Source of the DNA: Thermocoleostomius sinensis A174
GTDB taxonomy: Bacteria; Cyanobacteriota; Cyanobacteriia; Elainellales; Elainellaceae
DNA length: 64,000 nucleotides
Direction: 5' to 3'
Assembly: GCF_026802175.1 (NCBI RefSeq)
Contig: NZ_CP113797.1
Span: forward strand, 4,875,026-4,939,025
This document shows, piece after piece, positions 1 through 64,000 of the stretch (its first letter is position 1; every line of letters starts with the position of its first letter). A model generated the notes under the pieces. The model did not search any database. It worked only from the letters and a program-made list of their open reading frames with translations, and was not told the origin of the DNA. The position numbers and the translations under genes are program-made.

Positions 1-1
1 T

Positions 2-721
2 GACATTGGTAATACGACCCAGCAAGCTTTATCGGCTGCTGCGCAAGCCATCAGTCGGGGCAGCAACCCTGCCGAGTCCGCCATCCGAGCCGCTACATTG
101 GATAGTGAAGCGAATGGTGCGCTGATGCGAATTAGCCCTCTGGGCATTTTTGGTCATGCCACCGATGAAGCCCAACTAGCAGAATGGGCACGCCTCGATG
201 CACAACTAACCCATCCTCATCCGGTTTGTCAGGATGCCAATGCGGTGTTTGTGATTGCCATTCGCCATGCGTTGACGACGGGAGAAGCCCCAGCGGAGGT
301 CTATCGCTATGCCAAAAGTTGGGCGGCTGAGTCCAATCTGCATCCCCATGTGCAGCAATGGCTAGCGGAGGCGGAAACTCAACCTCCGGCAGACTATATC
401 GAACGCATGGGATGGGTGCACATTGCCTTACAAAATGCGTTTTATCAGTTATTACATGCCCCCTCTCTAGAGGCAGGGATTGTCACAACGGTGATGCAAG
501 GCGGCGATACCGATACCAACGGCGCGATCGTCGGAGCTTTACTAGGAGCCGTTTATGGACGTGCTGCCATTCCTTGGCAGTGGCGCGATCGAGTGCTTAC
601 CTGTCGTCCTATTCAAAAACTGGCAGACGTGAAGCGCCCACGTCCCCAACCCTTCTGGCCGATCGATGCCCTGCAACTGGCTGAACAACTGTTGATTACC
701 GGCAGGAAAGGAAGCCCCTGA
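2..721 (+). CDS. ADP-ribosylglycohydrolase family protein (5' truncated by window edge)
   Basis: The frame is open from base 2 and has no credible start in the window, so the N-terminus lies to the left. The visible part opens with DIGNTT, the metal-binding Asp motif of ADP-ribosylglycohydrolases (DraG/ARH fold), and near the C-terminus has QGGDTDTNGAIVGALLGA, the second Mg-binding signature. These enzymes remove ADP-ribose from protein side chains or small molecules using a binuclear Mg centre. About 239 residues are seen; family members are usually about 300, so roughly the first quarter is missing. The TTG at 98 is an internal Leu codon, not a start. The substrate cannot be told from the sequence. 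The next gene is convergent. Confidence 0.85.
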   Translation, partial: DIGNTTQQALSAAAQAISRGSNPAESAIRAATLDSEANGALMRISPLGIFGHATDEAQLAEWARLDAQLTHPHPVCQDANAVFVIAIRHALTTGEAPAEVYRYAKSWAAESNLHPHVQQWLAEAETQPPADYIERMGWVHIALQNAFYQLLHAPSLEAGIVTTVMQGGDTDTNGAIVGALLGAVYGRAAIPWQWRDRVLTCRPIQKLADVKRPRPQPFWPIDALQLAEQLLITGRKGSP

Positions 722-753
722 AAGACGATAAAAGGAATAAACGACGGCTTAAG

Positions 754-1629
754 TTAGGGAACAAACACAGACAAGGCAGAGGGAACCACACGAAAATGGG
801 CTGGTGTTTGGGCTGTAGATTCGCCATCGGTGTTGATGTCATAGGGCGTAAGGGTGCGGATTTCAACTTCCTGGCATTCAAACCCCTGAATCCACTCTGA
901 ATAATCACCATACTTGCCCGACCACAGCGCTGGTAAGGTGGGCACAAATTGCCACCAGTGCTCAATATTCAAGCTGCAAATGTGCAATCGTTGATCACAA
1001 ACCGATGCATCCGGCGCGATCGTCAACCGTCCTCCCCAATAGCGCCCATTGGCCACCACAATTAGTACCGACCGCAATCGGTGAACCGTGCCCCCATCCA
1101 ATCGCAATTCCGCCCAAAACGGCGGTGACTCTCGCAAAATCTGAAAACCCGTCATGCCATAGGCCAACACGCCCCAGCGATGTTTTGCTTCTCTAGAAAG
1201 TTTGCGGCTGATTTGTACCGTTAGCCCCAAGCTACCTGTATTGAAGAAATAGCGATTGTTGACCCAGCCTAGATCGATGCGTTGGCAGTTTCCCTGAATG
1301 ATGACATCACAAGCTTCTGGTAACGTTAAGGGAATGCCAAGCGTCCGTGCCAGATCATTGGCCGTTCCCAATGGCAACACGCCCAATGGTAACTGCGTAT
1401 CTAGCAACCCTTCAATTGCCCAGTTCAGCGTGCCATCACCCCCAGCCACAATCACTTGATCGACCTGATTGCGATGCTGCCGAATCGTGTCTGCTAAATC
1501 CCAAGATTGTTCAACCGCTTCAGGAACCACATCTACTCCAGACTGCTGCAATCGTTCGATCGCCTCAGCTAGATCAGCCCCTCCTCGTCGTGCATGACGA
1601 TTCACTAACAGTAATGCCCGTTGAGCCAC
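754..1629 (-). CDS. Diacylglycerol kinase family lipid kinase (YegS/BmrU-like)
   Basis: A 291-residue soluble lipid kinase. GGDGT at residues 63-67 is the nucleotide-binding signature of the diacylglycerol/sphingosine kinase catalytic domain, followed by PLGTANDLAR at about 86-95, also typical. The C-terminal half is the usual beta-sandwich domain. The length matches the bacterial YegS/BmrU group (about 300). The start is GTG at 1629, with an AGAGGAGA ribosome-binding site about 6 bases upstream. Family members phosphorylate diacylglycerol, phosphatidylglycerol or related lipids at the membrane with ATP; the exact lipid is not evident. It stands alone, convergent with the upstream ADP-ribosylglycohydrolase. 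Confidence 0.9.
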   Translation of the reverse strand: MAQRALLLVNRHARRGGADLAEAIERLQQSGVDVVPEAVEQSWDLADTIRQHRNQVDQVIVAGGDGTLNWAIEGLLDTQLPLGVLPLGTANDLARTLGIPLTLPEACDVIIQGNCQRIDLGWVNNRYFFNTGSLGLTVQISRKLSREAKHRWGVLAYGMTGFQILRESPPFWAELRLDGGTVHRLRSVLIVVANGRYWGGRLTIAPDASVCDQRLHICSLNIEHWWQFVPTLPALWSGKYGDYSEWIQGFECQEVEIRTLTPYDINTDGESTAQTPAHFRVVPSALSVFVP

Positions 1630-1845
1630 AGTGCTCTCCTCTCAGAGAAAATGTTAGAGAAATCTATCAACTATCTATTGATTATCGTTGCTTCTATCAT
1701 CTTCGTGGGACGAGGACCTAATTGTGAACCATTGAATTAAAAATTCCAAACATTCCAACGGTTAGGCAGGATCGCTCCCTTCCCTACATGTAGTTAGTGA
1801 TATAGAGACTTGCTCACTATAGTTATTTTTATTTCTTCTAACGCA

Positions 1846-2082
1846 ATGCAACTGCAACCGGTTAATTCAGATCAAATTTATGCGATCGGGTATGATGCGG
1901 CGATCGAGCGCCTAGTAGTTGTGTTTCAAAACCATCGCATTTATCAATTTTTTGACGTTCCTGCAACGGTGTATCACGAGTTGCTGCGTGCTGGCTCTAA
2001 AGACCAGTACATACAGACTTCGGTAGTTGGTCAGTATCCCTATGCGCAATTGCTGCGGCGCAAGCGCAAACGACATCGGTAA
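1846..2082 (+). CDS. KTSC domain-containing small protein
   Basis: A protein of about 78 residues whose body matches the KTSC domain: an early SDQIYAIGYD segment, a strand LVVVFQNHRIYQF, YHELLRAGSKDQYI, and a basic C-terminal tail RRKRKRHR. KTSC domains (about 60 residues) are named after a KTSC motif and occur alone or fused to lysyl-tRNA synthetase-like and other RNA-linked proteins; their function is not established. The canonical Lys-Thr-Ser-Cys is not intact here (the region reads QTSV). The frame is open from a TTG at 1810, but the ATG at 1846 gives a protein of normal domain length and is preferred. Confidence 0.7.
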   Translation: MQLQPVNSDQIYAIGYDAAIERLVVVFQNHRIYQFFDVPATVYHELLRAGSKDQYIQTSVVGQYPYAQLLRRKRKRHR

Positions 2083-2095
2083 GGGGCAGGTAATC

Positions 2096-2117
2096 GGGGG
2101 ATGGGGGATGGGGAGAT
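2096..2117. repeat. Short G-rich heptamer-like repeat
   Basis: Two to three copies of a GGGGGAT-like unit lie directly after the KTSC gene. This is the short tandem repeat style common between cyanobacterial genes. Other examples in the window are at 15158-15185, 37178-37212 and 47753-47794. Confidence 0.4.
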
Positions 2118-2322
2118 AGAAGAAAGAGATAGGGGAGTTAGGAAAGCTGAGTAGGATCGACTCCAACTGTCAGGGCATTTCGCAAAACGTCCTGACGAGA
2201 TCCATCCAATCAGCAAGGCCTCAACCCTGTTTCTCCGGTATGGATGAACATTAAGAAAACTTTAGCCTTTGGCGTTTAGCTTGTACGATAGCAACGAGCC
2301 TCATTGGATTTACGTCAGGTTT

Positions 2323-3948
2323 ATGTTAAGCGCTGGTGTTGCTATGCAAGTTGATAGACAAAAAGATCTGTTTGCCTACGAAGCCCTTGCCCAAATTCCC
2401 AAAATTCTGACGTTGCTCGATCGCAATCCCCACAGCCCCACCTATGGCTGTTTCGATCGCAACTTCTGGCATTACAAAATCATTGATTTTCCTAGCGGGA
2501 TGGCGCAAGAATTTGTGCTGCCACTGGCGTTGGCCTACAGCACAAACGTGGCGAATAACCCATTTTATCGACAGCCGATTATCAAGCAATGGGTTGAAGC
2601 TGGGATTGTCTATGCAGCAAACAGTGCGCATTCCGATGGCTCGTGCGATGATTATTTTCCCTATGAACGGGCAGCCGGGGCAGCGGCATTTTCGCTGCTG
2701 GCAGGAATTGAAAGCTACTTGCGGTTGGGATTAAGTAACCCTATTGTGCTGGAGTTCTTTACCAAGCGAGCCGACTGGTTGGCTGAGCACCAAGAAAGTG
2801 GACAGTTGACCAATCACCAAGCGTTGATTGTGCTGTGTCTAGAGTTGCTGTCACGGTTGTTGCAAACCGATCGCTGGAATCGCGCCAAAGTTCAACGGTT
2901 AGAATTGGTGCATGCTTGGCAAAACGAAGAGGGCTGGTTTCAGGAATACGAAGGCTGCGATCCGGGCTATCACACGCTAACGATTGCGTGCCTCGCTCGA
3001 ATTTATAAGCTCAATCCCAATCCTCGCTTACAAGAAGCGCTGATCAAAGCTGTAGAATTAGCCGATCAGTTTGTGCATCCCGATGGATCATTTGGGGGAG
3101 AATACACCAGTCGCAATACCTACAATTTCTTTCCGCACGGGTTTGAACTGGTGGGGCGCTGGATGCCAGAGGCGCTGGCGATCAACGATCGTTTCTTGCA
3201 AGGATTGGCAACGGGTAAGGCTCCCTGTTATGCCGATGATCACATCATTGGGCATCATACGTGGAATTATCTGCTCGCCTGGCACGATTTTGTAGACGAT
3301 CGACCTGAGCTTCGGCCCCGTACCAACGAGCGGATTTGGTTAAAACAAGCCAAGCTGTTGATTGATCGACGGGATGGTACAGAACTTTATTTAGCCTTAA
3401 ACAAAGGCGGTGTCTTCAAGCTGTTTCGTGATGGTGAATTGATCGCCTCCGATACCCAATTTTCGCTTCAGGTGCAGGAGGGCGGCAAACTCAGAAATGC
3501 AGTGGGACACTTGATTAGTGACTATACCGTTGAGGTAGAACCCAACGATATCTTAATTCGCGGGCAGTTGGGTTGGGCGAAACAAAAACAAATGACGCCT
3601 CAAAATTTAATGATTCTGCGTGTAGTGATGCTGACGATCGGGCGGTTTTTCCCAAATCTCATTCGCAAAACGCTACAAAAGATTTTGATTGTTGGAAAAA
3701 ATGATGCACCGTTTCAGTTCAGCCGCCAGTTGCACTGGAGAAATGGACGCTGGATTGTCACTGATGAACTAAAAGCCAATGATTGGAAACATGTGATTTC
3801 AGCTGGCATTGGCTGCGATCAAACCTCCATTTATGTGGTGATGAGCCGCACGTTTCAAGCCGGTCAACTACAACCTTGGATTGATTTAACGAAAACGGTA
3901 AAGCAGTTGCGTGCTGGGGAGTCATTGCAAGTAGAACGAGAACTGTAG
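2323..3948 (+). CDS. Large conserved-type protein with helical toroid-like N-half and beta-rich C-half, function unknown
   Basis: About 541 residues. I do not recognise a characterised family. The first 350 residues are helical with repeated aromatic/His-rich segments (SDGSCDDYFPYERAAGA, WFQEYEGCDPGYHTL, DGSFGGEYTSRNTYNFFPHG, DDHIIGHHTWNYL), a pattern seen in alpha/alpha-toroid enzymes such as heparinase/alginate-lyase-like or other polysaccharide-active proteins. The last 200 residues are beta-rich, which would fit the beta-sandwich that follows the toroid in such enzymes. No signal peptide is visible. The ATG at 2323 is chosen because CAGG lies 4 bases before it; the ATG at 2344 is equally possible, and the frame is open from a TTG at 2269. 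A role in exopolysaccharide processing is only an inference from fold-like appearance. Confidence 0.65.
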   Translation: MLSAGVAMQVDRQKDLFAYEALAQIPKILTLLDRNPHSPTYGCFDRNFWHYKIIDFPSGMAQEFVLPLALAYSTNVANNPFYRQPIIKQWVEAGIVYAANSAHSDGSCDDYFPYERAAGAAAFSLLAGIESYLRLGLSNPIVLEFFTKRADWLAEHQESGQLTNHQALIVLCLELLSRLLQTDRWNRAKVQRLELVHAWQNEEGWFQEYEGCDPGYHTLTIACLARIYKLNPNPRLQEALIKAVELADQFVHPDGSFGGEYTSRNTYNFFPHGFELVGRWMPEALAINDRFLQGLATGKAPCYADDHIIGHHTWNYLLAWHDFVDDRPELRPRTNERIWLKQAKLLIDRRDGTELYLALNKGGVFKLFRDGELIASDTQFSLQVQEGGKLRNAVGHLISDYTVEVEPNDILIRGQLGWAKQKQMTPQNLMILRVVMLTIGRFFPNLIRKTLQKILIVGKNDAPFQFSRQLHWRNGRWIVTDELKANDWKHVISAGIGCDQTSIYVVMSRTFQAGQLQPWIDLTKTVKQLRAGESLQVEREL

Positions 3949-4082
3949 CATAGGAAATTCCAAAGGGATTTCGTCAGGTTTTAGTGAGTATTTAGCCGAG
4001 CACCGCAGGTATCGGCAGATTCCTTGTTGAGGAGACAGGCAGGAAGTTGATGATGCCTACAGATTGAACAAATCTGCTCTGA

Positions 4083-4658
4083 TTAAGCCCGTGACGCAAA
4101 CAGACGGGTAACTTCGCAAGCAAAACCAGGCAATAGGGGAGACGTAATCACATCCTCAACCAGCAGGGTCGCTACTAACATCAATTGGGCCTGATTACGA
4201 CGATAAATTTCAACTCGCTGAGACAGGCGATCGACAATCCAATATTCTCGAACTCCTTGCACTGAATAGAGTTTTAGTTTGGCAGAGCGGTCTCGATTTT
4301 CATTTACTTTTCCGGGAGATAGCACTTCTACAACCAGTTCAGGCGCACCGCAAAAATGCCCTGCCTCATCTTGAATTTGCACCAGTCGCTCATAGCTGAC
4401 CCACACAACATCAGGAACTACATTGTCTGAGTCTGAAAAAATCAAACCAGGCATGATGGAAGCTTCTCCTAAGCCGCTGCTGAGTGACCATTCATCCAGA
4501 ACTGCAAAAAGTCGTCCAGTGACTTGCTGGTGTTTATGGTGAGGCGATCGCGTCACGAACAACTCTCCATCAATGATTTCGTAGCGAATCCACTCGTTGT
4601 CGGGTAACGCTTCCACATCTTGAATTGTCCAGCGAACACCACCTGTGGGTTGGCTCAT
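4083..4658 (-). CDS. Uma2 family (DUF820) PD-(D/E)XK nuclease-fold protein
   Basis: 191 residues with the layout of the Uma2/DUF820 family, which is greatly expanded in cyanobacteria: an N-terminal YEIIDGELFV strand, PDVVWVS (active-site Asp region), PELVVEVLSPG (Glu of the PD-(D/E)XK core) and the following NRDRSAKLKLYSVQGVREYWIVD stretch carrying the Lys and the conserved YW. The family has a restriction-endonuclease fold, but its biological role is not known. It is a single gene starting at ATG 4658. It lies beside a decayed gene fragment (4741-5080), consistent with a region of rearrangement. Confidence 0.85.
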   Translation of the reverse strand: MSQPTGGVRWTIQDVEALPDNEWIRYEIIDGELFVTRSPHHKHQQVTGRLFAVLDEWSLSSGLGEASIMPGLIFSDSDNVVPDVVWVSYERLVQIQDEAGHFCGAPELVVEVLSPGKVNENRDRSAKLKLYSVQGVREYWIVDRLSQRVEIYRRNQAQLMLVATLLVEDVITSPLLPGFACEVTRLFASRA

Positions 4659-4740
4659 CAGCGTGCTTACATGACAAGGCTATTTCAATTGTAGAAAAGG
4701 CAAGGAAAAAGGGAAATCCGTCCGTGGTGGAGAGGCTGCA

Positions 4741-5080
4741 TTCACCCCCTGCCACCACGGTGGATGAGTAGAAGCAGCAAATTGTGCAGGCGATCGTGCA
4801 GGTGACAGAGGTGCAGGTTAACCTCACAGAAACTGGAGTCGAAGTCATTCTGGAAACCGCAGAGGGGCAACTGGCTAGTCCTGTGACTGACTTCTGTGGT
4901 CGGTAATGCGCTGATTGCGGATATTCCCAATGCGGTGTTGGCATTGCCGGAGGGTGAAGAGTTTCAGGCGGCAAGTCCAGCCGAGGGGATTGCGCTCGTG
5001 GCAGTCACATCGAGAGCCGATGGAGTTCGAGTAGCGATTACGGGGACAGAACGGAGATTCTCCCCACGGGTTCACGGTTG
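4741..5080 (+). pseudogene. Remnant of an AMIN-domain TonB-dependent (siderophore) receptor, N-terminal part only
   Basis: Reading in frame from 4741 gives a segment with an in-frame TAG (4769-4771) followed by QIVQAIVQVTEVQVNLTETG and VEVILETAEGQLASPVT, ending at a frameshift; the next frame continues VVGNALIADIPNAVLALPEG, then SPAEGIALVAVTS and RVAITGTE. Joined, these form an AMIN domain as found at the N-terminus of cyanobacterial TonB-dependent siderophore receptors. The frameshift coincides with a direct duplication of TGAC (4884-4887 and 4888-4891), a plausible cause. No plug or beta-barrel sequence follows, so over 80% of the gene would be gone. The receptor's original ligand cannot be told. 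Confidence 0.7.
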
Positions 5081-5369
5081 CCAAACCCTATCCACCCCCA
5101 TTACCCAATTGATTCTGTTTAGGGGCGGTTTGCGAACTGTTCCTGCGAAATTCCCCTTCGATCGCTTATTCCCAATTACTTATTGCCCATTCCCAATTCC
5201 ACATTACAATTCGATATCCATCTATCAACTTTTCTCAATTCTGTGAATGGAAAGATCAAAAAGATTGAATATTAAAAATGGTTGTGATTGGCTCCATTTC
5301 CCAATATTCTGATAACCGAGAGCACCTTTCATGACTGCGTTTGCGGCTCGTGCGAGGTAGGAATTATAG

Positions 5370-6368
<999 letters not shown>

Positions 6369-6437
6369 GGAAAGGATGAGGAATGAAAAATGGAAGTCGA
6401 TGTAGAAGTTTGACTCATCGACTCATTAACTCATTCC

Positions 6438-7265
6438 TCATTGACTCAACCCAATAGACGCTTGCTTGAGCGGAGTTAACAATTCAGTTGATAGATGCAG
6501 GTGATTTAATTCAGTATGGCGATCGTCCGTTTTACCAAGAGCCGGGCCATGATAGTCACTGCCGCCTGTTTTCAAGAGACCATACTGTTGACACAAGGCT
6601 TCTAGAGTTTGAGTTTGCGCGATCGTATGGCTGGGATGATAAACCTCCAACCCCATCAGCCCAGCAGCAACAAAGTCTGGCAGCAATGTTTCCACCTGTC
6701 CACCACAAAATAGATAGGGGTGGGCCCACACGGGCACGGCTGTACAATCGCGCAGTAGTTTAATCCCTTCAAATACTGAGAATTTTTCATATTCTACGTA
6801 AGCTGGTTTACCTTCCCCCAGCCAACGATCGAACGCCTCTTGAGGCGATTGTATATATCCGGCTTTAACCAGAGCATTCGCGATATGAGGGCGTCCTGGA
6901 ACCATGGTTCCGCGCATAGACAATTCAACCGGATAGCCTAGATCTGCCAGCCGATCGACCATCTTCTGGGCACGGCGAAAGCGACCGGCAATCCGTTCCT
7001 GTAGCGGTGGTTGCAACCGATCGCGATTGGGATAAAAGCCCAAAAGATGCAGCGATCGACCGTTATGAACGGTGCTAAGCTCTAGTCCGGGGACGATTTC
7101 AATATCATATGGTTTGGCCGCAGTTATTGCCTCGTTCCAGCCAGAGAGCGTATCGTGATCCGTAATTGCCAACACCTTGACACCCGCAGCCAAGGCAGCT
7201 GATACCAGTTCCGTCGGGGTCAGGGTTCCGTCTGAGTGGGTGGTATGACAATGAAGCTCTAACAT
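6438..7265 (-). CDS. PHP domain phosphoesterase (RNase AM / YciV-like)
   Basis: A 275-residue PHP-family metal-dependent phosphoesterase. It begins with HCHTTHSDG, the first metal-binding motif, followed by AITDHDTLSGW, then EIVPGLELST and, near the end, GGSDYHG, all diagnostic of the family with a trinuclear metal site. The closest described relatives are the stand-alone PHP proteins acting on 3',5'-bisphosphonucleotides or trimming 5' RNA ends (E. coli YciV/RNase AM). The substrate here is inferred only from family resemblance. The start at ATG 7265 puts HCHTTHSDG at residues 4-12, as expected. It is divergent from the TenA-like gene with a short 56-base gap. Confidence 0.85.
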   Translation of the reverse strand: MLELHCHTTHSDGTLTPTELVSAALAAGVKVLAITDHDTLSGWNEAITAAKPYDIEIVPGLELSTVHNGRSLHLLGFYPNRDRLQPPLQERIAGRFRRAQKMVDRLADLGYPVELSMRGTMVPGRPHIANALVKAGYIQSPQEAFDRWLGEGKPAYVEYEKFSVFEGIKLLRDCTAVPVWAHPYLFCGGQVETLLPDFVAAGLMGLEVYHPSHTIAQTQTLEALCQQYGLLKTGGSDYHGPALGKTDDRHTELNHLHLSTELLTPLKQASIGLSQ

Positions 7266-7321
7266 TAGGATCTCGTAGGAGGGTTACTGTTTATGTTAAA
7301 TTCACCAAGGCGATCATTACC

Positions 7322-7978
7322 ATGTTTACTAGCCTATTTATTCGTCTGGGTTCTATGTCTCTCACCTGCCAACAGCTTTTAACCACTCACCCTCACCTGT
7401 GGGAAGACGCTACGGCGCATCCTTTCCTCACGCAATGTCAGACAGGTGAAATTGCAGCCAATCAGTTCAATACCTGGTTAGTACAAGATTATTGGTTTGT
7501 GGTGGACTTCACGCGATTCACTGGACGAGTGTTGGCAGCAGCCCCAGTACAGCATTTTGAAGTGCTGTTGGCAGCGTTTGGCACATTGAAAGAAGAACTG
7601 AAGTGGTTCCAAGCGAAAGCCACTGAGCGCCAGCTAAATTTAAACACACCGCAACATCCGACTTGCATTGAGTACTGCGATTATATGGCGGGGTTAGTGG
7701 CAGACCCCTATGCTGTACAAGCCGTAGCCTATTGGGCGATCGAGTGTGCCTATAATCAGGGTTGGCAGCGACCGGGGCCCATGTCCGAACCCTACTCTGA
7801 GTTTGCCGATCGCTGGGGCAATGCTGGCTTTACTGCCTATGTCAAACAATTAGAACAGCAAGCAGATGACGCGCTGCGATCTGCTTCAGAAGAAGTGCAA
7901 CAGCAGGCAGAACGAGCATTTCTAGAAGTTGCTCGGCTTGAAAAAAAGTTCTGGCAAATGGCCTTTAGCGCTGAGTAA
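7322..7978 (+). CDS. TenA/THI-4/PQQC-family protein (thiaminase II-like)
   Basis: 218 residues, all-helical. Family features visible: LWEDATAHPFL near the N-terminus, FNTWLVQDYWFVVDFTRF (the acidic/Tyr substrate pocket), AVAYWAIECAYNQGW in the middle and a C-terminal EVARLEKKFW helix. Canonical TenA hydrolyses aminopyrimidines for thiamin salvage; the Cys nucleophile region CDYMAG and the late Glu are plausibly present but not proven equivalent. Members that branch off TenA exist with unknown substrates, so salvage activity is an inference. The start may instead be ATG 7355 (MSLTCQQLL), which removes an 11-residue extension. No thiamin riboswitch was seen upstream. Confidence 0.8.
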   Translation: MFTSLFIRLGSMSLTCQQLLTTHPHLWEDATAHPFLTQCQTGEIAANQFNTWLVQDYWFVVDFTRFTGRVLAAAPVQHFEVLLAAFGTLKEELKWFQAKATERQLNLNTPQHPTCIEYCDYMAGLVADPYAVQAVAYWAIECAYNQGWQRPGPMSEPYSEFADRWGNAGFTAYVKQLEQQADDALRSASEEVQQQAERAFLEVARLEKKFWQMAFSAE

Positions 7979-8590
7979 GAAGAACTCGTGATTGGTATCA
8001 CGCCATATTTGAACAAATTTGCTTCAATCTAATTAGAACTATGTTGAGAGAGGTTCCAATTAATGGATTGTTCAGTTCGATCGATTTCCTCGGTAAGTCT
8101 ATTCAACTAAGTCAATCTAACTATTGTTGCCTTTCCATTTAGTTTGCTATACTTTGGGACGTGCGAAAGTGATGAATTGAGTCAACCATTTCCAAGTTCT
8201 TAAACAGCAATTTTGTTTAGTTCCCAAGCTGTTTTAGTGATTGATTACTTGGCTTTCGCGTTTGCATTTGCCCAGCTAGAATTTTCAGTTCTCAGTCAAT
8301 GCTTTCATTTAATTAGATAGGCTTGCTATCGTAGTACATGGGCTAGGTATCGTTGTGCTACAAGAACTTGGCTGCGATCGTTCATGCGACCAAAAACCAT
8401 AAATGAAACCATAGTTGCATGAGAACTGTCAATTCCAACTAACCATCTAGTGCTTAATTTGGCACTTACTAGATACCGTTGTTTTGCATTTACCATTCAT
8501 CAGTTAATGCCAGGATTAAATCTAATAAGGATTGAATTATTTGTCATTATTCATCCTCCTGGTAATGTTTTCTAATTCTGAGGAGCAATC
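7979..8590. other. Long intergenic region upstream of the CHRD/RTX gene
   Basis: 612 bases without a convincing gene. It contains one copy of the TAATTRGAAC...GTTCCAATTA palindrome (8030-8062) and a second imperfect stem at about 8445-8474 (ATCT-AGTGC against GCACT-TACT-AGAT). The size suggests a complex promoter or long 5' leader for the secreted protein gene starting at 8591. A GAGGAG ribosome-binding site sits directly before that start. Confidence 0.5.
8030..8062. repeat. Imperfect palindrome, copy A (TAATTRGAAC / GTTCCAATTA)
   Basis: The left arm TAATTAGAAC (8030-8039) and right arm GTTCCAATTA (8053-8062) pair at 9 of 10 positions around a 13-base centre. Closely similar arms and centre occur at 21170-21205 and 30692-30726. 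It could be an operator or a small dispersed palindrome. Confidence 0.6.
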
Positions 8591-9973
8591 ATGGAAGAGC
8601 AAAACTTCAACACTGACAATGAAAAGCGTGATCTTGTCGATGCAGATGCAGCCGTAGATACATCAGTGATTGAGGCGTCTAAGACGGAATCTACTGGTAC
8701 TTCTGTGCAAAAATCTGATTTCGAAGCCGCGCTGGACGCATCCCTGGCAGACGATGACCACAATCATGCCAAACCTGAAGATCACAATCACGCTAAACCT
8801 GAAGGGGCCGGAAATCCTGCCAATCACACATCGTTGGGCGATGTAACCGTGATTAGAACCCTTAATGCAGCGAATATTAAAGCTGATACGTCCCTGCGTG
8901 ACAATCTGGGAAGACGGGGCGATTTGATGATGCCAGGTAGCGGTAAAAACACCGTCATTGGCTCTGGCGACTCTGACATCATCGTAGGAATTGGAGGTGG
9001 TTTTAATACCATTACAACGGGTACTGGCAGCGACACGATCGTATTGGGGGCTGAAACCACCAATCGAGTGTTTGACTTTGATCCAAGTAAAGACAAATTG
9101 GCGATCTACAGTGATCTCGACCCGAACAACATTGTGATTGCGCAAGGGAAGAATCCGGGGAAAGGTGGTATCGATCAGCCCCTTGATTCGGTCAATAATG
9201 CCCTTGTCATTGACAAATCCTCAGGTCACATTTTGGCTTCTCTGACCTTTACCCAAGCCTCCGCTATTAACGATAACGCTATCAGTAAGATCGATGAGGC
9301 AGCCTTGGCTAGCCTTGACTCGGTTCGGTTCAATGTGCAAGAAGGCAGCGGTAAATTAACTGGAACTCGGCGCAGCGATAAATTGGTGGGTGGTGCTGGT
9401 GACGATTTCCTTTACGTGGGTGACAACGGCTTCCGCATAGTCAATGCTCGTGGCGATGGCCCAGGCGAGTTCCCCTTCCCCAATGATAGCCCTGGAACCA
9501 CCAATCTTCGGGCCGATTTGAAGGGCGGTGTATTGCGCATCAACGGCAACTACCGTAACTTTGATGGCGCACCGTTGTTTAGCCAAGGCGAGACGGCGAT
9601 CGACGAGAAAGCGGTGATTCTGAACGGTTCCGATCCACAAGCGCTGATCAACGGGTTCCTGCAAGTTCCCCAAGACTCTGAAGGCAACCCCATCTCTGGA
9701 ACTCACCTACACTTCAGCCCTGCTGGAGACAGCCGTGGTAACTTTGCCGATGCCACCGTAGAACGGTACCTTACCAACACTCCTCTCAACAAAAAAGCTG
9801 GCCGAATCTCTGGAGAATTTGAACTCTCACCGGAGGAACAAGCTGCTTTCTTGGCAGGCAATTTCTACATCAACCTGCACACCAATGTAGACATCGATAA
9901 AGACGGGAAAGGAGGCTTCCCAACGGGTGAAAATCGCGTTAACTTAAACCAAAACGTGATCAAGTTTGCATAA
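8591..9973 (+). CDS. CHRD domain protein with RTX-like repeats, probable type 1 secretion substrate
   Basis: 460 residues, acidic, no Sec signal peptide. Order: an acidic Asp/Ser-rich N-terminus; an eight-residue His-containing unit DHNHAKPE repeated twice in tandem (about residues 57-72); a glycine/aspartate region resembling RTX calcium-binding repeats (GSGDSDIIVG, GTGSDTIVLG, about 116-155); a second short RTX unit DKLVGGAGDDFLYVG (about 265-280); and a CHRD domain at about 307-440 containing THLHFSPAGD and GEFELSPEEQAAFLAGNFYI. CHRD domains occur in chordin and in many bacterial surface proteins; their function is unclear. RTX repeats and the exporter operon 5 kb downstream point to type 1 export. 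The His repeat may bind metal. A terminator hairpin follows at 10026. Confidence 0.85.
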   Translation: MEEQNFNTDNEKRDLVDADAAVDTSVIEASKTESTGTSVQKSDFEAALDASLADDDHNHAKPEDHNHAKPEGAGNPANHTSLGDVTVIRTLNAANIKADTSLRDNLGRRGDLMMPGSGKNTVIGSGDSDIIVGIGGGFNTITTGTGSDTIVLGAETTNRVFDFDPSKDKLAIYSDLDPNNIVIAQGKNPGKGGIDQPLDSVNNALVIDKSSGHILASLTFTQASAINDNAISKIDEAALASLDSVRFNVQEGSGKLTGTRRSDKLVGGAGDDFLYVGDNGFRIVNARGDGPGEFPFPNDSPGTTNLRADLKGGVLRINGNYRNFDGAPLFSQGETAIDEKAVILNGSDPQALINGFLQVPQDSEGNPISGTHLHFSPAGDSRGNFADATVERYLTNTPLNKKAGRISGEFELSPEEQAAFLAGNFYINLHTNVDIDKDGKGGFPTGENRVNLNQNVIKFA

Positions 9974-10025
9974 CGATGCAACGTTAAGAGGGTGCTTCTG
10001 AGCAAAACAAACCTGATGACCAACC

Positions 10026-10058
10026 GCCTGTTGAGAGGAATTTCAACAGGCCTTTCTT
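10026..10058 (+). terminator. Rho-independent terminator after the CHRD/RTX gene
   Basis: A perfect 9-bp stem GCCTGTTGA (10026-10034) / TCAACAGGC (10043-10051) with an 8-base loop, followed by CTTTCTT. It lies 52 bases past the stop codon at 9973. Confidence 0.75.
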
Positions 10059-10088
10059 CATGTGTTTATTGTATTAAACTGGGCTGAA

Positions 10089-10496
10089 TTAATTTTGAAT
10101 TTGATCAAGCACCTGTTTGTCTGGAGGAGTCAGTGATTCGGCGTCAGGAGTCTGATCAGCCCGTTCAGATAAATCTTTCAGTTTATGGCTAGCCGTTTCT
10201 CGCGCCTTTTGAATTACTTGATTGCGCTTATCGGTTTTTCCAATGATGCGCTTAGTTGTGTCAAGTCCTTCAAAAATTTGCTCTGATGCTTCATCAGCTT
10301 TGGCAGACGCTCGATCGACGTCAATAGAGTTTGGATCAGGTACTTGTGCACTCGATTCATAGGTGGCGACGATCGGTGTTCCAGGACTCAACTCAGTCGT
10401 TACCCTGAGCGGTGATAAGAGTCCAATGCACAAAAGAACCTGAGCAATGCCAATTGTGACAATACGCAGAATATTTTTAGAGTCAATTAATATCAT
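10089..10496 (-). CDS. Small membrane-anchored or exported protein, function unknown
   Basis: Starting at ATG 10496 gives about 135 residues. An N-terminal hydrophobic segment (RIVTIGIAQVLLCIGLLSP) looks like a signal anchor or uncleaved signal peptide, and the rest is a charged, Ala/Lys/Glu-rich, probably helical or disordered tail (KADEASEQIFEGLD, KARETASHKLKDLSERA). The ATG at 10496 is favoured by GGAG 9-10 bases upstream; the frame also holds ATGs at 10511 and 10526 and a TTG at 10589. The 10-bp palindrome at 10527-10550 would then lie in the 5' leader. No family was recognised. The composition resembles small cyanobacterial stress-type membrane proteins, but this is only a resemblance. 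Confidence 0.55.
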   Translation of the reverse strand: MILIDSKNILRIVTIGIAQVLLCIGLLSPLRVTTELSPGTPIVATYESSAQVPDPNSIDVDRASAKADEASEQIFEGLDTTKRIIGKTDKRNQVIQKARETASHKLKDLSERADQTPDAESLTPPDKQVLDQIQN

Positions 10497-10526
10497 TCTA
10501 GAGTTCTCCATTGTAGTTTTTGTCAT

Positions 10527-10550
10527 TCTTAAGGCTTGTGCCTTAAGAAT
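10527..10550. promoter_or_regulatory. Perfect 10-bp palindrome with 4-base loop upstream of the 10496 gene
   Basis: TTCTTAAGGC (10527-10536), TTGT, GCCTTAAGAA (10541-10550). It sits just upstream of the likely start of the minus-strand gene and could be a leader hairpin or an operator. No T-run follows on either strand, so it is not a standard terminator. Confidence 0.55.
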
Positions 10551-10649
10551 ATCTCTAATGTGTCTGATTATTCCTCGTTCCTCTGGCAAGTTTGTCCTTT
10601 CTTACAAGCAGACGATTGAGTTGCTTTCCAACCGCCACGCCATTGCAGA

Positions 10650-11819
10650 CTAACTGGCGACTTTCTGTTCCTGCAACGATAACTGTTCGTGCATCAACCG
10701 TTGTTCAAGGACGGCCACAACTGCTAACTCTTCAGGGCGCAAACCATGCATCTCCTGAACGTTTGTCTGCAAGTGTACCTCCATGATCTGATGCAAGGTT
10801 TCATTTAGATAGCAATCAAGAATAGCGGGATGCACATAGTACTTGCGGCAAGTTGCCGGGCGATTGCCCAAATGCGCTGCCACTGCTTTAATTGCTTGCG
10901 TAATGTTTTTCTTGGCAGCGGTTTGGGAGGTAAAAGATCCGACCTGCATTAGATGGGAAGCAACTAGAACCGTTCCTGCCCAGGTGCGGAAGTCTTTGGC
11001 GGTAAAATCTTCTCCAGTCATTTCGCGCAGATATTCATTGACATCCGCGGAACCGATCGTCTGATAGCTGCCATCTTCATCCACATACTGAAACAAATCT
11101 TGACCTGGAATCTCTTGGCATTGCTTAACAATTCTGGCCAACCGTCGATCGGTGAGCTTCATATCATGCTCCACTCCGCTCTTGCCACGAAAGGAAAAAC
11201 GAATTGTTGAGCCTGAAATTGCCACATGGTCATCTTGCAGCGTTGTCAAACCATAGGATTGATTAGTACGGGCATACTCTTCATTGCCAACTCGAATGCG
11301 AGTTAACTCCATGATTTGCACCACTGCCGCTAGCACTTTTCGTTTTGGCAATCCCCGTAGTGCTAGGTCTTGTGCCAATTGTTGGCGAATCGTAGGCAAC
11401 GATTGGCTAAAAATTAGCAGACGCGTAAATTTGGTTTGGTCGCGCACCGTTCGCCACAGTGGGTGATAGCGATATTGCTTACGTCCCTTGGCGTCCCGTC
11501 CCGTTGCTTGCAAGTGCCCATTTGGCAAGGGACAGATCCAAACATCTCGATAAGCAGGAGGAATAGCTAAGGCGTTAATCCGCTGAATTTCTTCGGGATC
11601 ACGGATTCGTTTTCCATTCACATCGATGTAAATAAAGCTTTTACCACGTCGTTGTCGTTGAATGCCCGGTTTATCGTCGGTCACATAGCGTAGACCTGCT
11701 GCCTTCGCTGCTTCTACCGGATCAGAGACGATGACCGATCGAATGTGCTGATGCAAGCGTGTCTGTCGTCCTCGATGCCGATGTTGACGCTTGTGTGGCC
11801 GATACCCTTTTCGCCGCAT
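10650..11819 (-). CDS. DNA topoisomerase IB
   Basis: A eukaryotic/poxvirus-type topoisomerase I of 389 residues from ATG 11819 (401 if the TTG at 11855 is used). It relaxes supercoils by a transient 3'-phosphotyrosine nick. Family landmarks: the N-terminal AGLRYVTDDKPGI and IPPAYRDVWICP segments; RIRVGNEEYARTNQSYGLTTL with an active-site Arg; FRGKSGVEHDM with the catalytic Lys strand; KDFRTWAGTVL with the second Arg; and CRKYYVHPAIL, where the nucleophilic Tyr is expected. The length matches bacterial topoisomerase IB (about 350-400). These genes are patchily distributed in bacteria and add to the topoisomerase IA and gyrase normally present. It ends just beyond the small-protein gene on the same strand. 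Confidence 0.9.
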   Translation of the reverse strand: MRRKGYRPHKRQHRHRGRQTRLHQHIRSVIVSDPVEAAKAAGLRYVTDDKPGIQRQRRGKSFIYIDVNGKRIRDPEEIQRINALAIPPAYRDVWICPLPNGHLQATGRDAKGRKQYRYHPLWRTVRDQTKFTRLLIFSQSLPTIRQQLAQDLALRGLPKRKVLAAVVQIMELTRIRVGNEEYARTNQSYGLTTLQDDHVAISGSTIRFSFRGKSGVEHDMKLTDRRLARIVKQCQEIPGQDLFQYVDEDGSYQTIGSADVNEYLREMTGEDFTAKDFRTWAGTVLVASHLMQVGSFTSQTAAKKNITQAIKAVAAHLGNRPATCRKYYVHPAILDCYLNETLHQIMEVHLQTNVQEMHGLRPEELAVVAVLEQRLMHEQLSLQEQKVAS

Positions 11820-12015
11820 AACCCGATCCCACCGTTGTGAATAATCGCCTAGCAAAACTCTAGCGAATTCACATCATTGACAAATCTATAAAACAGGATA
11901 GTCACAAAGACGTAGACGAAAAGTGCAACAATGGCGCAAAACCTCTAGCAAATTTACCGGAATTTTATAAATGTGCCTGTATGTATAAATTAGTTATACA
12001 TAGGAAATACCAACT

Positions 12016-12213
12016 ATGCTGACTTACCTGCTTGGGACTAGTTTCACAACTGCAATCCTATTGAATGCATTGCTAAGGGACAACTCTATTTCCAAATCAG
12101 ATGTCCGCTCCTGGTTGGTGCTTGGAATTGCCAGTTTGCTGTGGTTCATCACAATTCCCTGTATTCTTCGCAAAAAGTTTGCCACTATCAAAGTGTTGCC
12201 AGTCTCCCTTTGA
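12016..12213 (+). CDS. Small two-helix membrane protein, unknown
   Basis: 65 residues beginning at ATG 12016, with AGGAAA about 8 bases upstream. Two hydrophobic stretches are visible (YLLGTSFTTAILLNALL and WLVLGIASLLWFITIPCIL), separated by a polar loop RDNSISKSDVR, and a basic end. No family was recognised. Coding status rests on the start signal and the clean two-helix pattern. Confidence 0.4.
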   Translation: MLTYLLGTSFTTAILLNALLRDNSISKSDVRSWLVLGIASLLWFITIPCILRKKFATIKVLPVSL

Positions 12214-12320
12214 AGCGATCGCCCTTCGTGATCGGGAGTGGGTAATCGCTGATCGGTTGCTCGATCACGAACGCCGTTTCAATCCCTAATCCCCAGCCAC
12301 CCCCCATCCCCAACTTTCAA

Positions 12321-12355
12321 TAAACCAAAAGCCCTAAGCACTTGGCCTAGGGCTT
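12321..12355 (-). terminator. Terminator of the 12409-12801 gene
   Basis: An 8-bp perfect stem AAGCCCTA (12329-12336) / TAGGGCTT (12348-12355). Read on the minus strand it is followed by TTTTGGTTTA, as expected for intrinsic termination of the gene ending at 12409. Confidence 0.6.
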
Positions 12356-12408
12356 AGTGTGGCATTGATGGAATCCTGGCGATTGCGATCGGCTTCAAGG
12401 AACTCCTC

Positions 12409-12801
12409 TTAAGCAGCGTGCCGACAGTGAACCGTCGATTTTGTCGCGTGCGATGGAGCTACGATCGGGCTTTCGCATTTCAGGTTCTCATGCTGAAGTT
12501 GTTGCAGTGCCGCAATCATCTCTGCTTTCTTGAGGTGCTTATTCTTGCCGTGGGCGTTCCTCCATTTAATGCCGGCCTTCTGGCATTGCTGCCGCAGTTG
12601 CTCAGTCGGGGTTGGCTTTCGCTTCGGCGGCTGCGGAGGGGGATTTTCGCTGGACAACTCCTGAATAGAATCTGAACGATGCGATCGACCACGACTCGAC
12701 TGATTTAGGCGGCGTTGGGCATAGAGGGCAAACGAACTTGCAACATATCCAGCTCCAAACAATTCAACAACAACTGTTGCTTGCGTAAATAATAATTCCA
12801 T
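12409..12801 (-). CDS. Unknown protein: N-terminal hydrophobic helix, basic linker, SAP-like C-terminal helix pair
   Basis: 130 residues from ATG 12801, chosen because AAGGAG lies about 9 bases upstream; the open frame continues to 12933 but without a start signal. The first 25 residues are hydrophobic (LLFTQATVVVELFGAGYVASSFALY), then comes a Ser/Arg- and Pro/Lys-rich linker (QPPKRKPTPTEQL), then LRQQCQKAGIKWRNAHGKNK and HLKKAEMIAALQQL. The last part resembles the helix-extended-helix of SAP or Rho-N-type nucleic-acid-binding motifs, although this is a visual match only. It may be a membrane-tethered nucleic-acid binder. It is divergent from a putative small ORF at 12890, with a large inverted repeat between them. 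Confidence 0.6.
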   Translation of the reverse strand: MELLFTQATVVVELFGAGYVASSFALYAQRRLNQSSRGRSHRSDSIQELSSENPPPQPPKRKPTPTEQLRQQCQKAGIKWRNAHGKNKHLKKAEMIAALQQLQHENLKCESPIVAPSHATKSTVHCRHAA

Positions 12802-12834
12802 TGTCAAAAAACTCCTTGACGTGATTAGGAAGTG

Positions 12835-12895
12835 TCCCACGCATCCCAGGGCGAGGGAATGTAGCGAAGGCTGGGATGTGAAGCGGAACGTGGGA
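12835..12895. repeat. Two-part inverted repeat between divergent genes
   Basis: The inner stem CATCCCAG (12842-12849) / CTGGGATG (12871-12878) and outer stem TCCCACG (12835-12841) / CGTGGGA (12889-12895) are both perfect, with a 21-base loop and a 10-base bulge on the right side. Fifteen base pairs in all. The right arm covers the GTG (12890) that could start the small downstream ORF. It could be a REP-like element, a leader RNA fold or an operator. Confidence 0.55.
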
Positions 12896-13027
12896 AATCC
12901 ATTTGCTGAAACTAGCAATTTGGTTGGCGACATTCTAGAAGATATTCAGGAGTTTGGAACAGTAGTTTTTGCAATCTACGCAATAATTTACATTTTGATT
13001 CGCTGCGGCTGGTCTGTGGCAAGATAA
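12890..13027 (+). CDS. Putative 45-residue single-pass membrane peptide
   Basis: Reading from GTG 12890 gives VGNPFAETSNLVGDILEDIQ and then a clear membrane helix FGTVVFAIYAIIYILIRCGW and a short basic end. The start codon lies inside the right arm of the inverted repeat at 12835-12895. There is no strong ribosome-binding site (GAAGCGGA upstream). It immediately precedes the unknown gene at 13088 on the same strand. The frame is also open from GTG 12821. Weak evidence, listed because the helix pattern is not random-looking. Confidence 0.3.
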   Translation: MGNPFAETSNLVGDILEDIQEFGTVVFAIYAIIYILIRCGWSVAR

Positions 13028-13087
13028 ACTCGGCCACCCCAAAATTTAATTGCGCCGCAGGGCGTCTACCCAAGGAGTAAATTGTTT

Positions 13088-13891
13088 ATGACATCAATGA
13101 CATCGAGAACATCAACCGTCTTGTTGAATCGATCGACTTGGACAACCATTGATGGTGAACCTGCCGTGGCTCTGGAGCACATGCCAGACAGTTGGCAACG
13201 GATCGCGCAAGCAACCTGGATGACAGAACCAGGCGTTTACACAGCAATGGCTCAAGTGTTTCTGGCTAAAAATCTCGGTGGCCATATTCTGTTTTTGGAG
13301 CGATCGGACACACAGCACTTGCGAGAAGCCTATTGTACAGGCAACGGCAAACTGGCCTGGGAAGCGGTATATCACTATGGCGAGATGTTTCTGCCCGAAA
13401 ATTATCCGGATTTATCGCAACTTCGTCATGAGGTTCAGTGTCATCCAATGCAACAAACTGAGCGAATCGCCTTGGTGAACATTGTCAGCGATTTGTTTGA
13501 TGCACTGGGATATGATGTGCCAGCTACTTTCTACTGGACGTTTTTACATCCTTTGCAGCGATCGGATGTATTTGAAGTGCGATCATTTCGATTTAGTGAG
13601 CAAGATTTGGGAATTGCCCGCCAGTTTGACGCCATTTTACATGGTGGTTATGTATCAATGCTGCGGCGATTGATTGATAGCATTTCCAGTCGCCACGGTT
13701 TCTTTATTGAACATGGCTGTGGCTGCGAGAATCATTTAGCCAAACTCAAGCCCTGTGACTCGTCGTTTGATTACCGCTTGCCTCCCGAGATGCGATCGAA
13801 AACGCTACGGGCTTTCTTCTGGAGCATTCTAGAAGAATATATGCTGTTTGAGCAGCGATCGGCGACTCGCTTAGTGTATAAAAGTGTATAA
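13088..13891 (+). CDS. Unknown soluble protein of 267 residues
   Basis: The start is ATG 13088 with AAGGAG 10 bases upstream. The sequence is soluble and mixed alpha/beta, without signal peptide or membrane helix. Noticeable segments are WQRIAQATWMTEPGVYTAMA, FLAKNLGGHILFLERSD, YDVPATFYWTFLHPL, HGFFIEHGCGCENHLAKL with a Cys-Gly-Cys-Glu cluster, and a C-terminal FWSILEEYMLFEQRSATRL. I recognise no domain. The HGCGCENH cluster (about residues 213-220) is a candidate metal or redox site. A large inverted repeat between this gene and the convergent one at 14012 may act as a shared terminator. Confidence 0.6.
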   Translation: MTSMTSRTSTVLLNRSTWTTIDGEPAVALEHMPDSWQRIAQATWMTEPGVYTAMAQVFLAKNLGGHILFLERSDTQHLREAYCTGNGKLAWEAVYHYGEMFLPENYPDLSQLRHEVQCHPMQQTERIALVNIVSDLFDALGYDVPATFYWTFLHPLQRSDVFEVRSFRFSEQDLGIARQFDAILHGGYVSMLRRLIDSISSRHGFFIEHGCGCENHLAKLKPCDSSFDYRLPPEMRSKTLRAFFWSILEEYMLFEQRSATRLVYKSV

Positions 13892-13927
13892 ATCTGAGTA
13901 GAATCATCGGGATTCTTCATCCGTTTG

Positions 13928-14012
13928 AACTGTTCGGATCAGGTATGGAGATCAAGAGCGCACCAGTAGCCGATACGCTAGACTCCATACCTTGGATTCA
14001 AGCTGAACAGTT
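13928..14012. repeat. Nested inverted repeat between convergent genes
   Basis: Outer arms AACTGTTC (13928-13935) / GAACAGTT (14005-14012) and inner arms GGTATGGAG (13942-13950) / CTCCATACC (13983-13991), both perfect, around a 32-base centre. The right arm ends at the stop codon of the minus-strand gene. It may end transcription from both sides although no T-run is present; otherwise it is an unexplained structured element. Confidence 0.5.
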
Positions 14013-14476
14013 TAGGGATGGGCGATACAACCTATCGGGTTGACATCACCCTCATTGCAGTAAATTTGCCACGGGCCGCTATTGCGATGCAGCAGTGAAC
14101 CCCGATCGCTGACGCAAATCGCAACTGAGGCATCTTCGCTAGGGCCACGAAATAGAGTTGCGCTTTCTTGTTGACCTCCTAAACTGTATTGGGCACAAGC
14201 GATTGATTGTTCAACAAAAATAAATGTTTTCTGTACTGAATCGCAGAAGGACTGAATCTCTAAAAGTTGTTGGCGAATCTCATTGAGGCGATCGGCTGGA
14301 GATAATTTTTGGGCTGCTTGAAGTGCTTCTTGGATTCGGTGTCGTAGCTCTTTCTGAATGATCTCACGCTGATCTGTTGGCTTCCATTGATTGTTTTGAT
14401 AACTGGATTGCTGTTGAATTAACTTTGTAGTTGCCGCGTATCTCATCAGACATTGTTCCTTCACTGAAATACTCAT
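14012..14476 (-). CDS. Unknown protein, 154 residues
   Basis: The start is ATG 14476. The first two-thirds are polar and helical (KELRHRIQEALQAAQKL, DRLNEIRQQLLEIQSFCDSV), probably a coiled coil. The last third is different: SVAICVSDRGSLLHRNSGPW followed by QIYCNEGDVNPIGCIAHP, with three cysteines. No family was recognised. It sits in the island of unrecognised genes between the CHRD protein and the secretion operon; no functional link can be shown. Confidence 0.5.
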   Translation of the reverse strand: MSISVKEQCLMRYAATTKLIQQQSSYQNNQWKPTDQREIIQKELRHRIQEALQAAQKLSPADRLNEIRQQLLEIQSFCDSVQKTFIFVEQSIACAQYSLGGQQESATLFRGPSEDASVAICVSDRGSLLHRNSGPWQIYCNEGDVNPIGCIAHP

Positions 14477-14578
14477 TGGAGGAGATGTCCCTGATTCTTA
14501 GACTGATTCTTAGATTGCTTCTTGGGTTTTTCTTAGACCAATTCTCTATTCGGTTGTACCGGATGCTGACCCTCCCAA

Positions 14579-14599
14579 CCTCCCTTTGCCAAGGGGAGG
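14579..14599. repeat. Short CCTCCCTT/AAGGGGAGG hairpin element
   Basis: An inverted pair with a 4-base loop (TGCC), of the kind scattered through many cyanobacterial intergenic regions. It lies upstream of the 14012-14476 gene. Confidence 0.4.
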
Positions 14600-14671
14600 A
14601 GTCATCGGCGGTGGGGTGAATGCGATACCGCATGACAACGAATGGAGATTAGACCAATTGAACAAATTATT

Positions 14672-15109
14672 TTAGGGAGTCACCGTTACTGGAAACTTCA
14701 ATTCAAAGGCTTCAAAACTGCCATCACTTGGCTCGGCTGTCAAAACTAACGTATACGTTCCAGGATCTGGAAACGTCAGAGAGGTTGCTAGCATCATTTG
14801 TCCATCCACTGACCTTTCCTCAAGCGAAATGTGATGAGCAATGCGCCGATCGCTAGCATCATAAATGGCTAGACGACAAGCACAGGATGATGGGGCAATT
14901 TCACTACCATCTGGATTCATTAACATCACCCACGTCAAACTGGGAGTACCAGCTTGTGGCGTGTCGTTAGGTTCCAAATGTACCATTGCTTCAACGGATT
15001 CTGTCGCACTCATTTGTTGATGCGCGATCGACGGTGTAGCGCTTCCTAATAATACTGGTAGTCCCAAGAGGGCAGAAAAAACGATTGGAACAATCATAGG
15101 TTTCATCAT
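14672..15109 (-). CDS. Exported protein with Ig-like fold appearance, unknown
   Basis: 145 residues with a clear Sec signal peptide (MMKPMIVPIVFSALLGLPVLLGSA in pattern, cleavage probably near SIAHQ). The mature part is beta-rich: SLTWVMLMNPDGSEIAPSSC, CRLAIYDASDRRIAHH, GTYTLVLTAEPSDGSFEAFE, as in small periplasmic beta-sandwich proteins (CopC/FixH-like appearance). A Cys-Ala-Cys pair (SSCACRL) could bind metal or form a disulphide. The start is ATG 15109. It lies on the same strand, 141 bases downstream of the HlyD adaptor gene; a repeat between them makes co-transcription uncertain. Confidence 0.65.
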   Translation of the reverse strand: MMKPMIVPIVFSALLGLPVLLGSATPSIAHQQMSATESVEAMVHLEPNDTPQAGTPSLTWVMLMNPDGSEIAPSSCACRLAIYDASDRRIAHHISLEERSVDGQMMLATSLTFPDPGTYTLVLTAEPSDGSFEAFELKFPVTVTP

Positions 15110-15157
15110 GGTTCAAACAATAGTGAGTTGAGTTTCAGAGTATGGATTTGATTCAGA

Positions 15158-15185
15158 GTAATGGGTCGTGGGTAATGGGTCGTGG
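15158..15185. repeat. Tandem 14-bp repeat (two units)
   Basis: Two identical copies of GTAATGGGTCGTGG, followed by a mirror-like ACCAATT run (15198-15217). This is a variant of the GGGTAAT heptamer repeat seen at 37178-37212. Confidence 0.6.
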
Positions 15186-15250
15186 GTTATTAAATCACCA
15201 ATTACCAATTACCAATTCTGCACACCAGAATGAGCAGTACGAGTTCACGC

Positions 15251-16723
15251 TTAGCGAACAGACTGCATACTATCAAATGCCTTGATCAGTTCCTCCGCAA
15301 CATAACTAATAGGAGCACGTTCCCGCACTTGAATGTTTGCTGCTAGACTCATCCCCGGCATTAAGGTGAATCGCTCGTTCCCGCGTTCTAAGAATTGCTG
15401 ATCTAAGCGCACCTCGACCGGAAAAACGGTTGGTGCACCGGGTTGATTACTAAGGGCTATGGCTTCGCTGCCCACCTTGGTGACGACCCCGGTTACGGCT
15501 CCATACTCAGTAAACGGATAGGCATCAATGCGCACATCGACAGGCATTCCAACGCGAATATTGGCGACATCAGCATTGGCAACTTGAACGCGCACAATCA
15601 GCGATTCATTTGGCACAACTTGCAGCAAGGTTTGTCCCGGTTGAGCCACCGCACCTGGCAACTTCGGACCCAGTTCAAATACAATTCCATCAGCAGGCGC
15701 ATAAAGGTCTTGATTCTTCAGATCTAGTTGAACTTGATTCAGTTGAGAATTGACCTCGACCAGTTGTTGTTGATTGTTGCGAATGGTGGCATCAAATTCT
15801 GCATCGATCGCCGTTAACTGACGCTGTAGGTCTTGATAGATTTGTGTCATCGCTTGTCGGCTTTCCACCTGTGCCCGAGCTTGGCTAAGTTGCAACTCCT
15901 GTCGTTGCAAACGATTTTGATTCAGTTGGCTTTGAAGGGTATTGACACCGATCGCCCGTTGCAAGAAATTAGCCCGCGAGATTGCCCCCTCTTCCAGCAA
16001 GGGTTGAAACTGATCTAACAGTTCTTGCTGCACCTGTAACTCAAATTCTGATCCTGCTAATTGAGCATCTGTACCTGCAATTTGAGTTTGCAACACCGAT
16101 TCCTGCAACTGACTTGCCGCTATCCGATCTTGCATCTGCTGCTGAAATAATCTGAACCGCTGCTGTTGCTCAGGCGAGAGAGCATTGGGATCACCTGATA
16201 GTTGTGCTACTAGTAACAAACGATTCTGAACTCGATTCATCAGTTCAGGTGGAATCGATACACCGCTTTGTTCCACCATCGACATCGGTGCACCCTGCCG
16301 CGCTAATCGCAATACCGCAATTTCTTTCACAAGCTGTTCTTGCTGAAGTAACAATGTTTTTAATTGGTTTTGCAATGATGTTTTATCTAGTTGCATCAAC
16401 AACTGCCCATGTTGAACTTCTTCTCCTTCTTCAACATGCACTGCTGTTACCACACCCCCCACCTTTGACTGCACTGCTTGCGACTGTGACAGAGGTTCCA
16501 ATTTTCCTCGCGCCGTTACCACTACATCTACTCGCGCAAAAATTGACCACCCTGCCCCTATAGTGACACCAATCAAGATCACTTGCGTCAGTCGTTTTGT
16601 CCAAACCGCTGGTTGAGGCAAGCTCAACGCACCTGCATTCAGATCATCTTCAACTTGATCGAGCGTGGTTTGATAATGATTTCGCAACAAACTCAATGGG
16701 TTTAACCAATGACGTAAACGCAT
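15251..16723 (-). CDS. HlyD family type 1 secretion membrane fusion protein
   Basis: 490 residues. Order: a short cytoplasmic N-terminus, one membrane helix at about residues 47-65 (TQVILIGVTIGAGWSIFARV), a first lipoyl half-domain (ARGKLEPLSQSQAVQSKVGG), a long coiled-coil hairpin rich in Gln and Leu (about 110-325), the second lipoyl half (DLYAPADGIVFELGPKLPGA), and the beta-barrel and C-terminal domains with VFPVEVRLDQ. This is the periplasmic adaptor that links an inner-membrane ABC exporter to a TolC-type outer-membrane channel. The start ATG 16723 has GGAGG 4 bases upstream. It is the third gene of the PPIase-ABC-HlyD operon, 203 bases after the ABC gene. Confidence 0.95.
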   Translation of the reverse strand: MRLRHWLNPLSLLRNHYQTTLDQVEDDLNAGALSLPQPAVWTKRLTQVILIGVTIGAGWSIFARVDVVVTARGKLEPLSQSQAVQSKVGGVVTAVHVEEGEEVQHGQLLMQLDKTSLQNQLKTLLLQQEQLVKEIAVLRLARQGAPMSMVEQSGVSIPPELMNRVQNRLLLVAQLSGDPNALSPEQQQRFRLFQQQMQDRIAASQLQESVLQTQIAGTDAQLAGSEFELQVQQELLDQFQPLLEEGAISRANFLQRAIGVNTLQSQLNQNRLQRQELQLSQARAQVESRQAMTQIYQDLQRQLTAIDAEFDATIRNNQQQLVEVNSQLNQVQLDLKNQDLYAPADGIVFELGPKLPGAVAQPGQTLLQVVPNESLIVRVQVANADVANIRVGMPVDVRIDAYPFTEYGAVTGVVTKVGSEAIALSNQPGAPTVFPVEVRLDQQFLERGNERFTLMPGMSLAANIQVRERAPISYVAEELIKAFDSMQSVR

Positions 16724-16926
16724 AAAACCTCCAAAAAAGGATGAGGGATGAAGGAAAGGCTATAAAAGTCAAGAATGAGGGATGAAGCGGTAGTGGATGG
16801 ATAGATGAGAGGAGGAAGGTGAGGAAGAGGGGAAAGCGATCGAACTAGCTTTTATGCCCTCTCTACCTACCTCGTCACCCCCGTCTCCAATCCCCAACCC
16901 TTGATCCCCTAATCCCCACGACCGCT

Positions 16927-19900
16927 TTACATACGGGACTGCTGAGTGTACAGGCAGTAATAAAGCTGGCGACGCGCCATCAAATCGTGGTGAGTACCCT
17001 GTTCAGCGATAATGCCTGCCTGCATGAACAAAATCCAATCGGCTGGGACGATTGTATTCAGTCGGTGGGTAATGAAGAAGCAAGTACGATCGTGGAATTT
17101 TCGCATCAGGTTCTCGCAAACTCGCCGCTCGGTCTCATAATCTAAGGCACTGGTAGCTTCGTCGAAGATCAGCAGTCTGGGGTTACGGGCGACTACGCGG
17201 GCAATGGCGATCCGCTGGCGCTGTCCCCCTGAGAGTGATCCGCCTCGTTCACCCACTTGGGTGCTGTAGCCGTCTGATAACTGCATAATAAAATCGTGGG
17301 CTTCGGCTACTTTAGCGGCTGCAATTACCTCTTCATCCGATAGGTTAGTAAATAGAGCAATGTTGTCGCGGATGGTTCCTTCAAACAACACAGCATCTTG
17401 AGGCACAATGCCAATTTGCGATCGCAGCGATCCTAAATTCACCTTGCTGACTTCGTATCCATCGATCGAAATGCTGCCTGTTTGGGCCGCATACAAACGC
17501 GGTAGCAATTTCATCAAGGTACTTTTCCCTGAGCCGCTTTGCCCGACAATGCCAACAAACGAACCGGCCGGAATATCGAGGCTGACGTTGGATAGCTGAA
17601 GTTGACCCGGCTTAAACCCAAAGCTGACTTCGTGATATTGCACCCGTCCGTCGATTGGAGGAAGCTGCAACCGGGTTGAGGATTGCGGGGTTTCTTCGGC
17701 TGGAAACTCGACAATATCGGCCAATAATTCCATTGACAACGACGTTTCTTGAAACCGCTGCCATAATCGCGCCAAGCGTAATAATGGCCCGGTGACATAT
17801 CCCGTCAAAATCCGAAAGGCAATTAAACCACCCAGTGTCAATTCTCCCTTCAGCACCGATTCTGCACCTACCCACAACACCAAAAGACTGCTAGTGGTAT
17901 TAAGAAAATGACTGAATGAACCAAACGTAGCGCTGACTGTTGAGGTTTTAAATCCACTGGCCAGATATTGCACATATCGTTCTCGCCATGTTGCTTCCAC
18001 CAACGATTCAATGTGTTGCGCTTTAACGGTAAAGATGCCACCTAATACTTCAACGAGATAGGATTGCACCTTAGATCCATGATCGGATTTGATCCGAATC
18101 AGTTTTCGCTGAAGCGTTGAAACAATTAGGGTTGAAAGAATTACTAGTGGAACCGTTAAAAGAACACATAGCGTTAAACGCGGGCTATAGAGAAACATCA
18201 CGGCTATGTAAAAGACCGAGAACACAACATCTAAGATTGCCGTGAGTGCCGTTCCGGTTAAAAACTGACGAATATTTTCTAATTCAGACAATCGTGATGA
18301 TAACTCACCAACCGGACGTTTTTCAAAAAAGTTCATCGGTAGGTGCAGTAGATGGCGAACAATTTCGATACCCAAGCGTAAATCAAGCCGATTGGTTGTG
18401 CTGGAGAGCAAATAGGTACGCAAAACAGTTAAGCCACCCTCTAGCATGGCGAATATGATCATCAACATGCCAAACATTGGCATAGCATTGACACTAGCAT
18501 TCACAATCACGTTGTCAATGACCTGTTGCACCAACAGCGGATTGGCTATCCCCAATAGCTGCACAAACATAGAGGCGATCAGCACTTGCAGCAAAATGCC
18601 TTGTTGTTTGGACAGCGCACCAATGAACCAGTGAAAGCCAAAATGTTTCAGAGGAGTTTGAGGTAATCGATCGAACACGATCGCCTGACATGCCGGAGAA
18701 AAACGATCGAAGGTGGTTGCATCAGGAGATAAGCGATTTGCTAATTGCTCAGGAGTTAAGCGCAGCAGCCCCGTGCGGGGAGAGCCAATGACGGTTGTTT
18801 TTGGGGAAACTTCATGCAAAATTGCTGGGATATCGTGGCAGCGCAACAGGGCCGGAGTCGTCAGCCGATTAAGACCACCCGCTGTAGGAGTGAAGCGAAT
18901 CAGTTCTGCACTTAAGCCAATCGCTTGAGCAATCCGTAAGTACAAATCATACGGCTCTAGATGGGTGGTGGAATTTTTCGTCAACCAGCGCCGCAGCGAA
19001 TCGGGGCGATAGGGCACTTGCAGCCGATCGCAAATCATGCCAAAACACGCTACCACATCTTCCACAGCAGTCGCTTCTGGCGATCGCCAAACGGAATAGG
19101 ATTGGGCTGAAGGGTCAGCAGACAGGGCAGGGCGGGGCGATGTGGCTGGAGATGGAGGAAATATCAACGATGGAGTAGAAATTGACGAGCCGTGATCGAG
19201 ATTTGTATCGATCGGGGTGTCAGAATCGATTGAGCTATCTGCAATGGGGGGATTGCTCGAAGCATTGCCGGGCAACAGAGGACGGTTAAACCCCGATCCA
19301 GGCAAGGTTGACGGTTTGGGAATGGCGCCGCTGAGAATGGCAGACGACAGAAACGCTCGATCGAGTCCCAAGAGCCGCACCGGAAACAATGACGGACGAT
19401 GCGGATTCAACTGATTAGCAGCCCCCACAGGCGTTCCAATCGGAATATTGAGATATTCACCACCGCTAACTAACCAAATTCGATCGGCAGTCAGTTCCAG
19501 AGGTGCAACGGTATGATACGAATGTCCGCTTGACATGGTGGGATGCCAATGTTTTGCAACCGCTAGCTGCTCGCGATCGATATACTGCACCAAATCCTTG
19601 AGGCTGACTTCAGAGAAACGAGTGGGCATTGTGGATAAAAACCGAGACAGCGTATCAAACAGTTCAATTAAGCTAATCCGCTCGGTCAATACTGACATCA
19701 AATGTTGTACAGCCAGTAATTCAAATTCATCGGCTGGTAAGGCCAATGTCAGCACATCGGCTAGCTGGTCTGGCGGCTGGTTGTCTGCTACTGTAATTGC
19801 CGCTCGTACCGAACCTACCGAAATCCGACGCAGTAGGCTATCCCACCCTATAACCTCACCCTTGCCAACAACAGCTAGGGTCGGGCTTTGATACGACGTG

Positions 19901-20109
19901 GGGCCCAACAGTCGAACTCGCTCTTGCACGACACAGTGAATGGCAGAAGGTAACTCTTTGGATGCATAGATAAGATCACCGGGGCGAAACGAGCAGAGAC
20001 GCAACTTTGAAGCAACCTGTCCTCGCAGCTTGGCGGGTACATGATTAAACGGCCAAGCTTCAAAGAATTCTGAAATGAATGAGTCAATTTGTGCATCTAC
20101 AGAAGTCAT
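16927..20109 (-). CDS. Type 1 secretion ABC exporter with N-terminal cNMP-binding-like and degenerate C39 domains
   Basis: About 1060 residues from ATG 20109 (a TTG at 20124 would add five). Order: a cyclic-nucleotide-binding-like domain (about 25-130, with FRPGDLIYAS and GKGEVIGWDSLL), a Pro/Ser-rich linker, a C39 peptidase-like domain (about 355-470), the six-helix exporter domain (about 500-790, with NPLLVQQVIDNVIV), and the ATPase with Walker A GQSGSGKST, LSGGQRQRIAIAR and LLIFDEATSALD. In the C39 domain the usual DCG active-site stretch reads EDVVACFG and the catalytic His region lacks a His, so it is probably a non-cleaving docking domain as in HlyB. This fits export of RTX proteins with uncleaved C-terminal signals. 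The start lies 11 bases after the PPIase stop. Confidence 0.92.
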   Translation of the reverse strand: MTSVDAQIDSFISEFFEAWPFNHVPAKLRGQVASKLRLCSFRPGDLIYASKELPSAIHCVVQERVRLLGPTSYQSPTLAVVGKGEVIGWDSLLRRISVGSVRAAITVADNQPPDQLADVLTLALPADEFELLAVQHLMSVLTERISLIELFDTLSRFLSTMPTRFSEVSLKDLVQYIDREQLAVAKHWHPTMSSGHSYHTVAPLELTADRIWLVSGGEYLNIPIGTPVGAANQLNPHRPSLFPVRLLGLDRAFLSSAILSGAIPKPSTLPGSGFNRPLLPGNASSNPPIADSSIDSDTPIDTNLDHGSSISTPSLIFPPSPATSPRPALSADPSAQSYSVWRSPEATAVEDVVACFGMICDRLQVPYRPDSLRRWLTKNSTTHLEPYDLYLRIAQAIGLSAELIRFTPTAGGLNRLTTPALLRCHDIPAILHEVSPKTTVIGSPRTGLLRLTPEQLANRLSPDATTFDRFSPACQAIVFDRLPQTPLKHFGFHWFIGALSKQQGILLQVLIASMFVQLLGIANPLLVQQVIDNVIVNASVNAMPMFGMLMIIFAMLEGGLTVLRTYLLSSTTNRLDLRLGIEIVRHLLHLPMNFFEKRPVGELSSRLSELENIRQFLTGTALTAILDVVFSVFYIAVMFLYSPRLTLCVLLTVPLVILSTLIVSTLQRKLIRIKSDHGSKVQSYLVEVLGGIFTVKAQHIESLVEATWRERYVQYLASGFKTSTVSATFGSFSHFLNTTSSLLVLWVGAESVLKGELTLGGLIAFRILTGYVTGPLLRLARLWQRFQETSLSMELLADIVEFPAEETPQSSTRLQLPPIDGRVQYHEVSFGFKPGQLQLSNVSLDIPAGSFVGIVGQSGSGKSTLMKLLPRLYAAQTGSISIDGYEVSKVNLGSLRSQIGIVPQDAVLFEGTIRDNIALFTNLSDEEVIAAAKVAEAHDFIMQLSDGYSTQVGERGGSLSGGQRQRIAIARVVARNPRLLIFDEATSALDYETERRVCENLMRKFHDRTCFFITHRLNTIVPADWILFMQAGIIAEQGTHHDLMARRQLYYCLYTQQSRM

Positions 20110-20120
20110 GCGGCGTGTCC

Positions 20121-20906
20121 TCAACCGTCTATAAGGGCTTCATCTCGGCTTGTGTTTGGTTCTGGCTGCACAGCGATCGTCCCTGGAGTTGCAAACAGCG
20201 AGCGAACTTGAGTTTGAAGCCACCGATCGTACAATTGATTGATTAGATTTGTGCGAGTTGCTTCAGTTAATCGAGCAGATGTCAACTTTTCTAAGCGTAC
20301 AATCCAAAAAGTTTCTGCAACAGGCACAGGTCCATAAATTGCCCCAACATGTTCATTGCGAAATAAAGTGGCAATTTCGATCGGCAGAGATGACATCGGT
20401 AATGGCCCAATCCACCCACCTGTCTGCCGTTCATTTCCCAAAGAATAACGTTGAGCGAGTTGGGCAAATTCGGCTCCATCATCGCGTAATTGAAAATATA
20501 ATTCTTGCGCTAATGGTAGATCGGTTAACTGAATTAATGAGAATTCAACTTGATCTAAATCAGATTTCGATCGCAAGAACTCGGATTCAACTTGATGAGC
20601 GAACTGTAAGTGTTTGAATTTATCAACTCGCAATCCTCGTAATAAGACTGCATTGAAATAGTCTGAAGTAATACCTTTGTGTTGACACCATTGCTGCACA
20701 AATTCCTCAAAATTGTCTGGCATCGCCACATCTGCATTTCCGACAAGCGCTTGGAACAGTTCTTGCTGAGAAATAGAAACATCTCGAATGATGTCATCTA
20801 ATAGCACCTGACCGACTAATGGCTCTAAGAGTTTGTATTGCACCAATGCAGAAATTAATTGATCGGCGCTGAGCAGGCGATTGCCAATCTTTAAACACGT
20901 ACTCAT
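20121..20906 (-). CDS. PpiC-type peptidylprolyl isomerase of a secretion operon
   Basis: 262 residues from ATG 20906, where GAGGG lies 7 bases upstream; the frame is open to 21026 but that extension lacks a start signal. Order: a helical N-terminal domain as in SurA/PrsA-type foldases (residues 1-125), then a parvulin-like domain (about 130-235) with FSLIQLTDLPLAQELYFQL, DGAEFAQLAQRYSLGNERQ, GGWIGPLPMSSLP and GPVPVAETFWIVRLE, then a short tail. There is no signal peptide, so it probably acts in the cytoplasm. Similar genes commonly precede type 1 exporters in cyanobacteria, perhaps keeping cargo export-competent. It starts the three-gene operon; the intergenic region upstream is over 1 kb and shared with the RTX gene. 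Confidence 0.85.
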   Translation of the reverse strand: MSTCLKIGNRLLSADQLISALVQYKLLEPLVGQVLLDDIIRDVSISQQELFQALVGNADVAMPDNFEEFVQQWCQHKGITSDYFNAVLLRGLRVDKFKHLQFAHQVESEFLRSKSDLDQVEFSLIQLTDLPLAQELYFQLRDDGAEFAQLAQRYSLGNERQTGGWIGPLPMSSLPIEIATLFRNEHVGAIYGPVPVAETFWIVRLEKLTSARLTEATRTNLINQLYDRWLQTQVRSLFATPGTIAVQPEPNTSRDEALIDG

Positions 20907-21169
20907 AGCATTGCCCTCAACCATGAACCGGAGACGATCGCCAGAGCATAATGCCCTTTCTATGAAAGCCTCCGCATTGGGCTGTGGTAACGATCGCACC
21001 CGATTTCCAAACTGGCATAGCTGCAACTGAACGCCATACCAAACGACATAACATCTATACAGAACGAAAACTGCTGTTCAGGAAGAGCACCAAAACCGAT
21101 CGGCTAGCTGGAACGTACTTTAATCTGATTCAGGCAAGTTAAGCGACCTCTGATTCAGCATTTGCCAGC

Positions 21170-21205
21170 TAATTGGAACTACTTCTATCATCTTGATTCC
21201 AATTA
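21170..21205. repeat. Imperfect palindrome, copy B
   Basis: Left arm TAATTGGAAC (21170-21179), right arm ATTCCAATTA (21196-21205), 9 of 10 paired, 16-base centre. It matches the arms at 8030 and 30692. Confidence 0.6.
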
Positions 21206-21228
21206 AGCAGTGATAGCCGACACACACA

Positions 21229-21264
21229 GTTGATAGTTGCAGTGATAGTTGCAGTGATAGTTGC
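21229..21264. repeat. Tandem 12-bp repeat (three units)
   Basis: Units AGTGATAGTTGC at 21241-21252 and 21253-21264, preceded by a near-identical unit GTTGATAGTTGC at 21229-21240. It begins 23 bases after palindrome copy B. It could be an array of regulator binding sites. Confidence 0.6.
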
Positions 21265-21959
21265 AGAATTAGCACCCGATTCAATTCAACTTACATGCAA
21301 ATTGCTAAAACACCAATTCTTTATTCAACTTCACTCAGGATACATGCTTTTGCCTATTTAGAACCAATAAAATTGATTGGGTTCTAATGATGAATAGATA
21401 TATTTTAGTAAAAAAACAAACATTGAGCAACTCAGTATTAGGATGTGATCGGGATCATTCAAACCTAGAAACAGTCAGTGGTTGCGGTATTTACACTTCA
21501 GTCAAACGCTTCGGTGATGGAGTGAACACCGTATAAATAAGTGAAGCAGCCTTTGAAAAGATCTGAGGATTTTGGGTTGGCTAAATCGTTTTGCCTTCTT
21601 ATCTTGGTATAGGAATGCAAGAACCCGATACAGAATCAACGGTGCAGAAACATCATTCAATCGGGTATTAGCCAGGTTGGCGTGTATTTGGAAGGAATTT
21701 TGTTGGTAATTCTCTAAATCGTTCCGATGGCGCTGACCTCTTCTGTAGAAATGTTATTGAGTCCGGTTGGTTGTAATTGTGTAGAACGTGATTGAGACCG
21801 GACACCGAATTAACCAATTTCTCTATCGCGATGCTTCCCCGTTTTCAGTCGCACAGGCTTCACTGTGGGAGTAGACGTTAGTGTTCGGGCCGATTTCGGC
21901 TTGCAATCGCAATTACATCTCAATCACTCTGCTGTTTATCTGATTACAAGGAATCTATC

Positions 21960-22856
21960 ATGAGCAACACCACACAAAAAGCATTGGATGCGATTCTGGA
22001 AGCATTACAGAATAATGAAGAAATTAGACCCATCACGGGCAGACGACGGTTTAATGGCACGTCGAACGCAGATATATTCATTGGCAGCGATCGCAATAAT
22101 GTTGCCCGTGGCAAGCGCGGCAATGATATTTTAGTTGGCATTGCTGGCAACAATACACTCGATGGCGGCAACGGCAATGATCTCTTAATTGGTGGAGATG
22201 GAATCGATGTGCTGTCGGGCGGTAACAACCGGGATACACTGTTGGGCGGTGCAGGCGATGACCAACTCGACGGTGGCAACGGCAATGATTTTCTGGATGG
22301 TGGACTGGGTGCAGACGTGTTGACAGGCGGTAATGGAGTCGATCAACTCGTAGGTGGTGCTGGCGTAGATACCTTAACGGGTGGAGCCGATCGCGATCAG
22401 TTCATCTATAACGGTGATCTGTTTGCCAATGGTACGCCTGCGTTGGTTGCTGCGCCTAACATTAAGGTATTGAATACACCTGACATCATTACTGATTACA
22501 TGATCGGTGAAGATCAGTTTGTCTTTGACAGAGCCAATCTTGGGTCAAAAGATATTGTGTTCCAAAAAGGAACGGCATCGGGAATTGCGGCTGACGGCAA
22601 TGTGATTGTGTTAACGGATGGATTTGCGGCGGCAGGAGCGGCGGCTCGGGCCATTGCCAACAATGAGAATATTCAGGCAAAGGAAGGCGTGTTTGTGTAC
22701 TTTAACACCACGCTGGGCTTGACTCGTACCGTTTACTCGCAAGACTTAGCCAACGGTGGTGACATCAGCGTCCTAGCAAACTTAGACAATCAGCGTGGGG
22801 CGGTTGGACAAGCAAATATCGCTAATTTTACAGCCAATGATTTTGGGTTGGCTTAA
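21960..22856 (+). CDS. RTX (haemolysin-type) calcium-binding protein, probable type 1 secretion substrate
   Basis: 298 residues, acidic, no Sec signal. After a 30-residue helical start there are about ten glycine-rich nonapeptide repeats (about 40-140), for example GGNGNDLLIGG, GGAGDDQLDGG and GGLGADVLTGG, which form calcium-loaded parallel beta-rolls after export. The rest is a C-terminal domain (DIITDYMIGEDQFVFD, FVYFNTTLGLTRTVYS, NFTANDFGLA) common at the end of cyanobacterial RTX proteins and probably carrying the export signal. The start is ATG 21960. It is transcribed away from the exporter operon. A surface or extracellular role is inferred; no enzymatic domain is visible. Confidence 0.9.
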   Translation: MSNTTQKALDAILEALQNNEEIRPITGRRRFNGTSNADIFIGSDRNNVARGKRGNDILVGIAGNNTLDGGNGNDLLIGGDGIDVLSGGNNRDTLLGGAGDDQLDGGNGNDFLDGGLGADVLTGGNGVDQLVGGAGVDTLTGGADRDQFIYNGDLFANGTPALVAAPNIKVLNTPDIITDYMIGEDQFVFDRANLGSKDIVFQKGTASGIAADGNVIVLTDGFAAAGAAARAIANNENIQAKEGVFVYFNTTLGLTRTVYSQDLANGGDISVLANLDNQRGAVGQANIANFTANDFGLA

Positions 22857-23078
22857 TTCTGCCGAAGTACAGCTTGGGTGAGGTGAGCAACATTCACCCT
22901 GCTTAAAGTTCTCCCAACCATCGATGCACTACCGTATCTTGTGACAAACATGACCTCGTGAACTGTTAAATTGTTTAGCTCCTGATTACCTAGAAACACT
23001 AGCCTAGAAACGTGTCGGTTAACATGTTGAGACAACAGGGTGCACCTACTTTTACCATCTGTTTGGAATTTCCTCGCC

Positions 23079-24041
23079 ATGAAACAACGAATTTTAGGAG
23101 GTGGAGCGATCGTTTGCTCTGCGATGGTGATGTATGGCTGGGCGCAATCTTCCACCTCCAATTTCAATTTGGGTAACTGTGTTGGTGAATTCGCCAAAAA
23201 ACTTTCTGGACGGTCTCAAGCTGAAAATCAAGCGCAGGAGCGTTGTGTACCCATCACCCTTCCCAAATTGAGCCAAGTTCCAGAGCAACTGTCCATTCCC
23301 AGCCTCAGCCGTGCTAGCAAAGTACCTCCCGCCATGGAATCCATGTACGCTGAGTTGTTGGCACAAGCCCATGCCAGTGCCGATGCCGATCGCATTGCCG
23401 AAGCCATTACGATTGTGGCAGGTATTCCTAAAAACAGTCAGCATCACGGAGTAGCTCAACAACTGCAAGAGGACTGGTCTCAAGAGTTATTAGAAAGGGC
23501 GACGAATCGTTATCAACAGGCCGATATGCCCATGGCCATGACCATGCTGAATGCCATTCCTCAAACGAGCCAACGATATGATCGCGCCACCGAATTACGC
23601 GACCGCTGGCAACAGCAAACTACTGCCCTCGATCAAGCTCTGGCTGCCAAGGACATTGGCGACTGGACTAGTGTAATTGCGGCTTTAGGCACGTTAGAAG
23701 GCACCGATTTGTATCATAGTGCGCTGGTTCAACAACTATTACAGCAAGCCACTCAAAAGCGGTTTGAACCTGATGCCGCCCTGATGCAATTAGCCACCAC
23801 CGCTGCTACCGCATCTTCCCAAGAAATTCCCCTATCAATTCCTTCAACGATTCCTTCAACTGTATCGATCGATCCAGTTCCACAACCTACCAATCTAGTC
23901 GTTGCCCTCGATCAAGCGTTGGAATGGGCACGTCCTACTCCCGTTTCTCCATCTGTACCATCGAAAGCACCCAAACGGGAAGCGATGGTGAACACAACTC
24001 ATTCAGCGATCGATTCATTGACAAAAGGGTTATTGCAATAA
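23079..24041 (+). CDS. Exported protein with TPR-like helical repeats, unknown
   Basis: 320 residues from ATG 23079; the frame is open from GTG 23040, but the ATG places a signal-like segment (RILGGGAIVCSAMVMYGW) at the N-terminus. The mature part contains two or three related helical repeats with the pattern A-I-x-x-x-x-x-IP-x-x-S-x-x-x-x-x-A-x-x-L-x-x-x-W (GIPKNSQHHGVAQQLQEDW and AIPQTSQRYDRATELRDRW), suggesting a tetratricopeptide-like solenoid, then a Pro/Ser/Thr-rich tail. Such repeats are frequent in cyanobacterial proteins and normally bind other proteins. The partner is unknown. It lies just after the RTX gene, but a 222-base gap makes an operon uncertain. Confidence 0.65.
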   Translation: MKQRILGGGAIVCSAMVMYGWAQSSTSNFNLGNCVGEFAKKLSGRSQAENQAQERCVPITLPKLSQVPEQLSIPSLSRASKVPPAMESMYAELLAQAHASADADRIAEAITIVAGIPKNSQHHGVAQQLQEDWSQELLERATNRYQQADMPMAMTMLNAIPQTSQRYDRATELRDRWQQQTTALDQALAAKDIGDWTSVIAALGTLEGTDLYHSALVQQLLQQATQKRFEPDAALMQLATTAATASSQEIPLSIPSTIPSTVSIDPVPQPTNLVVALDQALEWARPTPVSPSVPSKAPKREAMVNTTHSAIDSLTKGLLQ

Positions 24042-24260
24042 TGGCAATGGACTAGTTTAGGTGCAGAGGTTAGGGATAATTGGAGCGCCGAAACAATTGA
24101 AGGGGTTTCAAAGTCCCTCTTGGGGTGAGAGTCATCAAGTTTTGTCAGTCAACTAGCCTTTCATCCTCAAAATCTCAATTTTGTCGGAATCCTTTAGGTG
24201 AGGATTCCGATTTGGCTATACGGGCGCTAACCCATTACGCATCACCCATTGCCATTTACC

Positions 24261-24506
24261 TTACCGATCGACATAGCGCTTGTAAATCCGCATAATCTCA
24301 CCCGGCTCGCGAATGGTGGCTTGCTGAATTTGTGCGTAGGGCAAGGCCCGTGACCAGTTTTCCACCCGACAATAGCCACAGTGATACAGGTGGGCAATTT
24401 CTGCCTCTATGTCTTCGGGTTGTCCAATCATCAAGATTTTGACGGCGCGGCGCTTGCTTCTGATCGATCGCGCGTCTCCCGATGGAATATCAATGAAGTC
24501 AGCCAT
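24261..24506 (-). CDS. Small conserved-type protein, 81 residues, unknown
   Basis: The start is ATG 24506 with AGGAG about 9 bases upstream. The sequence is compact and soluble (KILMIGQPEDIEAEIAHLY, HCGYCRVENWSRALPYA, REPGEIMRIYKRYVDR), with a CxxC-like HCGYC element that could bind metal. It looks like a genuine small protein rather than a chance frame. Its leader on the minus strand contains a hairpin (24519-24541) whose 3' arm touches the ribosome-binding site and, further up, a run of stem-loops. Function unknown. Confidence 0.65.
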   Translation of the reverse strand: MADFIDIPSGDARSIRSKRRAVKILMIGQPEDIEAEIAHLYHCGYCRVENWSRALPYAQIQQATIREPGEIMRIYKRYVDR

Positions 24507-24518
24507 GATGTAAAACTC

Positions 24519-24541
24519 CTAGTTTCAGATGAGGAAACTAG
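24519..24541 (-). promoter_or_regulatory. Leader hairpin overlapping the ribosome-binding site of the 81-residue gene
   Basis: Perfect 8-bp arms CTAGTTTC (24519-24526) and GAAACTAG (24534-24541) with a 7-base loop. On the minus strand the 3' arm overlaps the first bases of AGGAG, so folding could limit translation. Confidence 0.5.
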
Positions 24542-24580
24542 AAGCCAAATTCGATTCACCATTGCAGCAGGATCTGTCAG

Positions 24581-24693
24581 CTAGATGAGATAATCTCTTC
24601 TAGCCTTAGACCGGTGACGCTCCGGTTTAAGGTTAGCTGGTTAGGGTCGGTGCCAACTTCCCTAATCAGCGCTCCTAGAATTTAGCTTCTAGG
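24581..24693. ncRNA. Run of four consecutive stem-loops, candidate structured RNA
   Basis: Stems: 24581-24591/24593-24603 (10 of 11 paired); CCTTAGACCGG 24604-24614 / CCGGTTTAAGG 24622-24632; GCTGGTTAGGG 24636-24646 / CCCTAATCAGC 24660-24670; CCTAGAA 24674-24680 / TTCTAGG 24687-24693. They are almost contiguous. In stems two and three the only irregular pair is G-U when read on the plus strand but A-C on the minus strand, which favours a plus-strand RNA. No promoter or terminator for such an RNA is evident. It could instead be the leader of the minus-strand gene starting at 24506. Confidence 0.45.
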
Positions 24694-24723
24694 GTCGATG
24701 TTAGTGAGTGACTATCCTTTCGG

Positions 24724-24756
24724 AACAAAAAGATAGCCTTGGTAAACGAGGCTATC
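24724..24756 (-). terminator. Terminator of the kinase/Fe-S/FHA-reductase operon
   Basis: A perfect 8-bp stem GATAGCCT (24732-24739) / AGGCTATC (24749-24756). On the minus strand it is followed by TTTTTGTTCC. It lies 38 bases past the stop of the FHA-reductase gene. Confidence 0.75.
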
Positions 24757-24793
24757 ACTTTGCTGTGCAATAATCAAGTGACAAGACGCAACG

Positions 24794-26326
24794 CTAGGCT
24801 TCTACCACCACCCGATCAACTGGATAGCCCACGCACGCTAAGGCATAACCTGCCTGTTGATCTTTGTCAGAAAGAGCAGCCGGGGGCGCATCATATCGCA
24901 CTTGACCTTGGCGCGTCACTACTTTGCAGGCTCCACAAGCCCCCACGCGGCAGGCGTTGGGAATAGCGATGCCTTCTTGCTCGGCTAACTCTAAAATTGA
25001 TGAGCAATCATCGGCCACAACCTCTTTGTTGGACTTGGCAAAGCTAACCATTGGTGCAGATTTTGAGGTGACGCTGTTAGCCACGCGATGCCCATTGCCG
25101 TTGTTGAGGTTGCCGTTGCTGAGAATAACCGTGGCTTGGTCGGGGCGGGTTTCCACAGGTACAGTTGTCTTTGTGTTTGATACCGTTGGCTTTTTGCCAC
25201 CAAAACTCTCTTGTTGATAATTTTGCATCGGAAAGCTCATGGCTTCGAGCATGGATTTAACACCTTGCATGAATCCATCTGGCCCACAGACAAAGACCGA
25301 TCGTTCTAAAAGATCGGGAGCAACTAAGTGCAACAGTGATTTAGAAATGCGTCCTGTATAGCCCATCCAAGCGTGACCAGACAGTTGGCGCGTCACTGTG
25401 ATGGCGAGGTGAAAGTTGGGCATTTGGGCTGCCATTGTTTCTAACTCGGTGCGAAAGACTAAATCGTTGGCGCTGCGGGCACTGTGCAGAAAAACAATAT
25501 CGCAATCAGCCAAACTGTCTTGTACCCAACGAGACATAGACATCATGGGGGTGATGCCGCTTCCGGCAGAAATCAACAGTAGCTTGGAGGGTAAATTGGG
25601 TAAACAGGTGAAGTGACCAATCGGGCCACCAATGAAGTTAATGCGATCGCCTACCTGAAGATGATCATGTAACCAATTGGAAACTAATCCCGGTGGCGCA
25701 TCAGGTTGATCCGGAGGGGAAGACACTCGCTTAACGGTAATGCTGAGATGATAGGGACGAGTGGGCGAAGAGGAAATGGAATAAGGGCGAATGACAGGTT
25801 TACCATCAATTTCCACTTGCACATTCACAAACTGCCCTGGTTGATAGGTGAATAAAACGGGTGGTTCAGCGACAAAGCAAAACGTCTTAACGTCGGCTGT
25901 TTCGTCAATGATGCGACAACAACGGCACTGCAAGTCTCCTTCTGTCCACAGTTGATCGGGTAACGGCAAGGTGGCGACAGGAGCAGGCACAAATGAAACA
26001 GGCGTTGGCGGGGAGAGTTCTTCGACATACAAAAACGTTTCGCCAATTTGTAGTAAATCGCCCGGACGGAGGGGACGGCGATCGTGCACAAGCACCGCTT
26101 CACCATTCAGCAGCGTTCCAGAGGTGCTGCCGACATCAACAAAATGATAGGTATCGTCGTTGTAAATAATTTGTCCGTGCACTCGACTCACTTCTGGACT
26201 GGGCAATACTAAGTCAGAGGTGGTATTACGACCAATCACCCATTCTGTTTGACCGGGATAGGACTGATCGAGGTGATGATTTTGAAATTGACGCTGCTCA
26301 AAATTTACTGATTTCAGTTTCAGCAT
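24794..26326 (-). CDS. FHA domain - FNR-type flavoreductase - [2Fe-2S] ferredoxin fusion protein
   Basis: 510 residues. Residues 1-105 are an FHA domain with the phosphothreonine-binding set: IGRN (Arg33), SRVH (47-50), GSTSGT (66-71) and a following Asn. Residues about 125-370 are a ferredoxin-reductase module with RPYSISSSP (FAD site), GSGITPMMS (nucleotide site) and FVCGPDGFM. A Ser/Asn-rich linker leads to a C-terminal plant-type ferredoxin (about 425-510) with Cys459, Cys464, Cys467 and Cys498, the complete C-X4-C-X2-C ligand set. The reductase-ferredoxin order resembles NADH oxidoreductases such as Hcr; the FHA addition means binding to phosphorylated partners. Cytoplasmic. Third gene of an operon with a Ser/Thr kinase and a membrane Fe-S protein. 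Confidence 0.92.
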   Translation of the reverse strand: MLKLKSVNFEQRQFQNHHLDQSYPGQTEWVIGRNTTSDLVLPSPEVSRVHGQIIYNDDTYHFVDVGSTSGTLLNGEAVLVHDRRPLRPGDLLQIGETFLYVEELSPPTPVSFVPAPVATLPLPDQLWTEGDLQCRCCRIIDETADVKTFCFVAEPPVLFTYQPGQFVNVQVEIDGKPVIRPYSISSSPTRPYHLSITVKRVSSPPDQPDAPPGLVSNWLHDHLQVGDRINFIGGPIGHFTCLPNLPSKLLLISAGSGITPMMSMSRWVQDSLADCDIVFLHSARSANDLVFRTELETMAAQMPNFHLAITVTRQLSGHAWMGYTGRISKSLLHLVAPDLLERSVFVCGPDGFMQGVKSMLEAMSFPMQNYQQESFGGKKPTVSNTKTTVPVETRPDQATVILSNGNLNNGNGHRVANSVTSKSAPMVSFAKSNKEVVADDCSSILELAEQEGIAIPNACRVGACGACKVVTRQGQVRYDAPPAALSDKDQQAGYALACVGYPVDRVVVEA

Positions 26327-26378
26327 GATCGGTTCTTGTGTAGGGAGTGGGGCAGAAGGAATAGAAGAGAAGGCAGGA

Positions 26379-26398
26379 GGGCGATCGCGGAATCGCCC
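26379..26398. promoter_or_regulatory. Intercistronic hairpin between the Fe-S and FHA-reductase genes
   Basis: GGGCGAT (26379-26385) / ATCGCCC (26392-26398), perfect 7 bp with a 6-base loop, in the 98-base gap. It contains a HIP1-like GCGATCGC. It might set relative expression or stabilise the mRNA. Confidence 0.35.
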
Positions 26399-26424
26399 TT
26401 ACCTAAGGCTCGTATCCAGAGGCT

Positions 26425-28185
26425 CTAATTTCGATCGCGGTTGTGACCGAGTGAGGGATCAGAACCAGTCCTGGAACGATGACGCAGTTGTTTGGCGATG
26501 GTTTTTGCTAGGGTGACAGCATCGTGCATTTCGGGCGATTGCTGTGTTTCGCGTGGGGTTGTCAAGATGTCTGGGTTCATCGCCGCGATCGTTTCAATGG
26601 CAGCAAAGTGGTCGGCATCGCTTACCTGTAAATCTTGGCGTAATTTTCGACAGAAATCAAAGCTGCTGGTGGCATCGACTATGTTTTGTTCTAACAAGTC
26701 TTGAACAACGCCTGTATAACTCTGGAGCCGCAATTGCTGAGAGAATTCTGACAGCACTTTAACGAGTGTGTATACTTCATCCGAGGAAAGATCTTCAAGC
26801 TCGCGTCCCTCTAATAGGCTGGCATCGAGGTTGAGTTTGTGCAGTTGCTTTCGTAAGCTGGCAGCCATGCTTTCTCGTTCGTATTGAGACCGATCGCGAC
26901 CGAAGGTGCGATAAAGCCACATAGAGCCAACTAAGACAATCAGCGCATTGAACGCTAATAACGGCATTGGTGGCATTCGGTTGAGAGATGGTCGTGCTCC
27001 GTAGGAGAAGAAGGTCCAAAATGATGCAGCGGTGAAAATAGTGAAGATGGCATGTTGAGCTTGGATGGCTGTTACAGCACGACCACGCCATCCGGTGTAG
27101 AGACGATAAAGCCGTTCAAGAAGTTGACCAAGCGTAAAGGTAATGGCAATGAGCACAAAAAAGGTAATGAATACAGCTATCAGTTTGGGAATGGGCAGGG
27201 AATGGCCGTAGATATAAAATCCCGTATCCAATACTTTGGAGACTTGATCTTCTTCATGTGTCCATGCACCTGTGAAGTAATAATCCCAGTTACCGGCATA
27301 GAGGAAATAATACAAATAAAATGCAATTACCATGCCCAAATAGCCATATTGCACTAGCCGCCGTCCCGGTTTGCTCAGTTCGGTCCAATAGTTCTTTTCA
27401 GCATCGATGTCAAAGCAAGGCATTTTACAACTGACACAGGCACTTCGTTCTTGCTTAGTGACGGGATCAACTATACGACACATTGATTGAGAAATGATTG
27501 GCTTTTGAGATAAGTGCGCTTGACTTCCCAATAACGATCGTGGCCCAGTATACACAAGCTGCACAGGAGCCATCGGACAGAAGTAATGACACCAGCTTTT
27601 TCCGGCATAGAGATATCCCACTAGAATGGCGCAGAGAATGCTGCCAATCAAGAAAAAGCCAAGCATATGACGATCGGAATTGGTAAACAAAATGCGCCCT
27701 CCCAACCCCAGCACAAACAAACCAAACTGAACATAGAGATGGTTGCGACCAAGCCAGGAATTTTCGCCAATGGTGACAACTTCCGATCGAATTTCACCCG
27801 TGAGGGGATCAATGACTTTACGCCGTCGCTGAATGCCAAGCGCCCGTGGAATTTGCGACAGAAATGATAATGGACAAATACGCCGCCAGAATTCATGTCC
27901 TAGAACTAACAAGATAAAAATTCCAGCCGGGACAATCATCGCCCACCACATCAGTGCTCCCATCGCAAAGGGTTGTTCGGGCATGCATGTTTCGCGAATT
28001 TTGACACACTTAATTGGATCTAAATAAATTTCCGGTCTTAGGCGAAAAGGACTCGCCAAATTATCCGGATGCGTGAACATGGGCGTGATTGGATCATAGA
28101 AAAATGAGAAGATAAGCAAAAGCCAACCAAGCGTTAGCACCCAACGAACAGAGTGCATTGTTTTTTCGGAAACATTATTCAGCAT
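26425..28185 (-). CDS. Membrane 4Fe-4S polyferredoxin-like protein (NapH/CcoG-like appearance)
   Basis: About 586 residues from ATG 28185; an extension to 28248 would overlap the upstream gene and lacks support. At least six membrane helices are visible (about 12-30, 78-100, 150-170, 180-200, 285-305, 340-365, 400-420, 430-450). Cysteine clusters: RRICPLSFLSQIP, WCHYFCPMAPVQLVYTGP and CVSCKMPCFDIDAEK, of the type found in NapH/CcoG membrane iron-sulphur proteins that pass electrons across or along the membrane. The C-terminal 130 residues are soluble, charged and helical, not part of those families. It lies 46 bases after the kinase gene and 98 bases before the FHA-reductase gene. The electron partner is unknown but the neighbouring flavoreductase-ferredoxin is the obvious candidate. 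Confidence 0.85.
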   Translation of the reverse strand: MLNNVSEKTMHSVRWVLTLGWLLLIFSFFYDPITPMFTHPDNLASPFRLRPEIYLDPIKCVKIRETCMPEQPFAMGALMWWAMIVPAGIFILLVLGHEFWRRICPLSFLSQIPRALGIQRRRKVIDPLTGEIRSEVVTIGENSWLGRNHLYVQFGLFVLGLGGRILFTNSDRHMLGFFLIGSILCAILVGYLYAGKSWCHYFCPMAPVQLVYTGPRSLLGSQAHLSQKPIISQSMCRIVDPVTKQERSACVSCKMPCFDIDAEKNYWTELSKPGRRLVQYGYLGMVIAFYLYYFLYAGNWDYYFTGAWTHEEDQVSKVLDTGFYIYGHSLPIPKLIAVFITFFVLIAITFTLGQLLERLYRLYTGWRGRAVTAIQAQHAIFTIFTAASFWTFFSYGARPSLNRMPPMPLLAFNALIVLVGSMWLYRTFGRDRSQYERESMAASLRKQLHKLNLDASLLEGRELEDLSSDEVYTLVKVLSEFSQQLRLQSYTGVVQDLLEQNIVDATSSFDFCRKLRQDLQVSDADHFAAIETIAAMNPDILTTPRETQQSPEMHDAVTLAKTIAKQLRHRSRTGSDPSLGHNRDRN

Positions 28186-28231
28186 AGTGATGTCAGAATA
28201 GTTGTAGTTAATGACTTGGAACCAAATAATC

Positions 28232-30148
28232 TCAAGGCAGTGCTGCACTCATTTGCCAAACTTGCAATCGATGATCGGGGTTCCAACTGACCAAAAAACG
28301 ATGATCGGGGCTGAGGGCCACATTCAAACTTTGTCCCAAATCACCCGTCTTTTCCTCTACCAAGCGTCCAGCCCGCGCTCCCCAAACTCGAATACTGCCA
28401 TTGTTATTGACGGTAATCATCTGTTGGTCATTCAGCGATGCTGTCACGGTTTTTGCTGACTTCTCGGAACACACTTGCATCAATTCTTCGCGCTCAAGAT
28501 TCCACACCAAGGCGCGATCGTCACCAACACTCACGAGCAACTGATCAACCCGTTGTAAACCGAGGATAGTTCCGGTATGTCCGGCAAATTGGCGATGAAT
28601 TCTATCAGCCACCAAATCCCAAACGAGTAAGCGATTGCCGCTGGCACTGATCAATTGCTCTGGCTGTGCTCCATAGACTAGCGCGGTAATTGCAGTCTCA
28701 GATGCATCAATGGTCTTTAGCAATGCGCCAGTCGTCACATCCCACAGCCGAATGGTTCCAGTTTGGTCGCCACTAGCCAACGTGTTCGCATCGGCACTTA
28801 GGGCAACGGCTGTCACGGGTGCTGGAAGCCCCTCAAGGGTCTGCAACACTTGTCCGGACACCGCATCCCACAACCGCAGGGTTCGGTCGTCACTGCCACT
28901 TACCAACAACCGACTATCTTGACTCATCCCGATCGCATTAATTCTGCCCGTATGCCCGCTGAGCGACTGTTGGGCAGTTTCATTGCTTAATGACCACAAA
29001 TATAAGACGTGATCCGAACCAGCCGCGACAATCGTTTGATTGTTGGGGGCAACCAAGAGACGATCGATCTCCACATCAACCGACCAGTCGCGCAAGATGC
29101 TTAAATCTACCGTCGCAGATCGGGTGAGCAGGGCTAATCTAGACAGTGTCAGGTTGGGATCTTCTTGACTATAGAAATAACCAGCACCTAACAGACTAGA
29201 CAGTAAAACAGCCGTGATAGCGGGTTTCCACACTCGTTGCACCGATCGCTGCCAGTTTGGCACCACCCATTGACGAGTCGATCGACGATGAGGACGATCG
29301 AGAGGCAGGGCTTGCAAATCAGACAGCACATCAGCAGCAGACTGATAGCGATTGTGAGGATGGCTCCGCACCATTCGTTCTAGAATGGCGATGAACTCAG
29401 CCGAAAGCGTGGAATGCCCTGACGATTCGTGCAGATGCCGCTGCCAATTGAGTTCTCCTGAGATTAAATCTTGCTGAAATTGACGGGGTTGTATCCCCGT
29501 AAGCAATTGAATGGTCAACATGCCTAGAGCGTACAGATCGCTATTCATCTGCGACATTCCCAATTGCTGCTCGTCTGGCATATAACCGGGCGTACCAATG
29601 ACGATCGGGGTATCGTCGCTATCGGGTTGTGTTTGAGTGTCAGTTTCGGCAAGAAAACAGGCGGCTCCAAAGTCAATCAAAACGACTTGACCATCTCGAC
29701 GACGACGAATTAAATTGCTGGGTTTGATATCGCGGTGAATCACGCGATGGGAATGAATATATTCCAAGACAGGTAGTACGCTCTGCAATAGATCGATCGC
29801 CGCTTCTCCAATCAAGCGCCGTCCTTGTTTGATCCAATCTCGCAGGTTTTCACCATCGATGTATTCCTGAACTTGATAAATTTGTTCCTGTTCATGGCAA
29901 TAAGCATACAGGGTTGGAATTTGCGCATGTTGTCGTCCTAGTTGATCAAGAATGCGTGCTTCTGTTTCAAATAATCGCTGTGCTGTTTCTGGAGAAATAG
30001 CGCTATCTGGCGATACATTCAAGTATTTAACAACGCAAACTGGATGTCGCGGCAGATATTTGTCGCGAGCCAAGTAGGTTTCGCTGAATCCACCCGCACC
30101 TAACTTTTTCAAGATCAAATAGCGTCCGGCTAATAGTTGTCCTATCAT
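28232..30148 (-). CDS. Serine/threonine protein kinase with C-terminal WD40 repeats
   Basis: 638 residues. The kinase domain (about 10-275) has GAGGFSET (17-24), the ATP-binding Lys41 in VVKYLN, HRDIKPSN (138-145) and DFG (159-161), so it should be active. A membrane helix lies at about 312-328 (AITAVLLSSLLGAGYFY). The outer part (about 350-638) holds six or so WD40 repeats (LVSGSDDRTLRLWDAVSG, LASGDQTGTIRLWDVTTG), probably a beta-propeller sensor or scaffold. First gene of the three-gene operon; the FHA domain encoded two genes downstream is a natural reader of its phosphothreonines. The start is ATG 30148. It is divergent from the response regulator across 946 bases. Confidence 0.93.
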   Translation of the reverse strand: MIGQLLAGRYLILKKLGAGGFSETYLARDKYLPRHPVCVVKYLNVSPDSAISPETAQRLFETEARILDQLGRQHAQIPTLYAYCHEQEQIYQVQEYIDGENLRDWIKQGRRLIGEAAIDLLQSVLPVLEYIHSHRVIHRDIKPSNLIRRRRDGQVVLIDFGAACFLAETDTQTQPDSDDTPIVIGTPGYMPDEQQLGMSQMNSDLYALGMLTIQLLTGIQPRQFQQDLISGELNWQRHLHESSGHSTLSAEFIAILERMVRSHPHNRYQSAADVLSDLQALPLDRPHRRSTRQWVVPNWQRSVQRVWKPAITAVLLSSLLGAGYFYSQEDPNLTLSRLALLTRSATVDLSILRDWSVDVEIDRLLVAPNNQTIVAAGSDHVLYLWSLSNETAQQSLSGHTGRINAIGMSQDSRLLVSGSDDRTLRLWDAVSGQVLQTLEGLPAPVTAVALSADANTLASGDQTGTIRLWDVTTGALLKTIDASETAITALVYGAQPEQLISASGNRLLVWDLVADRIHRQFAGHTGTILGLQRVDQLLVSVGDDRALVWNLEREELMQVCSEKSAKTVTASLNDQQMITVNNNGSIRVWGARAGRLVEEKTGDLGQSLNVALSPDHRFLVSWNPDHRLQVWQMSAALP

Positions 30149-31094
30149 TCCGTTAACCCTTCAGCGCAACTATCCCGTTAGTAATCCATTTCTATTCTTC
30201 AACAAATGGCCATGGATTGGTTGATGGCCTTGTATTGTCCTGTCTTAAGACAGCACGATCGTACCCAGAATGATCCAACTTCTGTCTGCGCATCTAAATA
30301 CACCGCATTAGATACGCCCCAGTTCTTTAGGGATTAACGCGCTCATAAATTACTCATTTGACGACTTACACAATTGCCCATAGGATCACCTACGCAACTT
30401 TGGCACAGTCACTCCTTGCTTCCACACCAACTTTCAGGCACACTATCAGGACTACAACTCTATGCCAGCAGACGAGGGATGTTTCGATCGGATTAACACT
30501 AAGTAATGCAATATCTGCACGGGTGTATTGGTAAATGGCAGAAGCGTATTAATTGACCCTAAATTCGAAAAACGGCGTGATATGCGATGCAGCCAAATTG
30601 TGCTTAATCTTAGCCAGCAATACCAGTCATGGGTGTGACTTGTCGCACAATCCAAAAACAATATTAAGCCACTGATCCATTCAGTACCGATTAATTAGAA
30701 CTATGCTCGTAGAAGCGTTCCAATTAACTAAAGCAATCATATCTTAACAAGTTTGGCTGCTCAAGCAACAACTGTTTGGTAAAAATATGAATCGCCAGAA
30801 TTGGTAAATGGCTCAAGCGCAGACATTGACTGCATTTAACCCGCCAGACAGATTGCACCTTAGAAATCACAAATCCCATACACCATCAAACCACTGACGC
30901 AATTGATTGTAAAGATATGTAAAAACGTTCAACATTTTGGTGGATAAGAAAGTAGATAGAAACAGCATTCACTGGCGAGAATACGGCAAGAACATCAGAA
31001 AACTGCCAATATCATCGTCAATTCCTAAAAAGATGCAGAATGCACCGATTTATAACTCACTAGTATCTTAGACATCAGCCAGGAGAGGATAGCA
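30149..31094. other. Divergent intergenic region between kinase operon and response regulator
   Basis: 946 bases with no convincing gene; the open frames there lack start signals and family features. It holds palindrome copy C (30692-30726) and a small palindrome TGTCTTAAGACA near 30241. It likely contains promoters for both directions. Confidence 0.5.
30692..30726. repeat. Imperfect palindrome, copy C
   Basis: TAATTAGAAC (30692-30701) and GTTCCAATTA (30717-30726), extended by one more T/A pair on the outside, around a 15-base centre that begins TATG like copy A. 368 bases before the response regulator. Confidence 0.6.
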
Positions 31095-31775
31095 ATGCGC
31101 GCACTCTTAGTTGCACACGAACGCGGTACAGCCCGATTTATTCAGCAAGGACTCGCTCGTGCTGGCTATGCAGTGGATGTTGCGGTGGATGGTCAGGCTG
31201 GCTTGAATGACGTGCTCGGTACTGATTACGATGTCATCATCTTAGATATTGTGTCACCGCTAATAGATGGGCTTCGCTGGTTGCGGGAATTTCGCACAAA
31301 ACGCTTAAAGCCGCCTGTACTGTTTCTATTTTCCCGTGAAGGGATGGAGGAACGGCTCGAATTCAATCTAAGCACCTTGAATCTGGAAGCGAATGATTAC
31401 TTAGTGAAGCCGTTTGTTTTTTCAGAATTATTGGTGCGTCTACGATCGTTATTACGGCGCCCCTCGGCTTTGACCGATACCCTATTGCAGGTTGGCGATC
31501 TAGAAATGGATACGGTTGCTCACCAAGTACGATGGCATAATCAGGAAATTCACTTGAGCGTTCGTGAATTCGCACTATTAGAATACTTGATGCGACATTC
31601 GGGGCAAGTGTTAACCCGTGCTCAAATTGCACAACAGGTGTGGAATTTTAAGTACACTAGCGACACGAAAGTGATTGACGTTTATATTGGGTATTTGAGA
31701 CGAAAGTTGAATCAAGGTGCAGCGAAGGTTCCGATTCAGACCGTCCGTGGGGTGGGATACCGCTTGAGCTTGTAG
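31095..31775 (+). CDS. OmpR/PhoB-family response regulator with unusual receiver residues
   Basis: 226 residues: receiver domain 1-120 and winged-helix DNA-binding domain about 128-224 (HLSVREFALLEYLMRHSGQV, VIDVYIGYLRRKLN, VRGVGYRLSL). The phosphoacceptor Asp51 in VIILDIV and the Lys in DYLVKPF are present. The acidic pair after the first strand is His8-Glu9 instead of two acids, and the conserved Thr/Ser position after strand four reads FLFSREG, so phosphorylation may be altered. The start ATG 31095 has CAGGAGAGG upstream. No histidine kinase gene is adjacent; the nearest sensor-like gene, at 32254, is damaged. Confidence 0.9.
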   Translation: MRALLVAHERGTARFIQQGLARAGYAVDVAVDGQAGLNDVLGTDYDVIILDIVSPLIDGLRWLREFRTKRLKPPVLFLFSREGMEERLEFNLSTLNLEANDYLVKPFVFSELLVRLRSLLRRPSALTDTLLQVGDLEMDTVAHQVRWHNQEIHLSVREFALLEYLMRHSGQVLTRAQIAQQVWNFKYTSDTKVIDVYIGYLRRKLNQGAAKVPIQTVRGVGYRLSL

Positions 31776-32253
31776 AGAAAGTATGTAAAAACTAGTGTGT
31801 TGGGCCACATAGCTCGCAGCGATCGGCTAGAGTGGGTGATTTTGTATCACACCTTCAATTTGTGATCTGAGGTCAATCTCATGGTGATCTTGCACAATGA
31901 CAAACGTCATGATCAAATCAATTACAAAATTCTTCCAGCGAATAGCTGATTTTTAGCCGATTATCATTCATCGATTAGGGATCATTGTATCCTTGCCGGT
32001 CAGTCTAACTGCGCTGAAATAGGTGGGAAAAGCAAGAAAAGTAAGGTTGTGAAAAATTCCTAGTCACTTCTTACTGAATTCTTACAAAATTCTCGTAATC
32101 TATTTTGTTGAGCTTCTCTGATAAAGTGATGAACGAGAAATAACGATTGTGGTGTAGCTACTTGCTGTTAATCCCACACACAGTGCTAGAGAAGGTACAA
32201 AATTAGTTTAGTGTAGCTTCATCGAATCTAGGCTACAGAGGTGCAAGGATAGC
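31776..32253. other. Intergenic region between response regulator and PAS gene
   Basis: 478 bases, AT-rich. I see no gene, repeat or strong terminator in it. Confidence 0.4.
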
Positions 32254-33519
32254 GTGGAAAAAATTGCGACTTTTTGGGATATCCCTGGGATGCAATCAAA
32301 GATCTCCCTGGAGTTTCTAGCCAAACTGCTAGATCCTATTTGTATATACGACGAACAGGGTCAAACGGTTTACGCCAGCCCCAAATTTCTAGAAGCTTTT
32401 GAGTCTAACGCAGAAGAGGTCAATTTTTTTCAGTACTTTCCATCTGACATCACCCCCATGTCAGCGTTAATTGACGGCTGGCAACGTGCCCTCCAGGGTG
32501 AAACCGTTTTGTTTGTACTCCGCTCTAAAACACAGGTCGAACTTGAATGTTCGCTGCAATTCAATCCGGATGCAAAGTTGATGTTTTTAAGTGCTAGAAG
32601 GTCTACCTTGGGGGCTTATGTAGATCAGCTAATCAGTGAATATGAACAGCTATTGTTGACCTTATTCAATCATCCCAACGTGGCAGCGATCGTCGTTGAT
32701 TTTAATGGGCGGATTGTTCGTGCCAGTGCCAAACTGCATGAAATGTTGGGGACACAACCCGATGAAGAGATCTATCTTGAAACATTTGTACATCCGGAAG
32801 ATAAATTCATTGATCTGAATTTACGACAGCGCTTACTTGATGGAGAGATTAAAACCTATACGATCGAAAAACGCTTGATCTCACGACGAGGAGATGTGAC
32901 TTGGATCAATGCCAGCGTGTCACTGATTACTTTATCCAGCAGCATCAACTGTGCGCAGCGATATTTGGTGGCACTATTAGAAGACATCACAGAAAATAAA
33001 AAAATTTATGCTGCGTTGATTCACACTGAAGCAAAATGGAAGGCGTTTGTTCTCAATAGTTTGAGCTTATTTCTTCAAACTAGCCGTACTGGACAAATTA
33101 TTTACGCTAGCCCAGCAGTAGAGCACATTTTAGGCTATACCGAGGAAGCCCTGTTGGGAGTTCATGTAACCAGCTTAATTCACCCAGAAGACATCGCAAT
33201 TTTTGAAGAAGCTTTGCCAGTTTGGACAAGCAGTATATATTCCCAGCGGGCAGGCATTGAATGTCGTTGGAAAACTCAATCCTCAAACTCGGTATACCTT
33301 TATACACAAGGACGGCGATTTCCGTTGGCGTTGGGTATGGATGGTCTTATCATCAGCGGTCATGACATTACGGTGCGAAAGCAAGCTGAAGCCGAATTAC
33401 GCCGGAGTGACGCTATCAACCGCATTATGATACAACTACTACCAAATTTAATGCGTTGTCTCAGTCAACTTGATGGACTACAGGAGCTAGCCTATGCTCG
33501 CAACCTTCAATTTCCTTAG
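32254..33519 (+). pseudogene. PAS-domain sensor protein, frame-damaged and probably truncated
   Basis: 421 codons open from GTG 32254. Three PAS domains are seen: about 18-105, 130-250 (VVDFNGRIVRASAKLHEMLG, SRRGDVTWINASVS, LLEDITENKK) and 262-385 (IIYASPAVEHILGYTEEALLG, GHDITVRKQAEAELR). In the third, the segment that should encode the conserved KDG-x-x-R-W strand is in the +1 frame: bases about 33225-33345 read as QFGQAVYIPSGQALNVV and FIHKDGDFRWRWVWM there, while the flanks match PAS in the main frame. Two compensating indels explain this. After PAS3 a fourth sensor start (RIMIQLLPNLM) breaks off, and no kinase or cyclase output domain follows. It may still be translated as a protein of reduced function. 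Confidence 0.65.
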
Positions 33520-34027
33520 TCCAATTACTTTGGTGAAAATAAAGACGATCGATTGATTGCCATCTAAACGGGTAGCAAGAGCGCAACCTGTCTAATTGAT
33601 CAGGTTATTCCAAAAGATTTGTTTCAAAGGACATGACCATCACTGTAGGCTTCATTCTAGAACTCACGCGGGCTATCTAGATGGTCTTTGGTTCTAAGCG
33701 CCAACATCATGCCACAAACTGTGCTAACTCAAGCAACAGAGGGCAGGCGATCGACTGATGATTCGAGAGATATCTTGTTGAAAACAATTGAAATTGCTCA
33801 TCTTGTTTAATTCTTGACCAAGAACTCATCTTCCTTCGCACAATCTTGCCCTGGCCGTTTAGTCAAGCCGGGAGCATTAGTATACAATATCCGTATTCTA
33901 TGTGGCTTCGATTGAACCCAGCGGGGTCGCTCAATTTTTGTGAGTTTTATACCCATGTGCGCATGGAATCGTCAAAGTCGGAGCGCCATGTTCCTATCCC
34001 TGTTGTTGATGCGAGGCTTGTCACGCT
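33520..34027. other. Intergenic region after the PAS gene
   Basis: 508 bases with no convincing gene. It may include decayed remains of the missing C-terminal part of the PAS protein, but I could not recognise kinase or GGDEF motifs in any frame. Confidence 0.35.
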
Positions 34028-35428
34028 ATGCCAAGGCACGATGCTAAAGCAGGCACCCCGTTACTCCATCAAACCGAGCGTTTTCCTGCTGTTGCCAATA
34101 ATGCAAGTTCAGATAGCGAATTGATGCAGTATACGGACATGCTTGCTCAAGTTAACCAACTCAAGTCCAATGCCAAGCTTGCATTGATATACGAACTAAT
34201 TAGTGAGCTTGAGACTGAACAAATTCAGTCGTTATTGGAGTTTGCCCAGCGAGAAATCACTGAACGTCAACGTCTGCTGTCTCCGTCGTTACCGCCTTCC
34301 GATCGCAAAACACGGTTACTGCTGAAAAAAGACTACAGCTATCAAAATCGCGGTTTAAGTGAACCTAATCAATACTACGTTTATTTGCGACGCCGTAAAC
34401 CTAAACTCGATCGCTATATTGGCACGCTGTTCTATATCCCGCAAGGTTGTACGCTCTCCTATTTTCCAGATGCGGAAGGACGAGTTCTGTTCAATCCTCC
34501 TCACAACACCTTTCAATTGAAGGATGCTAATAATCCTGACTTGATACGGTTGGTTCGGTTAATTGGTTTGGAACCCCCACCCTCAGACTATACCTTTACG
34601 AAACAGCAAAATGATGTCCCAGAAATTTATCTACGTCTAGAATATCTTGACCCGCATACTTACCAGTCGATCGGCGAAAAGATTTATCCATTTCCATTCT
34701 GTATGTATGAAGGTGGAGAACTCGATCGCTATCGTTGGGATGTTACAACAGTTGTCTTGCCGTCGGAAACAAAGGTTGAAACGAATACAAAAATAAACAC
34801 AAACATATATTCAGAACTACACCAAGAACTACAAGCAATCGATTCACCATCTCATGCGAGATCGAGTTCATGCGTTCCATTCTCTTCTGAACCTTGTTCA
34901 ACCGATTCAACTCAGGCGATCGAACATCCGTCTTCATCAGAGTTGTTGACAAACAATAGCTCAACAAAAGACAAATTATCTCATGAATCTTCTCGACGAG
35001 TAATTCAACTACCCCCGACTAAAGCAATCACCTTCTATTTAACCGATCGTCGCGATGCATCAACGGTCTTGGAGCGAATGCGCTTATGGGTGTCATGGAG
35101 TGATAGGGCCATGCCTCAATCTCGGTGGGAACTTGTGCAGAATAATAGTAGCTATACATTAATGAATGCCAACTTCAAGCGAACGATTTTGAGTTTCTCG
35201 ATCGATGCAGCCTCTATGAGGCTTGAGAACTCGCTGCCTGTTCTTATGCAATGGTTTCATGATTTAGCATTGGCTGTGTCTCAGTCGCAAAGTCAACGCT
35301 GCTACAGCGCAGCACAACTCAAACTAGCACATAACTTGTTTGTTGAGATGAGCCTCCCGCAAGATAATCCGCTGGTGGTGCTTAAAACGTTGTTTGGAGT
35401 AGATTTTTCTGAACAGGAATGTCTTTGA
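34028..35428 (+). CDS. Unknown cyanobacterial-type protein, 466 residues
   Basis: Soluble, no signal peptide. Order: a helical segment (about 33-80, LALIYELISELETEQIQSLL), a basic beta-rich middle (about 95-245) with RLLLKKDYSYQNRGL, YYVYLRRRKPKLDRYIGTLF and YLRLEYLDPHTYQSIG, a Ser/Thr-rich disordered linker (about 250-325), and a C-terminal domain (KAITFYLTDRRDASTVLERM, WSDRAMPQSRWELV). The middle domain resembles short basic RNA- or DNA-contacting domains, but I cannot assign a family. The start may be ATG 34028 or ATG 34124 (MQYTDML); neither has a clear ribosome-binding site. Confidence 0.6.
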   Translation: MPRHDAKAGTPLLHQTERFPAVANNASSDSELMQYTDMLAQVNQLKSNAKLALIYELISELETEQIQSLLEFAQREITERQRLLSPSLPPSDRKTRLLLKKDYSYQNRGLSEPNQYYVYLRRRKPKLDRYIGTLFYIPQGCTLSYFPDAEGRVLFNPPHNTFQLKDANNPDLIRLVRLIGLEPPPSDYTFTKQQNDVPEIYLRLEYLDPHTYQSIGEKIYPFPFCMYEGGELDRYRWDVTTVVLPSETKVETNTKINTNIYSELHQELQAIDSPSHARSSSCVPFSSEPCSTDSTQAIEHPSSSELLTNNSSTKDKLSHESSRRVIQLPPTKAITFYLTDRRDASTVLERMRLWVSWSDRAMPQSRWELVQNNSSYTLMNANFKRTILSFSIDAASMRLENSLPVLMQWFHDLALAVSQSQSQRCYSAAQLKLAHNLFVEMSLPQDNPLVVLKTLFGVDFSEQECL

Positions 35429-35714
35429 GCAGTCCCGCATGAAACTATAGAACTTTCAGATGAGAATTTGCCTCAGACCTTGCTGTTGCTATCGAGGTTT
35501 TCAACCCATGGGCAGAAAAGTCATCGACCTGACAAAACAGGGATTCCAAACTGCCCATAGGACGGTTAGATGGGTTGAGCGTTGGGTGCTTTCTGGGCAT
35601 GAAGGGCGATAAAGCAATCTGACTCCCTTTCTCCTTGCTTGGAAGCAGGGGATGGGGAATGAGGGTTCGACCAACCGTGACATGCCCTTATGCAATTGCA
35701 CGGAACTAGGTACG

Positions 35715-37157
35715 TTAACGAGTCGAAACTGCCAACACAGGTGATGTAACCCGATCGTCCTGCTGAGATAATTGACTGAGAATGGCGTCTAGATTTTTCT
35801 TGGCATCGCCAAACAACATGCGCGTATTGTCTTTATAAAACAGTGGGTTTTCTACTCCGGCATAGCCACTGGCCATGCTGCGTTTCATCACAATCACGGT
35901 GTTAGCTTTCCACACTTCCAAAACAGGCATTCCGGCGATCGGGCTACTGGGGTCTTCTAGGGCGCTGGGGTTGACCGTGTCATTGGCTCCAATGACCAAC
36001 ACCACATCAGTTTTCGGAAAGTCATCGTTAATCTCGTCCATTTCTAAAACAATGTCATAGGGCACATTTGCCTCTGCTAGTAGCACATTCATATGCCCCG
36101 GCAAGCGACCTGCGACTGGATGAATGCCAAACCGCACCTCAACGCCTCGCTGACGCAACACTTTTGTAATTTCTGAGACTGAATGCTGGGCTTGTGCCAC
36201 TGCCATGCCATAGCCCGGCGTAATAATCACGCTTTGCGCATTTAGCAGTAGATCGATCGTGTCTTCGACGGTCGTTGACGTTGCTTCACCCGTGGGACGA
36301 CTACCCTGGTTTCCGGTTCCACTCCCCGCACCAAATCCACCTAAAATCACGCTGAGAAAATGACGATTCATGGCTCGACACATGATGTAGCTAAGAATGG
36401 CGCCACTGCTGCCTACTAGGGCACCCGTAATAATCAAGAGATCATTAGACAACATGAACCCGGCAGCGGCGGCGGACCACCCGGAATAGCTGTTGAGCAT
36501 TGAGATTACAACAGGCATATCAGCCCCACCGATCGCCAAAATCAGATGAACACCCAATAGGGCCGCCAATCCCGTCATGATCAGGAGTGGCAACAGTCCA
36601 TCTGAGTTTTCTGCCCCCATAAACAACACACCCAACCATACCGACACCGCCAATAGCCCTAAATTCAGCGCATGGCGAGCCGGTAGCAATAGTGGTTTAC
36701 TGGGCAGAATCGTCCGCAGTTTTCCGAAGGCAATGAGCGACCCAGTAAAGGTCACTGCCCCAATGAAGACACCAATGAAAATTTCTAGTTTGTGGATGGT
36801 TTCTTCTGCCCCAACCAGAGGTTGCCCCGATTGGAGATGGTTCGCAATGCCCACCAGCACTGCTGCGGCTCCAACAAAACTATGCAAAACTGCCACTAGT
36901 TCCGGCATCGAGGTCATTGCCACGCGAGACGCGACAATCGCCCCAATCACGACACCCGGAATGACCGCCGCACCCAGGATGGCATAGCCTCCGCCCATAA
37001 CGCTAGTCAAGGCCGTAGCCCCAACCGCAATTACCATGCCGAGAATGCCATATAGATTGCCTTTACGGGCTGTTTCTTGATCTGACAATCCGCCCAAGCT
37101 AAGGATGAACAAGGCGCTCGCCGCAATATAAGCGACGGTTAAAAGGTTGCTGGACAT
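35715..37157 (-). CDS. pntB: NAD(P) transhydrogenase subunit beta
   Basis: 480 residues. The N-terminal 270 residues hold eight to nine membrane helices with glycine-rich segments ([20 protein letters not shown] is the typical opening) forming the proton channel; the C-terminal 190 residues are the NADP(H)-binding domain III, with [47 protein letters not shown] and [16 protein letters not shown]. Together with PntA it couples hydride transfer between NADH and NADP+ to proton movement. The length matches E. coli PntB (462). It follows pntA by 146 bases that contain a tandem heptamer repeat; co-transcription is likely. Confidence 0.96.
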
Positions 37158-37177
37158 GTTTTCTGTTTAGGTTTAGA

Positions 37178-37212
37178 GGGTAATGGGTAATGGGTAATAG
37201 GTAATGGGTAGT
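37178..37212. repeat. Heptanucleotide tandem repeat (GGGTAAT type, five units)
   Basis: Three perfect GGGTAAT units (37178-37198) followed by AGGTAAT and GGGTAGT. Such heptamer arrays are typical between cyanobacterial genes. It lies between pntA and pntB. Confidence 0.75.
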
Positions 37213-37303
37213 GGGGGTGGGAAATAATAGGGGAATGGATTGGGTCGGTGTTGTCTACCATTCGAAGTTTTACTGAATCTCCAATCCCTAACCTCCAATC
37301 CGC

Positions 37304-38920
37304 TTATTTCTGAAACATTTTCAACATGCGCTGTGTCACCAGAAAACCGCCTGCAATGTTGATCGTGCCAATCAGAATGGCGATCGCACCCAAAATCGTT
37401 GTAGCAGAGGTAAGCGAGCCAGAAATTTGCAACATGCCACCAATAATAATGATGCCGCTGATGGCGTTGGTGACGCTCATTAGGGGGGTGTGCAGCGCTG
37501 GCTTCACGTTCCAAATCACCTGCCAACCAACGAAGCAAGCCAAGACAAACACGGTGAAATGGGACAAGAAGGACGGAGGAGCCGTGAGACCAATTCCCAA
37601 CAACGCAGCCCCAATTAAAGCTGGCATTAATAGGGTGGTTACTGAATTCCTAGAAGGAGGTGTTTCGGGCGTGGGTGGTGCAGCGGTGGCAGGTTGGGAA
37701 GCGGATTTAGCTGGAGCAGCCGCAGGTTTGGGAGGGGGATAGGTAATTGCGCCATTATGGGAGACGAGCGCACCCCGCACAACTTCATCGGTGAGATCAA
37801 CCTTGAAGTTTTCCGAGCCGCCCATATCTTTAAGCAAATGGCATAAGTTTGTGCCGTACAGTTGACTCGACTGGGTCGCCATCCGACTAGGCAAATCGGT
37901 GAATCCAATTACAGTGACGCCATGATAGCGATACACGTCGCCAGGACGGGTGACTTCACAGTTGCCACCTTGTTCAGCAGCCATGTCCACAATCACCGAA
38001 CCTTCCTTCATAGTTTCCACCATCTGACGGGTGATGAGAATCGGGGCTTTTTTACCAGGAATCAGCGCTGTGGTAATGATGATGTCTACTTCTTTAGCTT
38101 GATCGGCAAACAATGCCATTTCTGCCTGAATAAATTCATCGCTCATGGTTTTGGCATAGCCGCCTTCCCCAGAACCATCTTCGGCGAACTGAAGCTCCAG
38201 GAATTCTGCTCCTAAACTCTGTACCTGCTCTTTGACGACTAGGCGAGTGTCAAATGCCCGCACGATCGCCCCCAGCCCTCTGGCCGCTCCAATCGCCGCC
38301 AAACCTGCCACTCCTGCACCAATCACCAGAACTTTAGCAGGTGGCACTTTCCCAGCCGCCGTAATTTGCCCGGTGAAGAATCGCCCAAACTGGTTGGCCG
38401 CCTCAATGACTGCACGATATCCCGCAATATTAGCCATCGAACTCAGCGCATCCATTTTCTGAGCGCGACTGATGCGGGGTACAGCATCCATTGCCAGCAC
38501 CGTGACTTTGCGGGCCGCAAGCGTTTCCAACAGCTGCGGATTTTGCGCTGGATAGATAAAACTTATGAGGGTTTGCCCTTCATGCACCAGATCGACTTCA
38601 GACTTGTTGAGGTGAGGATGGAATTCGGGCGATCGTACCTTTAGCACAATATCGGCAGTGTGCCATAGTGCTTCCACATCATCCACGACTTCACACCCCG
38701 CTTGTTGATAAGCTTCATTGGGAAAATTGGCAGCGATTCCGGCATCTCGTTCAATGAGCACATGAAACCCCATCTTCTGCAACAGTTTAGCCGTGTCGGG
38801 CGTTGCTGCCACTCGACATTCACCTGGAATAATTTCCTTGGGAATTCCAACACTAAGGACTGTCTTAGATCCTGCTTCGGCAGACAGGTTACTGGTCTGT
38901 GGTTCAACCGTTGCTGTCAT
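37304..38920 (-). CDS. pntA: NAD(P) transhydrogenase subunit alpha (fused form)
   Basis: 538 residues. Residues 1-395 are the NAD(H)-binding domain I related to alanine dehydrogenase: [51 protein letters not shown] (dinucleotide fold), [12 protein letters not shown] and [13 protein letters not shown] Pro/Ala-rich linker (about 400-435) joins four membrane helices ([66 protein letters not shown]). This is the single-chain arrangement of E. coli PntA (510 residues) rather than the split alpha1/alpha2 form. The start ATG 38920 has AGGAG 5 bases upstream. Upstream partner of pntB. Confidence 0.96.
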
Positions 38921-39579
38921 GAAAACTCCTATCGAAATTCACTAGAAACCTATCGTTTTGAAGAATCGTTCCTGAACCAATCTTCGTTCCAAAATACTGC
39001 AAGCTTCTATCGTTAAATCATGTCAATACACATGACAACTACTGTTATGTTACGCACGTCACCCTTGGCACATCCAGTTTCATCCAACTACTCAATGCAA
39101 CATAATAATTGCTTGAATTGCTTGAATTGAAGCTTAACCAGTGATAATAGAACGCCCTGATTGATCGACAATCGTAACGTTCCACCGCTAAGGTTGCAAG
39201 TTCCTGCATCGTAAATGGCTTCAGCGTTGTCAAGACATATCTTTAGCTTGTTTTATGGATTGCTAATCCTCATTAACCTCATGAGCGAATGTATTTCGAT
39301 CGTAGTAATTGCCGATTCATTTTGTTTCATTTCGTAGTGTTAATTCATAACAATTTATTCAAAAACGTTCATATAGTTTTATTGAATTATTCGATTCATT
39401 TACTTTGTGCAAACTGTTGGTTTTCACCACAAAGTGCAACGAAGTAAAACATAATAAAAAACCAGTCCTACTCAAGAACTGGCTTTTATAATCAATTTGA
39501 GCTATTCATTTAGTGAGCTAAACGGTCATTTATCAATGCGCTTTAATCCTTTAAATCTAGTTGCTCACTTCAACAACTT
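38921..39579. other. Intergenic region upstream of pntA
   Basis: 659 bases, AT-rich, with the terminator at 39455-39488 but no convincing gene. It should contain the pntAB promoter. Confidence 0.4.
39455..39488 (-). terminator. Terminator of the small membrane protein gene, possibly bidirectional
   Basis: CCAGT (39462-39466) / ACTGG (39478-39482) with two further inner pairs. A run of six or more T follows on the minus strand and CTTTTA on the plus strand. Confidence 0.5.
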
Positions 39580-39762
39580 TCACTTCAACAACTGCAAGCA
39601 CTCTTCTACCAACAAGGCCGCCACGGTTGCAAACGCTGTAATGCCAAGCGCCAACAGAGGATGTTGACCTTGGCTAACGGCAAAATAGGTTACGGCTCCT
39701 GCACCCAAAGCAGCAGTGATAACTGCACTGAGCCAGTCTCTTTTAGGACGTTTATCGTACAT
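39580..39762 (-). CDS. Small membrane protein, 60 residues, unknown
   Basis: The start is ATG 39762. Basic N-terminus (MYDKRPKRDWLS), then two adjoining hydrophobic segments (AVITAALGAGAVTYFAV and LLALGITAFATVAALLV), then a short acidic end. It has a terminator 90 bases downstream, which supports it as a real transcription unit. No family was recognised. Confidence 0.5.
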   Translation of the reverse strand: MYDKRPKRDWLSAVITAALGAGAVTYFAVSQGQHPLLALGITAFATVAALLVEECLQLLK

Positions 39763-40350
39763 GGGTTACTGTATCGGCGCTTTTCGACAATCAGTGATTT
39801 CTATCGTTCCTCACCCTACCACCTGTTGCCTAGGCGATCGATACCCTCACCACTATCTTGTAATCAAGTTTTAGATTTGGTTATTCTTCTTAATTAAGAA
39901 AATTTAATCTAGAATATTAAATTAAGGTGAAGAAATCCTTACGTAGAGACCCACGGAGGTAATGAAACTTAAATGCTATAGGTGGCGGTATAAAGACTGA
40001 ATTGCTTATTAGCACACTACTAGTTGAGTCTCCCATTGTATATTGGGGCAAACTAGTCATTACCCATTGATCAAGTTCCATCGATCGAGTTCCATTGATC
40101 GAGCCATCGCTGGTAAAGCTCAGGTTCATACCATCAATTTTTCTACGATCGGTGGGAATTTCAACTTGGGAAATCTCCCAAGGATTACTGTTTTAACAAG
40201 TTCTGCTGAATAAACTTTGTGCGTTTCGTAAATCTGTCCCCATGCCTAAGCCTTTGTTCCATTTTGTGTAGTATTTTTGAAAGTGCTCAGTTCTGAGCTT
40301 ATGCTTCACCGACTGTCATTCCCATTCAGGCACAATCATTATCGCTGTAC
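39763..40350. other. Intergenic region upstream of aar
   Basis: 588 bases. Notable only for a near-repeat of GTTCCATYGATCGAG (40075-40102). I searched by eye for parts of an aldehyde deformylating oxygenase gene and saw none. Confidence 0.4.
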
Positions 40351-41376
40351 ATGTTTGGTTTAATCGGTCATCTTACAAGTCTTGAACACGCCCAGTCCGT
40401 TGCTAGGGAGTTAGGTTATCCAGAATATGCTGATCAAGGACTAGATTTTTGGTGCAGTGCTCCACCACAAATCGTTGACACCATTAAAGTCACTAGCACC
40501 ACTGGTCAACAGATTGAAGGTCGCTATGTTGAGTCGTGTTTTCTGCCTGAAATGCTGGCAAGTCGGCGCATTAAAGCGGCTACCCGCAAGATTGTCAATG
40601 CTATGGCCCATGCACAAAAGCACGGAATCAATATCACAGCATTGGGTGGTTTCTCGTCGATTATTTTTGAGAACTTTAACCTTCAGCAAATTCAACAAGT
40701 TCGCAACATTAAGCTAGAGTTTGAACGGTTTACCACTGGCAATACGCACACGGCTTATATTATCTGTCGGCAAGTGGAGCAGGTTTCTAAACAGCTTGGA
40801 ATGAACCTCTCGGATGCAACGGTTGCTATCTGTGGAGCCACAGGCGATATTGGCAGCGCTATTTGTCGTTGGCTAAATGCTCGGACTGATGTGCAAGAAC
40901 TGCTGTTGATTGCCCGTAACCAAGAGCGGCTCCAGTCCCTACAACAGGAGTTGGGGCGGGGGAAGGTGATGGCCCTGGAAGAGGCATTACCCCAGGCTGA
41001 CATTATTGTTTGGGTAGCTAGTATGCCCAAGGGCGTCGAAATTGATCCAACTCGTTTGAAGCAGCCCTGTTTATTGATCGATGGTGGCTATCCCAAGAAT
41101 TTGGCCAAGACGGTGAAGTATCCAGGTGTTTATGTGCTAAATGGTGGCATTGTTGAGCACTCGCTTGATATTGATTGGCGCATCATGAAGATTGTTAACA
41201 TGGATGTGCCGGCTCGTCAGCTTTTCGCCTGTTTTGCTGAGTCGATGCTATTGGAGTTTGAAAAGCTATACACTAATTTTTCCTGGGGACGCAATCAAAT
41301 TACCCTAGAAAAGATGGATTTGATTGGGCAGGTCTCACAAAAGCATGGTTTCAAGCCGTTGCAGCTTGAAGCATAG
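40351..41376 (+). CDS. aar: Long-chain acyl-[acyl-carrier-protein] reductase
   Basis: 341 residues, the length of cyanobacterial AAR. It reduces fatty acyl-ACP to fatty aldehyde with NADPH, the first step of cyanobacterial alkane/alkene synthesis. Features: [15 protein letters not shown] opening, nucleotide-binding [15 protein letters not shown] in the middle, and Cys294 in the context LFACFAESM, matching the acyl-accepting cysteine (Cys294) of the Synechococcus elongatus enzyme. The C-terminal [16 protein letters not shown]... end is family-typical. It has no ado gene upstream within the nearest kilobase and the next gene downstream is convergent, so the usual ado-aar pair is broken here. 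The start ATG 40351 has no strong ribosome-binding site. Confidence 0.95.
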
Positions 41377-41411
41377 GAAGGGGAGTCCCCTGGGTCGGCT
41401 GAGTGAAAAGC

Positions 41412-43085
41412 TCATGATCGATCGCTTGTCGCATTGAGGTGAGCTTCGATCGCTTGCTGTAGCTCTTGACGGTAGGTGAGCCAGTTGTTAAGGACCTCTG
41501 GATTTGAGGGGGTTTTATCTTGTAACAATAAAACTCCATCGTTTAAGGCAATCAACCCATACTGCCGGTCCAGGATGCGATCGACCTGCTCAATCGCCAC
41601 TACAAGGCTCTGCCGATAATCGGCAAAGGCAGGTTCATACTGCTGGAGATACCACAAGTCGGCGATCGCGTACTGCATTCGCACGGTCTTGTTTTGGTCA
41701 TTGCGCAGCCGTAACCGAGGAAAGCGCAACACTTCCCGACGGTTAGACACATGCGCCACGATGTGATCGGTCGCGGTGACGCTGGCACCTGGGGGAATTT
41801 GAGCCAGGAGCGATCGAATTGCTTGGCTGTGCTGCCATTGACGCGGTGGCGACACGTACACCCAGGGTCGAAACGAATCGGGAATCAACCACGATAGGGT
41901 GCGGTTAGGGTTCGCTGTAATCGTAAAAAATAGCGACAGAATGATGCAAATAGCCCAAACCCGTCGAACGCGACGATCGAACCACTGAGTATGAGTTGAC
42001 CACCAGAGAATTGCACCATAAAACAGACCAGGGACTAGGGTCATGGCGTAGCGTAGGTGCAGCGATAACGCTGTAATATCTTGCTGCTGAATCAAAATTT
42101 TCAGAGTAGGAAAGCCAGCTAGGGCCCAAGCGCTAGGGGAAATGACTGTGACAAATGCCAGCGGCACCCACTGTCCCAACAAGTAGCGCAGGGTGCGATC
42201 GAACGGCGTGACCACTTCTATGATTAATCGCCTCGGATTGGTGAGAATTCCGATTAGTACATCGAGTGTCGAGGCTTCGTCTCCGTCTACAAATTGGCCA
42301 AATTCTTCGATCATGAACCGCTGCGAAACATCGGTGGAAAACAACGGCATAATCAGGTTGGTAACAGCGAGCATGTATCCCAAGCTGAGGGCACATAGCC
42401 CCACCCCCAGCCAGGGGAAGCGCCGACTGACCAGGAGGTAGAATCCCACGCCAAATAGCACCACGCCACTGTCTTCGCGCACCAACAGTGTCAGTACCGC
42501 CAACACTCCTACTAGCCACCACTGCCGTTTCTCCAGCGCCAACAGTAACCCAAAAATATAGAGCGGAATTTGGCAAATGTCGTGAAAGTTAGCCAGGGTA
42601 GGACTGATGACAGCAATCGCGGCATAGTAACTGACGGCAATCCAGGCAGAAAGCTGAGGGGGGTGATAGTGCCGTGCCAAAGCATACAACACCAAGCCAG
42701 CGATCGCTACCAGCGTCACTTGCAACACAGACAACCCAGACGGGGATGGAAACAGTGCATACCAAGGCAACCACAGCAGCAGCGCAGGGGTGAAATGTTG
42801 ACCCAGTCGATGATAAGCGACATCGGGAACGTCGCCCTGTATCACCGCCACCGATTCGGTAGAAGAGAGCGACCCTTCAAACCAGCGCCCGTGCAGATTG
42901 TTCCAAAACACTTGATTAAAAATGCCTTGATCAAACGAAACGTAGGTGGGGTAAAAGTTATAGTACCGTTGCAGCACCAGCACACAGCCAATCGCCCAAA
43001 ACAGAATCGCAGCGACTAGCACCCGTCGTAGATAAGGCAGATCGAGGAGTTTTTGCCAGGAGGCTACTTTTTGCCCAAAAGTCAT
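41412..43085 (-). CDS. DUF2079 multi-pass membrane protein
   Basis: 557 residues with about ten membrane helices in the first 400 residues and a soluble C-terminal domain (about 405-557). YPTYVSFDQGIFNQVFWNNL near residue 47 is the Asp-containing first loop typical of DUF2079, a family with the GT-C glycosyltransferase-like layout. The soluble tail has IPPGASVTATDHIVAHVSNR, as in other family members. The likely role is in envelope glycan modification, inferred from the fold class and from the adjoining flippase gene (43175-44518), which is on the same strand 89 bases upstream. The biochemical activity of DUF2079 is not established. Confidence 0.85.
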   Translation of the reverse strand: MTFGQKVASWQKLLDLPYLRRVLVAAILFWAIGCVLVLQRYYNFYPTYVSFDQGIFNQVFWNNLHGRWFEGSLSSTESVAVIQGDVPDVAYHRLGQHFTPALLLWLPWYALFPSPSGLSVLQVTLVAIAGLVLYALARHYHPPQLSAWIAVSYYAAIAVISPTLANFHDICQIPLYIFGLLLALEKRQWWLVGVLAVLTLLVREDSGVVLFGVGFYLLVSRRFPWLGVGLCALSLGYMLAVTNLIMPLFSTDVSQRFMIEEFGQFVDGDEASTLDVLIGILTNPRRLIIEVVTPFDRTLRYLLGQWVPLAFVTVISPSAWALAGFPTLKILIQQQDITALSLHLRYAMTLVPGLFYGAILWWSTHTQWFDRRVRRVWAICIILSLFFTITANPNRTLSWLIPDSFRPWVYVSPPRQWQHSQAIRSLLAQIPPGASVTATDHIVAHVSNRREVLRFPRLRLRNDQNKTVRMQYAIADLWYLQQYEPAFADYRQSLVVAIEQVDRILDRQYGLIALNDGVLLLQDKTPSNPEVLNNWLTYRQELQQAIEAHLNATSDRS

Positions 43086-43174
43086 GCTGTCTGAGGCCCA
43101 AAACCAAGAGCAGGCTACCAGATCTTATGAAGCGATCGGCCAGAATGCAATGGGGTGTTTAGATGATCGCCAGA

Positions 43175-44518
43175 TCATTGCCAGAGTCGATCGATTGGTA
43201 GCCCCCATCCCAGCCAGTAGCGCCCTCCCACCAACAGCACCACCAATCCCAGCAGCAGCAAGGTGGCCAGCAAATCTTGTCGGGTTGTGGTTAGCTGCTC
43301 GCGCCAAGCGCCATAGCCGATCGCGGCATAGAAAGGTAGGTCATTGAATGCAATAGTGAGAATTGCTCCAAACACACCCAATTGTGAAAAGGCAAGCGGA
43401 ACTGCCAGGAGCATATAGATGAATTTCAAGCAGTAGCCAATGGCCCCATAAATGGGTTTACCAATCGCTAGCAGGGATGAGTTAATCGTCAGCGAAATGG
43501 CAGAGGGCCAATTCCCCAAGGCCAGAATTGCCAGCATCCAGGCAGCCGCATGGTAGCGCTCGTCATATAGATTCACGATTACCAGATCCCCAAAGCTCCC
43601 AAGTAGGGCAATGCCTACTGCCAGCGCTACCAACAGCAACCATCGCTTTTGCAGAATTTTTGCTCGCAGTTCTGGTCGGGGCAAATCGGCCCGTTTCGAA
43701 ACCACCGGAAAAATCACTTTACTGTTGATGGCAACAATGACAGAGTTTGGAATGAACGAAAACGTAAATGCGATCGTGTAGACGCCAAGCATTTCCAACG
43801 AAAGCAACCGGCCCAAAATTAGGCGATCGGATTGTTGGGCCAGAAACGTCATTGCGGTCGATAAAAAGATCCAACGCCCAAAGGTTGTGAGATCATGAAC
43901 GGCATCTTTGTCCCACGTGAACCGATGCGGCATCCTGGGTTCTAGACGGTGACTCCAAATTAATTTGCAAAAGCTTGAGATTAAATTGCCGCCCACCAAT
44001 GCCCAAATGGTTTGTCGAAAGAAAGCCCACAAAGTCATCACGCCCAATGCCAGGCTTTGAATAGTAATCTCAAAAACCGTGAGCTTGGCAATCGCCACCT
44101 TACGACTGAGCAACGCCAGCGACGTAGAGTTAAAGCCATCGATGGCAACGGTTGTTCCTACGATCGGCACCAACCACAGCAGCCGCGAGTCGCCATAAAA
44201 GTTTGACACGGGCAGTGCAATCAAAAAGCAACCAACCCAAAGCAGCAAACCCCGCATCACCTGCATCGTCCAGGCAGTATTCAAAAATACGGGATCATCT
44301 CCTCGCTTGTTTTGAATGATGCTGGGACGAATACCAATATCGGAAAACAAATTCAATCCGGTGATGAATGTTTGCACCAGCGCCATCAAACCGAACATCT
44401 CTGGAACCAAGAGGCGAGTCAGGATCAAGTTTCCAATCAGTCGCAAAACCTGACCAGAGCCATATCCTACAAACGTCCAGAGTGCGCCTCGAACAGCAAG
44501 TTTTTGTAATGAAGACAT
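43175..44518 (-). CDS. Polysaccharide flippase (oligosaccharide flippase/MOP family)
   Basis: 447 residues, twelve or so membrane helices. GALWTFVGYGSGQVLRLIGN and LTRLLVPEMFGLMALVQTF form the conserved N-terminal helix and amphipathic loop of Wzx/RfbX-type exporters; SDIGIRPSIIQNKRGDDP and LILGRLLSLEMLGVYTIAF are also typical. These proteins move lipid-linked oligosaccharides across the inner membrane. The start ATG 44518 has GGAGGGGG 4 bases upstream. It is followed on the same strand by the DUF2079 gene. Confidence 0.92.
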   Translation of the reverse strand: MSSLQKLAVRGALWTFVGYGSGQVLRLIGNLILTRLLVPEMFGLMALVQTFITGLNLFSDIGIRPSIIQNKRGDDPVFLNTAWTMQVMRGLLLWVGCFLIALPVSNFYGDSRLLWLVPIVGTTVAIDGFNSTSLALLSRKVAIAKLTVFEITIQSLALGVMTLWAFFRQTIWALVGGNLISSFCKLIWSHRLEPRMPHRFTWDKDAVHDLTTFGRWIFLSTAMTFLAQQSDRLILGRLLSLEMLGVYTIAFTFSFIPNSVIVAINSKVIFPVVSKRADLPRPELRAKILQKRWLLLVALAVGIALLGSFGDLVIVNLYDERYHAAAWMLAILALGNWPSAISLTINSSLLAIGKPIYGAIGYCLKFIYMLLAVPLAFSQLGVFGAILTIAFNDLPFYAAIGYGAWREQLTTTRQDLLATLLLLGLVVLLVGGRYWLGWGLPIDRLWQ

Positions 44519-44677
44519 TGTTCCCCCTCCACAGCAGCGATCGAATCGAATGAGTCACCAGAAGCTAGCTATTCAACGAAACTGGCCCAAAACGCAGAAG
44601 GGTCAAGGGGGAGAATGAATTGTAATCAGGCAATGGACAACAAGGGAGTAGCACAGTGGGTGATGCACGGAGGTCAC

Positions 44678-44818
44678 ATGGAATTACGCTGGACTGTCTT
44701 TAAGATTTTTAAATGGTTCCAGGGTGGTTGGGTAGCTGTAACCGGATGGTTTACTGAATCCTCATACGGAAATTCAAATTTGCAGGATGATTTGAAGGAA
44801 GCAACAACATCGAAATAG
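44678..44818 (+). CDS. Putative 46-residue peptide upstream of the EamA transporter
   Basis: From ATG 44678 (GGAGG 4 bases upstream) the peptide is MELRWTVFKIFKWFQGGW followed by VAVTGWFTESSYGNS and a polar end. It is aromatic-rich and possibly membrane-associated. The stop lies 18 bases before the EamA gene, so it could be translationally coupled. Alternative start ATG 44615. Weak support. Confidence 0.3.
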   Translation: MELRWTVFKIFKWFQGGWVAVTGWFTESSYGNSNLQDDLKEATTSK

Positions 44819-44836
44819 ACTCGCGAACAAGCACTC

Positions 44837-45760
44837 ATGAATGCATCGTCTAGACCAGCTACCTGGCAAATTTGGCTGATTTTAACTGCTGGAATTCTAT
44901 CAGTTTCAACGGCGGCAATTTTTATTCGGCTAGCGTTTGCAGCAGTGGACAGTGCTGACGTTGGCTTTAGCTTGGTGTTAGCGGCCTCTCGCCTAACCTT
45001 GGCAGCCTTATTTTTGTTGCCAACTTGGCGAACCTTGCACGTTACGCCCTCGTCACGATCGGCCTTGATTTATTCAGCCATTGCCGGCGTATTTTTAGCC
45101 GTACACTTTGCCGCCTGGATTACGTCATTAGCTTACACCTCGATCGTGGCCTCAGCGACCCTTGTCACCACTAATCCAGTTTGGGTGGCGCTAATCTCTT
45201 GGATATGGTTTCGCGAAAAGCCAAGCTGGACAACCAGTAGTGGCATTGCTCTAGCGCTAGTGGGTAGTTTGCTGGTGGCGATCGGCGGTGGTAGTGATGA
45301 CGTGGGCAGTAATCCCCTATTGGGAAACGGGCTAGCCCTGCTTGGTTCAATCGCCGTCAGTTTCTATTTCCTGATTGGACGAGAAGCCCAACAACGCGGA
45401 TTGGGAATTGGCAACCATGTTGCCGTTGCCTATGCCACAGCGGCGATTGTGTTGTTACCGCTGCCATTCTTATTTAGCACTGGCTACACCGGATATTCCG
45501 TTCAGGTTTACCTAGCTATTTTACTGATGGCCCTGTTTCCGCAGCTAGTTGGTCACACCAGCTTCAATTGGGCCGTGCGTTGGATTTCACCCACCCTTGT
45601 TACCCTTACTATCCTGGCAGAACCGATCGGCGCCAGCATCTTGGGCATGATCATCTTTCGGGAAACTCCAGGCTGGACTGTCGTCCTTGGTGCACTGGTC
45701 ATTCTCAGCGGTGTAGCCGTTGCTGCTGTCGGAACTCGATCGGAGGGAAAGGGAGAGTGA
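44837..45760 (+). CDS. EamA/DMT-family transporter
   Basis: 307 residues, ten membrane helices in two EamA repeats (about 12-140 and 160-300). ITSLAYTSIVASATLVTTNP and WIWFREKPSWTTSSGIALAL are the hallmark end of the first repeat; SPTLVTLTILAEPIGASILG and FRETPGWTVVLGALVILSGV mark the second. Members export or import amino acids, nucleotides and other metabolites; the substrate is not predictable here. The start is ATG 44837. Convergent with galE. Confidence 0.9.
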   Translation: MNASSRPATWQIWLILTAGILSVSTAAIFIRLAFAAVDSADVGFSLVLAASRLTLAALFLLPTWRTLHVTPSSRSALIYSAIAGVFLAVHFAAWITSLAYTSIVASATLVTTNPVWVALISWIWFREKPSWTTSSGIALALVGSLLVAIGGGSDDVGSNPLLGNGLALLGSIAVSFYFLIGREAQQRGLGIGNHVAVAYATAAIVLLPLPFLFSTGYTGYSVQVYLAILLMALFPQLVGHTSFNWAVRWISPTLVTLTILAEPIGASILGMIIFRETPGWTVVLGALVILSGVAVAAVGTRSEGKGE

Positions 45761-45837
45761 TACCAATTCCTAGAATTAGCCTGACAGATTTCGTAGGGGT
45801 GTTTTGCGAAACGTCCTTTTCATCCTTAATCCTTTCC

Positions 45838-46836
45838 TTACCCGTGTCGTTGTTGATGCCAGTTCCAAGCGTGGGTAATGATTTGCCGCAGGTCGGCATA
45901 TTGCGATTGCCAACCTAGCATGTCTTTGGCTTTGTCGCTGCTGCCCACCAGTGCAGGCGGATCTCCAGGACGCCGATCGCACTCGACAACTTTAATATCT
46001 CGTCCGGTGACTTCTTTGGCCATTTCAATCACTTCTCTGACCGAGAAGCCATTACCGTTGCCCAAATTAAAGACTTGACTATCGCCACCGCTGAATAGGT
46101 AGTTGAGTCCTAAAACATGGGCAGTAGCCAAGTCGTTGACGTGAATATAATCGCGGATGCAGGTCCCATCAGGCGTGGGATAGTCTGTACCAAACACCGA
46201 AATCGAATCACGCTTACCCAGTGCCGCTTGCAGCACTAACGGAATCAGGTGGGTTTCGGGGTTGTGATCTTCGCCCAAGCGCCCATCTGGATCGGCCCCA
46301 GCCGCATTGAAGTAGCGGAAACAAACCGACTTAAAATCGTAAGCGGTGTGAAAGTCTGCCAAAATCTGCTCCACCATTAGCTTAGACATACCGTAGGGGT
46401 TGATGGGTGCTTGGGGATGTTCTTCGGGAATGGGAACCGTTTTGGGAACACCGTAAGTGGCACAGGTAGAGGAGAACACAAATTTTTTAATATTAGCTGC
46501 CAGCATGGCTTCCAACAAAGTCAGTGTGCCTGTGACATTATTGCGGTAGTATTTGGCAGGATTGCCCACCGACTCGCCCACATAGGCATAGGCGGCAAAG
46601 TGCATGACGGCCGCAATTTCGTGCGTGGCAAAGAGATTGTCCAGCAAGGGTCGATCGTTCGTGTCACCCACAATTAGCTTAGTTTGCAGAACCTCTTCAA
46701 CGAGTTCACGGTGACCATAAACCAAATTATCTAGCACCACAACGTCATAGCCTGCTTGTTGAAGGGACAGCACCGCATGAGAACCGATATATCCTGCACC
46801 GCCTGTGACTAGAATGGTTGATTGAGTTTGTGACAC
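45838..46836 (-). CDS. galE: UDP-glucose 4-epimerase
   Basis: 332 residues, extended short-chain dehydrogenase. NAD-binding TGGAGYIGSH near the N-terminus, VMHFAAYAYVGESVGNPAKY, the catalytic Tyr-Lys pair in NPYGMSKLMVE, and FRYFNAAGADPDGRLGEDH for UDP-sugar binding. It interconverts UDP-glucose and UDP-galactose, supplying precursors for galactolipids and envelope polysaccharides. The start is GTG 46836 with AGGAG 6 bases upstream. The length and all motifs fit. Confidence 0.96.
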   Translation of the reverse strand: MSQTQSTILVTGGAGYIGSHAVLSLQQAGYDVVVLDNLVYGHRELVEEVLQTKLIVGDTNDRPLLDNLFATHEIAAVMHFAAYAYVGESVGNPAKYYRNNVTGTLTLLEAMLAANIKKFVFSSTCATYGVPKTVPIPEEHPQAPINPYGMSKLMVEQILADFHTAYDFKSVCFRYFNAAGADPDGRLGEDHNPETHLIPLVLQAALGKRDSISVFGTDYPTPDGTCIRDYIHVNDLATAHVLGLNYLFSGGDSQVFNLGNGNGFSVREVIEMAKEVTGRDIKVVECDRRPGDPPALVGSSDKAKDMLGWQSQYADLRQIITHAWNWHQQRHG

Positions 46837-47054
46837 GAATAACTCCTTGTACCCTTAGCTGTTTTTTTAGAGAACCTAAAATAAATAGGGTTTTTGTGTA
46901 AAAGACTTTAAAAGGATCTCGACTGAGTTATAGCAACTCTTGTCACTCGCAGCCATCTCTGAAGGCAGCAATCGTGTTTAAACTTTATCTATTTCTCAAG
47001 TATTGATGAACGAATTGTGCTTTTACCTGTATTGTCTTTTCCATTTGTCGTGTT

Positions 47055-48431
47055 ATGGCTGTAGTGATTGCAGGAGAACGGAGTGGCGCTGGCAAAACCA
47101 CCGTTACGCTGTCGTTACTCGCCGCATTACAACGGCAGCAATTCACTGTTCAATCATTTAAGGTTGGGCCGGATTACATCGACCCCATGTTTCATCACTA
47201 CATCACCCGTCGTGCCTGCCGCAATCTCGATCCGGTGCTGACCTCCGAAGCCTATGTATGTCAATGTTTTTACACCCATCAGCACAACGTAGACTATGCC
47301 CTGGTAGAAGGTGTAATGGGATTATTCGATGGTGCAGGAACCGACGATCGCGCCAGTACTGCTCACATAGCTCGGTTATTAAACTTACCGATTTTGCTCG
47401 TCCTCGATTGCAGCCGCCTATCTCGATCGATTGCCGCCCTAGTTCACGGATATTGCACCTTCGATCCGCGCCTTCAATTTGCCGGGCTAGTGCTCAATCG
47501 GGTGGGCAGCGATCGACACCTTGCCGTTCTTAAATCCGCCTTGGAACCACTTGGATTGCCTATTTTAGGTGTCTTGCGACGGCACGACGAAATCACCATT
47601 CCCGATCGCCACCTGGGTTTAGTTCCCACCGCCGAATTGCCTGACCTCGATGCCCTCATCGATCGCTTCGCCGACCTAGGAAAACAGTGCTTCAACTGGA
47701 ACATCCTCCTGCCCCTCCTCAGACCCTCATTCAACCAAGCTCCCTACTTCTCACTCCCCATTCCCCACTCCCCACTCCCCACCCCTCAGTCCCCCAGAGT
47801 CGCCATTGCCTACGATCGCGCCTTTAACTTCTACTACGCCGACAATCTGGAACTTCTGCAACAATTCGGCGCAGCGCTTGTATGGTGGAGTCCACTGACA
47901 GAGCCATTTCCCCAACCCATTCATGGATTATATTTGGGCGGTGGATTTCCAGAAGTATTTGCACAACCATTGAGCGCTAATCGAGCCGCCCGGCTAGCCG
48001 TCAAAGCCGCCATTGAAGCTGGGATGCCCACCTACGCTGAATGTGGTGGCTTGATGTACTTGTCTAAGCAACTAGTGGATTTTGACAATCGCCCGTGGGA
48101 CATGGTGGGGGTGCTGCCCACCATTGCTCGCATGGAAAAGCGCCTCACCTTGGGCTATCGCCGGGCTGTATCACTACCAAACAACCTCTTTGTTGCTCCA
48201 GAAACCGTGACATGGGGGCACGAATTTCACCGTTCTGTCGTACTTGGTCAATCAGATGCGCCGCTTTATCAAATTCAGGGTTATGATCCCCAGAGTTCAT
48301 TCTCTCTAGAAGGATGGCGAATTCATCAAGTTCATGCCTCCTATGTTCATTTACACTGGGGAGCTAATCCAGAGATTCCAGATCGGTTTGTGCGATCGTG
48401 CCTTGAGTATGCCCAACTGAAGCAAGCCTAG
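47055..48431 (+). CDS. cobB: Cobyrinate a,c-diamide synthase
   Basis: 458 residues. The N-terminal ATP-binding domain has GERSGAGKTTVT (7-18), FKVGPDYIDPMFH and LVEGVMGLFDGAG; the C-terminal class I glutamine amidotransferase-like domain (about 250-450) has RVAIAYDRAFNFYY, GLYLGGGFPEVFA and the Cys in TYAECGGLMYLS. It amidates the a and c side chains of cobyrinate/sirohydrochlorin-derived cobalamin precursors with ATP and glutamine. The interdomain linker contains a 42-base heptamer repeat (47753-47794), giving a Pro/Ser/Thr-rich insert. The start is ATG 47055. I saw no cobalamin riboswitch upstream. Confidence 0.95.
   Translation: MAVVIAGERSGAGKTTVTLSLLAALQRQQFTVQSFKVGPDYIDPMFHHYITRRACRNLDPVLTSEAYVCQCFYTHQHNVDYALVEGVMGLFDGAGTDDRASTAHIARLLNLPILLVLDCSRLSRSIAALVHGYCTFDPRLQFAGLVLNRVGSDRHLAVLKSALEPLGLPILGVLRRHDEITIPDRHLGLVPTAELPDLDALIDRFADLGKQCFNWNILLPLLRPSFNQAPYFSLPIPHSPLPTPQSPRVAIAYDRAFNFYYADNLELLQQFGAALVWWSPLTEPFPQPIHGLYLGGGFPEVFAQPLSANRAARLAVKAAIEAGMPTYAECGGLMYLSKQLVDFDNRPWDMVGVLPTIARMEKRLTLGYRRAVSLPNNLFVAPETVTWGHEFHRSVVLGQSDAPLYQIQGYDPQSSFSLEGWRIHQVHASYVHLHWGANPEIPDRFVRSCLEYAQLKQA
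47753..47794. repeat. Heptamer repeat inside cobB (six units)
   Basis: ACTCCCC, ATTCCCC, ACTCCCC, ACTCCCC, ACCCCTC, AGTCCCC: six 7-base units, 42 bases, which keeps the reading frame. The same style of repeat is otherwise intergenic in this window. Confidence 0.8.
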
Positions 48432-48507
48432 CCCCCAAACCCCTCAAAACCCGACTCCCGACTCCCCCTATTTTCCCTACCAAACTCCGCCCTTTCCTTC
48501 TGTCACC

Positions 48508-50139
48508 ATGTCCATTTGTGCTGCTTTCATCGGGTTCATCGCCGAGTTCGCCATCAGTTCAGACGGCGTACCGTTGGCTGCTGACAGCAGTATTGCGGAC
48601 TTCGTACCCACTTGGATCATTTTGCTGTTGGTGGCAACGGCAGTGGCGTTACTATCCCGGCAGTTTCACATTCCCTACGTCACCGGATTAGTGCTGGCTG
48701 GGCTGGCGATCGCCAATTTTCTGCCCAATCGGATTGGCTTAAATTCAGCGCTGATTTTGAATTTATTTCTACCGATTTTGCTATTTGAAGCCGCCATCAA
48801 TACGGATATCAGTCGATTGCGCAGTACAGTCAAGCCGATTTCGCTATTGGCTGGGCCAGGGGTGATCGTCGCCTCAGGGGTTTGTGCCGTGGGGTTAAAG
48901 TTTTTGATTGGACTAGATTGGACAACGGCGCTGGTGTTGGGCGCTATTTTGGCCATTACAGACACGGTTTCGGTGATTGCCGTGTTTAAAGACGTGATGC
49001 TTCCCTCCCGCCTGACGACGATCGTAGAAGGTGAAAGCTTGTTCAACGATGGGGTGGCGCTGGTGTTATTGTCGCTGATCCTGAATTTCCACACTACAGG
49101 GTCTTTTTCATTGCTGACAGCCACTCAACAACTGATCATTGTGATTGCAGGCGGCAGCTTTGTCGGGCTGGTATTGGGCTATTTGGGGGCTGGGTTATTT
49201 GCGCGACTAGACGATAACTTGAGCGGCATTCTGCTAACGGTGGCATTGGCATTAGGCGCTTATCAAGTCGGGGATTTTTTGGGCGTGTCAGGGGTAGTAG
49301 CGGTCGTGGTGGCAGGTCTCATGGTGGGAAATGTGGGACTGTCGCGGCAAGTTTCAGCGTCTAATCAGGTGACGCTCTACAGCTTTTGGGACTATGCCGG
49401 ATTTGGCGTCAACACATTCATTTTTCTGCTGATTGGAGTGGAAGTAAACCCGACAATTTTGTGGCAAACCTTGCCGGCGGTGCTGTTGGCGATCGTCTGC
49501 TATCAAGTTGGGCGAATTTTGGCTGTGTATCCTTTGCTGGCAATCTTGCGTTGGTTCGATCGTCCCATTCCCCTCCGCTGGCAGCATGTGTTGTTTTTGG
49601 GCAATATCAAAGGCTCGTTGTCAATGGCCTTGGCACTGAGTCTACCGCTCACCTTGGTTAGCCGCAGCTACATCATTGCCGTTGTGTTTGGAGCCGTGTT
49701 GCTCTCGTTGGTGGTGCAGGGCTTAAGCTTGCCGTGGCTAGTCAAACGGCTTAACCTCACTACGCTATCGCCGGCCCGTCGGCAAACGGAAGTACTGCGG
49801 GCTCAATTGATTAGCGCCAAAGCCGCCCAAGAAGAACTTCATACTCTCTTAAGAACGGGCGTATTGCCAGAGTCAGTCTACGAAGAAATGCGATCGGCTT
49901 ACCAAATTCAAATCACTCGCGCCGAAAAAGCCCTACGCGACATCTACGATCGCTGGGTGATTGAAGCTACCAGCGGTCAAGGCGACCCTTCTCGCATGAA
50001 TGCCCTGCGCCGACAGTTGCTACTGGCCGAAAAAGGGGCTCTCAGCGATGCCCTACGCAAACGAATTTTATCCGAAACGGTGATTAGCGATCGGTTGAAG
50101 CAAATTGATGAAAAGCTGCTGCGTTTAGAGGATGATTGA
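48508..50139 (+). CDS. CPA1-family Na+/H+ antiporter (NhaP type)
   Basis: 543 residues. About twelve membrane helices (residues 30-435), with the ion-binding stretch ILAITDTVSVIAVFKDV and EGESLFNDGVALVLLSLIL, both diagnostic for NhaP/NHE exchangers, and GNIKGSLSMALALSLPL in a late helix. The last 110 residues form a charged helical cytoplasmic tail (LISAKAAQEELHTLLRTG). It exchanges cytoplasmic Na+ for external H+. The length matches cyanobacterial NhaP/NhaS1-type proteins. ATG 48508 is 77 bases after cobB; a joint transcript is possible but not indicated by function. Confidence 0.93.
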   Translation: MSICAAFIGFIAEFAISSDGVPLAADSSIADFVPTWIILLLVATAVALLSRQFHIPYVTGLVLAGLAIANFLPNRIGLNSALILNLFLPILLFEAAINTDISRLRSTVKPISLLAGPGVIVASGVCAVGLKFLIGLDWTTALVLGAILAITDTVSVIAVFKDVMLPSRLTTIVEGESLFNDGVALVLLSLILNFHTTGSFSLLTATQQLIIVIAGGSFVGLVLGYLGAGLFARLDDNLSGILLTVALALGAYQVGDFLGVSGVVAVVVAGLMVGNVGLSRQVSASNQVTLYSFWDYAGFGVNTFIFLLIGVEVNPTILWQTLPAVLLAIVCYQVGRILAVYPLLAILRWFDRPIPLRWQHVLFLGNIKGSLSMALALSLPLTLVSRSYIIAVVFGAVLLSLVVQGLSLPWLVKRLNLTTLSPARRQTEVLRAQLISAKAAQEELHTLLRTGVLPESVYEEMRSAYQIQITRAEKALRDIYDRWVIEATSGQGDPSRMNALRRQLLLAEKGALSDALRKRILSETVISDRLKQIDEKLLRLEDD

Positions 50140-50237
50140 GGACAGCGGAGATTGGGAGAACGACGAATCAATAAACATCAGAAGAGGGGTCTGAACCTTT
50201 TGCCTTGATACTTTTACCTTGAGTAAGGTCTAAATTT

Positions 50238-51059
50238 GTGAATATTGAGCCATTACAACTTTTTCTTGATATTGCCACCGAAGCGGCGCTGGCAGGTGGA
50301 GCCGTGTTGCAGTCTTATTGGGGCAAGCTAGAGTCAATTCAGGAGAAGGGACGACCGGGAGATTTATTGACCGAGGCCGATCGAGCATCGGAAGCCCAGG
50401 TGTTGGCGGTGATTCAGCGGCATTTTCCTAACCACGCCATTTTGGCCGAAGAATCGGGACAACTCGGAGACCAAGCCGCCGAGTATCTGTGGGCGATCGA
50501 TCCGCTAGATGGCACCACGAACTACGCGCATCAATACCCTTTCTATGGTGTGTCGATCGGGCTATTGATTCGCGGTGTGCCGTCGGTGGGAGTGGTGTTT
50601 GCTCCGTTCCATCAAGAGCTATTTCGAGCCGCCAAAGGACTGGGAGCTACACGCAATCGTCAACCCATGCACGTTTCTCAAACAGCCGCGCTCGCCCAAA
50701 GTTTGTTGGTGACAGGATTTGCCTACGATCGGCGTGAAACCGCAGATAATAATTACGCCGAGTTTTGCCATCTCACCCATCTCACGCAAGGGGTACGACG
50801 GGGCGGATCAGCAGCGATCGATCTGGCCTATGTGGCCTGTGGGCGGCTAGATGGCTTTTGGGAACGCGGGTTATCACCGTGGGATATGGCAGCGGGCGTG
50901 GTGTTGGTGGAAGAAGCAGGGGGACAGGTGACGGCCTATGATGGCGGCCCATTTCAAATTCAGACTGGGCGAATTTTGGCCACCAACGGACGCATTCATG
51001 CCGCACTCAGCCAAGAATTGCTGCAAGTTAAACCATTGCCAGAATTTCAGCCCCAGTAA
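50238..51059 (+). CDS. Inositol monophosphatase family protein
   Basis: 273 residues with the metal-binding signature WAIDPLDGTTNYAHQYPFY, the upstream ILAEESGQLGD, and the second motif SPWDMAAGVVLVEEAGG. Family enzymes are Mg-dependent, Li-sensitive sugar or inositol phosphatases; in cyanobacteria some act on inositol-1-phosphate or histidinol phosphate. The substrate is not evident. The start is GTG 50238, 98 bases after the antiporter gene. The length fits (about 270). Confidence 0.93.
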   Translation: MNIEPLQLFLDIATEAALAGGAVLQSYWGKLESIQEKGRPGDLLTEADRASEAQVLAVIQRHFPNHAILAEESGQLGDQAAEYLWAIDPLDGTTNYAHQYPFYGVSIGLLIRGVPSVGVVFAPFHQELFRAAKGLGATRNRQPMHVSQTAALAQSLLVTGFAYDRRETADNNYAEFCHLTHLTQGVRRGGSAAIDLAYVACGRLDGFWERGLSPWDMAAGVVLVEEAGGQVTAYDGGPFQIQTGRILATNGRIHAALSQELLQVKPLPEFQPQ

Positions 51060-51399
51060 TACTAACCCCTAGATAGCCTTACAGATGCGATGATGGGTAG
51101 CCCAAGTTTAGAGGATTAGTATAACGCAACACCCCATAGCATTCTAGAGGAGTTGGCAAGCGGGTGGTTAACCGTACATCTGTGGCGATTCTGAGACAGA
51201 AGTAAACAATTTAGAATTAGTGTGTAGCTTTAAGGTGTGCAGGTAAAGAAGCATAGCGAACATTTCGCTGTGGGGTGCGGTGCATCTGCTGGTGAACAGA
51301 CGTCGTCTGAATTGGGCCTTTAGAGATGGGCATAACGGCAGATTTCTTTTCCTGGAACCTTGGGCACAACCAGATCTTTGAAAAAGGAACGCTGAACGA
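51060..51399. other. Intergenic region upstream of ftsH
   Basis: 340 bases with no convincing gene; presumably holds the ftsH promoter and leader. No repeat or strong structure was noticed. Confidence 0.4.
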
Positions 51400-53277
51400 A
51401 TGGCGATCAAAAAACAACCTCAGCCCCGTCGCACTCGCCAGCTTGGGAATATTCTATTGTTGGTATCGGGTGTGTTTCTGCTGATTAACCTCTTCTTGCC
51501 CAACTTATTTGCGGCTCCAATTCCAAGAGTTCCCTACAGCTTATTCATTCATCAGGTTCAAGATCAAGAAGTGGCACGGGTTTCGATCGGTCAAGACGAA
51601 ATTCGTTATCAAGTTAAAACCGAAACTGGGGAACCTGGAGAAATTTTCTCAACCACCCCCATTTTTGACCTAGAGTTGCCCAAACGCCTAGAAGACAATG
51701 GCATTGAGTTTGCCGCGATTCCCCCTGCAAAAAATAATTGGTTTGGGAGCCTCTTAAGCTGGGTGATTCCTCCCTTAATCTTTGTCGCGGTTTGGCAGTT
51801 TTTCCTGAACCGAGGCAGTGGAGGACAGCAAGGCGTGTTGTCGATCGGCAAGAGCCGTGCCAAGGTCTATGTTGAGGGAGATTCTGACAAGATTACGTTC
51901 GCGGATGTGGCAGGGGTTGAAGAAGCCAAAGCCGAGCTAGTTGAAATCGTTGATTTTCTTAAAACGCCGCAGCGATTTTTGCAAATTGGGGCGCGCATTC
52001 CCAAAGGCGTTTTACTAGTTGGCCCTCCCGGAACCGGAAAGACGCTATTGGCGCGAGCAGTGGCCGGAGAAGCGGGGGTTCCTTTCTTCAGTATTTCGGG
52101 GTCTGAGTTTGTAGAGTTATTTGTGGGGGTGGGGTCTTCCCGCGTCCGTGATTTATTTGAACAAGCTAAGAAACAAGCACCCTGCATTATCTTTATCGAC
52201 GAACTGGATGCGATCGGCAAATCGCGAGCATCGAGCGGCTTCTACGGCGGCAACGACGAACGAGAACAAACCCTCAATCAGTTGTTGACCGAGATGGATG
52301 GCTTTAGCGCTGGAGAGCAGACAGTGATTGTACTGGCTGCTACCAACCGCCCCGAAACCCTTGACCCGGCCTTGTTGCGTCCTGGTCGTTTCGATCGCCA
52401 AGTGTTGGTCGATCGTCCCGATTTACAAGGGCGCTTGGCAATTTTGAACATCCACGCCAAAGAAGTGAAATTGGGTGACGACGTAGATCTAAAAGCGATT
52501 GCGACTCGGACACCGGGATTTGCTGGAGCCGATTTGGCAAACTTGGTCAACGAAGCAGCCCTGCTCGCTGCTCGCAATAACCGTACGGCTGTAGCCCAAG
52601 AAGACTTTGCTGAAGCGATCGAGCGAGTTGTGGCCGGACTCGAGAAAAAGAGCCGCGTCTTAAACGACAAAGAGAAGAAAATCGTCGCCTATCACGAAGT
52701 TGGGCACGCCATGGTTGGGGCTGTGATGCCGGGAACCAATCGAGTTGAAAAAATTTCGATCGTGCCTCGCGGTATGGCCGCCTTGGGGTACACCTTACAA
52801 TTACCCACCGAAGATCGCTTCTTGATGAGTGAAGCTGAACTGCATGGGCAAATTGCAACCCTACTGGGCGGTCGAGCGGCAGAGGAAATTGTATTTGGCA
52901 GTATTACAACGGGGGCATCCAATGATTTGCAACGAGCAACTGATTTAGCCGAGCGCATGGTGACAACCTACGGCATGAGCAAAGTGCTGGGACCACTCGC
53001 CTATCAACAAGGCCAGCCAAACAACTTTCTGGGCAACGAGGGGCAAAATCCTCGTCGATTGGTGAGTCCACAAACGGCAGAAGCGATCGATCAGGAAGTG
53101 AAAGGCATTGTGGAAAAAGCTCATCAGCAAGCGCTAGGCATTTTGCAGCAAAATCGAGAATTGCTGGAGACGATTGCCACCAAATTGCTGGACACCGAAG
53201 TGATTGAAGGTGAAGAACTGCAAACCTATCTAGAGCAAGTGAAGCCTTCAGAAGTCCCTGCTCCAGCAGTTGTTTAA
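51400..53277 (+). CDS. ftsH: ATP-dependent zinc metalloprotease FtsH
   Basis: 625 residues, membrane-anchored hexameric protease. Two membrane helices (about 16-36 and 116-137) flank a lumenal/periplasmic domain. AAA+ domain: Walker A GPPGTGKT (208-215), Walker [10 protein letters not shown] (263-271), second-region-of-homology Arg in LLRPGRFDR. The zinc site is HEVGH (432-436). The [19 protein letters not shown] loop is of the type seen in the cyanobacterial FtsH1/FtsH3 branch rather than the thylakoid FtsH2 branch, which hints at a housekeeping or plasma-membrane role; this branch call needs a tree. The start is ATG 51400. A strong terminator follows at 53377. Confidence 0.96.
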
Positions 53278-53376
53278 TTCTCCAACTGCAACTAGGTCAT
53301 AGCAAACAATTTGTGGTAGATTCATGATTCTGGCGAGGACTGATTGACTGACAACCCTCGCACTGCCCTCCCCCAC

Positions 53377-53408
53377 CCCCTCTCGCCTGCTTTGCGAGAG
53401 GGGCTTTT
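53377..53408 (+). terminator. Strong hairpin downstream of ftsH
   Basis: CCCCTCTCGC (53377-53386) / GCGAGAGGGG (53394-53403), perfect 10 bp, 7-base loop, followed by CTTTT. It lies 100 bases after the stop and also resembles a dispersed cyanobacterial repeat. Confidence 0.65.
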
Positions 53409-53539
53409 GATCCAGGGTTTTGGGTTGAAGTTCCTTGTGTGGGAAAAACGATTGAGGAATCAGAGTACAGCTTCGATCTATCACTAGTGTCTATCACGAT
53501 TATCATGAAGGGCATTCAAAGACAAGAGAGCGCACCGCT

Positions 53540-54319
53540 ATGGCTGCAATCGCTGATTTAGAACAAACAAATTTTCGTAGCGCATTCATTGTGGGTGCAA
53601 ATCGAGGCATTGGTTTGGCGTTTGTCAAACACTTGCTACAAACCGATCGATCGCTTCAGCTTTACGCAACCTATCGTCAAGCAGATACTGCCATCGAGCT
53701 ATTGGCTCTTAGTAACGATGCAGACGATCGCTTGATTTGCTTGCCTATGGACGTCACTGATGAAGCGCAAATTCAGCAAGGCATTGAGCAGATTTTCACC
53801 ATTTGCCCCCAGTTACATCTAGTGATTAATTGTGTGGGAATCCTGCATGAGGGAACCTTGCAACCTGAAAAAAGCTTGCGACAGATTACCGCAGACCATC
53901 TTTTACGCTATTTTCAAGTCAATAGTATTGCTACGGCACTGTTAGCCAAACATTTACTGCCGCTGCTTCAGCACGGCGATCGCAGCGTATTTGCCAGTAT
54001 TTCAGCCAAGCTAGGCAGTATTGAAGATAATCAACTGGGCGGATGGTATGGCTATCGTGCGTCCAAAGCCGCCCTCAATATGCTGATTCGAACGATCGCC
54101 ATTGAATATCAGCGGCGCAGTCCGAATACGATCGTAGTAGCGCTGCATCCGGGTACTACGGACACTCGCCTATCTAAACCATTTCAAAAGAACGTGCCGC
54201 CCGAAAAGCTGTTTTCCACCGATCGAACTGTGACCCAACTGCTCAATGTGATTGCTAATTTAAATTCGTCTGACAGTGGAGGGTTCTTCTCTTGGAATGG
54301 GAGCCGCTTGCCTTGGTAA
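53540..54319 (+). CDS. Short-chain dehydrogenase/reductase (C-factor-like)
   Basis: 259 residues. Cofactor motif FIVGANRGIGLAF near residues 17-29 (a variant TGxxxGIG), NCVGILHEG in place of NNAG, catalytic Ser in SISAKLGSIEDN and the Tyr/Lys pair in YGYRASKAALNM. The C-terminal LHPGTTDTRLSKPFQKNV is characteristic of the CsgA/C-factor-like group. The substrate is unknown. The start is ATG 53540. Confidence 0.88.
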   Translation: MAAIADLEQTNFRSAFIVGANRGIGLAFVKHLLQTDRSLQLYATYRQADTAIELLALSNDADDRLICLPMDVTDEAQIQQGIEQIFTICPQLHLVINCVGILHEGTLQPEKSLRQITADHLLRYFQVNSIATALLAKHLLPLLQHGDRSVFASISAKLGSIEDNQLGGWYGYRASKAALNMLIRTIAIEYQRRSPNTIVVALHPGTTDTRLSKPFQKNVPPEKLFSTDRTVTQLLNVIANLNSSDSGGFFSWNGSRLPW

Positions 54320-54364
54320 GTATGACAAAAAGATGAGGAATAAGGAATACAGTGAAATGGTAAA

Positions 54365-54496
54365 CTAAATTTGCAACACGCAGCCGATTGTTTTTTGTTG
54401 TAGTCGCTTACAGGTATCTAACCGCGATTGAAGATGTCCGGCTAAGAAAATTAAGCCAATTGCTGCAATCACAATGAGTATTTGATCTGTCTTCAT
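54365..54496 (-). CDS. Putative 43-residue membrane peptide
   Basis: From ATG 54496: a short N-terminus, one clean membrane helix (ILIVIAAIGLIFLAGHL), then a basic tail with two cysteines (RLDTCKRLQQKTIGC). The pattern looks like a small single-pass protein, but there is no strong ribosome-binding site. It is too short to judge by coding statistics alone. The YihY gene lies upstream on the same strand. Confidence 0.35.
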   Translation of the reverse strand: MKTDQILIVIAAIGLIFLAGHLQSRLDTCKRLQQKTIGCVLQI

Positions 54497-54768
54497 CAGA
54501 AACCAAAAAAATATTAATAAGAAAACAAAGTCGCTCAACCTGCTTACCTAAAGGGCTGATGCCGCTGATAGGAGAACCAGATAAGGTAAGAACCAGATAA
54601 ATAAAGTGTCTATTTACCATAGCACTCTCCGAATCAGAGCCAAGAGAAGCGGCTTGAAAGCTTGATGAAGAACTCAACGAATTGCTGTGAAAGTAATGTT
54701 TTTGTAAACTTACCAAATTGTTGTGAACAGAATACACTTGCCATCGTCATTGGCAGAACGGCATAGAT

Positions 54769-55722
54769 TCAGAGCGATCGACCCGGCAACGTGCGGCGGC
54801 TGCCAAACATTTTGGTATAGACATAGGTGAATGCACCTCCCCAAAAGAAAATTTGGCTAGTCAAGTAGATCCACACCATCAATACCATCACGCCGCCTAC
54901 AACCCCATAGGAATTAAACTGGCTGCCAAAGCTAATCACACTGCGGCTGACTAGATTCTGCAACATCATAAATAATGTGGCTGTGATGATGGAGCCTAGC
55001 AATACATCTCCCCAAGTCACGCGCACTGAAGGTAATGCTTTAAACAGCACCATTAATACTAGCGTTAAGATTAGGAACGAAGAAATGAGTTGCAGCAATT
55101 GCAACGTGGTAAAAATATCAATTTCAACAATATTTAGTTGATCGCTAAATTCTTTAATTAATCGTAGAATAATGCGAATAATAATATTAGATAGAAGAGA
55201 GATTACCAATAATCCACCTGCGCCAAGTACTAGCACAAACGAAAAGATCTTGCGCTTAATAAACGCTATCGCAATTTCATTAATACCCGAATCAGTGGCT
55301 GAACGTTTTGCGGTCTCCCAAATAATATCAAAGGTTCGATCGAGCGCGGCAAAAAAGCTACTAGCTGCAATCAACAATAAGATAAATCCCACCACGCCTA
55401 CCCCTACTCTATCTTGGCTCAATTGAACCAGGACTTCCATCACAATGTGGCTCGCTTCTGGTGGTAAAATCTCCCGTGAAATAATAAAGATTTGATTGTA
55501 GATATAGGTGTTGGGCCCAACCAAAAACCCAAAAATGCTGAGAATTACCAAGATGGTTGGAACCAGAGAAAACAAGGCATAGTAGGCTAAGGCCGCCCCC
55601 ATATCCATACAGTTGTCTCGTTGCCATTTCAAGGAAGTCTGAAGCAGCAGACGAGAGATGGGCGATCGAATGATTTTGATCACATATCGTTTGAGAAAAT
55701 TTGTGACGGATTGCTCGGCCAT
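54769..55722 (-). CDS. YihY/BrkB family membrane protein
   Basis: 317 residues. Six membrane helices and the family signatures DNCMDMGAALAYYALFSLVP near residue 36, IAASSFFAALDRTFDIIWE, and FGSQFNSYGVVGGVMVLMVWIYLTSQ in the late part. YihY/BrkB proteins are conserved inner-membrane proteins of uncertain function (once mis-annotated as RNase BN). The start is ATG 55722. Divergent from the 144-residue gene. Confidence 0.92.
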   Translation of the reverse strand: MAEQSVTNFLKRYVIKIIRSPISRLLLQTSLKWQRDNCMDMGAALAYYALFSLVPTILVILSIFGFLVGPNTYIYNQIFIISREILPPEASHIVMEVLVQLSQDRVGVGVVGFILLLIAASSFFAALDRTFDIIWETAKRSATDSGINEIAIAFIKRKIFSFVLVLGAGGLLVISLLSNIIIRIILRLIKEFSDQLNIVEIDIFTTLQLLQLISSFLILTLVLMVLFKALPSVRVTWGDVLLGSIITATLFMMLQNLVSRSVISFGSQFNSYGVVGGVMVLMVWIYLTSQIFFWGGAFTYVYTKMFGSRRTLPGRSL

Positions 55723-55892
55723 TGTCCTTGAATTAGCCCAGTATCATTACGCTACTTAGGATAGAGCATCTTTCTCGTTTCAGTTAGGATCTAGGGCAGT
55801 TTCTCGCCGAAACTTGACCTATTTATGGGTCAACAGTCGTTCCTCTCTATTTATGACAAGATAAAAAAGTGCTTATTGAAATTGGTTGACCG

Positions 55893-56327
55893 ATGTCTTC
55901 AGAAAATTCTCTGGATGCTACTCTGCAACGTTTGCGTGAATTACGCCTAGTCTTACTGCGTTTGCACAAAGCGTTGCTGAACTCTGAACGGATTGTCTAT
56001 GAGCAGTTTCATGGACGCATTCAATCAACAGGTGAGTTTTTTCAGCTTGTAATCAGTCACGAGTGGTTTAGTTGGTTGCGCCCCATCTCACAGTTCATCA
56101 TTCAAATTGACGAGGTGGTCAGTCCCAAAAATTCAACGACCCTGACCGAGGCTAATGGATTGTTGGAAGATGCCCGCAAATTACTCCAGCCTGCGGCAGA
56201 GGGAACAACCCTGCAAAAACGGTACTATCGAGCCATTCAACGCGATCCAGACATTGCCTTGATGCACGCTGAAGCAGTTCAGTTGTTGAACTCAACCGAT
56301 CGCCTCACTCAAGACGGTTTCCATTAA
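55893..56327 (+). CDS. Unknown helical protein, 144 residues
   Basis: The start is ATG 55893. Almost entirely helical: LRELRLVLLRLHKALLNSER, GEFFQLVISHEWFSWLRPIS, LEDARKLLQPAAEGTTLQKR, YYRAIQRDPDIALMHAEAV. The family is not assigned; the order Tyr-Glu-Gln-Phe-HGRI and HEWFSWLRP look like conserved positions. Soluble. Its 3' end overlaps the convergent ABC exporter gene by 23 bases. Confidence 0.65.
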   Translation: MSSENSLDATLQRLRELRLVLLRLHKALLNSERIVYEQFHGRIQSTGEFFQLVISHEWFSWLRPISQFIIQIDEVVSPKNSTTLTEANGLLEDARKLLQPAAEGTTLQKRYYRAIQRDPDIALMHAEAVQLLNSTDRLTQDGFH

Positions 56328-58407
56328 CGGTTGCCGCTAAGTCGGATGGTGGAAGCACAGGGTCTTGGTAGTTGGCTAACTCAGACTGTTGACGAGCCAA
56401 CGATCGATAGGTTTCCTCTAACTGCTTCACGGTCTTCAACAATCCCGTGGCAGCGCGGTAAGCTTCTTCGGCTAATTCATCTTGTTCTTCCAACGTATTG
56501 GCATTGTAATCAATCAGCAGGCTCAGCGAACCCAGCATGGAATTGAGATGTGAACGCAGTTCATAGGAGGTCTGAGCCAGGATTTGGCTGGAATCGAGAT
56601 GGTATGCGCGTGGCTTGGGGGTCTCTGAGAACTGCATTGCATGAAGCTGACTGTAATGCCCCTGCCGTTGCAACAGTTGTTCATGGGTTCCCAATTCCAC
56701 CACCTTGCCACGATCGAGCACAGCAATTTGATGGGCTTTCTGCACCGTTGACAAGCGATGGGCAATTACAATTGTGGTGCGGTCTTGGCTCAGCGTATCG
56801 AGGGCTTGCTGTACTAATCGTTCCGAAACCGTATCCAGCGCACTAGTCGCCTCATCCAGAATCAGGATTTCCGGATTGCGTAACAAAGCCCGAGCGATGG
56901 CAATGCGTTGACGCTGTCCACCTGATAAAATCGTACCTCGATCGCCAATCATCGTGTCTAATCCTTCCGGCAACCGCTGAATGAATTCGTGAGCATTGGC
57001 TCGTTTCACAGCCTCTACGATCGCCGCTTCCGTGACATTCCCGCAGCCATAGGCGATGTTGTTGCGAATGGAATCGTTAAACAAAAACGTATCTTGACTC
57101 ACAATTCCCATCGCTTGTCGCAGCGATCGGAGATCGAACTGCCGTAGATCAGTACCATCGATAGCAATCCGCCCTTCGGTTGGATCATAGAAGCGAGGCA
57201 GCAAATCGACTAGCGTCGTTTTTCCCGCTCCCGACGAACCTACTAGTGCTAAGGTGGTTCCTTTTGGAATCGACAAGCAGATATTTTGTAGAACCCGATG
57301 CGTGCTTTCGGGATAGGCAAACGAAACATTTTCAAAGGTAATGCCAGTGCGAATAGACGGGTAGATGATCGAGCCGTTGGGCATGAACGCCTTGTTATCC
57401 GCTCGCAATAGATCGTGAACCACATCTACAGAAGCGGCCGATCGAGCTAAGTTTTCACGTAGACCATTCAGTTGAGCCACGAATGGCAACAGTCGAAACA
57501 ACACAACAATATACGTCAGTAACGCAGCCGAAAGCGCATCGAGTTGATTGGCAAACAGAATTCTTCCTAGAAGAACTAAGATAAATAAGGCAAGCAAACT
57601 ACTGATTTCGCTGATGGGTGGAATGGCCAACGAAGCCATACGAGATTGAAATTCAACGTGCTCACGCTTGCGAATCAGGTTTCTCAGATAGTGAAACTCC
57701 TGCTGTTCTGTACCAGTGGCTTTGACTAACCGAATTCCGGCAAAGATTTCGATTAGATGCCCAGAATATTCTTGGTTAATCGTGGTGATTAATTTGCCGA
57801 AGCGCTTGGCTCGACTAATGATAAGTTGACTGATTAGCGGAGAGATTGGCAAAAGTAACGTAGTTGCAATTGTCAATTGCCATGAAATTGAAATCAGTAG
57901 CCCGACGAATACAAAGATGGTGATGATAGTAATGATTAGATGAATAGCCGTGCCGATCGTCGTACTAGCACGATTCATTTCACCTCCCAAGCGATTCATT
58001 AAATCCCCGGCTTTGGCCCTGGCGAAATAATCAAGATCTACATCCAACAGTAATTTCAGTCCCTCTTCCTGTAAATCAGAGGTCAGCTTACGGCTGAGGG
58101 CGTTCGACGCCAAATTACTGGCATATACCGCCAAACTTTTCAGAAGAATGAAGCCAAAAATAACGCTGGACATTGCCAACAGCTTTTGGTGGTCATCCAT
58201 GCCGGCAAACGGAGCTAGCAACTTCCGAATCACAGGCGGCCCTGTTTCAAAGACGATCTCTTGCCCTAATAAACTCAGAAAAACAGGCACAATTAAGGCT
58301 GTACTGACGCCATTGAATAATGCGCCCGAAAACCCCAACAAGATATTAGTGACAATCCATCTAGGATATCGTAGCGCCAGATTGTAAAGTAGCTGGTTGG
58401 AGGACAT
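56305..58407 (-). CDS. ABC exporter (HepA/MsbA-like) with histidine-kinase DHp-like tail
   Basis: 700 residues. Six membrane helices (about 20-335), then the ATPase (about 365-590) with GSSGAGKTT (Walker A), LSGGQRQRIAIARAL and ILILDEATSALD (Walker B). Such half-transporters export lipids or glycolipids. The last 100 residues are unusual: ILAQTSYELRSHLNSMLGSL and LEEQDELAEEAYRAATGLL closely follow the dimerisation/phosphoacceptor helices of hybrid histidine kinases (SHELRTPLNSILG...EEAYRSALHLL), but the phosphoacceptor His is Tyr615 and no catalytic ATPase domain follows. It is probably a regulatory or dimerisation module. A glycosyltransferase gene lies 114 bases upstream on the same strand, suggesting a common glycan or glycolipid role. 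Confidence 0.92.
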   Translation of the reverse strand: MSSNQLLYNLALRYPRWIVTNILLGFSGALFNGVSTALIVPVFLSLLGQEIVFETGPPVIRKLLAPFAGMDDHQKLLAMSSVIFGFILLKSLAVYASNLASNALSRKLTSDLQEEGLKLLLDVDLDYFARAKAGDLMNRLGGEMNRASTTIGTAIHLIITIITIFVFVGLLISISWQLTIATTLLLPISPLISQLIISRAKRFGKLITTINQEYSGHLIEIFAGIRLVKATGTEQQEFHYLRNLIRKREHVEFQSRMASLAIPPISEISSLLALFILVLLGRILFANQLDALSAALLTYIVVLFRLLPFVAQLNGLRENLARSAASVDVVHDLLRADNKAFMPNGSIIYPSIRTGITFENVSFAYPESTHRVLQNICLSIPKGTTLALVGSSGAGKTTLVDLLPRFYDPTEGRIAIDGTDLRQFDLRSLRQAMGIVSQDTFLFNDSIRNNIAYGCGNVTEAAIVEAVKRANAHEFIQRLPEGLDTMIGDRGTILSGGQRQRIAIARALLRNPEILILDEATSALDTVSERLVQQALDTLSQDRTTIVIAHRLSTVQKAHQIAVLDRGKVVELGTHEQLLQRQGHYSQLHAMQFSETPKPRAYHLDSSQILAQTSYELRSHLNSMLGSLSLLIDYNANTLEEQDELAEEAYRAATGLLKTVKQLEETYRSLARQQSELANYQDPVLPPSDLAATVNGNRLE

Positions 58408-58521
58408 GCGTTACAGGAAGATGGGACAATCAGTAAGTTCACCTGTAGAATTCCCTGCTGCTGGAAAAAAGCGACAGGCTCATCTTCATCCCGACCAGCA
58501 GCGACCTACCCCAGGCACTTG

Positions 58522-59769
58522 CTAAATCGATCGCCCAACTTGTGTAATCACATCCGCTAGTTTCAGAGCCATTACGTCAAGGCTGTAATAATCGATGCAG
58601 CGCTGTCTGGCGTACTGAGCGCGATCGATCGCCTCCTCAAAATGAGCAAAGATCCACCGAATTTGTGCGGCTAGCTGTTCCGGTGCGTCTGGATCAACCA
58701 AATAGCCCGTCTCGCTCAAAATGCCAGGAATATCGCCCACACGAGTTGCCAAAATTGGCTTGGCCATTGCCATTCCGTCAGTTAATTTCAAGGGAAATTG
58801 CGCTTGGGCGGCGGGCGTATTTCGCTGCGGCACCACAATCACATCGGCTGCGGCAATTACCTCTGGCATGAGCGTATGGGGAACTTTGGGGAGCTTGATG
58901 ATCCAATCTCCCCATTTCGCCAGCAGGTGGCTGTCGTAATCGTCGTATGGACTCCCCCCCACAATGACCAAGCGCAGGGTTGGATCACGAAGTTGTTCGA
59001 TCGCCGTCAATACATCCTCAACACCTTTATAGGGACGTGGTGCACCAGGAAACATCAGCACGCGGTAATGGCTTAAACCATATTTTTGCTTGAGCGCCTG
59101 AACGTCATAGCGAGCAGGGTTGAACAGTACCACATCCTTGCCATTGGGAACATAAGTGCCCCCAAATCGGCGTTGCAAAAATTGCGTATGTACAGTGACG
59201 GCATCGGCTTGACTAATCAACCGTTCCGTCCATTTCAGATAGAGTGGATGATCAGGCAGTCGCAGGGCACCATTAGGTTTGAGCAGATCCCTAGCAAGCT
59301 GTTTTACACAAGGACGATAGTGCCACTTGTCACCGCCATGCCAACTCAGTTCCCAATCATCGATGTCCAAAATTAGGGGACGATGAGTACGCAGCTTTTG
59401 CAGCAAGGCCACACCAAAACTCGTGGGTTTGGGTTTATAGGCATAAATGATGTCGCCATCGATTTGCCGCAACGCCGATCGTACCGATCGCCCAAAGCCG
59501 GGATAGGGTTGCCCAGGAATCGCATCGATTGGCAGGTCAGGGGTGGATTCGATCGCCCCAGCGTCGCCAAAGCAAAACCCCACAAGTTTGACGCGACACC
59601 CCAGTTTTTGTAGCGCTTGGGATAACAAGAAGGGTCGCACTGCGCCCCCCCAGCGCCCAGCTCCACTATTGGACAAATCACTAACAATGATCGAAATACT
59701 GAGATCTGCAAAGGAGGGTATCGGTGTTGGCTGCGGCAATTGGCTGAAGGTCGGAGCATTCGAGGTCAT
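58522..59769 (-). CDS. Glycosyltransferase family 4 (GT-B) protein
   Basis: 415 residues. N-terminal acceptor domain with SNSGAGRWGGAVRPFLLSQA and DGDIIYAYKPKPTSFG; C-terminal nucleotide-sugar domain with VLMFPGAPRPYKGVEDVLTA (the PxxYKG variant of the GT4 start), LRLVIVGGSPYDDYDS, and IVVPQRNTPAAQAQFPLKLTD with the donor-binding Glu position occupied differently (usually EPFG-like). It adds a sugar to an unknown acceptor in the cytoplasm. The start is ATG 59769. It precedes the ABC exporter on the same strand. Confidence 0.88.
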   Translation of the reverse strand: MTSNAPTFSQLPQPTPIPSFADLSISIIVSDLSNSGAGRWGGAVRPFLLSQALQKLGCRVKLVGFCFGDAGAIESTPDLPIDAIPGQPYPGFGRSVRSALRQIDGDIIYAYKPKPTSFGVALLQKLRTHRPLILDIDDWELSWHGGDKWHYRPCVKQLARDLLKPNGALRLPDHPLYLKWTERLISQADAVTVHTQFLQRRFGGTYVPNGKDVVLFNPARYDVQALKQKYGLSHYRVLMFPGAPRPYKGVEDVLTAIEQLRDPTLRLVIVGGSPYDDYDSHLLAKWGDWIIKLPKVPHTLMPEVIAAADVIVVPQRNTPAAQAQFPLKLTDGMAMAKPILATRVGDIPGILSETGYLVDPDAPEQLAAQIRWIFAHFEEAIDRAQYARQRCIDYYSLDVMALKLADVITQVGRSI

Positions 59770-60041
59770 AGTGGCTAATAGGAAAAGGGGGACACGCAGC
59801 AGGTGCGATCGAACAGTGCGCCTTCTTTGAAGATCTACCAGATGAGATCTACCTCAGCCCACCGTTTCTGCTAGAGTGCCCATCCTCAATAGCCAATGCT
59901 CAATTCTCATCCAGTCTCATACTAGAAGCGTTTGTCACCTAGGAGACCAAAGTCCTATGCAAAGCGCTCTAGGTAGGACGAGCCGTGCCCACCACCTAGC
60001 AAAAAGGTTTTCCGGGCGAGCTTGCAGTATGAGCTAGTCCA

Positions 60042-60515
60042 TCACAACTCATGAAAATCGTAGAGCACCACGCCTGTGTTGGGATCATTTTGAATTCCGG
60101 CATAGCCTTTTTTAGCCATGGCGGTCAATTCAGCTTCAACTTCTGCAAAATCGGCCCCTGTGTCCACCACCCCTTGAGTTACAGAAAGTTTACCACCGCG
60201 AGCTTGGGCTGCTTTTAGTAGCTGAATTCTCAACGGTGCTTGCGGAGTTGCCAACTGCGGAGGCTCCAGCGTGCGAGTCACAACGGGTTGAGACGGATCA
60301 TACAGCAGTCCATACTTCATTCGCCGACGTAATTCATGCTCGTCTACCATGTCGGGAATTAACAGCAGATCGACCATTTGACCGACGCCAAACAAGCCCC
60401 AGGTGAAAAACCAGAGCACGCCCGTCGCAATTTTGCCATTGTAAAGACGATGTAGCCCTCCAAAGCCCAAAAAAATGGTCAACCAAAGTAAGTAGGATGT
60501 TTGCTTCCTCTCCAT
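60042..60515 (-). CDS. TM2 domain-containing protein
   Basis: 157 residues. Residues 8-62 form a TM2 domain: two membrane helices with the FLGFGGLHRLYNGKIATGVL and GLFGVGQMVDLLLIPDMV pattern, including the DR/HR-F-Y-G-like turn. The C-terminal 70 residues form a small helical domain (LRIQLLKAAQARGGKLSVTQ, VDTGADFAEVEAELTAMAKK) followed by a strand (GVVLYDFHEL), which resembles a winged-helix fold. The function of TM2 proteins is not established. The start is ATG 60515. Confidence 0.88.
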   Translation of the reverse strand: MERKQTSYLLWLTIFLGFGGLHRLYNGKIATGVLWFFTWGLFGVGQMVDLLLIPDMVDEHELRRRMKYGLLYDPSQPVVTRTLEPPQLATPQAPLRIQLLKAAQARGGKLSVTQGVVDTGADFAEVEAELTAMAKKGYAGIQNDPNTGVVLYDFHEL

Positions 60516-61085
60516 TGCGATGTCCTCAGCGAATGCAGTGCAGTAAATTTAGATCTAAGGGGCATAGACGTTGCTGACTACAGCAGAGAATCTGTTGTTT
60601 CGGCAACCGAGTTGCACCGAACAACCGATCAACTTCAGGTGAATTGCCGAACCGATGCACACGATCGCTTGCTTAAGGGTCCTGCGGTCTAGCTGCAAGC
60701 GCAGATGTCGGCCTAGATTGCATCTGATATTGCGATCTTAGATGAGATTTTTTCAGATTGGGTGAATAGGAAATTCTCTGGGTGCTTCTATCACCGTTAT
60801 TTCATGCTAGTTAAAAATTGGGCAATCTAAGACTAGATGAGCCGTTGGGACTTCCGAACTCCTCATGTTGGTCGTGGTCGTGATTGGTCGTGATTGATCG
60901 TGAGCCTTGCTTGTGAAACTCGATCGAGGTCGCAGTCTTTCCAAAAGAACTGTGAATGTGATACTATCCCTCACTTTCATCACCATAACTGACCGTTGAT
61001 CCTACTTATTCCACCTTGGTAACAAGGGGGGCTGTGGGCTGAAACACCATACTCAAACTGAAATTGCCTATGCTAGCCTCTGGCT
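60516..61085. other. Intergenic region with a short tandem repeat
   Basis: 570 bases with no convincing gene. It contains a degenerate tandem TTGGTCGTGR repeat at 60868-60903 (units TTGGTCGTGG, TTGGTCGTGA, TTGATCGTGA, with a TCGTGA half unit). Confidence 0.45.
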
Positions 61086-61979
61086 ATGGAGGAGGTACAA
61101 CATTTTTACAAAGCAGGTTATCGAGTCGTACTCGTTGTTCTGTGGTTGACGGTATTAATTTTAGCCATCAAATTGTGGGCGGGCTGGGCAACCCGATCGC
61201 TCAGTTTATTGACCGATGCGTTGCATGTTCTGGTTGATAGCTTCAGTACCCTGTTGAGTGCGTTTGCGATCGCATCCCTACGTCACACCAAGGGACAGGA
61301 AATATGGGGACACCGAAAGCGAGATACCCTAGCGGTACTGCTATTGGTGGGGACGTTAGGTTTTTTGGGGTGTACCTTACTGGGGGTAGCAACCTACCAG
61401 TTTCAAGCGCTGATGCACCCTGCGTCTTTGTTACCTGCAATACAAGTCGATGCTCCGTTACTTTGGCTCCTGGCTATGGTGGAGTCTGTTCATATCTGTT
61501 TAGTATTGTTTGAACGATATGAGTCTAGAGTTTTGAAGATTGCGGCGCTGCGTCACAATGCCAATCACGTCTTGCAGGATATTTGGTTAACTATCTTAAT
61601 GTTATTAGGATTAGCAGGGGTGGCGCTGGGCTATGTCTGGCTAGATTCGCTGATGGCAATCGTGCTGTTGCTGATGCTTGTTCCTAGCGTGTGGCGGATG
61701 TTGAATTGGCAAGTTCCATCAATGGTTTATCAAGTTGCCATTGCTCCAGAAGTTTTGGCAAAATTGGTGTTACAGGTTGAGGGCATTGCTGCGTGTCAAC
61801 AAATTCGATCGAAGGGAGTGATTGGTCGCTATGTATTGATTCAAATGCACATCAGTTTGCATCCAGAATTTGTCAATATCGGTCATCTCATTACAGAACG
61901 ATTGGAGAACCTTTTGCGTGAACGCTATGGCACAGTTCAGGTGCGAATTTATGTTAAACAACTGTCTAGTCGTTCATAA
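61086..61979 (+). CDS. Cation diffusion facilitator family transporter
   Basis: 297 residues. Six membrane helices; helix II carries LLTDALHVLVD and helix V LRHNANHVLQD, the Asp/His pairs that bind Zn, Co, Fe or Mn in CDF transporters. A C-terminal cytoplasmic metallochaperone-like domain (about 215-297) has VEGIAACQQIRSKGVIGRYV and IQMHISLHPEFVNIGHL. It exports divalent metal in exchange for H+. The metal is not predictable. The start is ATG 61086. Confidence 0.9.
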   Translation: MEEVQHFYKAGYRVVLVVLWLTVLILAIKLWAGWATRSLSLLTDALHVLVDSFSTLLSAFAIASLRHTKGQEIWGHRKRDTLAVLLLVGTLGFLGCTLLGVATYQFQALMHPASLLPAIQVDAPLLWLLAMVESVHICLVLFERYESRVLKIAALRHNANHVLQDIWLTILMLLGLAGVALGYVWLDSLMAIVLLLMLVPSVWRMLNWQVPSMVYQVAIAPEVLAKLVLQVEGIAACQQIRSKGVIGRYVLIQMHISLHPEFVNIGHLITERLENLLRERYGTVQVRIYVKQLSSRS

Positions 61980-62084
61980 CCAGTTGCTCTAGCGCAGCCT
62001 TTTGACTTTGCAGAGACGACGAAAGAAGGATATCGTTTAAGTACAATTAAGTACGATGTCGAATGTATGATGTTGAAATCGCTC

Positions 62085-62786
62085 TCAACGTCCAATTCCC
62101 ATTGCCATTTGCAGCAGTCCTTTGAACAGGTGAATACCGTCTGTGTTGCCTAACATGGGGTCGGAGGCACGTTCTGGATGCGGCATCATCCCTAGGACAT
62201 TACCGCGACGGTTACAAATGCCAGCAATGTTGTTCAGCGAACCATTGGGGTTGCTCTCAACGGTGCTCTCCCCCGTTAAGGTGCAGTAGCGAAATAACAC
62301 TTGCCGATTGGCTTCCAGATCTTTCAAGGTTTGAGCATCGGCATAGTAGCAGCCTTCTCCGTGAGCGATCGGCAGCGTAATGATCTGCCCCGGTTGATAT
62401 GCTTGTGTCCACGGCAAATCAGCACGCTCAACTTTTAACGGCACTCGATCGCAGACAAAATGCAAATCTCGATTGCGCATCAAGGCTCCCGGCAACAGTC
62501 CGGCTTCGGTTAACACCTGGAACCCATTGCAGATGCCTAGTACAAACTTACCCTGTTCTGCATGTTTAATGGTGGCCTGCATAGCTGGCGAGAACCGGGC
62601 AATGGCCCCGCAGCGCAAATAATCGCCGTAGCTGAAGCCACCGGGCACAATTACCACATCCAGATCAGACAGATCGCTGTCTTCATGCCAAACCATGCGA
62701 GTAGGCTGTTGCAGCAAATCGCGAGTCACCATCGCCACATCGCGATCGCAATTCGATCCGGGAAAAACAATGACGCCAAATTTCAT
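62085..62786 (-). CDS. purQ: Phosphoribosylformylglycinamidine synthase subunit PurQ
   Basis: 233 residues, the glutaminase subunit of FGAM synthase in purine biosynthesis. [15 protein letters not shown] at the start, [20 protein letters not shown], the nucleophile Cys in [10 protein letters not shown], and the late HGEGCYYAD and [11 protein letters not shown] with the His-Glu catalytic pair. The length fits (about 225). The start ATG 62786 is normal. purS and purL are not in the window. It follows purK on the same strand by 107 bases. Confidence 0.96.
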
Positions 62787-62893
62787 CCTTCCTCTTTGTT
62801 ACCCAACTGTACAGGACCTACGCCTTCAGAATACCGCACAGACCGAGCCGATGCGGATCAAACCACAGCAGCAATGGCTTAGCTGTACTAAGC

Positions 62894-64000
62894 TTAGCCA
62901 TACCAAATCGACTCGATCGTCTCAGCTTGGTGTAAGGCGGCGGCTCGTCCTTGCCCTTCTGACAACAGCACCGTCACATGCCCTAGTTTACGGCCCGGTC
63001 GGGCGATCGATTTGCCATACCAATAAACATGCGCATTGGGCAATTGAGCTAGCTGCTGGCGTTTGTCAGCATAGTCGCTTTCAGCCGTTTCATAGCCCAG
63101 CAAATTGACCATCACGGCTCCGCTCCCCTGTAGAGACGGATCACCCAAGGGCAACTGACACACGGCCCGCAACTGTTGTTCAAACTGAGAAGTCACACAA
63201 GCATCGAGGCTATAATGTCCAGAGTTGTGGGTGCGGGGAGCCGTTTCGTTCACCAACACCTGTCCCGTGCGGCTGAGGAAGAATTCAATGCCCATGATGC
63301 CCACAAACTCTAGGCTGGCTAACAGTTTGTGGGCGATCGTTTGCACCTGTTCAACTACAGAAGCGTCTAAATCGCGTGTGACAATAACTCGCCGGCACAC
63401 TTGGTTTTCCTGCTGCGTTTCTACCACAGGATATACAGCCATCTCTCCAGACTGCGATCGGGCTGCCATAACGGCTAACTCGCGATCGAACGGCACAAAC
63501 TCTTCCAGCAGCCAGCGATTCGGCTCGAGACTGCTTTCCCCAATGCAACCTACATGGCATTGTGCTAGCACCTGTTGCAGATGAGGTTGGTCTTTTATGA
63601 TAAAAGTGCCCTGTCCGTCATAACCTAACCGCCGTGATTTCAGCACCACCGGAAACCCTAGTTGGGTCAGATCCGAGTGGGCTTCCAAGGCAACAAATTG
63701 AGGGGTGGGCAATCCCCGATCGCGCAAGTACGATCGCTGATGAAATTTATCTAGCAGTGGTGCAATAGAGTGGAGACGTGGATAGAAACAAACGCCTTGC
63801 TGTTCCAATTGTTGTAACGCTTCGAGGTCAATAAATTCGTTTTCAAAGGTGATGACTTCGCACAATCGGGCTAATTTGGCTGTAGCACTAGCATCGGCAA
63901 TTGGCGCAAAGATAGTATGGGTGGCGATCGACACCGCTGGATCAGTCGGACTTGGCGTTTGCACCACTAACTCCACATCCAGTTTTGAAGCGGCAGCCGC
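62894..64000 (-). CDS. purK: 5-(carboxyamino)imidazole ribonucleotide synthase (5' end beyond the window)
   Basis: The frame is open to base 64000, so the N-terminus is missing; the GTG at 63976 is internal, since AAAASKLDVELVVQTPSPTD reads through it and matches the early PurK region. ATP-grasp features: CEVITFENEFIDLEAL, LGFPVVLKSRRLGYDGQG (ATP-binding Lys and glycine loop), LLEEFVPFDRELAVMAARS, and VNETAPRTHNSGHYSLDAC, the PurK signature. It carboxylates AIR on nitrogen with ATP and bicarbonate in purine synthesis. About 369 residues are seen of an expected 380-390. Confidence 0.95.
   Translation of the reverse strand, partial: AAAASKLDVELVVQTPSPTDPAVSIATHTIFAPIADASATAKLARLCEVITFENEFIDLEALQQLEQQGVCFYPRLHSIAPLLDKFHQRSYLRDRGLPTPQFVALEAHSDLTQLGFPVVLKSRRLGYDGQGTFIIKDQPHLQQVLAQCHVGCIGESSLEPNRWLLEEFVPFDRELAVMAARSQSGEMAVYPVVETQQENQVCRRVIVTRDLDASVVEQVQTIAHKLLASLEFVGIMGIEFFLSRTGQVLVNETAPRTHNSGHYSLDACVTSQFEQQLRAVCQLPLGDPSLQGSGAVMVNLLGYETAESDYADKRQQLAQLPNAHVYWYGKSIARPGRKLGHVTVLLSEGQGRAAALHQAETIESIWYG

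Follow-up and report, generated by a model that had tools for sequence, protein, structure and literature searches.

Several systems are known in which an FHA domain docks onto a threonine marked by a Ser/Thr protein kinase (STPK), such as GarA/OdhI, the mycobacterial FhaA-MviN pair and Fha1 of the T6SS, the marked Thr being located in a flexible segment. In the NADPH oxidases NOX5 and RBOH, electrons pass from NAD(P)H through FAD into a membrane protein, under the control of EF-hands and phosphorylation. The gene group described here recalls both kinds of systems. However, the reader of the phosphothreonine (pThr) would in this case be a redox enzyme, and the mark would be carried by a membrane Fe-S protein. 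The NAD(P)H-FAD input into a membrane protein that we propose is of the NOX5/RBOH type, and relatives of our membrane protein carry EF-hands, but two polypeptides with Fe-S centres are involved, and Pfam scans of the membrane protein yielded no match to the ferric-reductase haem membrane domain. The reductase contains FAD_binding_6, NAD_binding_1 and Fer2 domains in the same order as reductases of the Hcr/GbcB type, from which it differs by an N-terminal FHA domain and a membrane-protein partner. The membrane protein shares with NapH, NosR, RdhC and CcoG a CX3CP motif after the fourth transmembrane (TM) segment and cytoplasmic Cys loops, weakly resembles them in a Fer4_5-like module, and is distinguished by a WX3CP first motif, eight TM segments and an extra helical domain with a tail. 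NapH, for which oxidation of quinol has been proposed, is needed for the membrane attachment of the cytoplasmic Fe-S protein NapF (PMC5928378), which resembles the pairing proposed below. The parts are each of a known kind. Neither their combination nor the Thr-tagged tail nor the exchange of control modules has a precedent in the open-access literature searched, where no described system with this gene set was found.

The window, i.e. the whole analysed stretch of 64,000 nucleotides, comes from the 5.8-Mb, single-contig genome of Thermocoleostomius sinensis A174. According to the ORF listing it contains three minus-strand genes, transcribed in the order kinase-WD40, MID (the middle, membrane protein) and FHA-RED (the reductase):

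28232-30148, minus strand: kinase-WD40, 638 aa (ORF list); Ser/Thr kinase domain at residues ~12-271, probable single TM segment at ~309-327, C-terminal WD40 propeller at ~340-636 (Pfam, hydropathy)
26425-28185, minus strand: MID, 586 aa counted from the ATG; Fe-S membrane protein with eight TM segments, a cytoplasmic helical domain and a disordered tail (homologue alignment, AlphaFold2)
24794-26326, minus strand: FHA-RED, 510 aa (ORF list); fusion of FHA, FAD/NAD(P)H reductase and plant-type 2Fe-2S ferredoxin (Pfam, NCBIfam, homologue alignment)
24727-24756, minus strand: probable intrinsic terminator of the operon, 10-bp stem and T run (sequence reading)

The gaps are 46 bases between kinase-WD40 and MID and 98 bases between MID and FHA-RED. 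The ORF list also offers an alternative GTG start, which extends the MID gene to 28248. The terminator 3' of FHA-RED (GATAGCCTCGTTTACCAAGGCTATC-TTTTTG on the minus strand, 24756-24727) is called from direct reading of the sequence, because the terminator scanner reported this stem on the plus strand only and found terminator-like sites overall at a frequency no higher than in shuffles. The initial annotation had described three same-strand genes with these gaps and a shared terminator, which the ORFs and the sequence bear out, the terminator as probable. Its portrayal of the products also holds, namely a kinase with all catalytic motifs, a third protein joining FHA to a complete flavoreductase and a 2Fe-2S ferredoxin, and a middle Fe-S membrane protein with an extra tail.

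The kinase displays the P-loop, HRDIKPSN, DFG and activation segment of the Hanks-type Ser/Thr kinases and matches Pkinase (PF00069, 2.6e-36) and WD40 in Pfam. The hydropathy of its TM segment is weak (1.26 at 309-327, compared with 1.64-1.88 in the kinases of loci L054 and L056); in several neighbouring kinases a clear TM segment separates the kinase from the sensor. The sensors of the kinases found near MID and FHA-RED differ, and include WD40, CHASE2 (in Nostocales) and periplasmic-binding-protein domains (in Xenococcaceae and Chamaesiphon), while the WD40 kinases at these loci form two families, with kinase domains about 28% identical. Judging from these sequences, the kinases are interchangeable around a constant pair of MID and FHA-RED. 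The WD40 propeller, suggested in the initial annotation to be a sensor or scaffold, is therefore best regarded as one exchangeable sensor; the role of an obligate scaffold has to be given up, since other loci use CHASE2 or periplasmic-binding-protein sensors instead.

Within FHA-RED, the following elements can be distinguished:

26042-26242, minus strand: FHA domain, pThr-site residues conserved (Pfam)
25199-25909, minus strand: FAD/NAD(P)H reductase domain with R180-x-Y182-S, GSGITPMMSM and CGPxGFM (Pfam, alignment)
24821-25033, minus strand: 2Fe-2S ferredoxin domain, C459-x4-C464-x2-C467...C498, all four invariant in 17 homologues

The Pfam matches are FHA (PF00498, 1e-16), FAD_binding_6, NAD_binding_1 and Fer2. 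In the 17 homologues the pThr-site residues G32, R33, S47, S67, G70 and N74 are invariant and R48 and H50 are conserved to at least 90%, so that the FHA domain has the sequence features of a functional pThr reader, and binding is predicted. The RxYS FAD site, the NAD(P) site and the 2Fe-2S cysteines of the Hcr/GbcB architecture are all present. Nonetheless, FHA-RED scores under the curated cut-offs of every equivalog compared, and can be assigned neither to GbcB, the glycine betaine monooxygenase reductase (356 bits, NF058606 cut-off 500), nor to the Hcr-type NADH oxidoreductase PRK10684 (182.5 bits, NF007964 cut-off 383). A deltaproteobacterial FHA-fused reductase (L162) adjoins a prismane/Hcp gene and a cytochrome c552 gene.

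The membrane core of MID is marked by three cysteine-containing sites:

27871-27888, minus strand: degenerate CX3CP, W100-x3-C104-P105 (WRRICP), after TM2; W, C and P invariant in 48 homologues
27574-27591, minus strand: intact CX3CP, C199-x3-C203-P204 (CHYFCP), after TM4; invariant in 48 homologues
27415-27480, minus strand: C236...C250-x2-C253-x3-C257, predicted second Fe-S site in the same cytoplasmic loop (invariant cysteines, positive-inside rule)

The AlphaFold2 model (mean pLDDT 82) reveals eight long helices that fit the TM segments, followed by a helical domain; the loop with C236-C257 is modelled with low confidence. The loop charges (positive-inside) place the tail in the cytoplasm, together with all seven invariant cysteines. 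No Pfam family matches MID of the window above threshold: Fer4_5 scores 18.0 bits against a gathering score of 22, yet this weak match is common to all 48 aligned homologues (best 4e-8), and in the relatives L173 and L181 it exceeds the cut-off. Instead of the two intact cytoplasmic CX3CP motifs of the NapH/CcoG type, the 48 homologues have the intact second one and WX3CP in place of the first. Membership in CcoG/NapH is rejected (8.8 bits for the CcoG equivalog, cut-off 316.7) and these proteins are kept as an analogy. Neither sequence nor fold searches detected a solved relative, and therefore the electron route through MID is argued here by analogy.

Homologous loci were searched for in 60 relatives plus named genomes. 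The triplet was found in many Leptolyngbyaceae-like genomes, and the pair of MID and FHA-RED also in Moorena, Nostoc, Scytonema, Tolypothrix, Calothrix, Pleurocapsa, Chamaesiphon and others. Among 54 loci with full flanks, retained after removal of near copies, 50 have MID or its long form (MID-long) within 8 kb of FHA-RED, MID being as a rule the gene immediately upstream on the same strand. Of the 54, 39 have an STPK no more than 8 kb away, compared to 9.4% of random points (within 8.75 kb) in the T. sinensis A174 genome, a linkage with a binomial p ~ 1e-28 if ancestry is ignored. FHA-RED occurs in 49 of the 242 genomes of the class, all but one of which (48/49) also encode a MID. The strict order kinase-MID-FHA-RED recurs at 18 loci; their MID cores share no more than 88% identity, and at some of them the ORFs overlap or nearly abut. 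The initial annotation would have been refuted if the three genes were not neighbours in related genomes, but order and strand are kept across many genera. On the evidence of these comparisons the group is a real unit, in an arrangement far from chance, and its invariant core is MID together with FHA-RED.

The C-terminal tail of MID is poorly conserved and disordered in the model, but it carries a recurrent threonine motif:

26428-26574, minus strand: MID tail, residues 538-586, with T558-LAK and T562-IAK, predicted phosphothreonine/FHA ligand (motif statistics, pLDDT)

In the window protein the pLDDT is below 50 over residues 544-560 and 568-586, and a low-confidence helix is drawn at 552-572. 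The motif has the form T-[VIL]-x-[RK], often [DE]xT[VI]xRP, with one to three strict copies in the tails that bear it, and the latter form resembles the ETTSVFR segment of GarA. In 43 deduplicated tails T[VIL].[RK] occurs 60 times versus 6.1 +/- 2.4 in shuffles, and 36 of these tails contain it versus 5.7; the corresponding Ser version occurs once versus 5.8 (2000 rounds of shuffling, which ignore shared ancestry, the tips of the tree not being independent). The enrichment is found separately in the triplet clade (28 versus 2.2) and in the remaining tails (32 versus 3.9). The density is 25.4 per 1000 aa in MID tails and 1.2 in other ORFs, i.e. about 20-fold different, and the last 60 aa contain the motif in 40 of 51 FHA-adjacent short MIDs versus 68 of 815 other proteins. 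Under the strict rule, only one of six short MIDs without FHA-RED nearby has it (Fisher p = 0.005 against the 40 of 51, with a small control set; p = 0.02 with MID-long included), and an FHA-RED gene lies less than 4 kb from this exception (L140), a few genes away. Most of the eleven FHA-adjacent tails without the strict motif have variants, e.g. ETQIRR or EPTQLRK, and looser variants repeat more often per tail, e.g. DPTTVVSRR and DPTIVAPR in L082. The tails are frequently basic, and acidic residues often stand two or three positions before the motif Thr. RED-Fer2 linkers and kinases, considered as other carriers, are near background (1.26 per 1000 aa in kinases). A kinase is missing from the neighbourhood of several loci whose tails bear the motif. 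Marking of MID tail threonines by the kinase and their reading by the FHA domain, for which the initial annotation proposed tests, has gained evidence from sequence, and its view of the group as a possible membrane electron-transfer unit switched by phosphorylation is supported.

MID exists in several forms. The short MID with a Thr-motif tail adjoins FHA-RED. MID-long carries a cyclic-nucleotide-binding domain, sometimes with an additional FHA domain, and adjoins FHA-RED in Nostocales but stands alone elsewhere; the T. sinensis A174 genome also has one, at 1.98 Mb, without FHA-RED beside it. Two further forms, a MID with EF-hands and a short MID without the motif tail, had no FHA-RED nearby. 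The short forms adjacent to FHA-RED are scattered over several clades of the MID tree, which also contain MID-long. Since related MIDs bear cyclic-nucleotide-binding (and FHA) domains or EF-hands at the same end, we regard the C-terminus as the seat of control modules. MID-long of Nostocales lies beside FHA-RED without a Thr tail, so its switch must differ.

We propose, with moderate confidence, that MID and FHA-RED act as a two-component redox module gated by phosphothreonine. An envelope signal would be perceived by the extracytoplasmic sensor of a kinase, which in this operon is probably the WD40 propeller, beyond one TM segment. The kinase would then phosphorylate threonines in the cytoplasmic, disordered MID tail, and the FHA domain would bind the tail in this phosphorylated state. 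Such docking would place the FAD and 2Fe-2S centres of FHA-RED at the Fe-S sites on the cytoplasmic side of MID, allowing electrons to flow from NAD(P)H via FAD, 2Fe-2S and MID to an acceptor in the membrane or the periplasm. Quinone is the most likely candidate, as the analogy with NapH-type proteins suggests. The composition, the conservation, the linkage, the kept catalytic and pThr-site residues and the Thr-specific enrichment are observed, as is the disorder of the tail in the model; the phosphorylation, the FHA-tail binding, the direction of the electrons and their acceptor are inferred.

Among the alternatives, a reverse or otherwise different flow deserves most attention, although we consider it unlikely: MID might oxidise quinol, or reduce a metal like CcoG, with FHA-RED as the acceptor or a mere partner, and docking might be phospho-gated in that case as well. 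This would agree with the resemblance of MID to the NapH-type module (Fer4_5, CX3CP) and with the quinol oxidation and NapF attachment ascribed to NapH (PMC5928378), but MID is paired with a reductase of the GbcB/Hcr type that has the whole NAD(P)H-FAD-2Fe-2S set and whose relatives send NAD(P)H electrons to a partner, and the first CX3CP of MID is degenerate. Slightly less probable, in our opinion, is the recruitment of FHA-RED to pThr of the kinase itself, in the activation loop or the juxtamembrane segment, which would make the module a kinase-reductase scaffold and leave the tail motif to serve otherwise, e.g. another FHA protein. Activation-loop pThr is on record as an FHA ligand (a report cited in PMC7291507), the T. 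sinensis A174 genome encodes several further FHA proteins, and the tail-less MID-long of Nostocales still adjoins FHA-RED and a kinase; nonetheless, the Thr-specific motif is located in MID tails and not in kinases, and the constant partner is MID and not the kinase.

It is also conceivable, if improbable, that the tail threonines stay unphosphorylated and the motif builds a basic or amphipathic element, membrane-proximal or used for docking, as the basic character of many tails and the low-confidence helix could indicate. The preference for Thr, the depletion of Ser at equal positions and the preceding acidic residues suit an FHA ligand better. As for chance neighbourhood without any functional unit, STPKs, WD40 and FHA proteins are abundant in cyanobacteria (PMC2176072), with 35 STPKs in this genome; however, the strand and order preserved across divergent genera, the co-occurrence of MID with FHA-RED and the kinase linkage given above, calculated with ancestry ignored, rule it out for practical purposes, and we assign it a minute probability.

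If the phosphothreonine-gated reading is correct, an FHA-phosphothreonine contact would gate electron transfer, and not metabolism, division or secretion; predictions for its substrate sites are already available. To our knowledge, most cyanobacterial Ser/Thr kinases have no known substrate, and a part of this large set would thereby obtain a testable role. MID also defines a membrane Fe-S family for which there is neither a Pfam family above threshold nor a solved relative.

The surroundings of the operon include genes that recur at MID/FHA-RED loci:

15251-21026, minus strand: type I secretion genes, HlyD (15251-16723), ABC exporter (16927-20124) and PpiC-type isomerase (20121-21026), recurrent neighbours
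21960-22856, plus strand: RTX calcium-binding protein of a recurrent family (Pfam, locus comparison)
23040-24041, plus strand: 333-aa protein without Pfam hit, conserved neighbour in the triplet lineage (Pfam, locus comparison)

In many loci of the window's lineage the RTX family, the 333-aa-type protein and type I secretion genes are close by, and RTX ORFs in general occur in 15 of 54 loci versus about 7% expected (p ~ 4e-6, ancestry ignored). Nostocales loci have two-partner-secretion genes, CHAT, DUF928, the CHASE2-kinase and Cu/Zn superoxide dismutase as neighbours. A vanadium-peroxidase-like gene was also observed at MID/FHA-RED loci. It is tantalizing to consider MID as the core of signal-gated transmembrane electron exporters with swappable C-terminal controls (a pThr tail read by FHA-RED, cyclic-nucleotide-binding plus FHA domains, or EF-hands), a bacterial functional counterpart of NADPH oxidases that would produce superoxide or reduce metals at the envelope and be tied to secreted adhesins. 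The superoxide dismutase, vanadium-peroxidase-like, RTX and two-partner-secretion genes would fit this idea, which we hold to be doubtful. RTX and type I secretion genes are not core components of the module, because they are absent from many loci and because the T. sinensis A174 genome contains a cluster of RTX, WD40 and a type-2-like kinase without MID and FHA-RED. Since the association with secreted surface proteins recurs without holding at every locus, we take it as a hint about function. Of the RTX variant whose C-terminal region matches, the T. sinensis A174 genome has only two copies.

Beyond the kinase end of the triplet, the window carries the following genes:

31095-33519 and 34028-35428, a response regulator, a PAS protein and a protein of 466 aa that carries no annotation
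35715-38920, the alpha and beta subunits of NAD(P) transhydrogenase (PNTB; AlaDh/PNT)

The PAS protein and the family of the 466-aa protein are both repeated neighbours of the triplet, each in 14 of 83 loci. The transhydrogenase subunit genes lie 5 kb past the kinase-WD40 gene.

Two compared loci place the following genes near the membrane Fe-S protein (MID) and the FHA-reductase-ferredoxin fusion (FHA-RED):

L122 (Moorena), 12566-14329, vanadium-chloroperoxidase-like gene
L143 (Nostocales), 12040-12606, Cu/Zn superoxide dismutase gene

It is possible that these neighbours reflect a link between the MID/FHA-RED loci and ROS.

Elsewhere in the window's own genome (L193, 5.586-5.604 Mb; 7537-14587 within the locus), RTX and WD40 proteins cluster with a type-2-like WD40 kinase in the absence of MID/FHA-RED, unlike in L075 and L078, where such a cluster adjoins them. 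MID also occurs fused to EF-hands (L180, 8339-10540; L181, 583-2730), and no FHA-RED gene was found near either copy. In a Deltaproteobacterial locus devoid of nearby MID (L162, 6122-11482), an FHA-fused reductase adjoins genes for prismane/Hcp and cytochrome c552, and could represent a phospho-controlled Hcr, the NADH oxidoreductase with the same domain order.

Cyanobacterial-type MID/FHA-RED were also encountered in MAGs labelled Chloroflexaceae and Gracilibacteria (L116 and L140), whose contigs are probably misbinned. In L065, L086 and L155, MID and/or the kinase are broken, with frameshifts or stops splitting the gene.
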